Shown one piece after another: positions 1-64,000 of a DNA stretch of 64,000 nucleotides. Location of the stretch: assembly GCA_003255025.1 (NCBI GenBank), contig QANY01008723.1, positions 62,001-126,000 on the forward strand, read 5' to 3'. The stretch comes from Datisca glomerata (lineage: Eukaryota > Streptophyta > Magnoliopsida > Cucurbitales > Datiscaceae). The notes below the pieces were generated by a model. That model was not told where the DNA came from. It ran no database searches and saw only the letters and a list, made by a program, of their open reading frames with translations. The translations under genes were made by a program, and so were the position numbers. Numbering within the stretch: the stretch's first letter is position 1; every line of letters starts with the position of its first letter.

Positions 1-229
1 TTTGTTTTCTGGTTTTTCTCCGGTTTAATGACAGTTTCAGTTATTAAAAAAACAAAGTTACCAAAGAGACCTGCCATACCTGTCACATACGAGCAACACT
101 TCTTCGCGCCACTTCTCTCCTCCACTCCATCGATGATTCAATCGCCTATTTAAACCCTTCAATCCAAAATCTTTGACCAATTTCCATTCAATATTTATTC
201 ACAGCGTAAGTATCCAATGCGAAAATCTA
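1..229 (+). promoter_or_regulatory. Promoter and 5'UTR region of the DNA ligase 6 gene
   Basis: This stretch lies directly upstream of the ligase ATG. I see no clear TATA box close to the gene. A pyrimidine-rich tract with several CTTC/CTCC repeats (about 105-130) fits a plant 5'UTR. An in-frame TTG-initiated extension to position 173 exists, but the first ATG in frame is at 230 and the protein from there begins Met-Ala-Ser, as expected for a plant LIG6. The transcription start is not visible. Confidence 0.4.
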
Positions 230-3200
230 ATGGCTTCCGAATCTTCCACCCTTCAAACCCTAACGTTTGATTCATCACACCTCTTCATCACAGCTCTAAA
301 ATCGTTTTCCCTCCAATCCCCACAACCTCTTCCTCTACCATCACTCCCACTTTCTCCGTCTCCCCTCCCCTCTGATTTCCCTCAATCTAAGCTAATCCCC
401 AAAACCCGTTTTGCTGTCGATGCCTTCCGTCATGCCGGTGATTTCACAGTTTCGTACTTCCTTTCTCACTTTCATTCCGACCACTACGGTGGCCTCCACC
501 CCAATTGGTCTAAAGGTATTATCTTCTGTTCCGATACCACTGCTCGGCTTCTTGTTGAAGTCCTCAAGGTATCTTCATTGTTTGTTGTCCCGCTGCCGCT
601 TCGTGTGCCCATTAGAATTGATGGTTGTGAGGTGATACTCATTGATGCGAATCATTGTCCCGGTGCTGTGCAATTTTTGTTTAAGATTCCCAGTAGTGGT
701 GGAAAATTAGAAAGGTATGTTCACACAGGTGATTTTCGGTTTTGTGATTCTATGATATTAGATCCTATTATGAGGGAGTTTGTTGGCTCGGATGCAATTT
801 TCTTGGACACCACTTACTGTAACCCGAAGTTCGTTTTTCCTACGCAAGAAGAGTCTATCTCGTATATTGTTAATGCCATTGAAAAAATTGGTTGTGCAAA
901 TGAAGGTTCAGCTAGAAATGTCCTCTTTCTTGTTGCTACTTATGTTATTGGAAAAGAAAAAATTTTGCTCGAAGTTGCAGGCAAATGTAACCGCAAGATA
1001 CATGTAAATGATAGAAAAATGTCAGTTTTGCGTGTTTTGGGGCATGTAGAGACCGGAGTTTTTACTGCGGATGAAAATGAAAGTGATGTTCATGTTGTTG
1101 GCTGGAACGTGCTGGGTGAGACTTGGCCATATTTTAGGCCTAATTTTGTGAAAATGCAAGATATCATGGTGGAAAAAGGGTACAATAGGGTCGTGGGATT
1201 TGTTCCAACCGGATGGACTTGTGAGGTAAAAAACAAGTTTTCGGTAAGGTCCAAGGATTCCTTCGAGATCCATCTCGTACCATACAGTGAACATTCAAAC
1301 TATAATGAACTCAGGGAATATGTGAAGTTTTTTAGACCAAAGTGTGTTGTTCCTACCGGTTTGGATGTTGAAAAACTTGACAGTAAACATGCTAATAAAA
1401 TCATAAAGCATTTCGGTGATTTAGTTGATGAAATGGCGAACAAGCAAGAATTCTTGAAGAGTTTTTTTCGTGGTTCTCGTGAAATGAGGGATGTAGATAA
1501 AAAAAATGTGAGCAAGGCCTTCGAGGGGTTAAATCAGGAAAAAGGAGAAATTTCAACCGTGATGGAATCCACTGAAACGACATATTTGTCTTATAGTACA
1601 GAATCATCTTCATTTCAAGAAGTTGGTCCACAAGAACTGTCTTTGCTGAATGACGAGGAAGTAGAGAAAGCTGTCAAGGAACTTCGGGAATGTTTACCTG
1701 CCTGGGTTACTCAGGAACAGATGCTTGATCTGATTCGCATCTCTGGTAGGAATACCGTGGAAGCAGTTTCAAATTTCTATGAACGTGAAACTGAGTTTCA
1801 TGAACGAGTATTTTCTTGTACTGCTTGTGTTTCTACGTCCCAGACCAGCTCACTTGATGATCCCGCATCACTTTCCAAAACAAATTCAACAAAGAGAAGT
1901 CAGTACGTAATTCTTGACACAGCTTTGGGTCATGACGCTAAGTCATCTCGTCTAAGGCGGTCAACTCAAAGCAGCTTTTCTCCTGGAAAAAGGAAGAAAG
2001 AGGTTCAGAATAAGACAAATAAGAAAACAAAGATGAAATCAAATTTTCATTTGGGTGGGCCAAAGCAGTCTTCAATAACTAGGTTTTTCAGTAAAGCTTT
2101 GCCCGATAGTTCTCAAGGTGAGAAGATGGAGTCCACATCTCAGCAGAGTCCAAATGAGCAAAATGAACCCGGCAATACTACAAAATATGCAGAGGAGATA
2201 GATCAGTTTACTAAGATAATAAACAGTGGTGAATCATCAAGAACCGTGGCTGTGACCTTATTAGAGAAGACTAAAGGAGATCTTAATATGGCATTGAATC
2301 TATATTATGCTAATCCTAAGGACAGGCTTGGTGAGAATGGAATTTTCAGTTGCGAATCATCTCAAACTCAAGGTGGAATTAACGAAGACATTTCTAACAA
2401 AGAGAAACCTGTATCTGAAAAGTTGGAAGATATAGCTAATTTATATATTCCAGGAAAGTTAAAGCATAATGTTGATGTAACTTTTGTATCTCTACCATCA
2501 GAAAAGTATGATCCTGTTGAGTATGGTTTGTATCTGTTCTTTTAAATTTTGATGAATGCTACATGGTAATCTTGCTCAATATGAATTTGCATGTGCAGCA
2601 TGCTGGAAGAATGGAGAGCCTGCTCCATATATACATCTTGCACGGACTTTTAATCTACTTGAGGATGAAAAGGGAAAGATAAAGGCTACTTCTATGCTTT
2701 GCAACATGTTCAGAAGGTCTTGGTGCTTCGGATTCGTCTTTTCACTTTTGTTTCCGGCAGTTACCTGATGTTACGTTTCTTTTTTTATTTTTTTAAAGAA
2801 ATTAGAATGTTGATTTTTTTTGTATATTCCTTATTCCACAGTTTACTGGCCTTGTCCCCTGAGGACGTGTTACCTGCGGTATATCTGTGCACTAACAAAA
2901 TTGCTGCTGACCATGAAAATATGGTTATCTTTCTTTCACTCTTAACCGATGAGTTTTATACTTTTATACTGAAGTTATGATGAAAGCTTTGTGATTTCTG
3001 TTTGGACCAAATTAGACGTTGTTTATGGGTTGGTTTTATCAAATATGCTCTTTTTGCTTTATACCTTGTCATCATCACTCTTATGCAATGCCCAGTATGA
3101 TTTAACCCTTTCTTATTTTGTTTTGGGCTGAGTTTTACCTTGATAGTCAACCGCTGAACACCTGTTTCTATTCTCGGCAAGTTGTAATGTGAAAAAGGTG

Positions 3201-6200
3201 GTCATAAGCATCTCACAAAGTCTTACTGTTGTTTCATGTTGCTGTTTTTAAGTACTCGAATGCATCTCTGTGCTAGAAGAGGGAGAAAACTGGTCAAAAT
3301 TTTTATGTTGCAGGAACTAAATATTGGCGGAAGTTTAGTAACAGCTGCAATGGAAGAGGCATGCGGGACGAGCCGGTTGAAAATAACGGAAATGTATAAC
3401 GAATTAGGTGATCTTGGTATGGAAAATTATTCTTGACATTTGTGTCTGACTGTCTGGGATGTCTTTTATATCAGAAGCTATGGGGACGTAAAACCTTTGA
3501 TAATTTTTACCATACTTGAAGGTGATGTTGCTCAGGCATGCCGTCAAACACAAAGACTTCTTGCACCTCCTTCATCTCTTTTAATTAGAGATGTATTTTC
3601 TGCCCTCCAAAAGATCAGGTAAGGTTACTCCGCCTTGACTTTTTGGCTATGATACAGTTTTGATGGACTTAAGGATGTGGAACAGTTGCTCAGTGAAAGA
3701 TTAGAGTAGGTGATTTTCTCTCTTTCCTTTCTGAGTCTCTGAATCCAAAGGGTTGGTGGATTTTTTGTCAAAATTAGTGAAGGAGACTTCTTTATCTGGA
3801 AAGTTTTTGTGCTAGTATTTCTGTTTTGTTTTGTTTCAGTTTATTTAACACGTCACTGTTTGGTGCAACTCAATATTAACTGAAGTTTTTGTGAAGCAAG
3901 ACTGCAAAATTCCATTCTTAATAGTATGACAGTGTACAGACAGGTAATGGAAGTACCGTTCGCAAGAAAAGCCTCATCGTGAATCTTATTCGTTCTTGTA
4001 GAGAGAAAGAGACGAAGTTTCTTGTTAGAACTTTGGTAACAACCATTTGTTCCTTCTAAAAAATGTTGCCATTTGGTTTCTCATATGTTATTGGTATGCT
4101 TAAACTCGTTTGTGGTTAATTCTAGCAGTGAAGTTTACTAACAACCATTTGTTTCCTTATAAAAAGAAGTTGCCATTTCGTTCCTCATATGTTATTGGTA
4201 TGCTTAGACTTGTTCTTGATTAATTATAGCAGTGAATTCTACTACTTAATTACAAAATTCAACTTCAAGGTGATAGAAAAACACGTGACTTTCCAATGTT
4301 AACCAGATGTGGTTTTGTTTAACTTACATATGATTTAGAATTGTTAAGGAAACTGACAGGAAATAATAAGCCTTCACTTTCAATAATACTCCTCTTTTCC
4401 TCTCTTTGTTGAAGCCTTCAGCATTAGTTTCACGTTATAATCCAGTGTTTCTGGTCTACAAATCTTTCCTGACTGGAAGAGTTGTGGCTTTATGTTTGTC
4501 AGGCCTTGAGTAGGGATAAAATGTCTGTTTGGTGAAACTGAAGATGCTAGGAGTAATTTCAATCAAGATTGGGATATACCATATATGTTATACTTCAGAT
4601 TCTAGACCAAATCAAACTAAAAAAAGTAGTTTAATGGTTCCTTTGTTTAACCATTGGAGGCTCAAAAGGTTGTGAAGCATGGTTGTTTATCTTTTTTTAT
4701 TTGAAACATTCAGAATGAGTATTTTTTAAATTCAGTTATGATACAGGTGCGGAATTTAAGAATTGGTGCTATGATGAAAACCGTTCTTCCTGCATTGGCC
4801 CAAGCTGTTCTTATGAATTCCTTTCCCAACTTCCACGATGAAGGAACCTTGGAAAATTTGAAGGAGAAGCTTCAGGTTCTACTTATTCAAGGCAGTGATA
4901 GTTCTATTAGTACATATGGTCTTGTTATATCATTGTAACTTTCCCCACTACTTTGATGTTTCCATTCTTCTTCCTTAGAGGTTTCTATGTTGCCCTTCTG
5001 GTTAATCCGATCTCTATTGTTTTTAGTGCCTTTCGCGTGCTGTGGTTGAAGCATATAATGTGCTTCCAAGTTTGGTAAGTGGATGTGTACTTGAAAGAAA
5101 CATCGTTGCTTTCTTATTCCTTGTCTAGCAATTTATGTCCCCATATTCTTTGATCGCATGTCCAACTGCTTACAGAAATTTGTGATTTCCATGAATGCAG
5201 GGCACATTTGTTTGAACTTATATACCGATAAGAAAGAAACAATTTTTTTTTGAAATTTAGATGAACAGCAAGGAAGACATTTTCAATTAGAACAAAAGTT
5301 TAAATGTAAAGCACCTGATTCCATCTTTTCCCCTTGAAAATATTTTTTCTCGAAAGAGATGAAATATTAGTGTCAAAAAGTCTTTACACAATCTTGTAAT
5401 TCTCATAACCCATTGTTGAAACTGTTGAAGCATCCTCACGGGGTTATTAGTGTTGGACAATGAACTAAAAAGAGATTTGTCTTTGTCATGTGTGTTGCTT
5501 CATCATACAATGCTTTTCTTCAATATATAGAAGATGCCAGATTATTTGTCTGCATGATGTTCGAAAATGTAGCAAAGCACAATCTGGAAGTTGTTTGTTT
5601 AGACGGTGACGTAACACAAGATGTAACCATGTGTTATATGGTTTTTGGATGATGCAGGATTTGGTTGTTCCTTCCCTCATGGAGAAAGGCATTGGATTTT
5701 CTTCCTCAACATTGTCAATGGTTCCTGGAATCCCTATTAAACCCATGCTTGCAAAGTATATGTTGTTGAAAAACGTTCATTTTCCCCTTTTTTTCTGTTT
5801 ATAATGCTCTGGCTTATTCTTTTGTTGGATTTCCATGGTAGAATCACTAATGGTGTTCCACAAGCGCTGAAGCTCTTTGAAAATAAAACCTTTACTTGTG
5901 AATATAAGTAAGACCTCTGTTTAAGATGTTCTTTTGCCTCTTTTCTTTTTGGCATGTATTTCCTTAGATTTTTTTACCATCTTCCGAATGCTTGTTAAGA
6001 TGTGTAAGTAATTGTCTTGCGGAAGTTTTTTTGTTTTTGTATTGAACTATGCTATCTGCAGTGGAAAGTATTGAATAAGCAAAGAGAGAGATAACTGTTC
6101 CGATGTTACTTATATTTGTTTACCAACAAAATTTTAGTAGAGTTGGTGATATTATGGGATTACGCATAGTGGTACTAAAGACTTTGTGCTCTAGCCCAAT

Positions 6201-9200
6201 GAAATATTTTCAGTTTTGATGGCATTGTAGTAGATAGTTAATGTTGGACTTGAGCATCCTTGGCTTCTTTTCCTTTTTTATTATTAGAATAACTAAGAAC
6301 GAGGGATTTTGTTTTTTATTAGAGGCGTTTCCAAGTTCACTTAACTTGGTATATTTTCTAGGTGTAAAGATATTGTTGGATAGTTGTTTCCTGTTGGAAA
6401 ATAAGTGGAAGTTTATTGAAAAGTTTCTCAACAAGTTTTCTATGTTGCCTTGCATGTATACTTTCAATTAATGGTTTGTTTTTGTGTAATTCAGATATGA
6501 TGGTCAGCGTGCTCAAATTCACAAATTACTTGATGGAACTGTGCGTGTTTTCTCCCGAAATGGGGATGAAACAACATCAAGGTTTCCAGATCTGATTAAA
6601 ATAATTAAGGAATCATGTAAGCCTACTGCAGCAACTTTCATACTGGATGCAGAGGTGAGAACTGCCATGTCTTCTTTTTAATCATTTGAGTATTGAACTG
6701 TCCTTTTGTTTTTGTTCATTTTCTTCTCTAAGGTCCTTTTTTGTTTCCAGTTTGGTGTTTTCACTCTGATCGATCCAGGGTGGGGTGGAGCTTTTGTTAA
6801 TCATTTCTAGTTTTTGCTCTCTTGTTCAGGTTGTTGGAGTTGAGAGGAAGAATGGTGGTAGGTTCATGTCTTTCCAAGAACTATCTTCACGAGGGAGAGG
6901 GAGCAAAGATTCTTTGATTACAATGGATAACATAAAGGTCAGGCTCTATCATTTTCGAAGGACTGATGCTTAAGGGCATGAAAAGCTTTACTTAGTCCAT
7001 TGATGCATATAGAAATTAGCGTGAGTTTAATAAAGAGATAGAGCTCATAAAGATTATTCTTATCTGCATAATACCGTTTTATCTTGATGTCTTCTACATT
7101 TTTCTCTGCAGGTTGATATCTGTGTGTTTGTCTTTGACATCATGCTTGCTAATGGAGAACAGTAATGATCCAAACTTTTCTTAAATGTGTCGTTTTTTAC
7201 TTCATGCTTGCTAATGGAGATCAGTAAATTTTCTCATATTCATGAAATTTTGTTTCTTAAAAAAATCTTAAACGTTTTGATTTGACTACCATGGACTTGT
7301 TTGGCTTTGGAATGGCTTTGGAAAATGCTAGGCTTTCTCTTTTGTTTTCGGCCTGCACATGATTAAACCTACAACCATATGATCTATGGCAACATCTGCT
7401 AGAACTCTTAACCATGTTAACTTTCTTAAACAGACTCCAAGGCTTCACTCTTCTTGTATTTGGTAGACTAATGTCATTGACATGTAATGAGCTTAATCAA
7501 TCATTTAACTTGACTTGATTTGGAGCTGAACTTATTAATTCAAATCTGTTAAGTTGTAAGCATAAAGTATACATTAAGCACTTCCACAAGTTTCTAGTAA
7601 TTGATTACTAATCTCACAATTGGTGCTCTAATTGGAGCTGGATAGGTTATGTAAAATGCAAACTAAGTGAAATAAGTACTCCATTGCAGATTGTTGGAAT
7701 TGCCCCTCCGCGAAAGACGAAAATGTAACTCCAGATTCATTTAGTTCTTCTTTTGCAGTCTATGTATAAAGATTTACTTCTCTGTCAGAATATTTAATTT
7801 TATCCTCGCTCCGTTGTTTTTAAAAAAATTACAGATTTGAAGGATTTGTTTGATGAGAGGCCAGGTTATTTGGAATGTGCCAAGGAATTCACAGTAAGTT
7901 CTCGAATCTAGATTGCAATGTAATTGATTATTGAATAATCTTCTTATGATGATATTTGTGCTGTTTGCAGGTCGAACAAAATGATGCTTGCTCAAGTAAT
8001 GAAGTAACCATTGCTAAGATAAGCTCTTTCCTTGAAAATGCATTTTGCTCATCATGTGAAGGGATTATGGTCAAGTCCTTAGATGTTGATGCTGGATATT
8101 TTCCATCAAAGCGTTCTGACTCGTGGTTAAAGGTTTATTCTTCTCCTTCTTTTTTGTGAATCACATGGTGCTGGGTTTTGAGAAGATTTTTCTTAACTTC
8201 ACTTCTAGAATATGAAAAATATGGAAGGGTGTTGATTTAAGATGTGTTTGACTGTTTGCTATAGGTAAAACGAGACTACCTTGAAGGAGCAAACGACTCA
8301 CTAGACTTGGTTCCTATTGGTGCTTGGCATGGAAATGGAAGAAAAGCAGGCTGGTAATACATCATGTTTATATTTCCTGCATGTCATTTACAGTTACAAA
8401 ATAATAACACACCGAAGCTGAAAGTATTTTTTTTTCTATTTTTCCTATCAGTATGTGAAAGGTTGAATTGAGCAAAAGATCCTTATTTCCTTCACTTCAT
8501 AATTAAGACACATAATTTCAGTCTGTAACATTAGAAAAGGAAAAGTATGCATCGCGCAATTGTGTTCTCACTTCTCACTGATAAAGATATTAAAAATCCT
8601 CTTGAAAGTTTCTGAACTAATTAATTGGCTACAGAAGCCTGAAGTCGAAAAGAGCTATGTGAAAGATTGAATTGAGCTAAAGATCCTTATTTCCTTCACT
8701 TCATAATTAAGACACGTAATTTCAGTCTGTAACATTAGAAAAGGAAAAGTATGCATTGGGCAATTGTGTTCTCACTTCTCACTGATAAAGATATTAATAA
8801 TCCTCTTGAAAGTTTCTGAACTAATTAATTGGCTACAGAAGCATAAAATCGAGCAAGCACACCAGAAATGTTATGATTATTTAAAAAGTGTTAAAGCTTC
8901 ACTGTTAGAAGATGTTATGATATATCTTCTGTTCTCCAAATGCTACCCATTGAAATCTTTGTTTCCTTCTCTCAGGTACAGTCCATTTCTCATGGCATGC
9001 TATAATCCGGACACCGAGGAATTCCAGAGTGTATGTCGCGTCATGTCAGGATTCTCTGATGCTTTTTACATAAAGGCAAGTTATTTGGTTTCTTATGCTT
9101 TCTAATTTACAAATCGCTTGCAAGTTTCTGATATGTTAGAGACCTAAATGATAAGATTTGGACCTATTTGGTTCATAACTTGTGATCTACTATTTTGAAA

Positions 9201-9815
9201 ACTAATACCAAACATTTTTCACAATTTACAAAAATTAACTTCAGATGCTACTGCCAAACATGTTTTCAAAGATTAAAACTTTTCTGGAAACTTATCTGTT
9301 TTCTTTCTTTTCATTTTGTTTCTGAAGACTCATTTTTAAATCAAATAAGATGAGCCCGTATCTCACAAAGCATGCATAATACGTATATTATATATATAAT
9401 ATACATATTTATATATTTGTTAATTGTGTGAAATATGTTCACTTTTTTATACCAATAAATTTTTAATCAACACAATAAAACTGTAGTCATCGTTGTTGAA
9501 CTGCAGATGAAGGAATACTTTTCTGGGGACAAGATATTGTCCAAAAAGCCACCTTATTACAATACGGCCGAGGTGCCTGATAAGTGGTTTTCTCCACAAG
9601 TTGTTTGGGAAATAAGAGGCGCAGACTTCACTGTCTCCCCCGTTCACCAAGCTGCAGTCGGTCTAGTTCATCCATCACGAGGCATCTCGATTAGATTTCC
9701 CAGATTTATTGGTTCGGTGTCTGATCGAAATCCTGAAGAATGTAGCACAGCTGCAGATATAGCTGAAATGTTTCACTCTCAGACAAGGAAGATGGATATC
9801 AATACTGCACGTTGA
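230..9815 (+). CDS. LIG6: DNA ligase 6: metallo-beta-lactamase/beta-CASP domain fused to ATP-dependent DNA ligase (19 exons)
   Basis: Plant-specific nuclear ATP-dependent DNA ligase with an Artemis/SNM1-like N-terminus; the Arabidopsis homologue is linked to DNA break repair and seed longevity. My exon model: 230-2525, 2599-2716, 2842-2923, 3314-3416, 3522-3618, 3933-4035, 4747-4875, 5027-5074, 5658-5755, 5842-5907, 6495-6654, 6830-6937, 7112-7161, 7690-7724, 7835-7893, 7971-8132, 8265-8353, 8976-9075, 9507-9815. These total 4212 nt, or 1403 aa, close to the roughly 1400 aa of the family. Exon 1 holds the metallo-beta-lactamase/beta-CASP part with HFHSDH at residues 80-85, the metal-binding motif. 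A PIP-box-like QSSITRFF lies at 613-620. The ligase part carries KYDGQR with the adenylated lysine at residue 1047 (codon split by intron 10) and nucleotidyltransferase motif EGIMVK at 1214-1219. Introns are GT-AG except intron 18, which is GC-AG. No disabling change is visible, so the gene looks functional. Confidence 0.93.
4037..4240 (+). repeat. Tandem duplication (about 102 bp) in LIG6 intron 6
   Basis: The sequence starting TAACAACCATTTGTT at 4037 recurs at 4139 with about 102-bp spacing and scattered substitutions. The first copy begins two bases after the exon 6/intron 6 boundary, so the duplication sits directly next to the donor site without disturbing it. The second copy lacks the donor context. 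Confidence 0.8.
8452..8842 (+). repeat. Tandem duplication (204 bp) in LIG6 intron 17
   Basis: The block 8452-8655 is repeated as 8656-8842 at a constant offset of 204 bp with few differences, for example around the shared segments CCTTATTTCCTTCACTTC (8481 and 8685). It lengthens the intron between exons 17 and 18 and contains no coding sequence. Confidence 0.85.
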
Positions 9816-10990
9816 ATTGTGTTTCTTTTAAGTCTCTCTGTATATAAGATGCTTAACTTTTGAATGTAAATATTGTTGGAAAGTATAGTGCAGTTTAAGG
9901 TTGTCATTGTATAGCTTAGAAAAGTTTGACACTTCTGGATTAAGCTCACTATCCGAGAGTGACACTTTTTGGCTTTTAATGTAATCTTACTAGTTGTAAA
10001 GATAGATGTTGTGTATATGTTTTTTTTTTATAACAATATTTGCATTTTTTTTTTTGCAATTTTTGTTGTTCATCTCGTTCAATTGATCTGAGACGAAAAT
10101 TCATGTATTTAAGATGAAAATTCATGTGCATCGCAGGTATGGTTAATGTTAAATTATGTGGATGGGAATTTTTAAATTTTCTTTTATTTATCTTAAGTTG
10201 TAGATATAAATAAGAAATTGCGTATTGGAAGTCGGGAATATACTCATTTGAATTGATAAGGTCATAACTTTTTCCTCTGATTTTTCTCTCCCCTAATTTT
10301 TTTTATCTATTTTTCCCTTGTCGAGAAAGAGGTAAAATAAAGAAAATAATTGTTGGGAAATTTTAATGGTACAATGAGTATTAAAAACATCAGCGGAAAA
10401 TTCGAAAGATGATTAGTGGGTCTATTTTGCCTTATCCTAAAACTTTAGCCTTTACATGGTTGAAAAATGGTTAATGTGTATGTACTTTTGCTCTAAAATT
10501 AATTTATTTTCTTAAATTTTTTTTATTGATCATTCGATTTTTTTCACTAATCATAAAATTCTCTGGCTTTCAAATGACTGTTATATCGGCATATGCTTAC
10601 TTTTTTTTTAATTTTACCTCTTTCTTTAACCTTATAAGCGATCCGTTCTTATATTTTTTTTTATCTAAAATCAGTCACAATTGTATCTCCATCTTCATTG
10701 ATTTGTCAAAATTTTGACAAATTCTCTTTCAGTTTCAGCAGTAGTTTGAGTTTCATCTCCTTAAGGTTCGGTTTCGATTTTCAATCATTTTTATTTTTCT
10801 TCTTCCTTAACAAATTGAGCTATTTTTTAATTGATTTTTTTACCAATTTTTATTTTTATCCTTCATGGATAAAAAATTAATTAGGAAAAATAAAGGAGAA
10901 AAATAAAAATAAAAAACAATCATTTTTATTTTTATTCATGAAGGAAAGGGTAATTTATATTATACTTTTCTTAAAGGAAGACACGATGCG
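9816..10990. other. LIG6 3' end and AT-rich intergenic spacer
   Basis: This follows the ligase stop codon. The first few hundred bases are probably 3'UTR (T-rich, with TGTAAAT-like elements), but no single polyadenylation site is certain. The remainder is low-complexity AT-rich DNA with poly-T and poly-A tracts. I see no gene in it; short open frames here are chance frames in T-rich DNA. Confidence 0.6.
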
Positions 10991-11018
10991 TGTGCATCGT
11001 CCGTGCCTTCCTTTCAAA

Positions 11019-11073
11019 TTCCCGCCCCCACCGAAAACCGACCGTTTGCGTTACCTTTCAAACTCCCGCCAAA
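11019..11073. promoter_or_regulatory. Two E2F-like elements upstream of ASF1
   Basis: TTCCCGCC at 11019-11026 and TCCCGCCAAA at 11064-11073 (TTTGGCGGGA on the minus strand) match the plant E2F consensus WTTSSCSS. They lie about 335-390 bp before the ASF1 ATG. Arabidopsis ASF1 genes are reported E2F targets, so G1/S-phase expression is likely by analogy. Site function here is inferred from sequence only. Confidence 0.65.
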
Positions 11074-11334
11074 TCCAGCAACCGGCTATAGCCGGTAATC
11101 CTGCGTTTTATCCCGGTAGCATTCGACATTTTAAAAAGCTTCTTGGGTAATCCATATGCCTCACCCCCATCAATATTCTCATTTCTTCTTCAGATTCTCC
11201 CCACAGAAGTCCAAAATCCTTAATCCTTCGATTCTTTCTCATTTCCTTTTCCTTTTAGGTTTTTCCTTCGTCGTTTTCTGAACTTTCTTAATTCCTTTTT
11301 GGTTTCTTCGTGAGTTCGATGAAGGTTCTAGAAC

Positions 11335-11346
11335 TTAGGGTTAGGG
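11335..11346 (+). promoter_or_regulatory. Telo-box (two TTAGGG units) in the ASF1 leader
   Basis: TTAGGGTTAGGG lies about 60 bp before the ASF1 start codon, probably in the 5'UTR. Telo-boxes (AAACCCTAA) are common in plant genes expressed in dividing cells and often work together with E2F or other proximal elements. Binding is not shown. Confidence 0.6.
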
Positions 11347-11407
11347 CTTCGAACTATCCGTATCAGAATACCCTTGATAGCTCAGTGTTTTCTTCTGATT
11401 TGAAACA

Positions 11408-13623
11408 ATGAGTGCTGTCAATATTACGAACGTCACTGTTCTTGACAACCCAGCATCATTTTTGACTCCATTTCAGTTCGAAATCTCTTATGAGTGCTTG
11501 ACTCCTCTCAAAGACGGTAATCTTTTTAGCCTTTTTTCTTTCTTGGCGCTTTCATTGCTCTGAATGTTTTTTATTTTTGATATTATAAAAAGATGATGAG
11601 TTTTTGTCTGGGTTAACTTCTGAAGTATTTCTTTTTTAGTTGTTGAGAAATGTGTAAAAGAAGAAGTTAAGTATACTGAACCTTTTGTATTGGAGCTTGA
11701 GGAAATTGCAACCTCTATTCGCTTGTTTAAGGAAGCTTGTTCTGGGTTATTACTATCCCTATTATTTGGTTTTCCAGCAGCTAGACAAGATTATGATCGA
11801 ATTTTATGCATAGCTGTAGATGTCTTTTGAAAACATGGAGGTATTGTATGTAACACAGCTGCAGTTTTGTCAGCTGACAAATGAATATGTTAGTCAACAT
11901 GCATTTTTTGTTGCAATAGAATCATAGAGATGATATTTGAATTTTGAATGTAAGTGAAATCTGCCTGTTGATAAATAAATTTATTTGTAATTGTAAGGGG
12001 TGTGGAATGATGTTGATCAATTAGGAGTTCTGATATCTTTACATGGATCTGGATATGCTGTGTTTCACAAGTTCAAATGACATGATTTCACTGCTCTTTC
12101 TTGTTCTCCTCGTCTGAAATGATGAGTTAATTTTTTTTGTTATGGCCTGTAAATGATCCTTATAGATCCATCTAAATTCTTTTTGGGGAGGGTACTAGCA
12201 GTATTTGTTTCAATGTTCTCGCCAATCTTCTATTGAAGAGTATTGTGAAGCCCATATAGAAGCATATTAAAGAGCTCACTCTACTTTCTACTTTTCTGTC
12301 AAAAGTTCGCTTTGAAGTGTCTGTGGTAACAAAGATTGTCCTTCTCCCTTTCCTTATTTATCATCTTCCGTTTCTTGAAGATGTTCTAGGTGTAGAATTA
12401 ATCAGATTCAGAAAGCTTTTTGTGGGGTTCTGTATTTCAAGACTTAGACATCTACTTGTGTTGCCTGAAAGCTTAGTTTTTTTTATCTGATTATCGATGA
12501 CTATTGAAATTCTTCCTGCTAGATCTATTTATTTAGCTTCTTGTGTGTGGTGATTCTCAGGCCATCCTTGTCATTTATTTAGTTGTATTCGAGATGATGT
12601 TTTGAAGTTTTCCATGTATATTGAACTGACCAGTAACTTTTGAAGCTGGTATGTTATGACATTCATCTAGTTTCAGGCATTAGTTTTCTATCATTTTTTA
12701 TGACCGAGTATTCTACCATTTCATAATGGAAAATCCGTGAGTAACCTTGTCTGGTTAACAGCACATTCATTTCTGGTTTGATGATGATCTGAATTTTTGC
12801 AGTACAGACTTTTGAAATCACTTGCTATTTCTTAATAACAATTATAGCTGTGTCTGTGTTTGCTAAGAGTTTTGGCCCCTTTGTTGACTTGCTTCAGACG
12901 AAGTCAGTTGTATGACTTTATAACAAATAATGTGAAAAATGTACATCCGTTGGGATGTAATTGACTGCCATAGAGATCTAATAAACTAATTCTAACAAAC
13001 ATACACGCATTCAAGGTCTGGTTGAACATAACTACTTTTTTTCTTCCGAACATTATTGAAGGTTTGTCTTTCTTGGCTCAGATTTGGAATGGAAACTCAT
13101 TTACGTGGGATCAGCTGAGGATGAGACGTATGATCAACTGTTGGAAAGTGTACTCGTTGGACCTGTCAATGTAGGAAACTACCGGTTTGTATTTCAGGTA
13201 ACCCCTTCCCTGATTCATCTCCATATATATTGTATTTGTATTAAGGCACTTGATTTTCTTATATATTCTTCTCTTTACCTCCTTTTGGGACTCCTGCAGG
13301 CAGACCCGCCAGACCCATCAAAGATTCGTGAAGAAGACATAATTGGTGTGACTGTACTTCTATTGACCTGCTCTTTTCTAGGTCAAGAATTCGTACGAGT
13401 GGGCTACTATGTAAACAATGATTATGATGATGAGCAGCTCAGGGAGGAACCACCTTCAAAAGTTATAATTGATAAGGTTCAGAGAAACATTTTATCTGAT
13501 AAACCCAGGGTTACTAAATTCCCCATCAATTTCCATCCTGAGAACAGTGAAAGTGGAGAACCCCCTGCTACTGATCCCCCTACGTCGGCTGAGGGAGATG
13601 AAGTGCCTGATATGCCCAAATAA
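11408..13623 (+). CDS. ASF1: Histone H3-H4 chaperone ASF1 (anti-silencing function 1), 3 exons
   Basis: ASF1 binds the H3-H4 dimer and hands it to CAF-1 or HIRA during nucleosome assembly in the nucleus. My exon model is 11408-11516, 13082-13197 and 13300-13623, totalling 549 nt or 182 aa. All introns are GT-AG. The first intron (1.57 kb) splits the aspartate codon in CLTPLKDD and the second follows FVFQ. The protein has the compact Ig-like core of the family (about residues 1-155), opening with the conserved SAVNITNVTVLDNPA segment and including the IGVTVLLLTCSF strand at the histone interface. An acidic, proline-rich tail of about 27 residues follows and ends at PDMPK. The tail is short beside Arabidopsis ASF1A/B, so the protein is at the small end of the plant range. 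The gene looks intact. Upstream E2F-like sites and a telo-box suggest S-phase expression. Confidence 0.95.
11640..11830 (+). other. Unexplained open segment with acceptor-like 5' edge inside ASF1 intron 1
   Basis: A poly-T tract ending in TTTTTTAG is followed at 11640 by about 63 codons without a stop. They are in phase with ASF1 exon 1 and run to TGA near 11830. The start of the translation is charged and helix-like (VVEKCVKEEVK and on). If used, this would be an alternative terminal exon giving an ASF1 cut after residue 36. I recognise no family, and chance is quite possible in a 1.57-kb intron. Confidence 0.25.
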
Positions 13624-14935
13624 TCTTCTGATGAGTAGGAACCTTAATATTACCATAGGAGGAACATCGGCTGAGAGAGAATGATAACCATTCTCAGTTT
13701 CCCGTATGAGATTTTTTAGTGAGTTGTGATGGTTGGGAAACAAAATGTTTGGCGGTGAGATGGTTGGAATGTTCTATTCGGATAGGTTTTTGCTATTGCT
13801 TCTCAACCTTTTCTCTCGCTGTGTGTTTAATGTTCTTAATCGGATTTGATAGTTTGTAATTTTCTGAAAAGGATATCCATATTCCATACTTCCAATCACT
13901 GTGGTTGTATTCTGTGTTTTCTTGTTAATGTAAGGTTCTTTTGGGTTGGGTGATATAGCTCTGGCCAGAGGTGCTTCGTTGATTTTCCCAGTGGGGGTGA
14001 ATTTCAAGTTAACTTCTAACCATTTCTTGATTCTTTTTTACCTGACGTTAGGATCTCAAAATAGTTTGCTAATAAACTATTAGCTTGCAGAAGTAATACT
14101 TATATCATCGGGCAGCCTATGAATGAAGAGATTGCCATTTAGCAAAGGATTTGAGAGTAATAATAAAGAAGAAAAGAAGGGGGAAAGTAAATAATTTTTA
14201 GCTGGTGAGGGTGATGCTTTAACTTGAAAGCCGAAAGACGGTTAACAATGTTCTGCTACAAAAATATTATTGTAAGATTATGCAATCAGCATTTGTTCAT
14301 CTGATTGATATTGTTAGAGATCAAGATGAGTTGATGCATCTGATTGATACTGATTGATTACTTATAGAGATCAATATGAGCTATATCACCCAAACCATAA
14401 ACATATAATGATTATGTTTCTACACTCAAGTTATGATGTCGTAAGTTTGATCTTAGTATTCAAAAATTATAGTTAAATCTACTTCAACCATGTACCAGAT
14501 TGGATATAACCTGCTCAGTCAACAAGAAGCATGCTATGGCAAAGAGGTGGTCTGTAACACATTCTGATCTTGTATCCGGGTTACTTGGTAATTTGTATAT
14601 AAAACAAATACAAAAGGAAAACAATACCTCGAGCAAATTTCTAATACTCATTTTGCACGCGGGCAAGTCTTATCTTTCGTATATTGAAATATAAAAAATC
14701 ATTTTTCGAAGCATTTATATATATTAAAAAGACAAACTCGATGACAAAACATTCCAGCCAGTTTTATGCCAACTAAACCCAAAAGTTGGATCTCACAAGT
14801 TATAAGGAACGATAAAATAAAAATGAAAATTCATACAAGTGAAAGCGCAGAGGAAAAGGGATGTATTCTTGTTTTACTTCTCAAAGTCGTCTGCATTCTT
14901 ACTGGCTAATCAACTTGTAGTGCCATTCACATTCT
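13624..14935. other. Intergenic region between the convergent ASF1 and zinc-finger genes
   Basis: The two genes converge here, so both 3'UTRs must lie in this 1.3 kb. No conserved open frame, RNA gene or repeat stands out. A small direct repeat of the type CATCTGATTGATA occurs around 14298-14350. Confidence 0.5.
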
Positions 14936-17097
14936 TCAACTTTCATCGTTACGCCTCTTCTTAGCTGGAACTTTTGAAGATTCTGATGTTTCCTGCATGA
15001 GAAAATCCATTCCAATTTCCATTAGTTCAACAGATGAATTCAATTGTTCAAGTCTCTCTTCGTCACTTCAAAATTTATTTAAGTATATAAAGTACCGAGA
15101 TTTTATTTTCTGTCTCGCTGTTTAGTTTGTTTTAATTAACTTTTACTATTTTTTTAATTTGCTATGTTTTCCTTCCAGTTTTTCATCTCTTTTTTCAAGA
15201 CGCATGCATTAAAGTCAGCTGTTACGAACCTGCTTTCTTGACCTTTTATTCTGATTCTTTTTTCTCCATGTTCTGTTTTTCTTCTTCTTAGAGTTAACCT
15301 GTAAGAAATTAACTAAGATACATTAGTATAAAATTAATAGACATACCAGCCAATCAAAAAAATAATCGACATACAGCGAAGGCCTAAACCTTAAGTTAAA
15401 GAAGAATCAACCTGAGGTGGGGTAGCAACAATTTCCGGCAGCAATTCTGCAGGAATATCTTGGTTTTCAAGCTCTCCATCACTGTTGAGCATGGCTTTCA
15501 GCCTGCCTTCATTCAGTAATTTTTCAGATCGAGCATGTCTCTACAGTAACGGCAAAATATTATGCATTGCATGAGCGTTAGGCCTTTGTAGCACAGCTTT
15601 ACAGAGAAAAATTAGCCTTTCCTGCTTTACAGATATTTTAAGAGATTTAACACTTTTATGTATATTCGTATCCCTAATAAAAATGGTGACGATCAGGTAT
15701 GAGATAGACTAAATTGATTTATTTTGGAGACGTTCCAGTGAACTTAATCCAATTAGAGTTGAAAACAGGAAGGCTGAAGCTGAAAGTTGGTTATCGGTTA
15801 AAAAGAAAAACAGTAATGATCTATGATTTTGATTTAAAGACCGTAATTTACATGTATGGGAATGTCTCTTCTTCTTTTGTTTTAGTTTATGGACAAAATA
15901 AATACCCGAATAAATCATACCTTGGATTTTATATGAGCCCGCAAACTTTCCTCATTCAAACAGACGATTCTCGGGCATAATTTGCATTTAAAGACTGATT
16001 TACATTTCAAGATAGAGTCTGGAAACTCTGCTAATGATGAGTCTTTTTGGGACACAGCTTCAGATTCTGTCTCAAGGATCCGGGAAGGGCTATTACCAGA
16101 TAAATGACCGTCAATAAGGTTCTGTCTTTCCCTCTGAGCTTCAGCCTCACCATCAGTTTCATTACTTGGTAGGCCTGTGATTAAACATCATGTCAAAATA
16201 TATTATTTTCATAAAGAAACAGAGACATGCATTTGAAAAAATAAATTTGCTGACTGTATATTGCGTTGTGAGCTAAGTAGATGACCAAAGTTATAATTTT
16301 TCTGTGCACCGACACTGGTGCTTAACATAGTGAAGTACCTTGATATTTTAACAACCTGATAGCTCGCTGTTCTACCATGCAAAGAGGAAAATGACACTAC
16401 AACATTGCAAAATTTCAGCACATATTATGCATAGGAGCTTATGAATGCTTGAGCTTTATTAAATAAGATGGCAACTCCTAATTGGAGATATTACAAACTT
16501 ATACCTGATGAGTCAATGTCAACGTCCTTTACCGAGCTGTCCTCACTTACATAACCTGAAATCATGGGAAAACATCGTTATACTATAATCAGTAGAACCA
16601 ATAGAACATGAGACAGTATTTTCAGTAAAAGCATGAAGACATTAAACGTTCTTTCATCTCTCTAAGGAAAGGAACAAAGACTTATTTTGTCAGTATATGT
16701 GATGCCGATCATTTGGCATACACAAAAAAAAATCTTTGCAAGTTTTATCTTCTATAATAGTTATAGAGCAGTTGAAGTTCAAACTTGCAATTCGTAGTAG
16801 TAACTAAATAAAATCAGTGATGCCCAAAAAGGAGAGGGACCTCAAAAGAAGTATTAATTGAGAAGATCTTTTGAGATGAAAGAACGTTACATAAAACAGA
16901 AGTATTCGAGCATTCAATAGTGTTCCAAAGGTGGGCATACCAGATGAGGTAGAACAAGACTGATCATCTTGCTTGACTTCTTCTATTTCATCTCCTGATT
17001 CATCTGTGGTCTCTTCTTGCGGCTCAAATGATGAGTATGAAGATGTATCTGAGCCTCCGTCAGCATGTTCTAGCCTATAGAATTGCCTCTTTATCAT
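14936..17097 (-). CDS. Small C2H2/U1-type zinc-finger protein, probably nuclear (5 coding exons)
   Basis: My exon model in minus-strand order is 17097-16941, 16555-16505, 16174-15921, 15540-15412 and 14992-14936. These total 648 nt or 215 aa, all with GT-AG introns and matching phases. The protein starts MIKRQFYRLEH and continues with a long acidic Ser/Asp/Glu-rich region (about residues 12-125). It has one zinc finger with C133, C136, H150 and H156, a C-x2-C-x13-H-x5-H spacing typical of U1-like RNA- or ribosome-associated fingers. A basic SKRHARSEKLL segment follows, and the C-terminus is a lysine/arginine cluster (KVPAKKRRN) that looks like a nuclear localisation signal. Plant proteins of this layout exist but I cannot attach a function. 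Nuclear or nucleolar RNA or ribosome work is inferred from the finger type and a telo-box-like promoter. An ATG 12 codons upstream lies outside the spliced exon and was not used. Confidence 0.8.
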
Positions 17098-18290
17098 GTC
17101 TGATTCTTGCACTAAACTGTAGAGCAGAAACAAGGAGATCAGAACACAAGCTACCGCTTCATCTTACATATCATGTGCAGAGCGAACAAGACATAAATGA
17201 GATATGTCTCCAAATTGAAATGGGATAAAAGTCTCATAATTATTAGGCACACCATATGCGTCAAAACAATCGAGTAGGCTAACAATACTCTTAACTCTCA
17301 AATATATTACCAAGTTATTGGAATGTACATTATCATTCCTCTATGTGATGAACTTATTAATGATATCTACTCTGCACAATTCAAAATCTTGGATAGGACT
17401 TAGGAGCGGCATCGACATAAGTAATACGATTCTAATCCTACTTGTTGGCATATCTAGATATGAAGAATGAGCATTTGGAACCACGTACAATAAGAAGAAA
17501 TTAACCATAACAAAAAAGTGCACTCTGCTACTTCAGAACTCTGCCTGCATGTTGTACACAAATAAAATATTCTAAATTTCATAGACAATTGGAAGTAAAT
17601 CCAGTACCTGACCACAGGCCGTACTTCTTATACCAACTAAAACTGACGTTTGGTTAAATAATTGAAAAGATGCGAATAAAAAAATTATAAAATAGAGAAT
17701 GCCACGTACTAAGTTTGAAAACAGAAACTAGAGATCCAACAACCCCCCCCCCNNNNNNNNCCCCCCCCCCCCCCCCCCAAGAAGCAGCTCTCTACTTCTT
17801 TTCCCTTTCTACGTTTGCTTATTAACTCACAAAAGTCCTCGATTTGAAAGGCTAACAAAATCGTTAGTACAAAACTTGCATCATGAGAATTAGAAAAACA
17901 AACAACCAGGTAGACAAACTCTGAGTCCTCCCTTTTCTTTCAGCTAGTCATTCAACAGCTAAATTGATACACCGGCTATTTGATGCAATTAGCCAACTCG
18001 AAAAGATGCATCCTTATTGAACATGCTTAAGAAACACACCCAGTAAAGTAGTAAAGCAAATCACACAAGAACTTTTCCTTTCTATATTTCTCAAATTCTT
18101 TTAGAATTTTGACATTGTGATTAGAACCAAAAACTGTATTTGAAAGAATAAACAAGGATGTGGATAACCTAACCATACAGAGGTAGACAGGGAGACTTAC
18201 AGTTACAGAGAATGTAGAGAAGGCAGGAGAGAGGCGACGGCAGGTAGCGATTAGCGAAGAAGCAGAGCAGCGAGGGGTTTATGGGTTTAG
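17098..18290 (-). promoter_or_regulatory. 5'UTR exons, 5'UTR intron and promoter-proximal telo-box of the zinc-finger gene
   Basis: The coding exon has a good acceptor (CTACAG) at 17117. A canonical donor GTAAGT on the minus strand lies at 18200-18195, so the leader is probably split by a 1.08-kb intron. The presumed first exon begins within about 18201-18290. It carries CTAAACCCATAAACCCC (18290-18274, minus), a telo-box-like element common in ribosome-biogenesis and housekeeping genes. The intron contains a poly-C run interrupted by eight Ns at 17753-17760. Confidence 0.55.
17743..17778. repeat. Poly-C run with an assembly gap of 8 Ns
   Basis: Ten Cs, eight Ns and eighteen Cs make up this tract in the 5'UTR intron. 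The true length is unknown. A homopolymer this long is unusual and is the likely reason sequencing failed here. Confidence 0.9.
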
Positions 18291-18481
18291 ATGCGCACAA
18301 CCTATCAAGACCAGGGGAAACCGGGAGGGAACTCTGTTTAAGCGGTCCGGCCCAGGTAAAGGAAACTATATGTTTTTTTTAAGACGAAACTAGATGCATA
18401 TCACGTGTTCCACACGTGGTTTGTATAATTAGTATTTATCTTTAAATGAATGAATTTACTTAGTATTATTATAATTATATT

Positions 18482-18860
18482 TGTAGGGGCAGATTTTCTT
18501 CTATAATTAATAAGCCGCTAACGTGGTAGTAAAGAGAAGGAAAGCATAAAAGGACGTGGACGGGACAAGGTCAATGAAAGCAACGTGTCAATATTAAAGT
18601 TAGCGCCCGTTACACTCTCACCCCATGATTTCATCAAGAACAGTTATGATATTATCCTTAAATGATAATAAAAACTAGGGTAACGGCCAAGAAGGGCAAG
18701 GCCTATTTAAACCTCCATATGTATTTAATTAGGCCAATTCATATCAATACAATCAAGCTATAATATCATTCTCTTTACTGATTTTTCTACTCTAATATTT
18801 TTTATTCTTTCATTCATATTCAATACTTGAATACCATAGGGGATAAAAAATTCCCTTATA
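18482..18860 (+). repeat. 5' LTR of the Tat-type element
   Basis: It pairs with 25981-26366. It begins TGTAGGGGC and ends CCTTATA, where the 3' copy has the canonical CCTTACA, so the terminal CA has mutated to TA. It contains a TATTTAAA TATA-like box near 18713. Confidence 0.9.
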
Positions 18861-18885
18861 GATTGATGCTTTCATTGAGAGTTAA
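18861..18885 (+). other. Probable primer-binding-site region of the Tat-type element
   Basis: The bases just inside the 5' LTR include GATGCTTTCATTGAGAG, a sequence often found at this place in plant Ty3/gypsy elements. I do not assign the primer tRNA. Placement is by position and resemblance only. Confidence 0.45.
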
Positions 18886-18918
18886 AAGATACTTGAGAAT
18901 TCATCTAAAAACACTTTG

Positions 18919-20270
18919 AAAATGTCGAGAACCAGGTGTAGTGTCACACAAGAAAGTCAACGCGAAAACGATGCTGAACAGAGAAATCATGACATTCCGG
19001 TGATTCTCGAAACTATTCTTAAAATAATTTCAGAATTAGAGAATCAAAACGCTGAAACCCTGAATACAACACTTCACATATTCCAAGATCAAATGGCTAC
19101 CTTACAGCGAGAAGTTCATCACGCACTATAAGAAATAAGCCAATCACGTCATGATGAAACAAATGATGTACGTGGGACAATGCCAAAGAAAAATACTGGA
19201 AAGAAGCCGCAGATTGGAGAGAACCAAAACGATGAAGCTGAGGCGCAATCAAAGAACAACGAAGATGCAGCGACATGAGTTCAAGAACTTAAAGAAGGAA
19301 TAACTGAACAAGATATAGAGAAGTTGCTTGACAAGAAAATGGTAGAAGCCAAAATACTGGGCACTACAACAGTCACGAATCTTGAATCCCTCACTAAAAC
19401 ACCACTAACTTAGGAGACCTATTAACACCAATTCCTAAGAAATTCGCACCCCCAAAGTTTAAATATTATACTAGGAAAATCGATCTAGTAGAGCACCTAA
19501 AGAGAATCAGGCAGATGATGCCTTATATCAACACGAAAATGTACTCATGTGCAGGATATTTCCAACAAGCCTCGACGGCAACGCACTAAAGTGGTACCAT
19601 TCTTTTCTTCTTTTTATATTACTAACTTTTCTTCTATTTCTTCTATTTTTTGAAATAGTATGCGACGTATCGTACCGTTACCGAAGACTTAGAGTACCTC
19701 TTAACGATCTCCATGAAAAAAGGACAATCGTTACGAGAATATACTTAGAGATTTAAAGATGAAATGGAGAAAGTTAAGAACTACGATGATCGTGTAGCTT
19801 GGTTGGCATTCAGAAGAGGGCTTGATCCCCTTTCTTCATTATTCGAGGACCTCTCTAAGTAAAAACCGTTAACCATGATGGATGTGGTCTTCAGAGCTTA
19901 AACATACATAAACCTTGAGGAAGAAAGGAATGACATGGATCGATTGTCCGAACAATTAGGGCAGCGTCCAGCTCAATTGTTAAGTGGAAAGGCAAAACTT
20001 CTTAGGGAAAGTAAAATGGGATGAAAGCGGATTTGAAAGAAAATCAAGAGGATCGAAACGGTATCAAAGGAAAGAAAAGACATCCACACCGCTTACAATT
20101 CTAGTGAACCAAATCTTGTGGACTATAAAGGATGAACCATGGTTGAAGAGACCACCACCAATGAGAAAGGAGCCGGCTGAGAAAGACAATAACAAGTTCT
20201 GCTCATTTTATAAGAGCTATAGACATCTGACGAAAGACTGTTGCGAATAGTGGATACTATAATAACACTA
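18919..20270 (+). pseudogene. gag relic of the Tat-type element
   Basis: Broken gag frame. It starts at ATG 18919 with a Gln/Asn/Glu-rich segment stopped at 19131, then continues in pieces through the capsid-like part (around 19440-19900). It ends in a degenerate zinc knuckle near 20193-20250 (CSFYKSYRHLTKDC), where the usual glycine before His is replaced. Several stops and at least one frame change are present. Confidence 0.75.
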
Positions 20271-20366
20271 ACGGAGCAGAAAGGTACAAGCAAAAAAAAG
20301 AGGAAGCAATATTATAAAAAGATAGCAACAAGAGAATAAGAAAGAGGAAATCACTCAGAATAGACT

Positions 20367-20699
20367 TTGATTACCTTTAACGGTAAGGATGACATTCTTA
20401 TTCCAGAAAGTCATAATGATGCTCTGGTAATATCCATTCAAGTTGGTAACTGCTTATTGAGGAGAGTGTTGGGAGATAATGAAAGTGCTCCAAACATCCT
20501 CTGCCTAACTACCATTGACAAACTGAGGATGGAACCGGGAAAGTTACAGAATCTAGGGAACCCATTGGTAGGATTTGATGGAGAAGTGACCTATTCTGAG
20601 GGAACACTTTATCGCCCTGGGTTGGCTAAACCTTTCAACCACTTAACAAAGTATGCAACCATTGACACGCCCTCTGCATACAACGCAATACTATGAAGG
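20367..20699 (+). pseudogene. Aspartic protease relic of the Tat-type element
   Basis: An open stretch of about 110 codons matches the retrotransposon protease layout: hydrophobic strand, active-site loop, then a LTTIDKLRM-type segment. The active-site triplet, normally Asp-x-Gly-Ser, reads DNES, so the enzyme is presumably dead. It is stopped before the reverse transcriptase. Confidence 0.65.
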
Positions 20700-21033
20700 G
20701 TTTGGATCCACAAGATGAAGGTAGTTCTGTCAACCTACTATCAGACCTTGAAGTATCCAACACCTGATGGAATAAAGATGAACACAGGAGACCAAGAAAT
20801 GACACAATTTTGCACGGTGACTGCACTCGATTCTGCCAAGAAGAAACCAGAAAGTTAAAGACAATGGAAATTAAAGACACTGGATCAATTCTCTAAAGAT
20901 GAAGCTCCAAGGTACGAAGCAACAGAAGAACTGATGGAAGTAAAATTGAATGAAGAAATGAAGATAACTAAGATAGGAAACGAAATGGTGGATCTTTACT
21001 GTAGAAAGAAATAAAGCAATCAAGGAAGAAGTT

Positions 21034-22520
21034 GACTAACTAACTAAAGCAGATTTTATCAAGGAGGTTATGTATCCAGAATGGCTATCCAATGTGGTAC
21101 TGGTGAAGAAGAAAAATAGAAAGTGGAGGGTTTTTGTGGACTTCACTGACTTGAACAAAGCATCTCCCAAAGATGATTATCCGCTCCTCAGAATTGATAA
21201 GATGATTGACGCGACGACAGGACATGAATTGTTGAGTTTCATGGATGCGTTTTCAGGATACAATCAAGGTAAGATGTATCCACCAGATCAACATAATACC
21301 TCCTTCATAACTAATCAAGGTACTTATTATTATAAAGTAATACCTTTTGGATTAAAAAATGCAGGGACAACGTACCAGTGGTTGGTGAATCACATGTTCA
21401 AGAATCATATTGGGTGAACAATTGAGGTGTATGTTGACAACATGCTTGTCAAATCCGTCGACCACCAAGATCATGTAAAGAATTTAGAGGAAGGTTTCTC
21501 AGAATTGAGAAAATTCAATATGAAGCTCAATCCAAAAAAAATCACTTTTGGAATCAAAGCGGGAAAACTCCTTGGCATGTGGTTTCTTAGAGAGGAATAG
21601 AGGTCAATCCTGATTAGATCAAAGCGATTCTAGAGATGAAGACTCCAACTATGTTAAAAGACTTTCAAAGTCTTACGGGAAAGTTAGCGGTTGTTGGAAG
21701 ATCCTTGGCAAAGTAAACTGACAAATGCATTTCTTAATCAATTTTAGAAAAAATTTGACCCAAAGATGGAACGAAGATTGTGAAGCGGCCTTTAGAGCCG
21801 TCAAAGAATACTTAGCCTTACCACCAGTACTCATAAAACCAAAATCAGGAGACAAGTTGTATCTATACTTGTCACTTTCAGAAGTGGCCGTTACCGCAGC
21901 ACTGATTAGAGAATAGGGAAAATCACAAAAGCTAGTTTACTTCATCAGTAAAAGCTCAACGAACGCAAAGACCGGATACAAGAAAATTGAAAAAATAATT
22001 TTGGAATTGGTAATTGCATCATGAAAATTGAAGCTGTCGTTTCAAGCATATACCATAGTAGTGCCAACGGAATACCCAATCCGAAGCATTCTACATTCAC
22101 CAGATCTGACTAGCAGGTTAGCGAAATGGGCAGTAGAGCTTGGTCAATATGAGATATACTATTTCCCAAGAACCGTCATGAAGTCTCAAGTACTCACAGA
22201 TTTCATCATGGAATTCACAATAGGACAAATGACAAATTCAAAGAGGTTTGTCCGTTAAAGGATGAATGGGAACTCTTTGTCGACAGAGCTTCTAATAAGA
22301 AAAGATCAGGCGCATGAGTGATTCTATGAACTCCCCATGGAGAAATTATTGAACAAGCGATATCATTCAGCTTCAATACTACAAACAACGAAACGAAATA
22401 TGAAGCACTAATTGCAGGAATCCATCTTGCATTAGAATTTGGTTTAAGAAGATTAAACATTTATTGCGATTCACAGTTAATGGCTAGCCAAATTACATGA
22501 ACTTATGCCGTAAAAGGATG
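21034..22520 (+). pseudogene. Reverse transcriptase and RNase H relic of the Tat-type element
   Basis: RT begins with the SNVVLVKKKNRKWR-type entry at about 21085. It continues through DFTDLNKASPKDDYPL and FMDAFSGYNQ, and reaches the catalytic box at 21429-21440, which reads YVDN instead of YVDD. Stops lie at about 21418 and 21598. RNase H follows from about 21725 to 22500 (WNEDCEAAF start, RWAV-type segments) with stops at 21916 and 22258. Confidence 0.85.
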
Positions 22521-22539
22521 TTACGAAGTATCTCCAATG

Positions 22540-23960
22540 TGCAAAAGTGATGCTGGGGCAACTAAGCAGCTGTAATTTAAAGAAAATCCCCAGAGGAGAA
22601 AACTCCCATGCAAATGCCTTAGCGACATTGGGGTCATCTGTCAACCACTTGAGAAGAATAAATATACCAATCAAATTCATGGATACTTTGAGTTTTGATG
22701 AACAAGAAATAGTTTGTAATATGAAAGCTACAAAACCAAGTTGGATGAATCCCATAGTCCAATATCTTAAGAATGAAAGACTCCCCGATGACAAATTAGA
22801 AGCCCGAAAATTGATTCAGAAAGCAGCCAGATATACCATAATAAATGATAAACTTTATAGAAGATCATTTTCAGGTCCTTACCTAAAGTGCCTAAATCCG
22901 ACTGAAGCAAGCTACGTTATGATAGAAATTCACAAAGGGATCTACGGGGGCCATATAGGGGGCAGTTCCTTGGCACATAAAATTTGAAATGAAGTTATTA
23001 CTGGTCAAACATCCAAGCACACGCAAAACAATAAGCAAGGAAGTGCTATAAGTGTCAAAGGTTCACTCCCATCCCCAGAATGGCTCTGGAATCATTACAG
23101 ATTTAATAAGCCCGTGACCCTTTATGCAATGAGGACTCGATATAGTTGGTCTGTTGCCAATGACTCCAGCATAAAAGCGGTTCTTATTAGTTGCAACAGA
23201 TTACTTTACCAAATAGATATAAGCGGCTCCACTGGCAAGAATACGCGAGGAGGATGATAAAAGTTTCTTGTGGAAAGACATTGTATGCGGATATGGAATT
23301 CCAAGAATAATCATCTCAGATAATGAAACACAATTCACGGGAAAGTTGATAAATTTTTTTTACGACGGACTAAAGATTAAGACTCTTCATTCAACTCTAT
23401 ATTACCCGTCGGGGAATAGACTGGCAGAAAGATCCAACTGAATCTTCCTCGAAGGACTGAAGAAGAGGTTGGAAGCGGCAAAAGGTAAATGGGTTGAAGA
23501 ATTTCCTTCAGTCCTTTGGGCCTATCACACAACTCCTTGAGAATCAACTAGCCAGACCCCATTTGCTTTAGCATTTGGAACTGAAGCAATTATCCCGACT
23601 AAAATTGGATGTCCTACTAGAACATCTGAAATCAGCCAAGAAGAAAACTCTCAACTACTGGAAAAATAACTAGATTTACTAGACGAAAGAAGAGAAGCGA
23701 CTATGATCAGATTAGGCAACTACAATAAAAAAAGGTGAGCTTACTTCTCTAAAATAATGAAAGCAATATGATTTCAACCGGGAGAGTAAGTCCTAAAAAG
23801 AATCATGTAATTACACGTGGAAAGATGAGACACAATTGGGAAGGACCGTTCACATCCGAGCAATTGGTGGAAAATAATCATATTGTTGATGAATGAAGAA
23901 GGTATTGATCTCCCAGACCCTGTAATGCTTTACATTTGAAAAAGTATTATGTATAAACTG
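22540..23960 (+). pseudogene. Integrase relic of the Tat-type element
   Basis: The region before and inside the HHCC zinc-binding part is readable to 22987 (IHKGIYGGHIGG at the two histidines). Beyond that come stops and shifts. The catalytic core is still recognisable by SDNETQF at about 23315 and by the AYHTTP...TPFALAFGTEA segment at about 23522-23590. The C-terminal part runs to about 23950. Confidence 0.8.
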
Positions 23961-24096
23961 AATTATCGATTATCTTAATAAAAACATCAATATTTTGTGG
24001 TTTTTTTCCATTAAAGGGTTTTCAACGTAAAAATTGCGTCTCATACTGTGATTATTTATTATGACTAACACTAAGTTGTGAAAGCAAGAACTAAGA

Positions 24097-24480
24097 TAAA
24101 AAATCTAAGTGTGCCAAGCGGCCACTTAGATGCCAAAACAAAAAAGAGTCTAAGCGACACTTAGACTGAAGCAAAGGCAAAAAATCTAAGTGTGTCAAGC
24201 GGTCGCTTAGATGCCAAAGCAAAGAAGCGTCTAAGAAGCACTTATACTGAATCAAAGGTAAAAAATCTAAGTGTGCCAAGCGGCCGCTTAGATGCCAAAG
24301 CAAAGAAGAGTTTAAGCAGCACTTAGACTGAAACAAAGACAAAAAATCTAAGTGTGCCAAACGATCACTTAGATGCCAAAGCAATGAAGAAAATCAAAGC
24401 AGCACAAAAGCATGAAGAAAGAAAACTAAGTGTTCTAAGCGGTGCTCAAATAGTTAGTAAAGAAAAATTCCCTTAGTGTT
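24097..24480 (+). repeat. 81-bp minisatellite within the Tat-type element (about four full units)
   Basis: Units start near 24101, 24182, 24263 and 24344, with constant 81-bp spacing and a degraded fifth copy near 24424. Each begins with AAATCTAAGTGTG and contains short inverted CTAAGTG/CACTTAG words. Tandem repeats between pol and the 3' LTR are known in Tat-lineage elements and can seed satellites. Confidence 0.88.
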
Positions 24481-24749
24481 CCAAACGACTCTTAGATAAA
24501 AAGCCTAAGAGTTGAAGTGGTGATGAAGCATGAAAGAAGACTGTGTCAAATTATATGCAAGGATGAAATTAATTAAGTTCAAAAAATTCTAAAACAAGTA
24601 CTTAGAAGTGGGGAAAAAGTAGCTTTTCATTCATTTTGAAAAAAAATATACATGGATAGAAAAAAGAAAAAGTACGTTGCGAAAAAAAATCAATCCAATT
24701 GGATATGATCAGCGGAGAAGTAATGAGGCATACAGACCACCTCAACTTA

Positions 24750-25640
24750 TTGACAGGATCAGCCGGGAGTTCAGAAGCTGGAGCAGTATTGTTTTCAGTG
24801 TTCTGATTGGGAGCAGGAGGAATTATTGGCCGCGAGGGAGGCTGAGCGATAAATGGGATTTGACATTCAGGGTTTAAAAGCCACCGCCAGTCGCGGGTGG
24901 AAACGCTGAAAGCAGCCCTGATCTTAGCTCGGAGTCTCGTAAGGGCTAATGTTCTTCTGCTTATCTCAAACAAAAAAGAAAGAATATCAGTTTCAACAAT
25001 GAAAAAAACAAAGAAGAAAATGGAGAGGGGCAAAATCACTCACCATACGACCTCCATTCGGTAGGGATGTCGGAGTGGCTGCCACTTCTTCGATCATCAG
25101 AAACCTGAAATGCCTCAACATTCCACCACTTATCACCCTTAGGCAAATCTAAAATCAGGGGACCACCGGCCATACCACTACACGGGATAGTGTAGTGGTG
25201 ACCATTCTTCTCACTGAGGGAGTACAATAGAAGAAACTCATTGAGCCCTAAATCCAAACCAAAGAGATGGTTCAAGGTTCAAAGCATAGTAAAATCCTAT
25301 AAGTATCTGGGGTAAAATGTGCAGGGGAAATGATCATGGTAATGAAAAAAATGTTGAAAAAGGGGAGAGATAGGGAAACGGAAGCCTAAGACATGGTACA
25401 TTGTTCTAAAGCTCAAAACTCCACGATTGGGAGTAGAACTGACTAGTTTTCCATCGAAATAAGAGCAACTAACTTCTTCGGGGATGGAATCCGCGTAACA
25501 AGCAACAAAGTGATTAAACTCATCCATATTCCTAATCCTAAGGACAATGGGGGAGAAAGACGCAACCATTAAAGAAAAAACTTGAAGAAGAAGAAAAGGA
25601 GAATAGAACTTACACTGAAAGGTACGCACGGGAAACAATG
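24750..25640 (-). pseudogene. Antisense ORF of the Tat-type element (putative plant gypsy-type transposon protein)
   Basis: On the minus strand one frame runs from 25638 to 25036 with two in-frame stops near 25280-25297. It continues, after a possible intron with donor GTGAGT near 25035, into about 24960-24750. The translation has the layout of the plant putative gypsy type transposon family (Pfam Transposase_28 type, from memory): GFRFPISPLF start, NHLFGLDLGLNEFLLLYSL middle and PKGDKWWNVEAFQV end. Such antisense genes are typical of Tat-lineage elements. Their role is unknown. This copy is broken. Confidence 0.65.
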
Positions 25641-25980
25641 AAGATAAATTAATTTAAATACTTCTTCAACTAGACACCAAACGATGGATTCGTAAGGTAA
25701 GAAATAAAAAGTGAAACGATATGAAGACAATGAAAATGTGAAAAGGCACGAAGAGACACACATGTCGCAACAGTAATGGCAAAAGATTGAAATGAAGTTG
25801 AATAGACGAAGACGCCACTCCTCGCCCAAGAAATATAATCATCACAAACAGAAAGGTGGAGCAACGTGAGGAAAGCAATGATGACAAAAAATATGTGAAG
25901 TCAGCAAATCTCAAAAGAAATAAAAGTTTGAAGTGTTTTGCATCAATGGCTTACATCCGAAGATTCAAAATATGGGCAAA

Positions 25981-26366
25981 TGTATGGGGCATATTTTCTC
26001 TCATAATTAATAAGCCGCTAGTGTGGCTGAAGAGAGAAGGAAAGCACAAAAGGATGCGAACGTGGAGGGGACAGTGCCAACGAAAGCAACGTGTCAATAT
26101 TAAAGTTGGCGCCCGTTACACCCTCACCCCATGATTTCATCAAGAATGGTTATGATATTATTCTTAAATGATAATAATAATCAGGGTAACATCCAAGAAG
26201 GGCAATGCCTATATAAACCTCCATATGTATTTGATTAAACCAATTCATATCAATACAATCAAACTATAATCTCATTCTCGTTACTGATTTTTCTATTCTC
26301 ATATTTTTTATTATTTCATTCGTATTCAATACTTGAATATCGTAGGGGATGAAAAATTCCCTTACA
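25981..26366 (+). repeat. 3' LTR of the Tat-type element
   Basis: It begins TGTATGGGGC and ends CCTTACA, followed at once by the ATATT target duplication. It differs from the 5' LTR by scattered substitutions and a few small indels. Confidence 0.9.
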
Positions 26367-26371
26367 ATATT

Positions 26372-28100
26372 CGTAGTATCAAACTATATGAATCATTATA
26401 AAATAAATATTTTTGAGAGACAGAATTAAAAATATGTCTTTGTTTCAAAAAAAATATCAAACAAATCTTTTCAACTCAAAATAATTAAATCTATCTATCA
26501 TGCATTGAAAATAAGAAAATCACCGCTCAATTCCAACTCTAGCCCATGTAAAATGTAAGTGTGTATTTATTTAGTCACTAAGTAAGACTATTAATTTGCT
26601 TATCGTTGGCTCCTTACATTGATTTTTTCTCTATCAATTTTCTTTATGGATTTCGACATATGGACAGTCAGAAATGATAAACAAAGAAAAGTGAAACTTA
26701 CATTTTCATCTTCAAAAGGAATTATAAACAAAGAAAAGTGATATTGTGGAGGAAGACTTCGTTTCTATTTGGCCTATCTCAATCATGCCATGAAGAGTTC
26801 ACATATAAATCAAAATCTAGAACATTGTCTTCTTTTAAATTTAAACTGAAGTGGAATATTTTAGTTCAAGATTAGATAATTGCATTTTCCCATTCAGCCC
26901 TATTTATAGACATCTCCTTCAAAAGAATACATTGCATCTCAAATGAATCTTTATTTAAATTGCCATCAATTAAGAACCGTTAATGACATGCAACACTACA
27001 ATCTAATTAGTCTTATTGAAGTCGTAAATAGTTAATGAAGTTTCAAACTCAACCAATAAAGACACTACCTTCTCAAAAAATAATCAATATACATTTTCAA
27101 TAAATAAAAGTTCAAATACCGACAGTTCTACCAAATTCGAAGTTAAAGATACATGCACTGCATTTTTTTATTAACTTTCAACTTTCCGCTAGAATTCATG
27201 ATAGATACATAAAATCTTGATTAAATCATGAATGTTTGAACATAATTGTGCATTTGTAGTTTTGAATATACGGTGTACATATAATATTGTGCCCTGTGTA
27301 GTTCTAAAAGGTGAAAAATAGATTTCAAAAGTTTCTCCATCTCTAAGCCGGCCTCTTTCTAAGATATTATAGATATAGATTATAAATTTTCTTATCCGGT
27401 ATTTTGGGTTTTTCTTAATATTTTTTATTAAAATAATTTTGTTAGGATTCAATTAATAGTTTTTACCAAATAATGACATAATATTAAAAACATCAATTAT
27501 AAGCGTGATAAGATACATGCATTGTTTTGATGATAAAAATAATTTTAATTAATGATACTATAATTTAAGATGCTTACGCAAACAAATTTAGATGACCAAT
27601 AACCTTATACAACATGTCAAATTGAGGGACAATTTTGAAATAGCTTAATCATGGGTGAATAAAATTGTCTAAATTTTTTTTTCAACTCATGCCACTTTTA
27701 ATATATTATAGATACAAATATTATAGATTAGTTAATACACACGTGCATTGCACATGTAATTGAATTTATCATATTTTTAACTATGATTGTTATTTATAAT
27801 TATATTGTGCTATTTAAATTAAAAAAATCATTTAGAACTATATTATTTATTTTTAATTTGTGTGAGTAAAACCAAAACAATGTTATATGATTGTTATTTT
27901 TATTATTTAACCAAATTGTAGAACAATCACGTATGTTTCTAGGAAAAAATACAAGTACAGATTAAAAAGTGTCCTTAAAATAAAAATAGTGACATCGTTA
28001 AAATTAAACTATCTATTTCATGTGTTTTTTTTTACTTTTTCTATTTTTTTTCATTTGTATTGCAAATTAGTTTTTATTTATAAATTTTGTGTGACTATAT
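26372..28100. other. AT-rich intergenic DNA without recognisable genes
   Basis: Low-complexity AT-rich sequence. No open frame resembles a known protein and no terminal repeats or RNA genes are visible. A possible old, strongly decayed element cannot be excluded. Confidence 0.5.
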
Positions 28101-28107
28101 TTATATA

Positions 28108-28763
28108 ACCTGCTAATTCTACTAACACATAAAATATAAAGTTTTTAAAGTGTATTGTAATAGAATATATTTTTAAATAGTTAAATTTTAGAGAGACTAG
28201 TAGAAAAGCACATGTTTTCACGTGTTAAAGTAATTTCAAAATATATAATGAGATTTAAAATTAATTTGATGTTGAAATAAATATATTAACTTTAAAATTT
28301 ATTGTACATTTAAAATAAAAGTAATATATATTATGGTAAAAATATTATTTTCTCATATATAAAATTTACCATTGTAGATGAAATGAGTATTGATAAGTCG
28401 TGCATCATTTGAAAATAATAAATTCTCAACTAATAATTTTTGAAAATTTAAAGAATGCATAATCTGCTAATTCTACTAACATATAAAAGATAAAGTTTTT
28501 AAAGTGTATTATAATAGAATATATTTTTAAATAGTTAAATTTTAGAGAGATTAGTAGAAAAGCACATGTTTTCACGTATTAAAGTAATTTTAAAATATAC
28601 AATGAGATTTAAAATTAGTTTGATGTTGAAATTAATATATTAACTTTAAAATTTATTGTACATTTAAAATAAAAGTAATATATATTATGGTAAAAATATT
28701 ATTTTCTCATATATAAAATTAACTATTGTAGATGAAATGAGTATTGATAAGTCGTGCATCAGG
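28108..28763 (+). repeat. Tandem duplication of about 353 bp
   Basis: The block from about 28108 to 28408, ending TGATAAGTCGTGCATCA (from 28392), is repeated from about 28461 to 28763, ending TGATAAGTCGTGCATCA (from 28745), at an offset of 353 bp. The copies are nearly identical, so this local duplication is younger than most neighbouring sequence. No coding content. Confidence 0.8.
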
Positions 28764-29479
28764 AATGATTCCTACAAAGTATCGCAAGTAAGGGAGTCAG
28801 ACATTTAATTATTAATATATTGGATAATATTGAAATCAGAATTGCTAAGAATGGGTTATTACCTGGCAAACTTTGTTTGGAAATAATTTCAAAACATGTT
28901 TTGCAGATTTGTAGTTAATTAAAAGAAACTTTGAATTAATAGATCATTTTGAAATTTATTAGTAAATTCTATGATTTGATGAAAAAGTCTAGTTTTAAAC
29001 TGAAACAATTTGATTTTACTTAAACAATTTTATTTTATTAACAATTCAAAGTGTTTTCAGTATTTTCTAACAAATTTAAAGAAAATACAAATTAAACAAT
29101 AAGGGAATTTAACTACTATTGTTTAATAAGAATGCAAACAATCAAGAAATCAGTGAATTGGTTGAAAATACTATTTATTGTACTTGGTGCAAATGGTATT
29201 ACTTTCCATTCATACGGTCTAGAGGCAATTTTGTATTTATTAATTTTATTCATATGGATTTACCAAACTTCAGATTTTGTGTCAAACTCAGAGAATTCAA
29301 TAGTATCTCTAAGCATGTTGATTAAGTTCCCTTTGTTTGGTATTAGATATGTTATCCATTCCAAAATATTGTTAATGGGCTTATAATTGATTACTAAATG
29401 AGGAACTCCTCGTTCAAAGATTTTAATCTGATTTTGGAATGGATAATATATGCGGTATAAAACAAAAGAGACTTAATCA

Positions 29480-30125
29480 ATAGACTTGGAGATGCGGTAG
29501 TATTCTCTAAGTTTGATATGAAATTTAGATTCTGGCAAATCTAGATAAATGAAAATTATAAGTATAAAACTATATTTGTAACTTTTTTTGGCCATTATGA
29601 ATGGAATGTGATGTCTTTTGGACTTAAAATGTACCCAGTGAATTTCAAAATATAATGAATAAATCTTTGATCAATTTACTAATTTCTCAATTGTTTATAT
29701 TGATGATGTTCTCTTTTTTTCTAAAATAATAGCCTCTCTTGGACAGGCTTAAAAAGAATCCCTCTCTGTGGATAAATTGTTAGGTTCACATCTGGAACTT
29801 GGACCCAATCCCAAGTCAATTATAATACAATTAAAATGGATATTTTGTCTGTTGTTCTATGTATACAAAAATTTTAGGATGACCTTCTAAATAAAAAATC
29901 CCTTTTAAAAGATTGTAAATCTGCAAAGCATGTCTTGGGTTAAAGGGCTTGGAAACTGCAAATGGGTCAAATATGTTAAAAATATTACTTCAAAACAAAT
30001 TTTTGCTAGGCGGCAGCCTATTCTTAGTATTTTTTATTTTAATATTGAATTCATTAAAGGTATTAATAACTCAGTTCCTGGCTTCTTGACCTGTGAATTT
30101 TTACAAGGACAACAAGATCGAGATG
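29480..30125 (+). pseudogene. Pararetrovirus reverse transcriptase and RNase H fragment
   Basis: RT landmarks are readable: VFSKFDMK at about 29502, a GHYEWNVMSFGLK segment near 29592-29630, and the catalytic YIDDV at about 29697. Several stops lie between them. From about 29930 the RNase H C-terminal part follows, with a FLTCEFLQG end near 30081-30107. This is a dead fragment, more diverged than the copies at 59.8 and 63.0 kb. Confidence 0.75.
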
Positions 30126-31915
30126 GGGTCTAGGCCCCATGCCTTAAAGAAGACAATTAAAGGGGAATCCTCGACTCCACAAATAGCCCTTCTGGCCCAA
30201 ATCAAAGAGAAGTCTTTTGCTATGAAAAATACCCAAATGGCAATAGTAGAGTCCATCAGGCCCAACTACCAATCTACACTGGTAAACCAATTTGACTCAT
30301 TTGCAGTTTCCAAGCCCTTTAACCCACAATTGGTCATCAACCAACCAATCACCAATTATAAAAGGTCTTCTCCTTATCACAGGAAGACCCTCAGTAAAAA
30401 TATTTTTTACATAGAACCTCCATTGCCAATCTAAAAAGCCCAATTGAAATAACGAAGGCTCATTTCCTTCCTGATTCTCATTTTATCCCTAGGCATAAAG
30501 ATAAAACCCTCAAATTCTACAGAGATATTCTCTTAGAAACAAAATCAATAAATATCAAACCGATAAACAGTTTGAAGGGAAGATCATCTATCATTCCTTC
30601 TACATCCTAAAAATAATAACCATGGGGGAATGGAAAATTCATCCTTCAGGGTTAAAACCCGTATTAAACAAAAAATAATACAACTATTTTGACTATATTG
30701 ATGCTTGACAAAAAATTTTCTTACATCAAAATAATGAATTTTCTCACTCTTGGTTTTTGAACTCTGATAAGAATTTCAAAGCCAATTTTCAAAAATGATT
30801 TTTAAGATGGTGATCAATCCATGGCCCAATCTTTAAAATTTTCCCAATTGAATTACAACAGAATTTTTACTTATTTGTACAATTATTTAAACCCTCAACA
30901 ATTGAGGCTCCTTTTCCCCCAATAATTTATTCCAATATTAATAATTAAATGTTTGATTCCCTTACTAGTAATATTTTATAGGGAATCATTCTAGGATCCT
31001 GCAATGGAGGAATTCGCTAGAATATAGAAAGGTAGAGCCTAGAATACTTAATCAAAATTCTTTCAAAATCAAGAAGCTCAATGGCAGGGCAACCACTTTT
31101 TGTTCAAAGTCCTCATTCATTGATTTTGCAGGATTGGAAAATCCATCCTTCTGGTTTTAAAGTTCTTTTGAATAAAAAACAATACAATTATTTTGACTAT
31201 ATTGATTCATGGCACAAGATTTTCTTGCATCAAAATAATGATTTTTCTCACTTTTGATTTTTTAATTTTGATAAAAATTTCAAAATTGATTTTTCAAATT
31301 GGTTCTTAAAATGGTGGTCCATTCATGGTATTACCTTAGAACTTTTACCAATTGATTTACAACAATATTTCAATTTATTTTAAAGGTTTACAATCCCTCA
31401 CCAATTGAGTTTCCTTTCCCCAAATACTTTATTTTTCAATAAAATTCAACATACCTTGGATTTTGAAATGGCAATACTCGAATTTAAATGGAATCCTCAC
31501 CAGAGAGTACTATGTTAAATGGTGGGATAAGTCAAATACCCAGAAAATAATGCATCCATCAATTATGAATTTACAAGTATTCATTCCATTATGAGACTAG
31601 CAAAACTTTTATCCAAGCTCCGTTAAAAATTAATGAGCTCATTCACCCAGATCCACAAATCAAACCATTCAGTCCAAATCCATCAAAATCTTAACCCACA
31701 ACCAAATCAGAACCCACTCCAAAGGGTAAATCAAAGGCCACAGAACCAAAATCTAAATTGGAGAAAAAAAACAATCCAAAAAATGCTTCTCCTTTTAGAA
31801 GACAATAATGAATCTGATTTTGAATCATCTGTAGAGCCAAGTCACCAAATTAAACCAAAAAGATCAATCATCAAGAAATATTACTCCTCAACAATTGAAG
31901 GACACATTCTATAAT
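30093..31915 (+). pseudogene. Last ORF of the pararetrovirus relic, with an internal duplication
   Basis: An open stretch of 113 codons (30093-30434) is followed by a broken frame. The segment near 30625-30990 (WKIHPSGLKP-type start, then YNYFDYID) recurs near 31130-31560, so one domain is present twice or two copies were joined. The C-terminal part (31633-31914) has a basic, Ser/Pro/Lys-rich stretch and a KMLLLLEDN-type helix that also occurs, inverted, at about 61.1-61.5 kb. I recognise it as part of plant endogenous pararetroviruses, but its function is not clear to me. Confidence 0.55.
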
Positions 31916-32728
31916 ATTGATCTTAGTGGCAAATGAACAAAATAATTCATCCTTGGCAAAATGCCAATGTTTGAATAAGATTAAAATCAAATCATTGATG
32001 TATCATATGACATCTCAACACAATGCAAAGTTCATAATGATCTTCAAGGCAGACAATTATCAATAACAACAATAACTTCTCCAATCACTAGTCAAGGCAC
32101 AACATCCAAGATAATAATCATCAAAGGATGATAGTAATAGCTTCTCCAAAATCAACCAAGATAGAAATTATCAAGGACCCCAGTATACAGTCACAATGAC
32201 TCTTTTCAAGACACAAGGATGAAGACGCGAGAATCCAAGACTACAATTATCAAGAAATCTTTGTAATTTGTCATTTTGTATTGATTGTACTAGTTCTCGA
32301 ATAATTAGGCAACTATTTATGTTTTTTTACTATTTCTAGTCAAAAGTAGAAATGTGAAATGCTTTTACATTTGCAGAATAGAATAGTTCAGGTAAGTGAT
32401 GGGTTCCAAGTGAACTCCATTTTACTCGACTATAAATAGGTAGCCCTATCCAATTTGTTCCTCAGAACTCGTTTCAACTCTTAAATTATTTGAGAGCAAA
32501 ACTGATTTTTGACAACAAATCTCTCTTCCTCCCTCTTCTGTAAATCTTTCTTCTTCTTCTTTTCCTTCAAAATTAATTAGTGAGCGAAAACACTAATTAA
32601 TCATTGCCAATAATTTTACTGTCTATGTAAGTTTTTAATCTTACACCCTAATACAGTTTTATTATTTTTGTGTTTTTAATCTTACACCCTAATTTATACT
32701 TGATTCCACAACTTTTGGTATCAAAGTC
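31916..32728 (+). promoter_or_regulatory. Pararetrovirus promoter, leader and degenerate tRNA-Met primer site
   Basis: A CAA/TCAAGA-rich stretch, like pararetrovirus enhancers, leads to TATAAATAGG at 32431. A leader with a small inverted repeat around CTAATTAATTAGTG-like words (near 32575-32602) follows. TGGTATCAAAGTC at 32716-32728 is a mutated form of the tRNA-Met complement TGGTATCAGAGC used to prime reverse transcription. Confidence 0.6.
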
Positions 32729-33149
32729 AAACATGGTGGGTATATTTATTGTTTATACTTAATTTATCTACATAATTAATCTTTTCCCGCCTATTATGGC
32801 TGGTTTTATTGTTGATATTGTTTGCTTAATTGCTTACCTGAATAATTGATTTTATTTAATCTCATTCTCCGCCCAAGTGGCTGATTATTTTTATGCTTGA
32901 TTATTTCTCTGTAATATTTGATTACCTAATCTGAGAATTTATTTTACCAAAGGCTGACGTATCAGCTTCTATTTGGTTAGCTTCAGGCACCATAATAAGA
33001 CCTCTTAGAGACGTAAATCTCGAGGGTAAGGTGGTTATAGGGGTAAAGTGGCAAAGAGCAGAGCCTTGTAAGAGATTGTATAAGTCATAACAGATTAGTA
33101 ATCAAAATACGGTATGAAATTTTTAATCATAAGAATAATTTAGTTATTT

Positions 33150-33900
33150 GATTCATGAGTAGATTATCTAGAAGTAGTTGTTCTAGTAGTATTTGGTCTA
33201 CAATGTCTTCTATATTTGACATAATGGATGAATAACAATTTGAATTAGTAGATAATCAAAAAGATCATTTTGATTATTTTGCAGATGATCAAATAGATCA
33301 TAGGGTATGGAATATACCCAAAATTCCCAATAAAATAAATCCTCTTCTAGATCATTCATTCATAATGATTAAGATATTAGGATTCGAATAGAGCAAGAAT
33401 TAAAAAATTTTAAAAATTAAAAGTCTAGAACCTAAAGGAATAAGTTCTTAAGGAAGTCAGACAAACTTTAATAATAAACAATCTAATTAAATTAATTACC
33501 AATCTTTAAATTCTCAAACTAGAAAATATAGCCAGTCTAGTTCCACTAGGAGTTTCTTTCCTGAATCATCTGTTAATAATAAAAAATTTAGGACTCAAAA
33601 ATTAGAACAAGAATTAAGAAATTCTAAAAATTTGAATTCAGATACCTTGAACCAAGAATATAAACCAGACTGAGAAGATCTAACCCAACATAATGATGAC
33701 CCAGCCAATCTAGATAGACGTAATATGTTCATAAATTCATATAATGTGGATCAAAGAAAAATCATACTTGTTGAATGGAAGGTATTCGTGCTACAAATTT
33801 GATATGATTTTTCTTGATTATATCGAGGATATTTATGAGAAAATATTACTGCTGATCAGGTGAGAGAAATATTCCCAATTGCACCAACAGAGTCGGAGTA
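33150..33900 (+). pseudogene. First-ORF remnant of the pararetrovirus relic
   Basis: A Ser/Arg-rich start near 33154 is followed by an acidic, Asn/Lys/Gln-rich frame with many stops to about 33800. Position after the primer site and composition fit an N-terminal viral ORF. No conserved domain is visible. Confidence 0.4.
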
Positions 33901-34154
33901 AGTGGATTGGCATCATCAAATCCAGATGAGCTTAGAGCCATACCTATGCGAGCCTTGCCACTTGTACATTTTTCAATTTACCTATGAGAAATCTAGTCTA
34001 AAAGGCCTATTTGAGAGATTGATTCTCGGTATAATCCCCTATAAAAGAAGAGCTTGAAGAGAGTAGTTTCTAAACCTAAATTAGTCAAGGAAGACTCCAG
34101 TATGGTGACTATCAGTCATCCACCACCTGAAAAAATCATAATTAATCATAAAAT

Positions 34155-35871
34155 ATAATTATGGCCATTGGTGTTGTTAATTTTTTATGTGCTTAGATAT
34201 TCATTTTTGTCCCGTTTCCTCAGATTGAGCTAGGTGGGAGAAATGTGACACTAAAATGTGTCAAATTAAATTCCAATTGGTCTACATTTAACAACATGAG
34301 TAACCCTAATTTGTGTGTGGCAAACGATTAAGGCCATTTCTTTGTTGTTGTTCCATGGCCACCCCCAAATCAACCAAAGAAGAAGAATGTTTTGCTATGG
34401 AGATGGTGGAGATTGTGATTTGGGTCTGTTTTAATTGGGTTGGTTTTGTTGGTTTTAATTGTGATAGTTGTCTTGTTTGTAGTTCAATATATATAATGTA
34501 TTTAACTTCTTGTTTTTCTTTCTAGCTATGGTGTTTCAAAGACAAATTTTCTTATCTCAGCTTCTATATTCTATCAAGTTTATTGTTTGTTCTCATTTTA
34601 TATTCTTATTGTATTGGATTTGAATGTAATTTTTTGTGTCTTTAACTATTTATAATATGACTAAATTTATGCATATTCATATACTTCCTTTGTGTAGGTA
34701 TAAGAAGTATTGTCGAGCAAGCTCAGAAAGAGGAGGTTATTTCCCTTTCTAATATACATATCTTCTTTCTTTTAATTTGTTGTCATCTTCTTTCTTTTAA
34801 TTTGTTGTAGAGTAAGTTTGGAGTTTTTTAAGTACATAGTTTATGTTTCAAGATGAATCAATGGTGTGTGAGACTTGATAGGCTCAATTGTTAAATGCTT
34901 CTGCTTTATGTAGGGGTGGCGATCATCCATAACGGTAAAGCAAATTCTTCAACCAAATCGTGCTAATCCTGTTCAGACCGAGGGTTATCACCTCTTCAAC
35001 CGGGTATGTAACTCAACTAATTATGTTTCTTCTCAGTAATACTACACACTTGTTTATTATGTGAGTTTCTAGATTTTGCTTCTACCAAGTCAAATACAAA
35101 CTCAGTAGGCTTAAGAAATTCAAATAATGTTTTCCTTTATTGTGTTGGTTTTACAGGAATTCAAAGCTTACTTGCTTGGGCTCGTCAAAACGGTTTTCTA
35201 TCTTTTGAAGATGACTCAACAACAAAAACATGAGTTATAGAATATTTGTTAAGCTTTGTAGTTGTAACATCAAACTTTAAATACTCTCTTCTTTATTTTT
35301 CTTTGGATACATTTGTGAATCAAATCATATAATGAATTACGATTCGGGGATTTGTAATGAACTATTATATTAATGATATATATATATATATATATATATG
35401 TAAAAATATCAGGTTTGATAAATTTCTGATGATGTTAATTGCTATTATAGGTGATATTAATTACCATTACAACATTTTGTAATGTAAATTTGATTGTCGA
35501 AAATATTTCGCGACAAAAAAATCGGCGAAACTTTTTCTGTGACGAAAAGAAAAATTGGTCGCAAAAAGGTTTTTGCAACGAAATTTTGTTTGGTCGCGAA
35601 AAACCTTTGGCGACCAAATTTTTTTCAGTCGCGAAAGTCTTTCGCGACCAGTATTTTTGGTCACGAAAGGGTTTTCGCGACCAGTTTTTATTGTCGTCGC
35701 AAAAGTCTTTTATTACCAGTTTTTTTCATTGCTAAAGGCTAACGGGATGAGATCCAAAAATTCGTCGCAAAAGACTATCACTGACGAAGCAAAAGCGACA
35801 AAGTTCACGACGACTTTTTGGGGTTTTAGCAACCAAAATGTTGGTCACTGAAACTCTTGTTTCTTGTAGTG
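34155..35871 (+). mobile_element. 5'-truncated CACTA transposon (copy A)
   Basis: This is the same sequence as the right 1.63 kb of the element at 38843-41471, ending in the terminal repeat TGTTTCTTGTAGTG (35858-35871) followed by TTA. The left end is missing. Subterminal motifs of the type TTTGGTCGCGAAA/TTCGCGACCA cluster at 35500-35830, and short open frames there are only these repeats. No transposase is present. Confidence 0.85.
35375..35400. repeat. (TA)n microsatellite
   Basis: About a dozen TA dinucleotides. It is much shorter in the other copy (near 41022), which accounts for part of the length difference between the two duplicates. Confidence 0.9.
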
Positions 35872-37772
35872 TTAGCAAAGGAAGTCTTTAAATATTGTAC
35901 ATAATTCACAAAGGAGGTTAATGAAGTTTTGAAGAATTCAGTACTCTTTCTCCTTCTCTCTTTCTCTCTCTTTCTCGAGCTTTGTTCTTCGTTTCCTACT
36001 CTCTCATCTCTCTTTACAACTTTAATGTGCAATCGAGAACATCTCTAAAAATAACAAATGATTTCTTTGTCACGCAAAGATCAAGCACATGCTCTAACTT
36101 AAAGCACATTTTCACTTATGACAACTCTGATTGCAACATGGGCATTACAAAAACAAAAATCGTACAAATTCCATGATCTCTTGATGTTCTTAAAGATAAC
36201 AAAATAAAATATATTTTCTTCTGGTTCTTGAAGAACAAATGTAAAAAAAAATTCAAATTTGAGCATATCTAGATTTCATACTCTTCACAGAACACATTAT
36301 GATAAAAGAATATGAAAACTTGAGTAATGAACATCAGTGGGTTTTCAGCCTGGTCCTAACACAATTCTCATAATAGATTTGTCTTATAGTCAATCATCCA
36401 CGCGCATAAGGTAATATAAATCGTTAACGTCATGTGAGAGACCTATCATGATGAATCAAATTGTCACACACACGTCGTGGCGACTTTTCATAACATTTCT
36501 CATAATAGAGACTGATCTCATCATTATGATTATTTGGAAAGACAACAAGGGAAGCTAACTTTTGTGTGGCTGATAGACAAACAGCATTCCACATTACCAA
36601 TGTCTAATGTCTTCTATACATATGAAAATGATGGTTGACGATCTCAAAAAGAGCCTATTTTCGTTTACTTATTATATATCACTGTAGAAAACGATAGATA
36701 ATCATTTAGACACTCACACAGTCATATTCTTTTCAAAAACTATTTTTACTATTATTAAGTTTTTGGCTTTTACCTATGGAATTGAAAATACACTTTCTCC
36801 CGAAGTATTTGCTACATAAAAGTATTATAAGCATCCTCAACCCCATCAAAGAAATTTAATACCAAGGTCCAATATTAAAATTTAATTGAAAAATGTTGGG
36901 ATGGAAAGAAACAACTACGATGAATTATTTTGTTTCTAGCTACTAAAAATAAAAAATAAAGTGTAATTTGCATATGTAAATATAAAATATATATCACACA
37001 AACATTTATTAACATTCTCAAGTATTTGAAAGTATACTAAATATAATTTTTTTAATTCCCCAAGTATTTGCTTTATAATTATTATAAACACTATCAAATA
37101 TCAATCACAAGAAAGAAACTTAGTAGCATGGTCATTAGTTTTTTTTAAGGAAAACTTCTTTAATATGAAAACGAAAAATCAGGGGTTTTTTGGTAAAAAG
37201 CCAGGGTAGACAACTATAATGAGTATTTGTTTTTGTCTACTAATAATTACAAAAAACAATGTAATATAGAATATGTGTAGATTGGTAGAGCAAACACGTG
37301 CCAACATAGATCGCTACAATTTGATGATATAAGGACCATTTTACCAAGCTGTCTATGCTAAAAAAAAAGCTTCTCTGTTTTAGGTTTTTGGCTTGATACC
37401 ATCAGTCATGCCAGCTTTTCTTGTCCTTCCGTATTCATGACAGTGATAGTAGTCCTCACTCTTCACTCTTTGATCAATTGCCATTTTTTCTTCGTTAATT
37501 ACAAATTTTAATCTTGATCAACTTCTGAAGTTGCGTAGTACTCTTAAACTTTAGAATGAGTCAATTTAATTAGTCTAACAACTTTATTGGTTCAAAAATC
37601 AGTCGTCCACAACCTTATCATCTAATACTTAATCACCGAGTTAAGAAAGATTACCACTAAAGAGTAACAAAATTTAAGTTACTCATCCCGACACAATTAA
37701 TCATTTACTAAATAATACTTGTGGTAATTTTTCTTAGTTGTGCGTTAAGTTTTGACGAACAAGGCTGTTGGC
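35872..37772 (+). other. Copia LTR end and non-coding flank (copy A)
   Basis: 35872-36018 is the end of a copia LTR, pyrimidine-rich (TCTTTCTC repeats) and ending in TTTACA. The following 1.75 kb is AT-rich and shows no genes or RNA. It matches 41619-43373 almost base for base. Confidence 0.65.
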
Positions 37773-37773
37773 N
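37773..37773. other. Single undetermined base, probable scaffold join
   Basis: The duplicated block ends and the copia fragment begins exactly here, so the N probably marks two sequences joined during assembly. Confidence 0.7.
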
Positions 37774-38660
37774 ATTCAACTCCTTATTGACAAACTAAAT
37801 TAGACATATGCTTTAAAAGACCTTGGAAACCTTCATTATTTTCTTGGAATTGAAGTTTACAGAAGTCCTAGTGGAATGAACCCCACACAAAAGAAATACA
37901 GACTTGCTTAAAAAAACAAGAATGGATGGGGCAAAACCAGCTACCTCACCAGCTTGTTCCAGTGTTAAGTTGTCTGCTCATGAAGGAGATCCCTTCACTG
38001 ATATCACCATGTTTAGAAGCACCATAGGTTCTTTACAGTACCTGTCCATAACTAGGCCAGATATAGCCTTCATTGTCAAGAAATTGAGTCAATATCTTCA
38101 CAAACCAACCATTCTTCACTGGTAGGCTTGTAAAAGAATCTTGAGGTACCTAAAAGGAACAATAGATGAAGGCTTACTCATTAAACCATTTAATCAGTGG
38201 ACATAACAATATATTCAGATGCTGATGATCTAGATGACAGACGCATAACATGTGCTTATCTGATTTTTCTTGGCAATAACTTAGTGTCTTGGTCATTAAA
38301 GAAGCAGCAAGAAATCTCTAGATCAAGCACTGAAAGCGAATACAGGTCTATGTCTAATGCTGCTGCTGAAATTCAGTGGTTTCAAAACCTACTTTTTGAA
38401 CTGCATTTTAAGTTTTCTCTTTCACCAATTTTATGGGTTGATAATGTGAGTGCACTGTCATTGGCTTCTAATCCAATATTGCATGCCAGAAGTAAAGCAT
38501 ATTGAGCTAGATGTTCACTTTATTAGAGACAAAGTAACAAACAAAAGTCTGGAAGTGAGATATGCTAGATCAACTTGCAGACGTTTTAACCAAGCTTTCG
38601 ATTTCTTTACTTAAAAAACAAGCTTTCGGTTGTCACTAACCCCTTCAGCTTGATGGTGGG
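37774..38660 (+). pseudogene. Ty1/copia reverse transcriptase C-terminus and RNase H relic
   Basis: It starts inside RT (KDLGNLHYFLGIEV at about 37817-37858). It continues through a broken linker and then RNase H (38197-38505) with the copia landmarks SRSSTESEYRSM and the WVDN segment. A stop lies near 38504, just before the last RNase H motif. The purine run GGTGGG at 38655-38660 serves as polypurine tract. The abrupt start at the N suggests that the rest of the element lies outside this assembly. Confidence 0.85.
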
Positions 38661-41618
38661 TATTAAGCAACATAATCAGCCACATAATCACTCTCGACTT
38701 ATTGACTTGCATGCCATATCAGCTGGGCAACAAACGTCTTCAACAGTTAGCTGTTAATGTCAGTTTTGTAATACTCTTACATTGATTAACTAAGTTGTTA
38801 GTTTAGTTATGAAGTTAGAATTATTGTTAGTTGAATTAGTTACACTACAAGAAACATGGTATTTAGCGACCAAACCTTTAGCCACAGAATGAAATTCGTG
38901 GCTAAAAGCCACCTTTAACGACCAACATTTTTCTTGGTCGCTAGAAGATCTAATTTTTATTCGGGAAAGAAAAAATAGGTGGCGCGCTAATTTTTTGTAA
39001 AGCTTTTGCTGACCAATAAAAGATTTCATCAGTAAAGAGTAAGGTTTTACTGACCAAATAATTTTTTGGTCAGTAAAAACCCATTTTTATCGACGAAGCC
39101 AGTTTTTCCGACCAACTATAAAAGTCATCGCTATAACCTGCGACCAAAACGACACCATTTAAAGAAGATAATAAAACCCTCTCCTTCTCTGCTTCCCCAC
39201 CTCGCTCCCAAGATCCCCTTTCCCCCTCTCAACCCTGCGACGAACGAGCCCTCACCCCGCGCCTCAGAATCCCCTTTCCCTTCTCACCCCCGCGATAGAT
39301 CTCGTTCGTTGTAGCAATTTGCCGCCATACTACTCTTCTTTGTCGTTGTTCTGCCTTGCTCTGCCATTGCCTTCCTCGCCTCCGAGGGTACTGAGTCTCT
39401 CACTTTTCATATTTCTTCTAGTTTACTTGTAATATATTTGCTTAAGGCGGCAACTCCATCCACTAACCATAATCATATTTCCTCGCTCCCACACATACTA
39501 ACCCCAGATCAAGAACCCATCTTTTGAAGCTACAGATTTATCATTTCACAAAATCAATGGCAAAAATGGCAGCAGACACTTCAAAATTCCAGACCCAGAT
39601 CGTAATAAAGCCACCACCTCCTCCATTCGCCACCGATTTTGGCTAAAAACATCCAAGAATTGTAAACTTTTCCATATGAATGTGCCTATGATTATTTCTT
39701 AGGCATCAAATCATGCATGTTTTCCTCTGTTGCAAATTGTTTTAGGCAGTGCTCTATCTTTTCCTTGCGCTCAATTTCAGACAGATATACACATTTTTGT
39801 GTCTACCGTTTTCTACTTAAAGGAATCTCGCTGCTTGTATGTTATAATTATGGCCATTGGTGTTGTTAATTTTATGATGTGCTTGGATATTCATTTTTGT
39901 CCCGTTTCCTCAGATTGAGCTAGGTGGGAGAAATGTGACACTAAAATGTGTCAAATTAAATTCCAATTGGTCTACATTTAACAACATGAGTAACCCTAAT
40001 TTGTGTGTGGCGAATGATTAAGGCCATTTCTTTGTTGTTGTTCCATGGCCACCCCCAAATCAACCAAAGAAGAAGAATGTTTTGCTATGGAGATGGTGGA
40101 GATTGTGATTTGGGTCTGTTTTAATTGGGTTGGTTTTGTTGGTTTTAATTGTGATAGTTGTCTTGTTTGCAGTTCAATATATACAATGTATTTAACTTCT
40201 TGTTTTACTTTCTAGCTATGGTGTTTCAAAGACAAATTTTCTTATCTCAGCTTCTATATGCTATCAAGTTTATTGTTTGTTCTCATTTTATATTCTTCTT
40301 GTATGTAATTTTTTTTGTGTCTTTAACTATTTATAATATGACTAAATTTATGCATATTCATATACTTCCTTTGTGTAGGTATAAGAAGTATTGTCGAGCA
40401 AGCTCAGAATGAGGAGGTTGTTTCCCTTTCTAATATACATATCTTCTTTCTTTTAATTTGTTGTCGTCTTCTTTCTTTTAATTTGTTGTAGAGTAAGTTT
40501 GGAGTTTTTGAAGTACAAGTTTATGTTTCAAGATCAATCAATGGTGTGTGAGACTTGATAGGCTCAATTGTTAAATGCTTCTGCTCTATGTAGGGGTGGC
40601 GATAATCCATAACGGTAAAGCAAATTCTTCAACCAAATCGTGCTAATCCTGTTCAGACCGAGGGTTATCACCTCTTCAACTGGGTATGTAACTCAACTAA
40701 TTATGTTTCTTCTCAGTAATACTACACACTTGTTTATTATGTGAGTTTCTAGATTTTGCTTCTACCAAGTCAAATACAAACTCAGTAGGCTTAAGAAATT
40801 CAAATAATATTTTCCTTTATTGTGTTGGTTTTACAGGAATTCAAAACTTACTTGCTTGGGCTCGTCAACATAAACATGAGTTATAGTATATTTGTTAAGT
40901 TTTGTAGTTGTAACATCAAACTTTAAATACTCTCTTCTTTATTTTTCTTTGGATACATTTGTGAATCAAATCATATAATGAATTACGATTCGAGGATTTG
41001 AAATGAACTATTATATTAATGATATATATATAAAAATATCGGGTTTGATAAATTTTTGATGATGTTAATTGCTATTCTAGGTTATATTAATTACCATTAC
41101 AACATTTTGTAATGTAAAATTTGATCGCCGAAAACATTTTGTGACAAAAAAATCGGCGAAACTTTTTTCTGTGACGAAAAGAAAAATTGGCTGCAAAAAG
41201 GTTTTTGCGACGAAATTTTTTTTGGTCGCGAAAAACCTTTGGCGACCAAATTTTTTTCCATCACGAAACCCTTTCGCGACCAGTTTTTATTATCATCGCG
41301 AAAGTCTTTTATTACCAGTTTTTTTTCATTGCTAAAGGCTAACGGGACGAGATCCAAAGATTCGTTGCAAAAGACTATCGCTGACGAAGCAAAAGCGACA
41401 AAGTTCGCGATGACTTTTTGGGGCTTTAGCAACCAAAATGTTGTTCACTGAAACTCTTGTTTCTTGTAGTGTTAGCAAAGGAAGTCTTTAAATATTGTAC
41501 ATAATTCACAAAGGATGTTAATGAAGTTTTGAAGAATTCAGTACTCTTTCTCCTTCTCTCTTTCTCTCTCTTTCTCGAGCTTTGTTCTTCGTTTCCTACT
41601 CTCTCATCTCTCTTTACA
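38661..41618 (+). mobile_element. Copia 3' LTR interrupted by a CACTA element
   Basis: The LTR runs from TATTAAGC at about 38661 to TTTACA at about 41618. Without the nested CACTA (38843-41471 plus one TTA) it would be about 330 bp, a usual copia LTR size. Its ends are my best estimate, because no partner LTR is in the window. Confidence 0.65.
38843..41471. mobile_element. Non-autonomous CACTA transposon (2629 bp)
   Basis: The terminal inverted repeats are CACTACAAGAAACA (38843-38856) and its complement at 41458-41471. A 3-bp target duplication TTA (38840-38842 and 41472-41474) confirms both ends. Both sub-ends carry clusters of GCGACCAAA / TTTGGTCGC motifs, as expected for transposase-binding subterminal repeats. 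No transposase-like frame exists. The middle (39160-40950) is non-coding, with a pyrimidine-rich stretch at 39180-39400 that could be captured host sequence. Confidence 0.92.
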
Positions 41619-43373
41619 ACTTTAATGTGCAATCGAGAACATCTCTAAAAATAACAAATGATTTCTTTGTCACGCAAAGATCAAGCACATGCTCTAACTT
41701 AAAGCACATTTTCACTTATGACAACTCTGATTGCAACATGGGCATTACAAAAACAAAAATCGTACAAATTCCATGATCTCTTGATGTTCTTAAAGATAAC
41801 AAAATAAAATATATTTTCTTCTCGTTCTTGAAGAACAAATGTAAAAAAAAAAATCAAATTTGAGCAGATCTAGATTTCATACTCTTCACAGAACACATTG
41901 TGATAAAAGAATATGAAAACTTGAGTAATGAACATCAGTGGGTTTTCAGTCTGGTCCTAACACACTTCTCATAATAGATTTGTCTTATAGTCAATCATCC
42001 ACGCGCATAAGGTAATATAAATCGTTAACGTCATGTGAGAGACCTATCATGATGAATCAAATTGTCACACACACGTCGTGGCGACTTTTCAAAACATTTC
42101 TCATAATATAGACTGATCTCATCATTATGATTATTTGGAAAGACAACAAGGGAAGCTAGCTTTTGTGTGGCTGATAGACAAACAGCATTCCACATTACCA
42201 ATGTCTAATGTCTTCTATACATATGAAAATGATGGTTGACGATCTCAAAAAGAGCCTACTTTCGTTTACTTATTATATATCACTGTAGAAAACGATAGAT
42301 AATCATTTAGACACTCACGCAGTCATATTCTTTTCAAAAACTATTTTTACTATTATTAAGTTTTTGGCTTTTACCTATGGAATTGAAAATACACTTTCTC
42401 CCGAAGTATTTGCTACATAAAAGTATTATAAGCATCCTCAACCCCATCAAAGAAATTTAATACCAAGGTCCAATATTAAAATTTAATTGAAAAATGTTGG
42501 GATGGAAAGAAACAACTACGATGAATTATTTTGTTTCTAGCTACTAAAAATAAAAAATAAAGTGTAATTTGCATATGTAAATATAAAATATATATCACAC
42601 AAACATTTATTAACATTCTCAAGTATTTGAAAGTATACTAAATATAATTTTTTTAATTCCCCAAGTATTTGCTTTATAATTATTATAAACACTATCAAAT
42701 ATCAATCACAAGAAAGAAACTTAGTAGCATGGTCATTAGTTTTTTTTAAGGAAAACTTCTTTAATATGAAAACGAAAAATCAGGGGTTTTTTGGTAAAAA
42801 GCCAGGGTAGACAACTATAATGAGTATTTGTTTTTGTCTACTAATAATTACAAAAAACAATGTAATATAGAATATGTGTAGATTGGTAGAGCAAACACGT
42901 GCCAACATAGATCGCTACAATTTGATGATATAAGGACCATTTTACCAAGCTGTCTATGCTAAAAAAAAAGCTTCTCTGTTTTAGGTTTTTGGCTTGATAC
43001 CATCAGTCATGCCAGCTTTTCTTGTCCTTCCGTATTCATGACAGTGATAGTAGTCCTCACTCTTCACTCTTTGATCAATTGCCATTTTTTCTTCGTTAAT
43101 TACAAATTTTAATCTTGATCAACTTCTGAAGTTGCGTAGTACTCTTAAACTTTAGAATGAGTCAATTTAATTAGTCTAACAACTTTATTGGTTCAAAAAT
43201 CAGTCGTCCACAACCTTGTCATCTAATACTTAATCACCGAGTTAAGAAAGATTACCACTAAAGAGTAACAAAATTTAAGTTACTCATCCCGACACAATTA
43301 ATCATTTACTAAATAATACTTGTGGTAATTTTTCTTAGTTGTGCGTTAAGTTTTGACGAACAAGGCTGTTGGC
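39844..43373 (+). repeat. Duplicated block, copy B
   Basis: Counterpart of 34155-37772. Here the CACTA element and copia LTR are complete on the left, so this copy shows the ancestral arrangement. The CACTA was already in the LTR before the duplication, because both copies share the same junction TTTCTTGTAGTG-TTAGC. Confidence 0.9.
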
Positions 43374-44915
43374 GGATAAAATTTGCGAATTACTTGACGC
43401 AGTACATAAAGATGTGCGGTTTATGGGACCAACTCAACGATCTCTAACGATGATTTCGGGTTTCGGGAAATTTCGACAGTATCAGGTTTTGTTAAAAAGG
43501 GTCTCAATTTCAATTGGAAATGTGTCAATGACAACAAATCACGAGCTATACTCGTGAACCCTCTGTTTTGGTCAAATTTCATTGCTCAGACCTCTGAAAA
43601 CGCGTTTTTGTTGTTTTAGGAAAATTTTGTTCCGTTAATAACATTAAGTGGAAAACTCAAATTTACATGCCGTTAGTGGCGTTGTGATCTTGATCATTAT
43701 CGGTTTATTATTATGCATTTATTTCAGATCTTGGAAAAAGTTATTACTTCAGTCATTTGGACGATTTAGGGTTTCATATTTGTATATACTTTGTAGCCCT
43801 AGGAACAATTTCTAGACTTGATTTAACAGACATTGAGAGTTTTATCTAACCATGTTCTTAGCTTTCGGAATTTGGGCGTGAATCAATGAATTTTGATGCA
43901 TGGATATTTAGTATTCATGCGCGAATCAAAGGCTATTAGAACATCATTTTTCATATTTCATACGAAATCTTTTTCATAAATATAAGTCGTTAGGGGCGTA
44001 TACATTGTATTCAAGGAAAGTTTCTTCAATGTCGGGGCTATTTTCCCTACATCGATATTGTAGGGTTCAATAAAATGTTAAAGAAGTTCAACAAATGTGT
44101 TCCGAAGTTCAACAAATCCCTAGATTTTTAATCTATATTTTTGTGCTAAGCTCCTGAGAGAAACTAAGATTGATTGTGTTCTTTTTTTTTATCAAACTCA
44201 AAAAATTCTCATCATTTAAAACAATGAAGAAACATACATCATAGAGGTTTTCTTTACAGGTTTTACCATTCCTGTTATCAGAATACGCACGAGTTATCTG
44301 TAAATCTATACCATTTTCATTTTGGTTAAGGATTTTTATAGACATTTCGTAAAAGAATTTCAATTCTCTCTTTCTTTATTATTTCTTCCCTTTTTCCCAT
44401 GCAAAGATCAAATCAATACTCACTCTCTCACTCTTCTTCTCCTCATTGTTTCCTATATGCTTTCTAGTTCGTTTCCTCCATACTTTCTTATTCAGCAAAG
44501 CAACGAATGTTTGTTTCCTCCATGCATTCCTGTTCAGCGAAGTTCTTCCTCTCAATCGCACTGGTTTTGACCATGACATAGTCGGTTAGGCTTCAATGGT
44601 GGGAATGGTCGAATGGGTACTTAACCAACTCAAATCTATTGGATCTGATCAAAATTCCAGAATAGGTACTTGATGGCACAAAGTGTCAGTGGCTGGAGAA
44701 AACTTGAGACTTGAGAAAACTTTTTTTTTTCGTTTGGATTTTGTGAATTCTTTTACACTTCTTTGGATTATAATTTTGTTGATTAGATATGTTTGTTGAT
44801 TGAAATTTAAATAATTATAAACCGATGAGGGGTTCAAGATTGATTATTATGTGGATGGTGTCAATTTCTGTATCTAGATGGGTCTCTGTATAAATCATTG
44901 CATGAAACAAAATGT
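43374..44915. other. Unassigned sequence between the duplicated block and the palindrome array
   Basis: No convincing gene. The frames here are short and low-complexity. The composition of 43374-44060, with scattered stops and CG-containing words, could be an old LTR, but no partner is seen. Confidence 0.4.
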
Positions 44916-45140
44916 CTACTTGAAGGGTTCAAGTAGTCATAAAACACTACTTGAACCCTTCAAGTATTTACATGCCTCTATATAAAGCCGACGACAACAT
45001 ATAATTAGACTACTTGAATGGTTCAAATAATCTTTTATTTTTACTAGTTGAAGGGTTCAAGTAGTCTATTTTTATCACTAAGTAGTCATTTTTGTCTCCT
45101 GCAGTGATTTATCCAGAGTGCATGTGACTTCTTTGAAGGA

Positions 45141-45422
45141 TTAAAGTAGTAAATAATCACTACTTGAAGGGTTTAAATAGTAACAATTTCTATGGCCTCT
45201 AAAAGTGCTTAAAACAGTGTTTGTGAACACGAAACTGGGTTGCGACGAGTAATCCCCGTCACATATGTAGATCTCTAAATAATATTCGATTTGATATTTT
45301 ACAGGACACGTGGTTCCACCCAAGTTAAAAGTTATGCCCATCCACGTGCCACGATCCGTTAGTTCTAGAAATTCTAAAGTTGCACCATTCACATCACTAC
45401 TTGAACCTTCAAATAGTGACAA
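45141..45422 (-). other. Open frame of 93 codons overlapping palindrome motifs, origin unknown
   Basis: A minus-strand frame whose start is made by a palindrome copy. The middle reads like a real peptide (RGTWMGITFNLGG) and could come from an older element, with palindromes at both ends. I do not recognise it and do not think it is a gene. Confidence 0.2.
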
Positions 45423-46823
45423 GCTTGCTAGACAACATATTTCAAGAGAAAAAATTACTTGAAAGGTTCAAGTAATATTTTATGACTACTTAAACCCTTT
45501 AAGTAATTTTTTTTGCCCGTCAACACTCGTATACCAGGTGACTACTTGAAGGGTTCAAGTAGTTGTTTATGACTAGTTGAACACTTCACGTAATTTTTTT
45601 TAATTCTAAAATCAAAATCACTACTTGAAGGGTTCAAATAATCAGATACAACTACTTGAATCATTCAAGTAATATTTTATTTTTACTTTCAGAATCAAAA
45701 TCATCACTTAAAGGATTCAAGTAGTAAGATACAACTACTTGAACCCTTCAAGTAATATATTTTTTTTTACTTTCAAAATCAAAATCATTACTTGAATGGT
45801 TCAAGTAGTCAGATACAACTACTTGAACTTTTCAAATAATATTTTTTTTACTTTCAGAATCAAAGTCACTAATTAAAGGGTTCAAGTACTCATGTACAAC
45901 TACTTGAACCCTTCAAGTAACAATTTTTTTACTTCTAGAATAAAAATCACTACTTGAAAGATCCAAGTAGTCAAATACAACAACTTGAACCCTACAAGTA
46001 ATATTTTTTTTACTTTCAGAATCAAAATCACTAGTAGAAGGGTTCACGTAGTCAGATACAACTACTTGAATACTTCAAGTAATATTTTTTTAAATTCAAG
46101 AATCAAAATAACTACTTAAAGTGTACATATAGTAAGATACAATTACTTGAACCCATCAAGTAATATATTTCTTTTACTTTCAGAATCAAAATCACTATTT
46201 GAACGATTCAAGTAATCAGATACAACTACTTAAACCCTTCAAGTAATGTTTTTTTTACTTCCCGAATCAAAATCACTACTTGAATGGTTCAAGAAGTCAA
46301 ATACAATTACTTGAACCCTTCACGTAATATTGTTTTTACGTCTAGAATCATAATCACCACTTGAAAGGTTCAAGTAGTTAGATACAACTACTTGAACCCT
46401 TCAAGTAATATTTTTGTTTTAACTTCAAGAATCAAAATCACTACTTGAAGTGTTCAAGTAATCATATATAAACTACTTGAACCCTTCAAGAAATATTTTT
46501 TTTAATTTTAGAATTAAAATCACTACCTGAAGGGTTCAAGTAGTCAGATACAACTATTTGAACCCTTCAAATAATATTTTTTTATTTAGGAAACAAAATT
46601 ACTACTGGAAGAGTTCAAGTAGTCAGATACAACTACTTGAACCCTTCGAGCAATATTTTTTTTATTTTCAGAATCAAAATCATTACTTGCAGGGTCAGTA
46701 GTCAAATACAACTACATGAACCCTTCAAGTAATATATATATTTTTTACTTGCAGAATCAAAATCACTACTTGAAGTGTTCAAGAAGTTAGATACAACTAT
46801 TTGAACCCTTCAAGTAATATTTT

Positions 46824-46824
46824 N
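46824..46824. other. Single undetermined base between two copies of a 233-bp block
   Basis: 46591-46823 and 46825-47058 are almost the same, and the N lies exactly between them. This is the pattern of two overlapping contig ends placed side by side instead of merged. Confidence 0.75.
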
Positions 46825-49800
46825 AAACAAAATTACTACTGGAAGAGTTTAAGTAGTCAGATACAACTACTTGAACCCTTCGAGCAATATTTTTTTTTTA
46901 CTTTCAGAATCAAAATCATTACTTGAAAGGTTCAAGTAGTCAAATACAACTACATGAACCCTTCAAGTAATATATATATTTTTTACTTGCAGAATCAAAA
47001 TCACTACTTGAAGTGTTCAAGAAGTTAGATACAACTATTTGAACCCTTCAAGTAATATTTTTTTTACTTTCAGAATTAAAATCCCGACTTGAAATGTTCA
47101 AGTAGTCAAAAACATCTACTTGAACCCCTCAAGTAATATTTTTTTTAGTTTCAGAATTAAAATCACTACTTGAAGGGTTCAGGTAGTCAGATACAACTAC
47201 TTGAACCCTTCCATTTATATTATTTTTATACTTTCAGAATCAAAATCACTATATCAAGGGTTCAAGTAGTCAGATACAACTACTTGAATCCTTCAAGTAA
47301 TATTTTTTTATTTTCAGAATTAGAATCAATACTTGAAGGGTTCAAGTAGTCAGATACAACTACTGAAACCTTCAAGTAATATATATTTTTTACTTTCAGA
47401 ATCAAAATCACTACTTGAAATGTTCAAGAAGTCAGATACAACTATTTGAACCCTTCAAGTAATATTTTTTTTACTTTCAGAATTAAAATCCCGACTTGAA
47501 ATTTTCAAGTAGTCAAAAACATCTACTTGAACCCCTCACGTAATATTTTTTTTAGTTCCAAAATCAAAATCAGTACTTGAATGGTTCAGGTAGTCAGATA
47601 CAACTACTTGAACCCTTCCATTTATATTATTTTTTTACTTTCAGAATCAAAATCACTATATCAAGGGTTCAAGTAGTCAGATACAACTACTTGAATCCTT
47701 CAAGTAATATTTTTTTATTTTCAGAATTAGAATCAATACTTGAAGGGTTCAAGTAGTCAGATACAACTACTCAAACCTTCAAGTAATATATATTTTTTAC
47801 TTTCAGAATCAAAATCACTACTTGAAGTATTCAAAAAGTCAGATACAACTATTTGAACCCTTCAAGTAATATTTTTTTTACTTTCAGAATTAAAATCCTG
47901 ACTTGAAATGTTCAAGTAGTCAAAAACATCTACTTGAACCCCTCACATAATATTTTTTTTAGTTCCAAAATTAAAATCACTACTTGAAGGGTTCAGGTAG
48001 TCAGATACAACTACTTGAACCCTTCCATTTATATTATTTTTTTACTTTCAGAATCAAAATCACTATATCAAGGGTTCAAGTAGTCAGATACAACTACTTG
48101 AATCCTTCAAGTAATATTTTTTTATTTTCAGAATTAGAATCAATACTTGAAGGGTTCAAGTAGTCAGATACAACTATTGAAACCTTCAAGTAATATATAT
48201 TTTTTACTTTCAGAATCAAAATCACTACTTGAAGGGTTCAAGTAGTCATATACAACTATTTGAATCCTTCAAATAATATTTTTTTACATCCATAATCAAA
48301 ATTACTACTTGAAGGGTTTCAGTAGTCAGATACAACTACTTGAACCCTTCAAGTAATATTTTTTTAATTTGAGAATATAAATCATTACTTGAGTGGTTCA
48401 ATTGATCAAATACAACTACTTTAACCCTTCAAGTGATATATTTTTTGTTTCAAGAATCAAAATCACCCCTTGAAGGGTTCAAGTGGTTAGATACGACTAT
48501 TTGAACCCTTCAAGTAATATTGTTTTATTTCCTTAATCAAAATCACTACTTGAAAGGTTTAAGTACTCAGATACAACTACTTGAACCCTTTAAGTAATAT
48601 TTTTTTTATTTTCAGAATCAAAATCACTACTTGAAGGGTTCAAGTAGTCAGATACAACTACTTGAACCCTTCAAGTAATATTTGTTTATTTCAAGAATCA
48701 AAATCACTACTTGAAGGATTCAATTAGTCAGATACAACTACTTGGACCTTCCAAGTAATATTTTTGTTTACTTCCAGAATTAAAATCACTCATTGAAGGG
48801 TTCAAGTAGTTAGATACAACTAATTGAATTTTTCAAGTAATATATTTTTTTACTTTCAGAATCAAAATACTACTTGAAGGGTTCAAGTAGTCAGATACAA
48901 CTACTTGAACCCTTCAAGTGATTTTTTTCCTAATTTTAGAAACAACATTACTACTTGAAGAGTTCAAGTAGTCAGATATAACTACTTTACCTTCAAGCAA
49001 TAGTGTTTTTTACTTCTAGAATCAAAATTACTACTTAAAGGGTTCAAGTAGTTAGAAATAACTACTTGAACCCTTCAAGTAATATTTTTATTTTACTTTC
49101 AGAATCAAAATTACTACTTTAAGTGTTCAAGTAATCAGATACAACTATTTGAACCCTTCAAGCAATATTTTGTTTTTACTTTTGGAATCGAAATCATTAC
49201 TTGAAGGGTTCAAGTAATCAAATACAACTACTTGAACCCTTCAAGTAATATTTTTTTACTTGCATAATCAAAATAACCACTTGAAGGGTTCAAGTAATCA
49301 GATACAACTACTTGAACCCTTCAAGTAATTTTTTTACTTTTAGAATCAAAATTATCACTTAAAGAGTTCAAGTAATCAAATACATCTACTTGAAACCTTC
49401 AAGTAATATATATTTTTTACTTTCAAAATAAAAATAACTACTTGAAGGGTTCAAGTAGTCAAATACAACAACTTGAACCCTTCAAGTAATATTTTTTTTA
49501 CTTCCAGAATCAAAGTCACTACTTGAAAGGTTCAAGTAATTAGATACAACTATTTGAACCCTTCAAGTAATATTTTTTTACTTCCAGATTCAAATTCACT
49601 TCTTGAAGGGTTCAAATAGTCAGATACAATTTCTTGAAGCCTTCAAGTAATTTATATATATTTTACTTTCAGAATCAAAATCACTACTTCAAGGGTTCAA
49701 GTAGTCATATACAACTACTTGAACCCTTCAAGTAATTTCTTTTACTTCTAAAATCAAATTCACTTCTTGATGGGTTCATGTAGTCAGATACAGTTACTTG

Positions 49801-52177
49801 AACCCTTCAAGTAATTTATATTTTTTACTTTCAGAAGCTGTATCACTACTTGAAGGGTTCAAGTAGTCAGATACCACTACTTGAACAAAATCATCATAGT
49901 GACAATTTATGAACAAAGTAACTCAAAATTAACACGTCTGTCAATGTTTTACTTGGGTCAACAGTCTAAACGCAATCCCTGCTCAATGGACCTTACCAAT
50001 ATGTAACTTATTAACGTCCCACTAACTATTCTTTGATTATTCAATGAATTTACAGTATATATAGTGATTTCTTTCTTAACCTTAATAGCTACATATTGAG
50101 TTCCTTTGAGTTAGCATGGATCATGAATAATAAGGGTTATAGTAATGGTTATAATCAATTCAAATTATGACATACATGGTCTCATGAACAATTACTGTTT
50201 AAATTAAAACATGAGAACTTACTGGTGAAGGAGCTTTACAGAACTCCTGATATATTTTCAACTTTATAAGTCTTCAAGAATTATATTTGCAGAAGTAAGA
50301 TGAAGTGTAAGAGAGAGAGAAAGAGCTTAGAGAGAAGATAGAGCATATTAATGATTTTTGCTCAGCACATGAGCGTTCTGCCATTAACAAATGGTGAGGC
50401 TCGCTTTTATATTACAAAAAGTAAAATATATAGGGAAAAGAAACATAACGTGGCGTGTTTTGAATGGGTTGGAGTCGTATATCCTTATCTTCTTGTTGCT
50501 TTCAGGAGGGAGAATCTACTTTCTGTAAAGTAGATTTGTCCTTTTTTGATAATGGGATCTACTTTATAAAAAGTAGATGTGTCATTTTATGTTAGTGGAT
50601 TTTTCGACTCTCTTGTTGTTTGTCATTGCTCGTGGTGGGAGACAACATTAGATTATCTTTTATCCCTTCTTGTCTTCTTCCATTTTTTCTGAGATTAGTG
50701 TGGTGAGTGAATCCCAGAATTCTTCAATGGTAGAATACTAAATGCATTGTCATCAGATCCTATTTGGCTTCTGATTGATTTATAGATATATCTTCAGGAA
50801 CAAAAACATGGAGAAACTGTTCCTTGATGTGATCCATAGTTTTACAAGTAATTATTTTTCGGATATATTATGAAATTTCTATTTTAACTCGATTTGAGTA
50901 TTGATGAATGGGTTTCAAGTTGGGGCAAGTAGAGCTTTTGGGATGACATCAAAACATGCTTGGGTATGGGTTTTGATAGCCTTAATTAATTTTGATAAAT
51001 GCAGGTTCATCCCTTTGTCCCACCATTTGGTGTAAAAAACTCTTTTGAGCCTTGGAATTTTGTTCTGGTAATCACATTGTAAATCCAATTTCCAAATCCA
51101 TGGGATGTAATATGCTATCTCTTCTCTCTAAGAAAGATAAGGTGGTGTGTCCTGGATGGGATAGAATCATATATCCTTATCTTCTCTTTGCTTTTTGGAG
51201 TTGGAATCTACTTTCTGAAAAGTAGATTTTTCCTTTTTTGATCATGGGATCTACTTTATAAAAAGTAGATGTGTCATTTTTTGTAAGTGGATTGTGCGAC
51301 TCTGCTGTTTTTTATCGTTGCTGGTAGTGGGAGACAAGATTAGATTTTCTTTTTTCCCTTCTTGTCTTCTTCCATTTTTTCCGAGATTAGTGTGGTGAGT
51401 GAATCCCAAGACTCTTCAATGGTAGGGTCAGATAATTCTGGATCTTCGCTTTCTCCAGCCAGAATACTAAATGCATTGTCATCAGATCCTGTTTGGCTGC
51501 TGATTGATTTTATGGATCCAACTTACGGCTAACTTACACGCATCACTTAAGTGAGGGAGCTGACCACTACATACGCAGTTAATCTAAAGAACAAAGTAAC
51601 CCAAAATGAGCAATCATTTCTCAACGGACCTTACCGATACGTGACTTTTTAACGTCCCACTAACTATTCATTGATTGTTCCCTGAATTATACAATGATTG
51701 CTTCATCAACCTTTATAGCTACATATTGAGTGATTTTGAGTCAACATGGATCATGAATACTAAAATTTATAGTAATGGTTATAATCAATTCAAATTATGG
51801 CATACATGGTCACATGAATAATTACTATTTAAAATAAAAGAGGAGAACTTACTAGTGAAGAAGCTTTACAGAGCTCCTGATATATCTTCAACTTTATAAG
51901 TCTTCAAGAATTATATTTGCAGAAGTAAGATGAAGTGTACGAGAGAGATAGCTTAGAGAGAGATGTTTGAGAGAAGAGAGAGCATATTATTTATTTTTGC
52001 TCAGCACGTGAGCGTTCTGCCGTCAACAAAGGGTGAGGCTCCCTTTTATAGTAAAAAAAGTAAAATATACAAGGAAAAGAAACATAACGTGGCGTGTTTT
52101 GAATTGGTTGGAGTCGTATATCCTTATCTTCTCGTTGCTTTTCAGAGTGGGAATCTACTTTCTGAAAAGTAGATTTG

Positions 52178-52513
52178 TCATTTTTTGATCATGGGATCTA
52201 CTTTATACAAACTAGATGTGTCATTTTCTGTTAGTGGATTGTGCGACTCTGTTGTTGTTTGTCGTTGCTGGTAGTGGGAGACCATATTAGATTTTCCTTT
52301 TTCCTTTCTTCTCTTCTTTAATTTTTCTGAGATTAGTGTAGTGAGTAAATCCCAGAAATCTTCAATGGTAGGGTCAGATAATTCTGGATCGTGGCTTTCT
52401 CCAGCCAGAATACTAAATGCATTGCCATCAGATCCTGTTTGGCTGCTGATTGATTTTATGGATATATCTTCAGGAACAAAGACATGGAGAAACTGTTCCT
52501 TGATGTGATCCAT
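52178..52513 (-). pseudogene. Tail of the pararetrovirus last ORF (inverted copy)
   Basis: An open frame of about 111 codons with an acidic part (SDPTIEDFWDLLTT) and a lysine/arginine-rich part near the end. It sits upstream of a promoter in viral orientation. The frame before it (52520-52790, with a VFYTKWWDK-type motif) is broken. The same sequence occurs at 53054-53239 and, as traces, at about 50.6-50.8 and 51.4 kb. Function is not known to me. Confidence 0.5.
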
Positions 52514-53053
52514 AGTTTTTACATGTAATTTTTTCCAGGTAGATTAGGAAATTTCTGTTTTAACTCGATTTGGTATTGATGAAAGGGTTTCCAAATGGGG
52601 CTGATAGAGCTTTTGGGATGGCATCAAACATGCTTGGAAATGGGTTTTGATAGCCTTAATTAATTCTGGTAAATGAGGGTTCCTCCCTTTGTCCCACCAT
52701 TTAGTGTAAAAAACTCTTTTGAGCCTTGGGATTTTGTTTTGGTAATCATAGTGTAAATCCCATTTCCAAATCCATGGAATGTAATATGCTCTCTCTTCTC
52801 TCTAAGAAAGATAAGGTAGCATGTCTTGGATGGGTTGGAGTCATATATCCTTATGTTCTCGTTGCTTTTTGGAGTGGGAATCTACTTTCTGAAAAGTAGA
52901 TTTGTCCTTTTTTTATCATGGGATCTACTTTATAAAAAGTAGATGTGTCATTTTCTGTTAGTGAGTTGTGCGACTCTGCTGTTGTTTGTCGTTGTCGGTA
53001 GTGGGAGACAATATTAGATTTTCTTTTTTCCCTTCTTGTATTTTTCATTTTTT

Positions 53054-53239
53054 CTAAGATTGTGTGGTGAGTGAATCCCAGAAATCTTCAACGGTAGGGT
53101 CAGATAATTCTGGATCCTGGCTTTCTCTGGCCAGAATACTAAATGCATTGTCATCAGATCCTGTTTGGTTGCTGATTGATTTTAGGGATATAGCTTTAGG
53201 AACAAAGACACGGAGAAACTGCTCCTTGATGTGATACAT
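53054..53239 (-). pseudogene. Second copy of the last-ORF tail (inverted)
   Basis: 61 codons closely similar to the copy at 52178-52513, stopped early by a frame change in the acidic part. Upstream in the minus direction (53240-53470) the KRVFYTKWWDK motif region is readable in pieces. Confidence 0.5.
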
Positions 53240-53502
53240 AGTTTTTACAAGTAATTCTTTTTTAGGTAGATTAGGAAATTTCTGTTTTAGCTTGATTTGA
53301 GTATTGATGAAATGGTTTCCAGTTGGGGACTGCTACTTTTGGGATGGCATCAAAACAAGCTTGGGTATGGGTTTTGATAGCCTTAATTAATTTTGGTAAA
53401 TGAGGGTTCATCCATTTGTCCCACCATTTAGTGTAAAAAACTCTTTTGAGCTTGGGATTTTGTTCTAGTAATTACATCATAAATCCCATTTCCAAATCCA
53501 TC

Positions 53503-54158
53503 AGAAGATAAGGATATACGACTCCAACCCATCCAGAACACGCCACCTTATCTTTCTTTTCCCTATATATTTTACTTTTTGTAATATAAAAGGGAGTCTC
53601 ACCCTTTATTGATGGCAGAACTCTCATGTGCTGACAAAAATCAATAATATGCTCTCTCTTCTCTTAAACATCTCTCTCTAAGCTCTCTCTCTCGTACACT
53701 TCATCTTACTTCCGCAAATATAAATCTTGAAGACTTATAAAGTTGAAGATATATTAGGAGCTCTATAAAGCTCCTTCACCAGTAATTTCTTCTCTTTTAA
53801 TTTAAACAGTAATTGTTCATGAGATCATGTATGCCATAATTTGAATTGATTATAACCATTAATATAACCTTTAGTTCATGATCCATACTAAATCAAAAGC
53901 ACCAATATGTAGCTATTTAGGTTGAGGAAGAAATCACTATATATACAGTAAATTCAGGGAACAATCAATGAATAGTTAGTGGGACATTAAAAAGTCACGT
54001 ATTGGTAAGGTCCGTTGAACATGGATTGAGTGAGGACTGTTGACCCAAGTAAAACGTTGACAGACATGCTAATTATGAGTTACTTTGTTCTTTGGATTAA
54101 CTGCGTATGCAGTGGTCAGCTCCTTCACATAAGAGATGCGTGTTGGTTAGCCGTAAGT
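53503..54158 (+). promoter_or_regulatory. Pararetrovirus promoter and leader, forward copy
   Basis: TATAAAAGGG at 53585-53594 is a strong TATA box. A CTCTCTCT-rich stretch at about 53650-53700 and a leader with several short frames follow. The leader leads to the primer site, as in Caulimoviridae pregenomic RNA. Activity cannot be judged. Confidence 0.65.
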
Positions 54159-54170
54159 TGGTATCAGAGC
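54159..54170 (+). other. tRNA-Met primer-binding site
   Basis: TGGTATCAGAGC is the exact complement of the plant initiator tRNA-Met 3' end. It is used by Caulimoviridae (and by many LTR elements) to prime minus-strand DNA. It lies 71 bp before the first ORF and no LTR is next to it, which supports a pararetrovirus. Confidence 0.85.
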
Positions 54171-54240
54171 TATGAATAGTTTTGGTTATAATAGTGTTTA
54201 TATTCTCTTTAAATTATTCATACATGATCACCATACAAAC

Positions 54241-55208
54241 ATGTCTGAATTAAGTTCTCCTTCTATCACAACCATAGCTAATACAGTAGCATCAACTTCA
54301 GAAGTTACTGAACTAATAGCCTATCAAGATATTAAAGAGGCTTTGGATAAATGGACCATACCTAAAGTTAAACCATTATTTACAAAATTGGTACTTTTGA
54401 TTTCACCAGTAGAAAGATAATAAAAACTTTTGAATATGCTATTCCTTTACGGAAAAATGATGATATAATTTATCTATTACATATTCATGATTTATAGCCT
54501 TTTATGCAAAAATATAAAGATTTGCATATAGGACTTGTGCAAATTACTTTCAAGCCCTTGACTTTATTAGGTCAGAAACACCAGCCTACAATGCATTCTT
54601 CGAGATAGTAGATGCCTAAACTAGAAAGCCTCACTTATGGGAGCTGTAGAGACCAATTTATCTCAAGGACCAGTTTATTTTAATATATATCCTAACTTGA
54701 GCGTTGCTCTTTCTGACAGTAATTTAGCCAAAGTTCTTGAACTTAGAGTTCAATCGTATTGCTATGACTACCTACCAGGATCATCTCCTTTTGCCATCTT
54801 ATTCAGGATTCACCTTAATGTCCTCTCCACCTTAAATCCTTACACCCACAAGCAGAGTGAGCAAGGACATACTGTCTGTATCGATACTAATCTCTTTAAC
54901 AGCCATGTAGCTATTCCTCGCATGATACCTTGGGTTGATATTACTTTTCCTTAAACATGGAAAATCTCTAATGCCATACCGACCAGACCTATTATTAGGC
55001 AATCTATTGAATATGTCATTCGAACCCAATGAGGTAATGTTTATCTTCCTTTTCAGAAACCCTTAACTAGAAGCAATTCTAGTATAAGCAACAGAAGTAT
55101 TCCTCCTTATAAAGTTGATCTTCCTGAATCTTCTAGAAAATCTATATCTGAACTTATAGGATCTAATGGATTTGATAATTCCTTCATCCTTGAAGATTAT
55201 ATCAAATG
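54241..55208 (+). pseudogene. Pararetrovirus movement protein relic (30K superfamily)
   Basis: It begins at ATG 54241. The frame shifts near 54390 and again before 54637, then is open to 54954 (GPVYFNIYPNLSV and the following beta-strand core), and continues to about 55208 with stops at 54954 and 55030. Layout and position after the primer site fit the cell-to-cell movement protein. It is inactive. Confidence 0.7.
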
Positions 55209-56345
55209 AATCCACATATCTGAAAACGAGATACCTCATGGTGTTTATGAATCAAATGCTAACAGAAGGCCAAATAGCCCAACTGCTAGTGATATGCAAT
55301 TTAATCTTTGATGGATTTTACACCTAAAAATCTATTAAGACAAAGTCTTCATGAGAATTTTATGCAACCGAAATATCAGAATTTTAGGAATTAGTATTTC
55401 TCTAACCATAATCTTCAACAACTCTTAGATCTTAAAAACTTGTATTATTACCAGTTAGAAAAAGATCAACGACTTCAGTCTTTTCCTGAATGATACTATC
55501 AGCTTACCTTACATGTCAAACTATATGATGACCAGCAGATACATGTTCTCTCCACTATTCAAAAAAATTGGATAACCACATAAGGTCGTACTTACCATTT
55601 TACCCATCCTCCACCTTTATCCTTAGAACTTGCTCCACGAATTGAAAATCAGAAACCTCTAGTCATAAATCCTTATACTGAGGTCCTTGAGAAAGCTAGT
55701 CATCAAGAACAAGTTAGATTTAAGGATATTCTCTCTTTAACCAAACATAATAATTATACCATTTTTTTCCTTCAAACTGTAAGAACCCAGTTAACCCGTA
55801 TTGAAGACCACATTGAACAAATACAGGAAACCAAGAATCAATAAAATCCTGTTGATCAGGATAAGATTACCCTTGAACCGGTCACTATAAAACCCCCACT
55901 TGAAGTTCAGAAATTTAAATTAAAATCTACCAAGAATGAGGATGATTTTATGGAAACTCGTATTAGAAAAATAGACCTTAAGATTTTCACTCCAGAAACT
56001 TCTAGACAATTGAATATGATGAATCAGGATGATACACCCCATCATGAAGAACCCGAAGAATTCTCTATTTCCCAAATATTGGATATTTAGAAGAACTTTG
56101 ATGATACTATCAATAAACTCTCCCATTCCTATTCCAAACGACCTACTACTCGTATGGCTTTAACATGACCTACTAGATATTATTATCCTAGACCTACCCC
56201 GCAGGACCTATTGTATGAAGAATATTTCCTTCATACTCAAAGATCTTATCATGGTAAAATCATTTATGAATGGAACATAGATGAAAAAATTGAATATCAA
56301 GTTTTTGAAACTACACTAGATGATCATGTGAGAAGTCTTCCATTG
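55209..56345 (+). pseudogene. Coat-protein precursor region, N-terminal part (relic)
   Basis: A broken frame with a Lys/Glu-rich and partly coiled-coil-like section (RTQLTRIEDHIEQIQE at about 55790-55830). It ends at about 56345, where foreign DNA begins. A copy of 55500-55870 is found at 60690-61075. Assignment to the coat region is by position before the zinc knuckle. Confidence 0.5.
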
Positions 56346-57565
56346 AATTGAATGGGGTGGGAAAGACAGGTTCGGAAATGGCCGGATTAGCAGGAGGAAG
56401 GGCGGCCCCACCTTGAAACAAAGTTGTACGTACATAAAGAAAGAGGCTGGTTATGGCCTTTACTTACTTGATAGGGCTCCTTCCCATCTATCTTGACCGG
56501 GAAGAGGGGGGAGGCCCTTGCGGAAGCCCTGCCCGCCATTCTCTATTTTTAGGGATCCCTCATATTTAGGATTTCAGGCTTCCCGGACTCGTAACAGATG
56601 GCTAGGAATAAGAAGAGGGTCGGTAGTCTCTGTCGTATTCTATTGATGAAGAGGTGACCTCGTGCTCTTCAAGAAATGAAGGCAAAGAAAGATTTTTTCC
56701 ATGTTTGGTCAGTACATCAGTGAAGCGCTTCCCGTTCTCTCTTTTTCATTCACATAATTCTTTTGCTAGTTGTTGTTAGAAACATAGGAGGGAGCTCTTC
56801 CTGTATTTAGGATTTTGTATATATAGGCATCCTTATTAAGTCCAAACTACACTAGAGTTCAAACTCAAATGATTCCACATGAAAGAGTACTTTCCTCTTA
56901 CTCGTATTGCAGGCAAATCCCGTTACTAGTAGTTCTGGTTAGCCCACTTGCCCCAGCACACTCTCAACTTGTAGATGCGCCAATCCAGCCTTCCCCCATG
57001 AGAAAAACCAAGAGACCACGAACACCATCACGCATGAAAATAGCCTTTTTGAAAGCATACCCAAGGCGCGAGCATCAATCCAATCTTCACTTATAGACAT
57101 CAAGAAGAAGATCTATTAACACGCACAGCTACCTATATAACAAGTTTCCTCTGACCTCTGTCTCACGACCGCAAATAGAACCTGTAGCTTCATGCCCTGA
57201 ACTGAACTACTACTGGCTTAGCTGCCTAGCTACTAAGAACTTGGCACCCGTCCTACCAATATAGTAGAAAGATTATAAGTAGGATTCCACTCAGGGCACA
57301 CTTGTTAACTACAGTTCCCATCTGTCTTGTAAAGAACTAGAACTCGAATTGCCCGCAGTTATGAGACTAGCTCCCTTGGCCGTAGCAACTATAGTTACTC
57401 TTGCTCCTAAGCTTTCAAATCCTTACTTCAGGCGATTAAGGTAGTGTTAGCTACTTACTTGTTAGAGTAGGACAAGGCCTTTACTCTATTCCTTCCTATT
57501 TCATATCATACTTGGGAACTACTATCTCTAAGTCCGGAATAGCGGCCTTGGTTCACCTCGGTTTG
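56346..57565. other. Foreign insertion of about 1.2 kb inside the coat-protein relic
   Basis: The sequence is clearly GC-richer than its surroundings, has no poly-A/T tracts and shows no coding frame. Words such as GGAAGAGGGGGGAGGCCC and long mixed-base stretches resemble plant mitochondrial intergenic DNA, so a nuclear-mitochondrial insert is possible. It is flanked on both sides by coat-protein sequence. No target duplication was found by eye. Confidence 0.45.
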
Positions 57566-58430
57566 CAAGCAGAATGACAATAGAGATGACCAAATCCGTA
57601 GATTCCTTGTTAATGGTTTTGCACTCTTAAAGGATGGTGGAATAATTGTCTCTCAGAAAGTTAGAGAAATTAGATTTTAAACTCCTTTAAGATCAAGACT
57701 GACCCCTTGACGGGTAACCAGACCAGAAATGAAGATGCTTGATATACGCTTGCTCAGTTTATAATTCATCATTTTCTTGGACCCGGAGTTAATAATACTG
57801 ACAAACATCAAGAATTATTACAAAATCTTAGATGTACTTCCTTAACCCATTTCCGTTGGTATAAAAATATCTTCCTCATGAAAGTCATGCAGAGAAGTGA
57901 TGTTAACAGTGAACATTGGAAGGTCAAGTTCATAGATGGTCTCCCTAGTCTATTTGCAGAAAAGGTTCATAAGAAACTTAGGGATAAACATGATCAGATG
58001 GATATTCTTTTATGACCAATACACTTATGGCCATTTTGTCGCCCTTGTCCCTGAAGAAGGATTAGGTATTTGCGATGACATGAAATTACATCATATGATG
58101 AAAAATCAAAATTTTAATAACAGAAACGAATTAGGTGAATTCTGTGACCAATTTGCCTATGATACAAAGATACAATATCCTTATACTTCTCAACCGCATA
58201 GGACTTCCAAGCCCTATAAGTCTCATAAAAAATATTTTCCTAAGAAGAAATCCAAATACAAAGATTCCCCTCAGAATCTTAATAAGAATTTTTTCTCCAG
58301 AAAACATAAATCTAAAGGCACCTGTTATAAGTGTAGATTACCCGGTCACTATGCAAATAAATGTCGATCCAAATTTAAGCAGAAGCTGAATGAGCTATCC
58401 TTTGATGGGGAGACCCAGCAAGAAACTTAA
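57566..58430 (+). pseudogene. Pararetrovirus coat protein, central and C-terminal part (relic)
   Basis: After the insert the coat core is readable with frame changes (a KGWW-type segment near 57633, RWYKNIF near 57857, WKVKFIDGLP near 57917). It then runs open from 57936 to 58430. It contains the zinc knuckle C-x2-C-x4-H-x4-C at about 58323-58363 and a strongly basic stretch before it, both usual for Caulimoviridae coat proteins. Confidence 0.75.
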
Positions 58431-58552
58431 ATTGTCTCTCTGAAGGAACTTCTACAGAAGATAGTACAAATGATGATTTTACTCAAATTTATGAATCTGA
58501 CTCTGACTCCTCTGCTACTTCTAAACAACATTGTTGCTATAAGTCATGCAAC

Positions 58553-58951
58553 ATGATAACTGAAGCCAACTATTGGAAAACCATATTTGAGATGAATTGT
58601 CTTGATATGAATAGACCAAGTATCAATTTCCTAACTGACACCCAACGATCTATTCTCGCTACTGCATACCAGATTATTGACCTTGAAATGAAGTTAAAGT
58701 TCTTAGATACCTTCTATAACGCTTATAGCACTTTTGAGGTCATTCCCATTGAGAATTACACTATGAAAGAGATTTTGACTTGTATCCAACATGACTTTTT
58801 ACCCGCTAAACCTGTTACCATTACAGATCTCAAAATGGAGATTAATACCATTAAGTCTGTAATTCAGCAGCTAAAACTGCAAATCAAATCATTTTCTAGG
58901 ATCTTTATTTCCTCAAACAGTCCACCACTACCAAAGGTAAGACTCATTTAG
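58553..58951 (+). pseudogene. Coiled-coil region between coat and protease, copy 1
   Basis: 132 open codons ending in a heptad-like helix (DLKMEINTIKSVIQQL). A near-identical copy lies at 61756-62166. Position fits a spacer or assembly region of the polyprotein. Function is unknown to me. Confidence 0.5.
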
Positions 58952-59039
58952 AGGAACCTGAGACTTCTTCACCCCCGCGAATATTGTTACAGAAACCACG
59001 ACTAAGGATGATAATCCTTATTTATTTCTTCTGAACCAT

Positions 59040-59540
59040 GTTACTTTCCAGAAGTGGTATACTAAAATTACTTTAGTTATCAAACCAGATTTCACAATTA
59101 AAGATGTCATTGTCTTAATTGATAGTGGTGCTGATATGAACTGCATTCATAAAGGATGAACTATTATGAAATATTTTCAGAAAACCATTCAATCTCTTAC
59201 TAGTGCTAGTGGTAACTCTATGCGTATTTGGAATAAAGTACCTGAAGCACTTATTTATAAAAAATGTATTTTTTATCTGCATCATTTGTTTTAATGGAAA
59301 ACATGACACAAAACATAATTCTAGGTAATCCTTTTTTAAATTCTATTATGCCTATTACAGGAATTGATACTCCAAGTCTCCATAGCACTATAGACAATAT
59401 TAATATTATATTTGAATTTGTTACAAAATCCTATACTAAAGAATTAGATTTGATAAAACATCTAATTCAAAATGAAAATAACCAGTTGAATTTTATACAG
59501 AAAGAAATTCAATTTCTTACTATGGATCAACGTATATAGC
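59040..59540 (+). pseudogene. Pararetrovirus aspartic protease, copy 1
   Basis: The catalytic triplet Asp-Ser-Gly is coded at 59121-59129 with the usual hydrophobic residues before it. A stop (TGA near 59158) and a frame change near 59260 break the domain. The second part (59264-59539) includes the ILGNPFL segment. Confidence 0.75.
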
Positions 59541-59572
59541 AAACTACCCTATAGAATAAGATAAAAACAATT

Positions 59573-60690
59573 ATGTATGAGTTTGAAACAGAGATTTGTA
59601 GTGACATCCCGAATGCTTTTTGGAATAGAAAGAAACATATCATATATCTACCTTATAATCAAGAATTTGATGAAAGAAATCTTCCTACCAAATATAGACC
59701 CAGCCAAATTAAAAAAGAATATTTAGAAATATGTAAAACTGAAATTGAATCCCTTTTATAGAAAATATTAATTAGACCCAGTAAATCTCCTTGGAGTTGT
59801 ACTGCTTTCTATGTTAATAAAAATGTTGAAATGGAAAGAGGATCACCTAGGTTAGTGATCAATTATAAACCTCTTAATGATGCTTTACAATGGATAAGGT
59901 ATCCTATACCGAATAAGAAAGATCTTTTAGACCGACTTCATGATTCCATAGTCTTTTCTAAATTTGATTTAAAATATGAATTTTGGCAAATACAGATAGC
60001 TGAACAAGATAGATATAAAACTACTTTTACTGTACTATTTGGCCATTGCGAATGCAATGTCTTACCAGTCGGAGCTAAGAATGGTCATTCAGAATTCCAG
60101 CATATAATGAATGATGTATTCAATTCTTATACTGAATTTATTATTTATTATATTGATGATGTCTTAATAATTTCATCCTCTATAGACCAGCATATCAAAC
60201 ACTTGAATATTTTCAAACATGTTATTATCCGCAATGGTTTGGTTGTTTCTGCTACCAAAATGAAAATAATTCAAACTGCAGTAAGATTTTTTTGTCATAA
60301 TATTTCCAATGGAACTATTATTCCCATTTACCGTAGCATTGAATTTGCTTCTAAATTTTCAGATGGAATTAAAGGAAAAACTCAATTATAGAGATTTCTT
60401 GGTAGTCTTAATTATATAGAGACTTTTATCCACAGTTATCACATGATATTTCAATCCTCTACACTGGGGTAAAAAAGGATCATTCACCTTTGTCAATAGA
60501 ACATACGCTAGCAGTTTAAAAGATAAAAGAAAAAAAATCAAACATTTGTATTGTTTATCTTTACCGAATCCCCAATGGGAAAAGATTGTTGGAACTGACG
60601 CTTCTAATAAGGGATATGGTGGGATTCTTAAACAATTTATCTCAATAATCAGAAAGAAGAACTTTTAAGATTCACTTTTAGAGTTTTGAA
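59573..60690 (+). pseudogene. Pararetrovirus reverse transcriptase and RNase H, copy 1
   Basis: RT runs from about 59573 with a stop at 59759, then open at 59831-60391 with LVINYKPLN, FSKFDLK and the catalytic YIDDV (about 60149-60163). Changes from copy 2 include two lost RT-core residues (ECNV for EWNI; KYEFW for KYGFW) and a stop at 60389. The RNase H part (60400-60690) is in pieces; a GTDASNKGYGG start is seen near 60594. Confidence 0.8.
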
Positions 60691-61075
60691 ATGACCAACA
60701 TTAGCTTACATTTTAAACTACATGATGACCAACAAATACAGGTTTTCTCTACTATTTAAAAAAATTGGATAACCACAGGTGGTCGTACTTACTAGTCTAC
60801 CCATCCTCCACCTTTATCCTTAGAACTTGCTCTAGGGAATAGATATCAGAAACCTCTAGTCATAAATCCTTATACTGAGGTCCCTGTGAAAACTAGTCAT
60901 CAAGAAACAGTTAGAATTAAGGATATTCTCCCCTTAACCAGACATAATAATTATACCAATCTTTTTCTTCAAATCGTAGGAACCCAGTTAACCCGTATTG
61001 AAGACCACATTGAACAAATACAGGAAACCAAGAATCAACAAAATCCTATTGATAAGGATAAGATTACCCTTTAAT
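60690..61075 (+). repeat. Displaced copy of coat-protein N-region sequence
   Basis: It matches 55500-55870 with few differences and follows directly on RNase H sequence. This join is also seen at about 63826 in the second tandem copy, so it is older than the tandem duplication. Confidence 0.8.
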
Positions 61076-61560
61076 TGCCGAGGAGTAATCTTTCTAGATG
61101 ATTGAACTTTTTGGTTTAATTTGGTGACTTGGCTTTGTAGATGATTCAAGTCAGATTCTTTATTGTCTTCTAAAAAGAGAAGCATTTTTTGAATTAATTT
61201 TTTCTCCAATTTGGATTTTGGTTTCGTGGCCTTTGATTTATCATTTAAAGATGGTTCTTTTTTGGTTATGGATGGCTCTGGAATTGGATGTGAACCTATA
61301 GGCTCCGGAGCCATCACCCTCTCATTTGCAGACGTAGCGGAATCACTTCCCCTATTCCCACCGTCAGGCGCAGGAAGTCCTTTCATCACTAACCCGCCCC
61401 CAATGAGATGGGGAATTTTGAATCCCCTCTTTCTACTTTGAGGCCCTTCATCTTTCTGAATCGAGGCCCGGCCCGGCTCGCGTCGTTCCAACAACCGGAG
61501 ATTCAGATTTTGATAGATTTAGACTGGATGGTTTGATTTTTGGATCTGGGTGAATGAGCT
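61076..61560 (-). pseudogene. Inverted fragment of the pararetrovirus last ORF
   Basis: Open on the minus strand (part of 61494-60988). It shares KSKAT-PKSKLEKK and the KMLLxLEDN helix with the relic at 31633-31915, which fixes its orientation as reversed. The plus-strand GC-rich stretch 61290-61490 has no counterpart in the older relic. Confidence 0.65.
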
Positions 61561-61755
61561 ATCCTTTGATGGGGAGACCCAGCAAAAAACTTAAATTGTC
61601 TCTCTGAAGGCACTTCTACAGAAGATAGTACAAATGATGATTTTTCTCAAATTTATGAATCTGACTCTGACTCATCTGCTACTTCTGAACAATCTTGTTG
61701 CTCTAAGTCATGCAACATGATAACTTAAGCCAACTATTGGAAAACCATAGTTGAG

Positions 61756-62166
61756 ATGAATGGTCTTGATATGAATAGACCAAGTATCAATGTCCTAACT
61801 GACACCCAACGATCTATTCTAGCTACTGCATACCAGATTACTAACCTTGAAATGAAGTTAAAGTTCTTAAAAACCTACTATAACGCTTATAGCACTCTTG
61901 AGGTCATTCCCATTGAGAATTACAATATGAAAGAGATTTTGACTCGTATCCAACATGATTCTTTACCCGCTAAACCTGTTACCATTTTAGATCTCAAAAT
62001 GGAGATTAATACCATTAAGTCTGAAATTCAGCAGCTAAAAACTGCTAATCAAATCATTTTCCAGGATCTTTATTTCCTCAAACAGTGCACTACCAAAGGT
62101 AAGACTCATTTAGAGGAACCTAAGACTTCTTCACCCCCCGAATATTGTTACAGAAACCACGACTAA
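61756..62166 (+). pseudogene. Coiled-coil region between coat and protease, copy 2
   Basis: 136 open codons, near-identical to 58553-58951 but with a different reading-frame end. The upstream ATG of copy 1 is lost by a stop (TAA in place of the Glu codon near 61727). Confidence 0.5.
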
Positions 62167-62199
62167 GGATGATAATCCTTATTTATTTCTTCTGAACCA

Positions 62200-62700
62200 T
62201 GTTACTTTCCAGAAGTGGTATACTAAAATTACTTTAGTTATCAAACCAGATTTCACAATTAAAGATGTCATTGTCTTAATTGATAGTGGTGCTGATATGA
62301 ACTGCATTCATAAAGGATGAACTATTATGAAATATTTTCAGAAAACCATTCAATCTCTTACTAGTGCTAGTGGTAACTCTATGCGTATTTGGAATAAAGT
62401 ACCTGAAGCACTTATTTATAAAAAATGTATTTTTTATCTGCATCATTTGTTTTAATGGAAAACATGACACAAAACATAATTCTAGGTAATCCTTTTTTAA
62501 ATTCTATTATGCCTATTACAGGAATTGATACTCCAAGTCTCCATAGCACTATAGACAATATTAATATTATATTTGAATTTGTTACAAAATCCTATACTAA
62601 AGAATTAGATTTGATAAAACATCTAATTCAAAATGAAAATAACCAGTTGAATTTTATACAGAAAGAAATTCAATTTCTTACTATGGATCAACATATATAG
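62200..62700 (+). pseudogene. Pararetrovirus aspartic protease, copy 2
   Basis: Same layout as copy 1, with the Asp-Ser-Gly triplet at 62281-62289 and the same TGA after it. Because both copies share this stop, it arose before the tandem duplication. Confidence 0.75.
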
Positions 62701-62739
62701 CAAACAACCCTATAGAATAAGATAAAAACAATTATGTAG

Positions 62740-63830
62740 GAGTTTGAAACAGAGATTTGTAGTGACATCCCGAATGCTTTTTGGAATAGAAAGAAACATA
62801 TCATATATCTAATAATCAAGAATTTGATGAAAGAAATCTTCCTACGAAAGAATATTTAGAAATATGTAAAACTGAAATTGAATCCCTTTTACAGAAAATA
62901 TTAATTAGACCCAGTAAATCTCCTTGGAGTTGTACTACTTTCTATGTTAATAAAAATGTTGAAATGGAAAGAGGATCACCTAGGTTAGTGATCAATTATA
63001 AACCTCTTAATGATGCTTTACAATGGATAAGGTATCCTATACCAAATAAGAAAGATTTTTTAGACCGACTTCATGATTCCATAGTCTTTTCTAAATTTGA
63101 TTTAAAATATGGATTTTGGCAAATACAGATAGCTGAACAAGATAGATATAAAACTGCTTTTACTGTACCTTTTGGCCATTGCGAATGGAATATCTTACCA
63201 TTCGGAGTTAAGAATGGTCATTCAGAATTCCAGCATATAATGAATGATGTATTCAATTCTTATGCTGAATTTATTATTTGTTATATTGATGATGTCTTAA
63301 TAATTTCATCCTCTATAGACCAACATATCAAACACTTGAATATTTTCGAGCATGTTATTATCCGCAATGGTTTGGTTGTTTCTACTACCAAAATGAAAAT
63401 AATTCAAACCGCAGTAAGATATTTTGGTCATAATATTTCCAATGGAACTATCATTCCCATTGACCGTAGCATTGAATTTGCTTCAAAATTTTCAGATGAA
63501 ATTAAAGGAAAAACTCAATTACAGAGATTTTTTGGTAGTCTTAATTATATTAGAGACTTTTATCCACAGTTATCAGATGATATTTCAATCTTCTACACCA
63601 GGCTCAAAAAGAATCATTCACCTTTGTCAACAGAACATACACTAGCAGTTTAAAAGATAAAAGAAAAAAATCAAACATTTGTATTGTTTATCTTTACCGA
63701 ATCCCCAATGGGAAAAGATTGTTGAAACTGACGCTTCTAATAAGGGATATGGTGGGATTCTTAAATAATTTATTCCAATAATCAGAAAGAAGAATTCTTA
63801 AGATTCACTTTTAGAGTTTGGAAAGGACCA
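62740..63830 (+). pseudogene. Pararetrovirus reverse transcriptase and RNase H, copy 2 (best preserved)
   Basis: The RT core is open for 229 codons (62964-63653), with the usual motifs and YIDDV at about 63283. The N-terminal part (62740-62960) has deletions relative to copy 1 (near 62811 and 62846). RNase H after 63654 is broken by a stop at 63651 and a shift. It could give an RT-core fragment only. Confidence 0.8.
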
Positions 63831-64000
63831 GCATTAGCTTACATTTCAAACTACATGATGGCCAACAAATACAGGTTTTCTCTACTATTCAAAAAAATTG
63901 GATAACCACAAGTGGTCGTACTTACCAGTCTACCCATCCCTACATTTATCCTTAGAACTTGCTCCAGGGAATAGATATCAGAAACCTCTAGTCATAAATC

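What the first reader, a model, noticed from the sequence alone, without database searches (positions are those of the whole stretch)
44916..49886. Satellite array whose unit is a palindrome followed by its own reverse complement
Each unit of about 80 bp contains two 21-nt palindromes that are reverse complements of each other, 10 nt apart. One unit can therefore form a 21-bp hairpin or two 9-bp hairpins, on either strand, and every unit can pair with every other. Repeated about 55 times, this gives 5 kb of potential cruciform DNA or, if transcribed, a multi-hairpin RNA whose arm length equals that of plant 21-nt small RNAs. I know no named repeat family with this design. The structure is seen directly; any RNA, chromatin or recombination role is inference.
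Basis: partly seen in the sequence, partly recalled or inferred. Interest (0 to 1): 0.88.

Follow-up and report, generated by a model that had tools for sequence, protein, structure and literature searches.

The report
Transposon packed with paired palindromic motifs
This 5-kb array is not a free-standing satellite: it is a block of paired mirror-image DNA motifs inside a damaged copy of a jumping gene scattered through this plant's genome, and the motifs likely serve as landing sites for a protein made by full-length relatives of that jumping gene.

Summary
The array is real. Its 81-bp unit holds two 21-nt near-palindromes (9-bp arms, GGG or CCC centre) 10 nt apart. It belongs to a dispersed DNA-transposon family: the exact 21-mer occurs 5,568 times in the 678-Mb host genome, against 0 for the reversed control. 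Sampled copies have related terminal inverted repeats and 9-bp target-site duplications (10 of 13 elements within 1 mismatch; cross-paired controls 3 of 156). That fits a non-autonomous Mutator-like (MULE), foldback-type element. The window copy starts at 44,293; no right end was found, and pararetroviral sequence begins 25 bp past the array.

A function for the hairpin is not supported: in 396 motif pairs the 21-bp hairpin shows no excess of compensatory change. What persists beside unlike spacers and linkers is the palindrome and the 31-nt pair spacing, so I read the array as likely clustered protein-binding sites. The binding protein is unknown. One locus joins an element end and three palindromes to a MULE transposase gene, but 39 of 39 other scored copies of that gene region lack them. 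At one other locus, C8, two arrays flank a DUF1985 (VANC-type domain) gene. New variant of a known kind.

The parts
44293..49886 (+). Truncated non-autonomous Mutator-like element that contains the array; its right end was not found
   Evidence: Left end matches the family terminal repeat with score 60, next site in the window 41; no end or motif in the following 9.9 kb of contig
44293..44328 (+). Left terminal inverted repeat (delta type, GTTATCTGTAAATCTATACC...)
   Evidence: Alignment with ends of L020, L021, L028
44293..44915 (+). Delta end segment, non-array
   Evidence: 504 first-look candidates in the genome, 40 scored; the other scored copies are 82-89% identical in their main match
44916..45540 (+). 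Irregularly spaced palindrome pairs
   Evidence: Positions; pairs 31-34 nt apart with unrelated spacers between
45182..45396 (+). Remnant of the family's non-repeat core
   Evidence: Shared with up to 9 other fetched loci
45542..49886 (+). Regular 81-bp array of palindrome pairs
47085..48305 (+). Three 407-bp higher-order blocks, 95-97% identical
46824..46824 (.). Assembly gap (one N) with 95% duplicated flanks 46587-46823 and 46825-47061
49911..64000 (.). Pararetrovirus-like (caulimovirid, by recall) blocks that begin 25 bp after the array; not part of the element
   Evidence: 49,911-50,493 matches 54,090-53,503 inverted; reverse transcriptase PF00078 at 62,790-63,653

Best explanation
The array is the repeat block of a truncated, non-autonomous Mutator-like transposon, and its paired palindromes likely act as clustered docking sites for a DNA-binding protein, probably the transposase, that full-length relatives would encode. 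Shown: a dispersed family, related terminal inverted repeats, 9-bp target duplications, arrays inside those ends, and the same palindrome with the same 31-nt pair spacing beside different spacers and linkers. Inferred: each 9-bp arm is a half-site of a dimer; two dimers sit about three helical turns apart on one face of the DNA; many pairs let a protein with a short recognition sequence single out its own element. Also inferred: units multiply by unequal exchange or slippage inside the element until it looks like a satellite. Not found: the protein.
For: Unit dispersed, 266 matches from 40 scored of 703 candidates; 5,568 exact 21-mers, control 0. 9-bp duplications: 5 of 13 exact and 10 of 13 within 1 mismatch, controls 0 and 3 of 156; C95:27,578-32,645 is a complete element with an exact 9-bp duplication. 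End segments on both sides of the arrays in 13 of 20 fetched loci and on at least one side in 19 of 20. Same arm consensus beside canonical (716) and other (268) spacers. Pair spacing exactly 31 nt for 304 of 321 canonical-like and 83 of 128 other linkers. No covariation of the long hairpin. Precedent: Galileo transposase binds repeats in its long TIRs (PMC3688188, passages); VANC proteins bind tandem motifs in VANDAL elements (PMC5735166, passages).
Against: No protein shown to bind. The one transposase gene joined to an end with palindromes (C448) is not the family's usual partner: in 39 of 39 other scored copies similarity begins only after the motif. Arm substitution rates (A/T about 0.04, C/G about 0.15 per site) are close to those of core and ends (A/T 0.04-0.06, non-CG C/G 0.13-0.26), so post-insertion selection on the motif is not shown, and arms were picked by similarity. 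The 20 loci were picked from best hits. Arrays of about 100 sites exceed what transposase binding should need.
Confidence: 0.5

Rival explanations
1. The array is a passive minisatellite inside the transposon: slippage and unequal exchange amplified a few palindromes, which now do nothing.
For: 407-bp blocks 95-97% alike show recent local amplification. Arms decay at rates like the rest of the element. Array size varies widely between copies, 34-82% of element length in 14 measured elements.
Against: The same palindrome and the 31-nt pair spacing recur beside unrelated spacers and linkers, which plain duplication of one unit does not explain.
Confidence: 0.33
2. The sites bind a VANC-like DUF1985 anti-silencing protein rather than the transposase, so the array keeps copies from being methylated.
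For: At C8 arrays at L035:593-965 and 6048-6483 flank DUF1985 exons: one 44.6 bits, over the 35.1 cut-off; one 34.4 bits, just under it. VANC proteins carry DUF1985 and bind tandem motifs (PMC5735166). At C17 an array lies 2.5 kb from a DUF1985 exon.
Against: C8 is a single locus that I picked because two arrays lay 5 kb apart; no element ends were found there or at C17. The MULE lineage that is often paired with DUF1985 (9 of 40 places) was not shown to carry the motif. VANC21 motifs are short and point the same way, not palindromic pairs.
Confidence: 0.12
3. One reading: the unit works through its hairpin, as cruciform DNA or as hairpin RNA feeding 21-nt small RNAs.
For: Strong predicted folding: RNA -34.2 kcal/mol, z -8.4; DNA unit z -5.0. 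Mild pooled excess of compensatory changes when the outermost base is counted, 132 against 103+-8, and within palindrome B, 17 against 9.9 (27 of 2,000 shuffles reach it).
Against: The 21-bp hairpin shows no excess: arms 20 against 21.9+-4.0, centres 16 against 16.8+-3.7; within A 10 against 10.6.
Confidence: 0.07
4. A satellite that is independent of the transposon and was merely captured by it.
For: Satellite arrays captured by CACTA elements are known (PMC8978399, passages).
Against: Family end segments on at least one side in 19 of 20 fetched loci, and on both sides in 13. The loci were not a random sample.
Confidence: 0.04

Closest known systems
Mutator/foldback elements: Tm1 of root-knot nematodes (PMC3169594) and Tetris of Drosophila virilis (PMC4079207); passages of both seen
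   Same: 9-bp (Tm1) or 8-10-bp (Tetris) target duplications, internal tandem repeats of variable number inside the ends, mostly non-autonomous copies; in Tetris the repeats grow into satellite-like arrays
   Different: Tm1 repeats are about 14 bp and Tetris repeats about 220 bp; the passages seen describe no inverted palindrome pairs at fixed spacing. Here repeats can fill up to 84% of the element
VANDAL MULEs of Arabidopsis with VANC proteins (PMC5735166, PMC10398659; passages seen)
   Same: Plant MULEs with tandem repeats of a short motif in non-coding parts, expanding and contracting
   Different: VANC21 motif YAGTATTAY is 9 nt, arrayed in one orientation, and VANDALs have degenerate ends; here palindromic pairs and recognisable TIRs. 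No VANC-like partner proven
Galileo (P-superfamily foldback-like transposon; PMC3688188, passages seen)
   Same: Long, internally repetitive ends with several transposase binding sites
   Different: P superfamily, in Drosophila; three binding sites per end reported, not dozens of palindromes
CACTA elements with subterminal repeats, such as soybean TgmR (PMC4219821, passages seen)
   Same: Direct and inverted subterminal motifs able to form stem-loops, with putative TNPA-like binding sites
   Different: CACTA ends and 3-bp target duplication, not found here; a true CACTA element lies 3.4 kb to the left in the window

Membership tests
Mutator-like elements (MULE) | 8-11-bp target duplication (PMC6446971) | tested here: met
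   9 bp: 10 of 13 within 1 mismatch against 3 of 156 controls; C95 exact. Not testable for the window copy itself, whose right end is missing
Mutator-like elements (MULE) | Terminal inverted repeats | tested here: met
   Related ends GGGTTATTTG.../GGGTTTTTAGG... on opposite strands
Mutator-like elements (MULE) | MULE transposase in autonomous members | tested here: inconclusive
   C448 joins a beta end and three palindromes to degenerate PF03108/PF10551/SWIM exons, but 39 of 39 other scored copies of that gene region lack them
Foldback-type elements | Long inverted ends made of tandem repeats | tested here: met
   L017 and L022 have head-to-head arrays between two gamma ends; other elements run one way, so met by part of the family
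VANDAL/VANC system | DUF1985 (VANC-type) gene in the element and motif bound by its product | tested here: inconclusive
   DUF1985 exons between two arrays at C8 only; binding not testable
CACTA | CACTA ends with 3-bp target duplication | tested here: not met
   Window scan found only the element at 38,843-41,471; family ends and 9-bp duplications differ
Hairpin/small-RNA precursor | Compensatory changes that keep the hairpin | tested here: not met
   20 against 21.9 expected in 396 pairs
Hairpin/small-RNA precursor | 21-nt small RNAs from the array | not testable with these tools
   No read data

The most novel reading that the evidence does not exclude
A plant transposon outside the mustard family runs its own anti-silencing system: a DUF1985 (VANC-like) protein binds inverted palindrome pairs phased at three helical turns, and the family has seeded an estimated 60,000 such sites at about 1,400 loci, each array a platform whose number of sites sets how well that copy escapes methylation. 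(Estimates: 5,568 exact copies over 92 exact of 997 sampled palindromes, median 42 per locus. The probability was lowered from 0.22.)
Probability: 0.12. Interest if true: 0.75.

Novelty: new variant of a known kind. Interest (0 to 1): 0.47.

Why it matters
It turns an odd 'satellite' into a dispersed transposon family with thousands of copies of one palindrome at fixed pair spacing. If a family protein binds these pairs, it would be a further case of a transposon multiplying its own recognition sites, and it would make testable why foldback-type elements build tandem repeats at all. It also warns that palindromic arrays in plant genomes should be checked for transposon ends before hairpin or small-RNA roles are proposed.

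Tried and rejected
CACTA reading: my first idea, from the CACTACTTGAA letters and the neighbouring CACTA element; dropped once the ends and 9-bp duplications were found. MULE transposase of C448 as the family's own: promising at first, then contradicted by C570 and by 39 of 39 other scored copies. Compensatory change: suspected by eye, then tested; absent for the long hairpin, weak inside palindrome B. C-to-T decay special to the array: no, it is found in core and ends too. Rfam at gathering thresholds: nothing. The 19-mer core outside this genome: none in viral contigs, one isolated match in a Pseudomonas MAG that I take as chance. The transposase at C95:39,849 as partner of the C95 array: the element ends at 32,645. 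Right end beyond the pararetroviral block: no motif, end or matching duplication in the next 9.9 kb. Ends at C8 and C17: none found. Transposase N-termini of C17 and C448: weak similarity, E 0.002, no Pfam match.
Full report
OBSERVATION. The array is as described. TRF finds 53.5 copies of 81 bp at 45,541-49,886, and the motif is far above chance (184 matches against at most 1 in 100 shuffles), all inside 44,917-49,865. The 21-mers are 9-bp arms around GGG (A) or CCC (B). A and B are near reverse complements 31 nt apart, start to start, so a pair is a 52-nt inverted repeat. Left of 45,540 the pairs are irregular. An N at 46,824 has 95% duplicated flanks and three 407-bp blocks are 95-97% alike, so the exact number of units is uncertain.

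HOST. The window is contig C835:62,001-126,000 of an unnamed 678-Mb genome. Its DNA ligase 6 gene matches flowering plants, 54-62% identity in the top 20 rows, among the named ones Corylus, Cucumis and Prunus. A eudicot, perhaps a rosid (inference).

WHAT IT IS. The unit is dispersed: 266 matches from 40 scored of 703 candidates. The exact 21-mer occurs 5,568 times against 0 for the reversed pattern. I fetched 20 loci of 9.9 kb, chosen from the best hits and not at random (L010-L029). They show arrays bounded by conserved segments that I call alpha, beta, gamma and delta, which begin with related terminal inverted repeats. Both ends were given a place in 13 of 20 loci. The best 9-mers beside them agree exactly in 5 of 13 and within one mismatch in 10 of 13; one more has two mismatches and two have three, and in those last two (L018, L027) one end was poorly located. 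Of 156 cross-paired controls none agree exactly and 3 within one mismatch. Of the other seven loci, six have one end and L012 none. C95:27,578-32,645, found separately, is a complete 5,068-bp element with an exact 9-bp duplication and about 100 palindromes, the best whole counterpart of the window array. The 9-bp duplication and TIRs fit Mutator-like elements (8-11 bp, PMC6446971, passages); other superfamilies with similar duplications are not excluded by this alone. The 3-bp duplication of CACTA elements is not seen. The window copy has the delta end at 44,293 (score 60; next site in the window 41), the delta segment to 44,915, a core remnant (45,182-45,396) and the array, but no right end in the window or the next 9.9 kb. 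Pararetrovirus-like sequence starts at 49,911.

ANATOMY OF THE FAMILY. Fourteen measured elements are 1.8-5.4 kb, with arrays making up 34-82%; in the remaining part of the window copy it is 84%. Some have arrays on both sides of a core of about 365 bp (L019, L024). L017 and L022 are head-to-head (foldback) with gamma ends on both sides. Others run one way (C95, window). First-look candidates number 1,440 for the beta end and 504 for the delta end, 40 scored each. From 92 exact of 997 sampled palindromes I estimate about 60,000 palindromes at about 1,400 loci; the sample is not random.

SEQUENCE OR STRUCTURE? If the 21-bp hairpin mattered, changes in A should be matched in B. In 396 pairs (356 distinct) they are not: 20 compensatory cells against 21.9+-4.0 expected for arms, 16 against 16.8+-3.7 for centres. 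Within A 10 against 10.6; within B 17 against 9.9, reached by 27 of 2,000 shuffles. A pooled count including the outermost base gave a mild excess, 132 against 103+-8. Predicted folding is strong, as expected of an inverted repeat. What stays constant is the arm sequence beside unlike spacers (716 palindromes by canonical and 268 by other spacers, same arm consensus) and the 31-nt spacing with unlike linkers (83 of 128; 304 of 321 for canonical-like linkers). Thirty-one bp is close to three turns of B-DNA (textbook value), which would put the two sites on one face. Against a strong claim of selection: arm substitution rates (A/T about 0.04, C/G about 0.15 per site) are close to those of core, beta and delta segments (A/T 0.04-0.06; non-CG C/G 0.13-0.26), and the arms were picked by similarity. 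C-to-T changes dominate in all parts, as expected of a long-methylated transposon (inference).

LINK TO PROTEINS. C448 has a beta end, three palindromes (one 31-nt pair), then degenerate MULE transposase exons: PF03108 E 2.5e-9, PF10551 E 5.6e-22, SWIM E 2e-5. One exon of that gene has 160 first-look candidates; the 39 scored besides itself are 90-94% identical. Of the 40 places, 9 have a DUF1985 hit 2.2-3.3 kb downstream in convergent orientation, counted by eye against the 150 listed of 2,290 DUF1985 candidates. But this lineage is not shown to carry the motif. At C570 neither beta end nor motif lies in the 615 bp before the shared part; in C448 the beta homology stops inside a palindrome, where the transposase leader begins. 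A search with the whole C448 stretch from beta end to transposase found 39 further scored places, and in 39 of 39 similarity starts only after the palindromes (query positions 389 or later of 1,192). So the C448 junction is a recombined or nested arrangement, and the family's autonomous partner is unknown. At C8 arrays at L035:593-965 and 6,048-6,483 flank two DUF1985 exons, one above and one just below the Pfam cut-off; DUF1985 is a domain of VANC proteins (PMC5735166, figure legend). That is one locus, without element ends found. At C17 an array lies 2.5 kb from a DUF1985 exon.

MECHANISM. I commit to clustered protein-binding sites used by an element-encoded protein, probably the transposase. 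Galileo transposase binds repeats in its long TIRs (PMC3688188). VANC proteins bind tandem motifs in non-coding VANDAL regions, with motif density important, and RNA-directed methylation targets the same regions (PMC5735166, PMC10398659). Growth of such repeats into satellite-like arrays inside a foldback element is known from Tetris (PMC4079207); Tm1 is a Mutator/foldback family with tandem repeats in its ends (PMC3169594). Binding, dimer symmetry, helical phasing and any escape from silencing are inferred. A passive minisatellite remains a serious rival.

NOVELTY. A full-text search for three motif strings found 0 papers; no repeat library was available, so the family may be listed in one. 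The kind (MULE/foldback with internal tandem repeats) is known; inverted palindrome pairs at fixed spacing are a variant that I did not meet in the passages read.

Noticed in passing
window 38843-41471: Complete CACTA element (TIR CACTACAAGAAAC, TSD TTA) with palindromic TTTCGCGACC subterminal repeats; a 3.6-kb stretch that includes its right part is duplicated (34,154-37,772 and 39,843-43,373, 95.4%), ending at an N at 37,773.
   Followed up: partly
window 24098-24390: Another tandem repeat of 81 bp (3.6 copies) whose unit also holds two inverted-repeat motifs (TCTAAGTG...CACTTAGA and GTCTAAG...CTTAGAC), in a region with a retrotransposon reverse transcriptase fragment at 21,040-21,417.
   Followed up: no
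window 49911-64000: Rearranged pararetrovirus-like blocks with inverted copies of one region (49,911-50,493 against 54,090-53,503) and two reverse-transcriptase regions about 95% alike (58,387-60,868 and 61,551-64,000).
   Followed up: partly
genome contigs C570, C835, C372, C1319, C278, C1008, C926, C360, C625: A MULE transposase gene with a DUF1985 (VANC-type domain) gene 2.2-3.3 kb downstream in convergent orientation at 9 of 40 scored places: a VANDAL-like layout in a non-Brassicaceae-looking plant, apparently without the palindromes.
   Followed up: partly
canonical 10-nt linker of the 81-bp unit: On one strand the linker junction reads AGTTGTAT, 7 of 8 letters of the published VANC6 AC-type motif AGTTGTAC; probably chance, since the listed other linkers do not show it.
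   Followed up: no
L014 (C467:753700-763600): The host sequence just outside both ends of this element shares AAACTAGAATCAAT as an inverted repeat, and the element holds two cores: a possible nested or dimeric insertion.
   Followed up: no
window 46824: Single N inside the array with 95% duplicated flanks, probably two contig ends that overlap and were not merged.
   Followed up: partly
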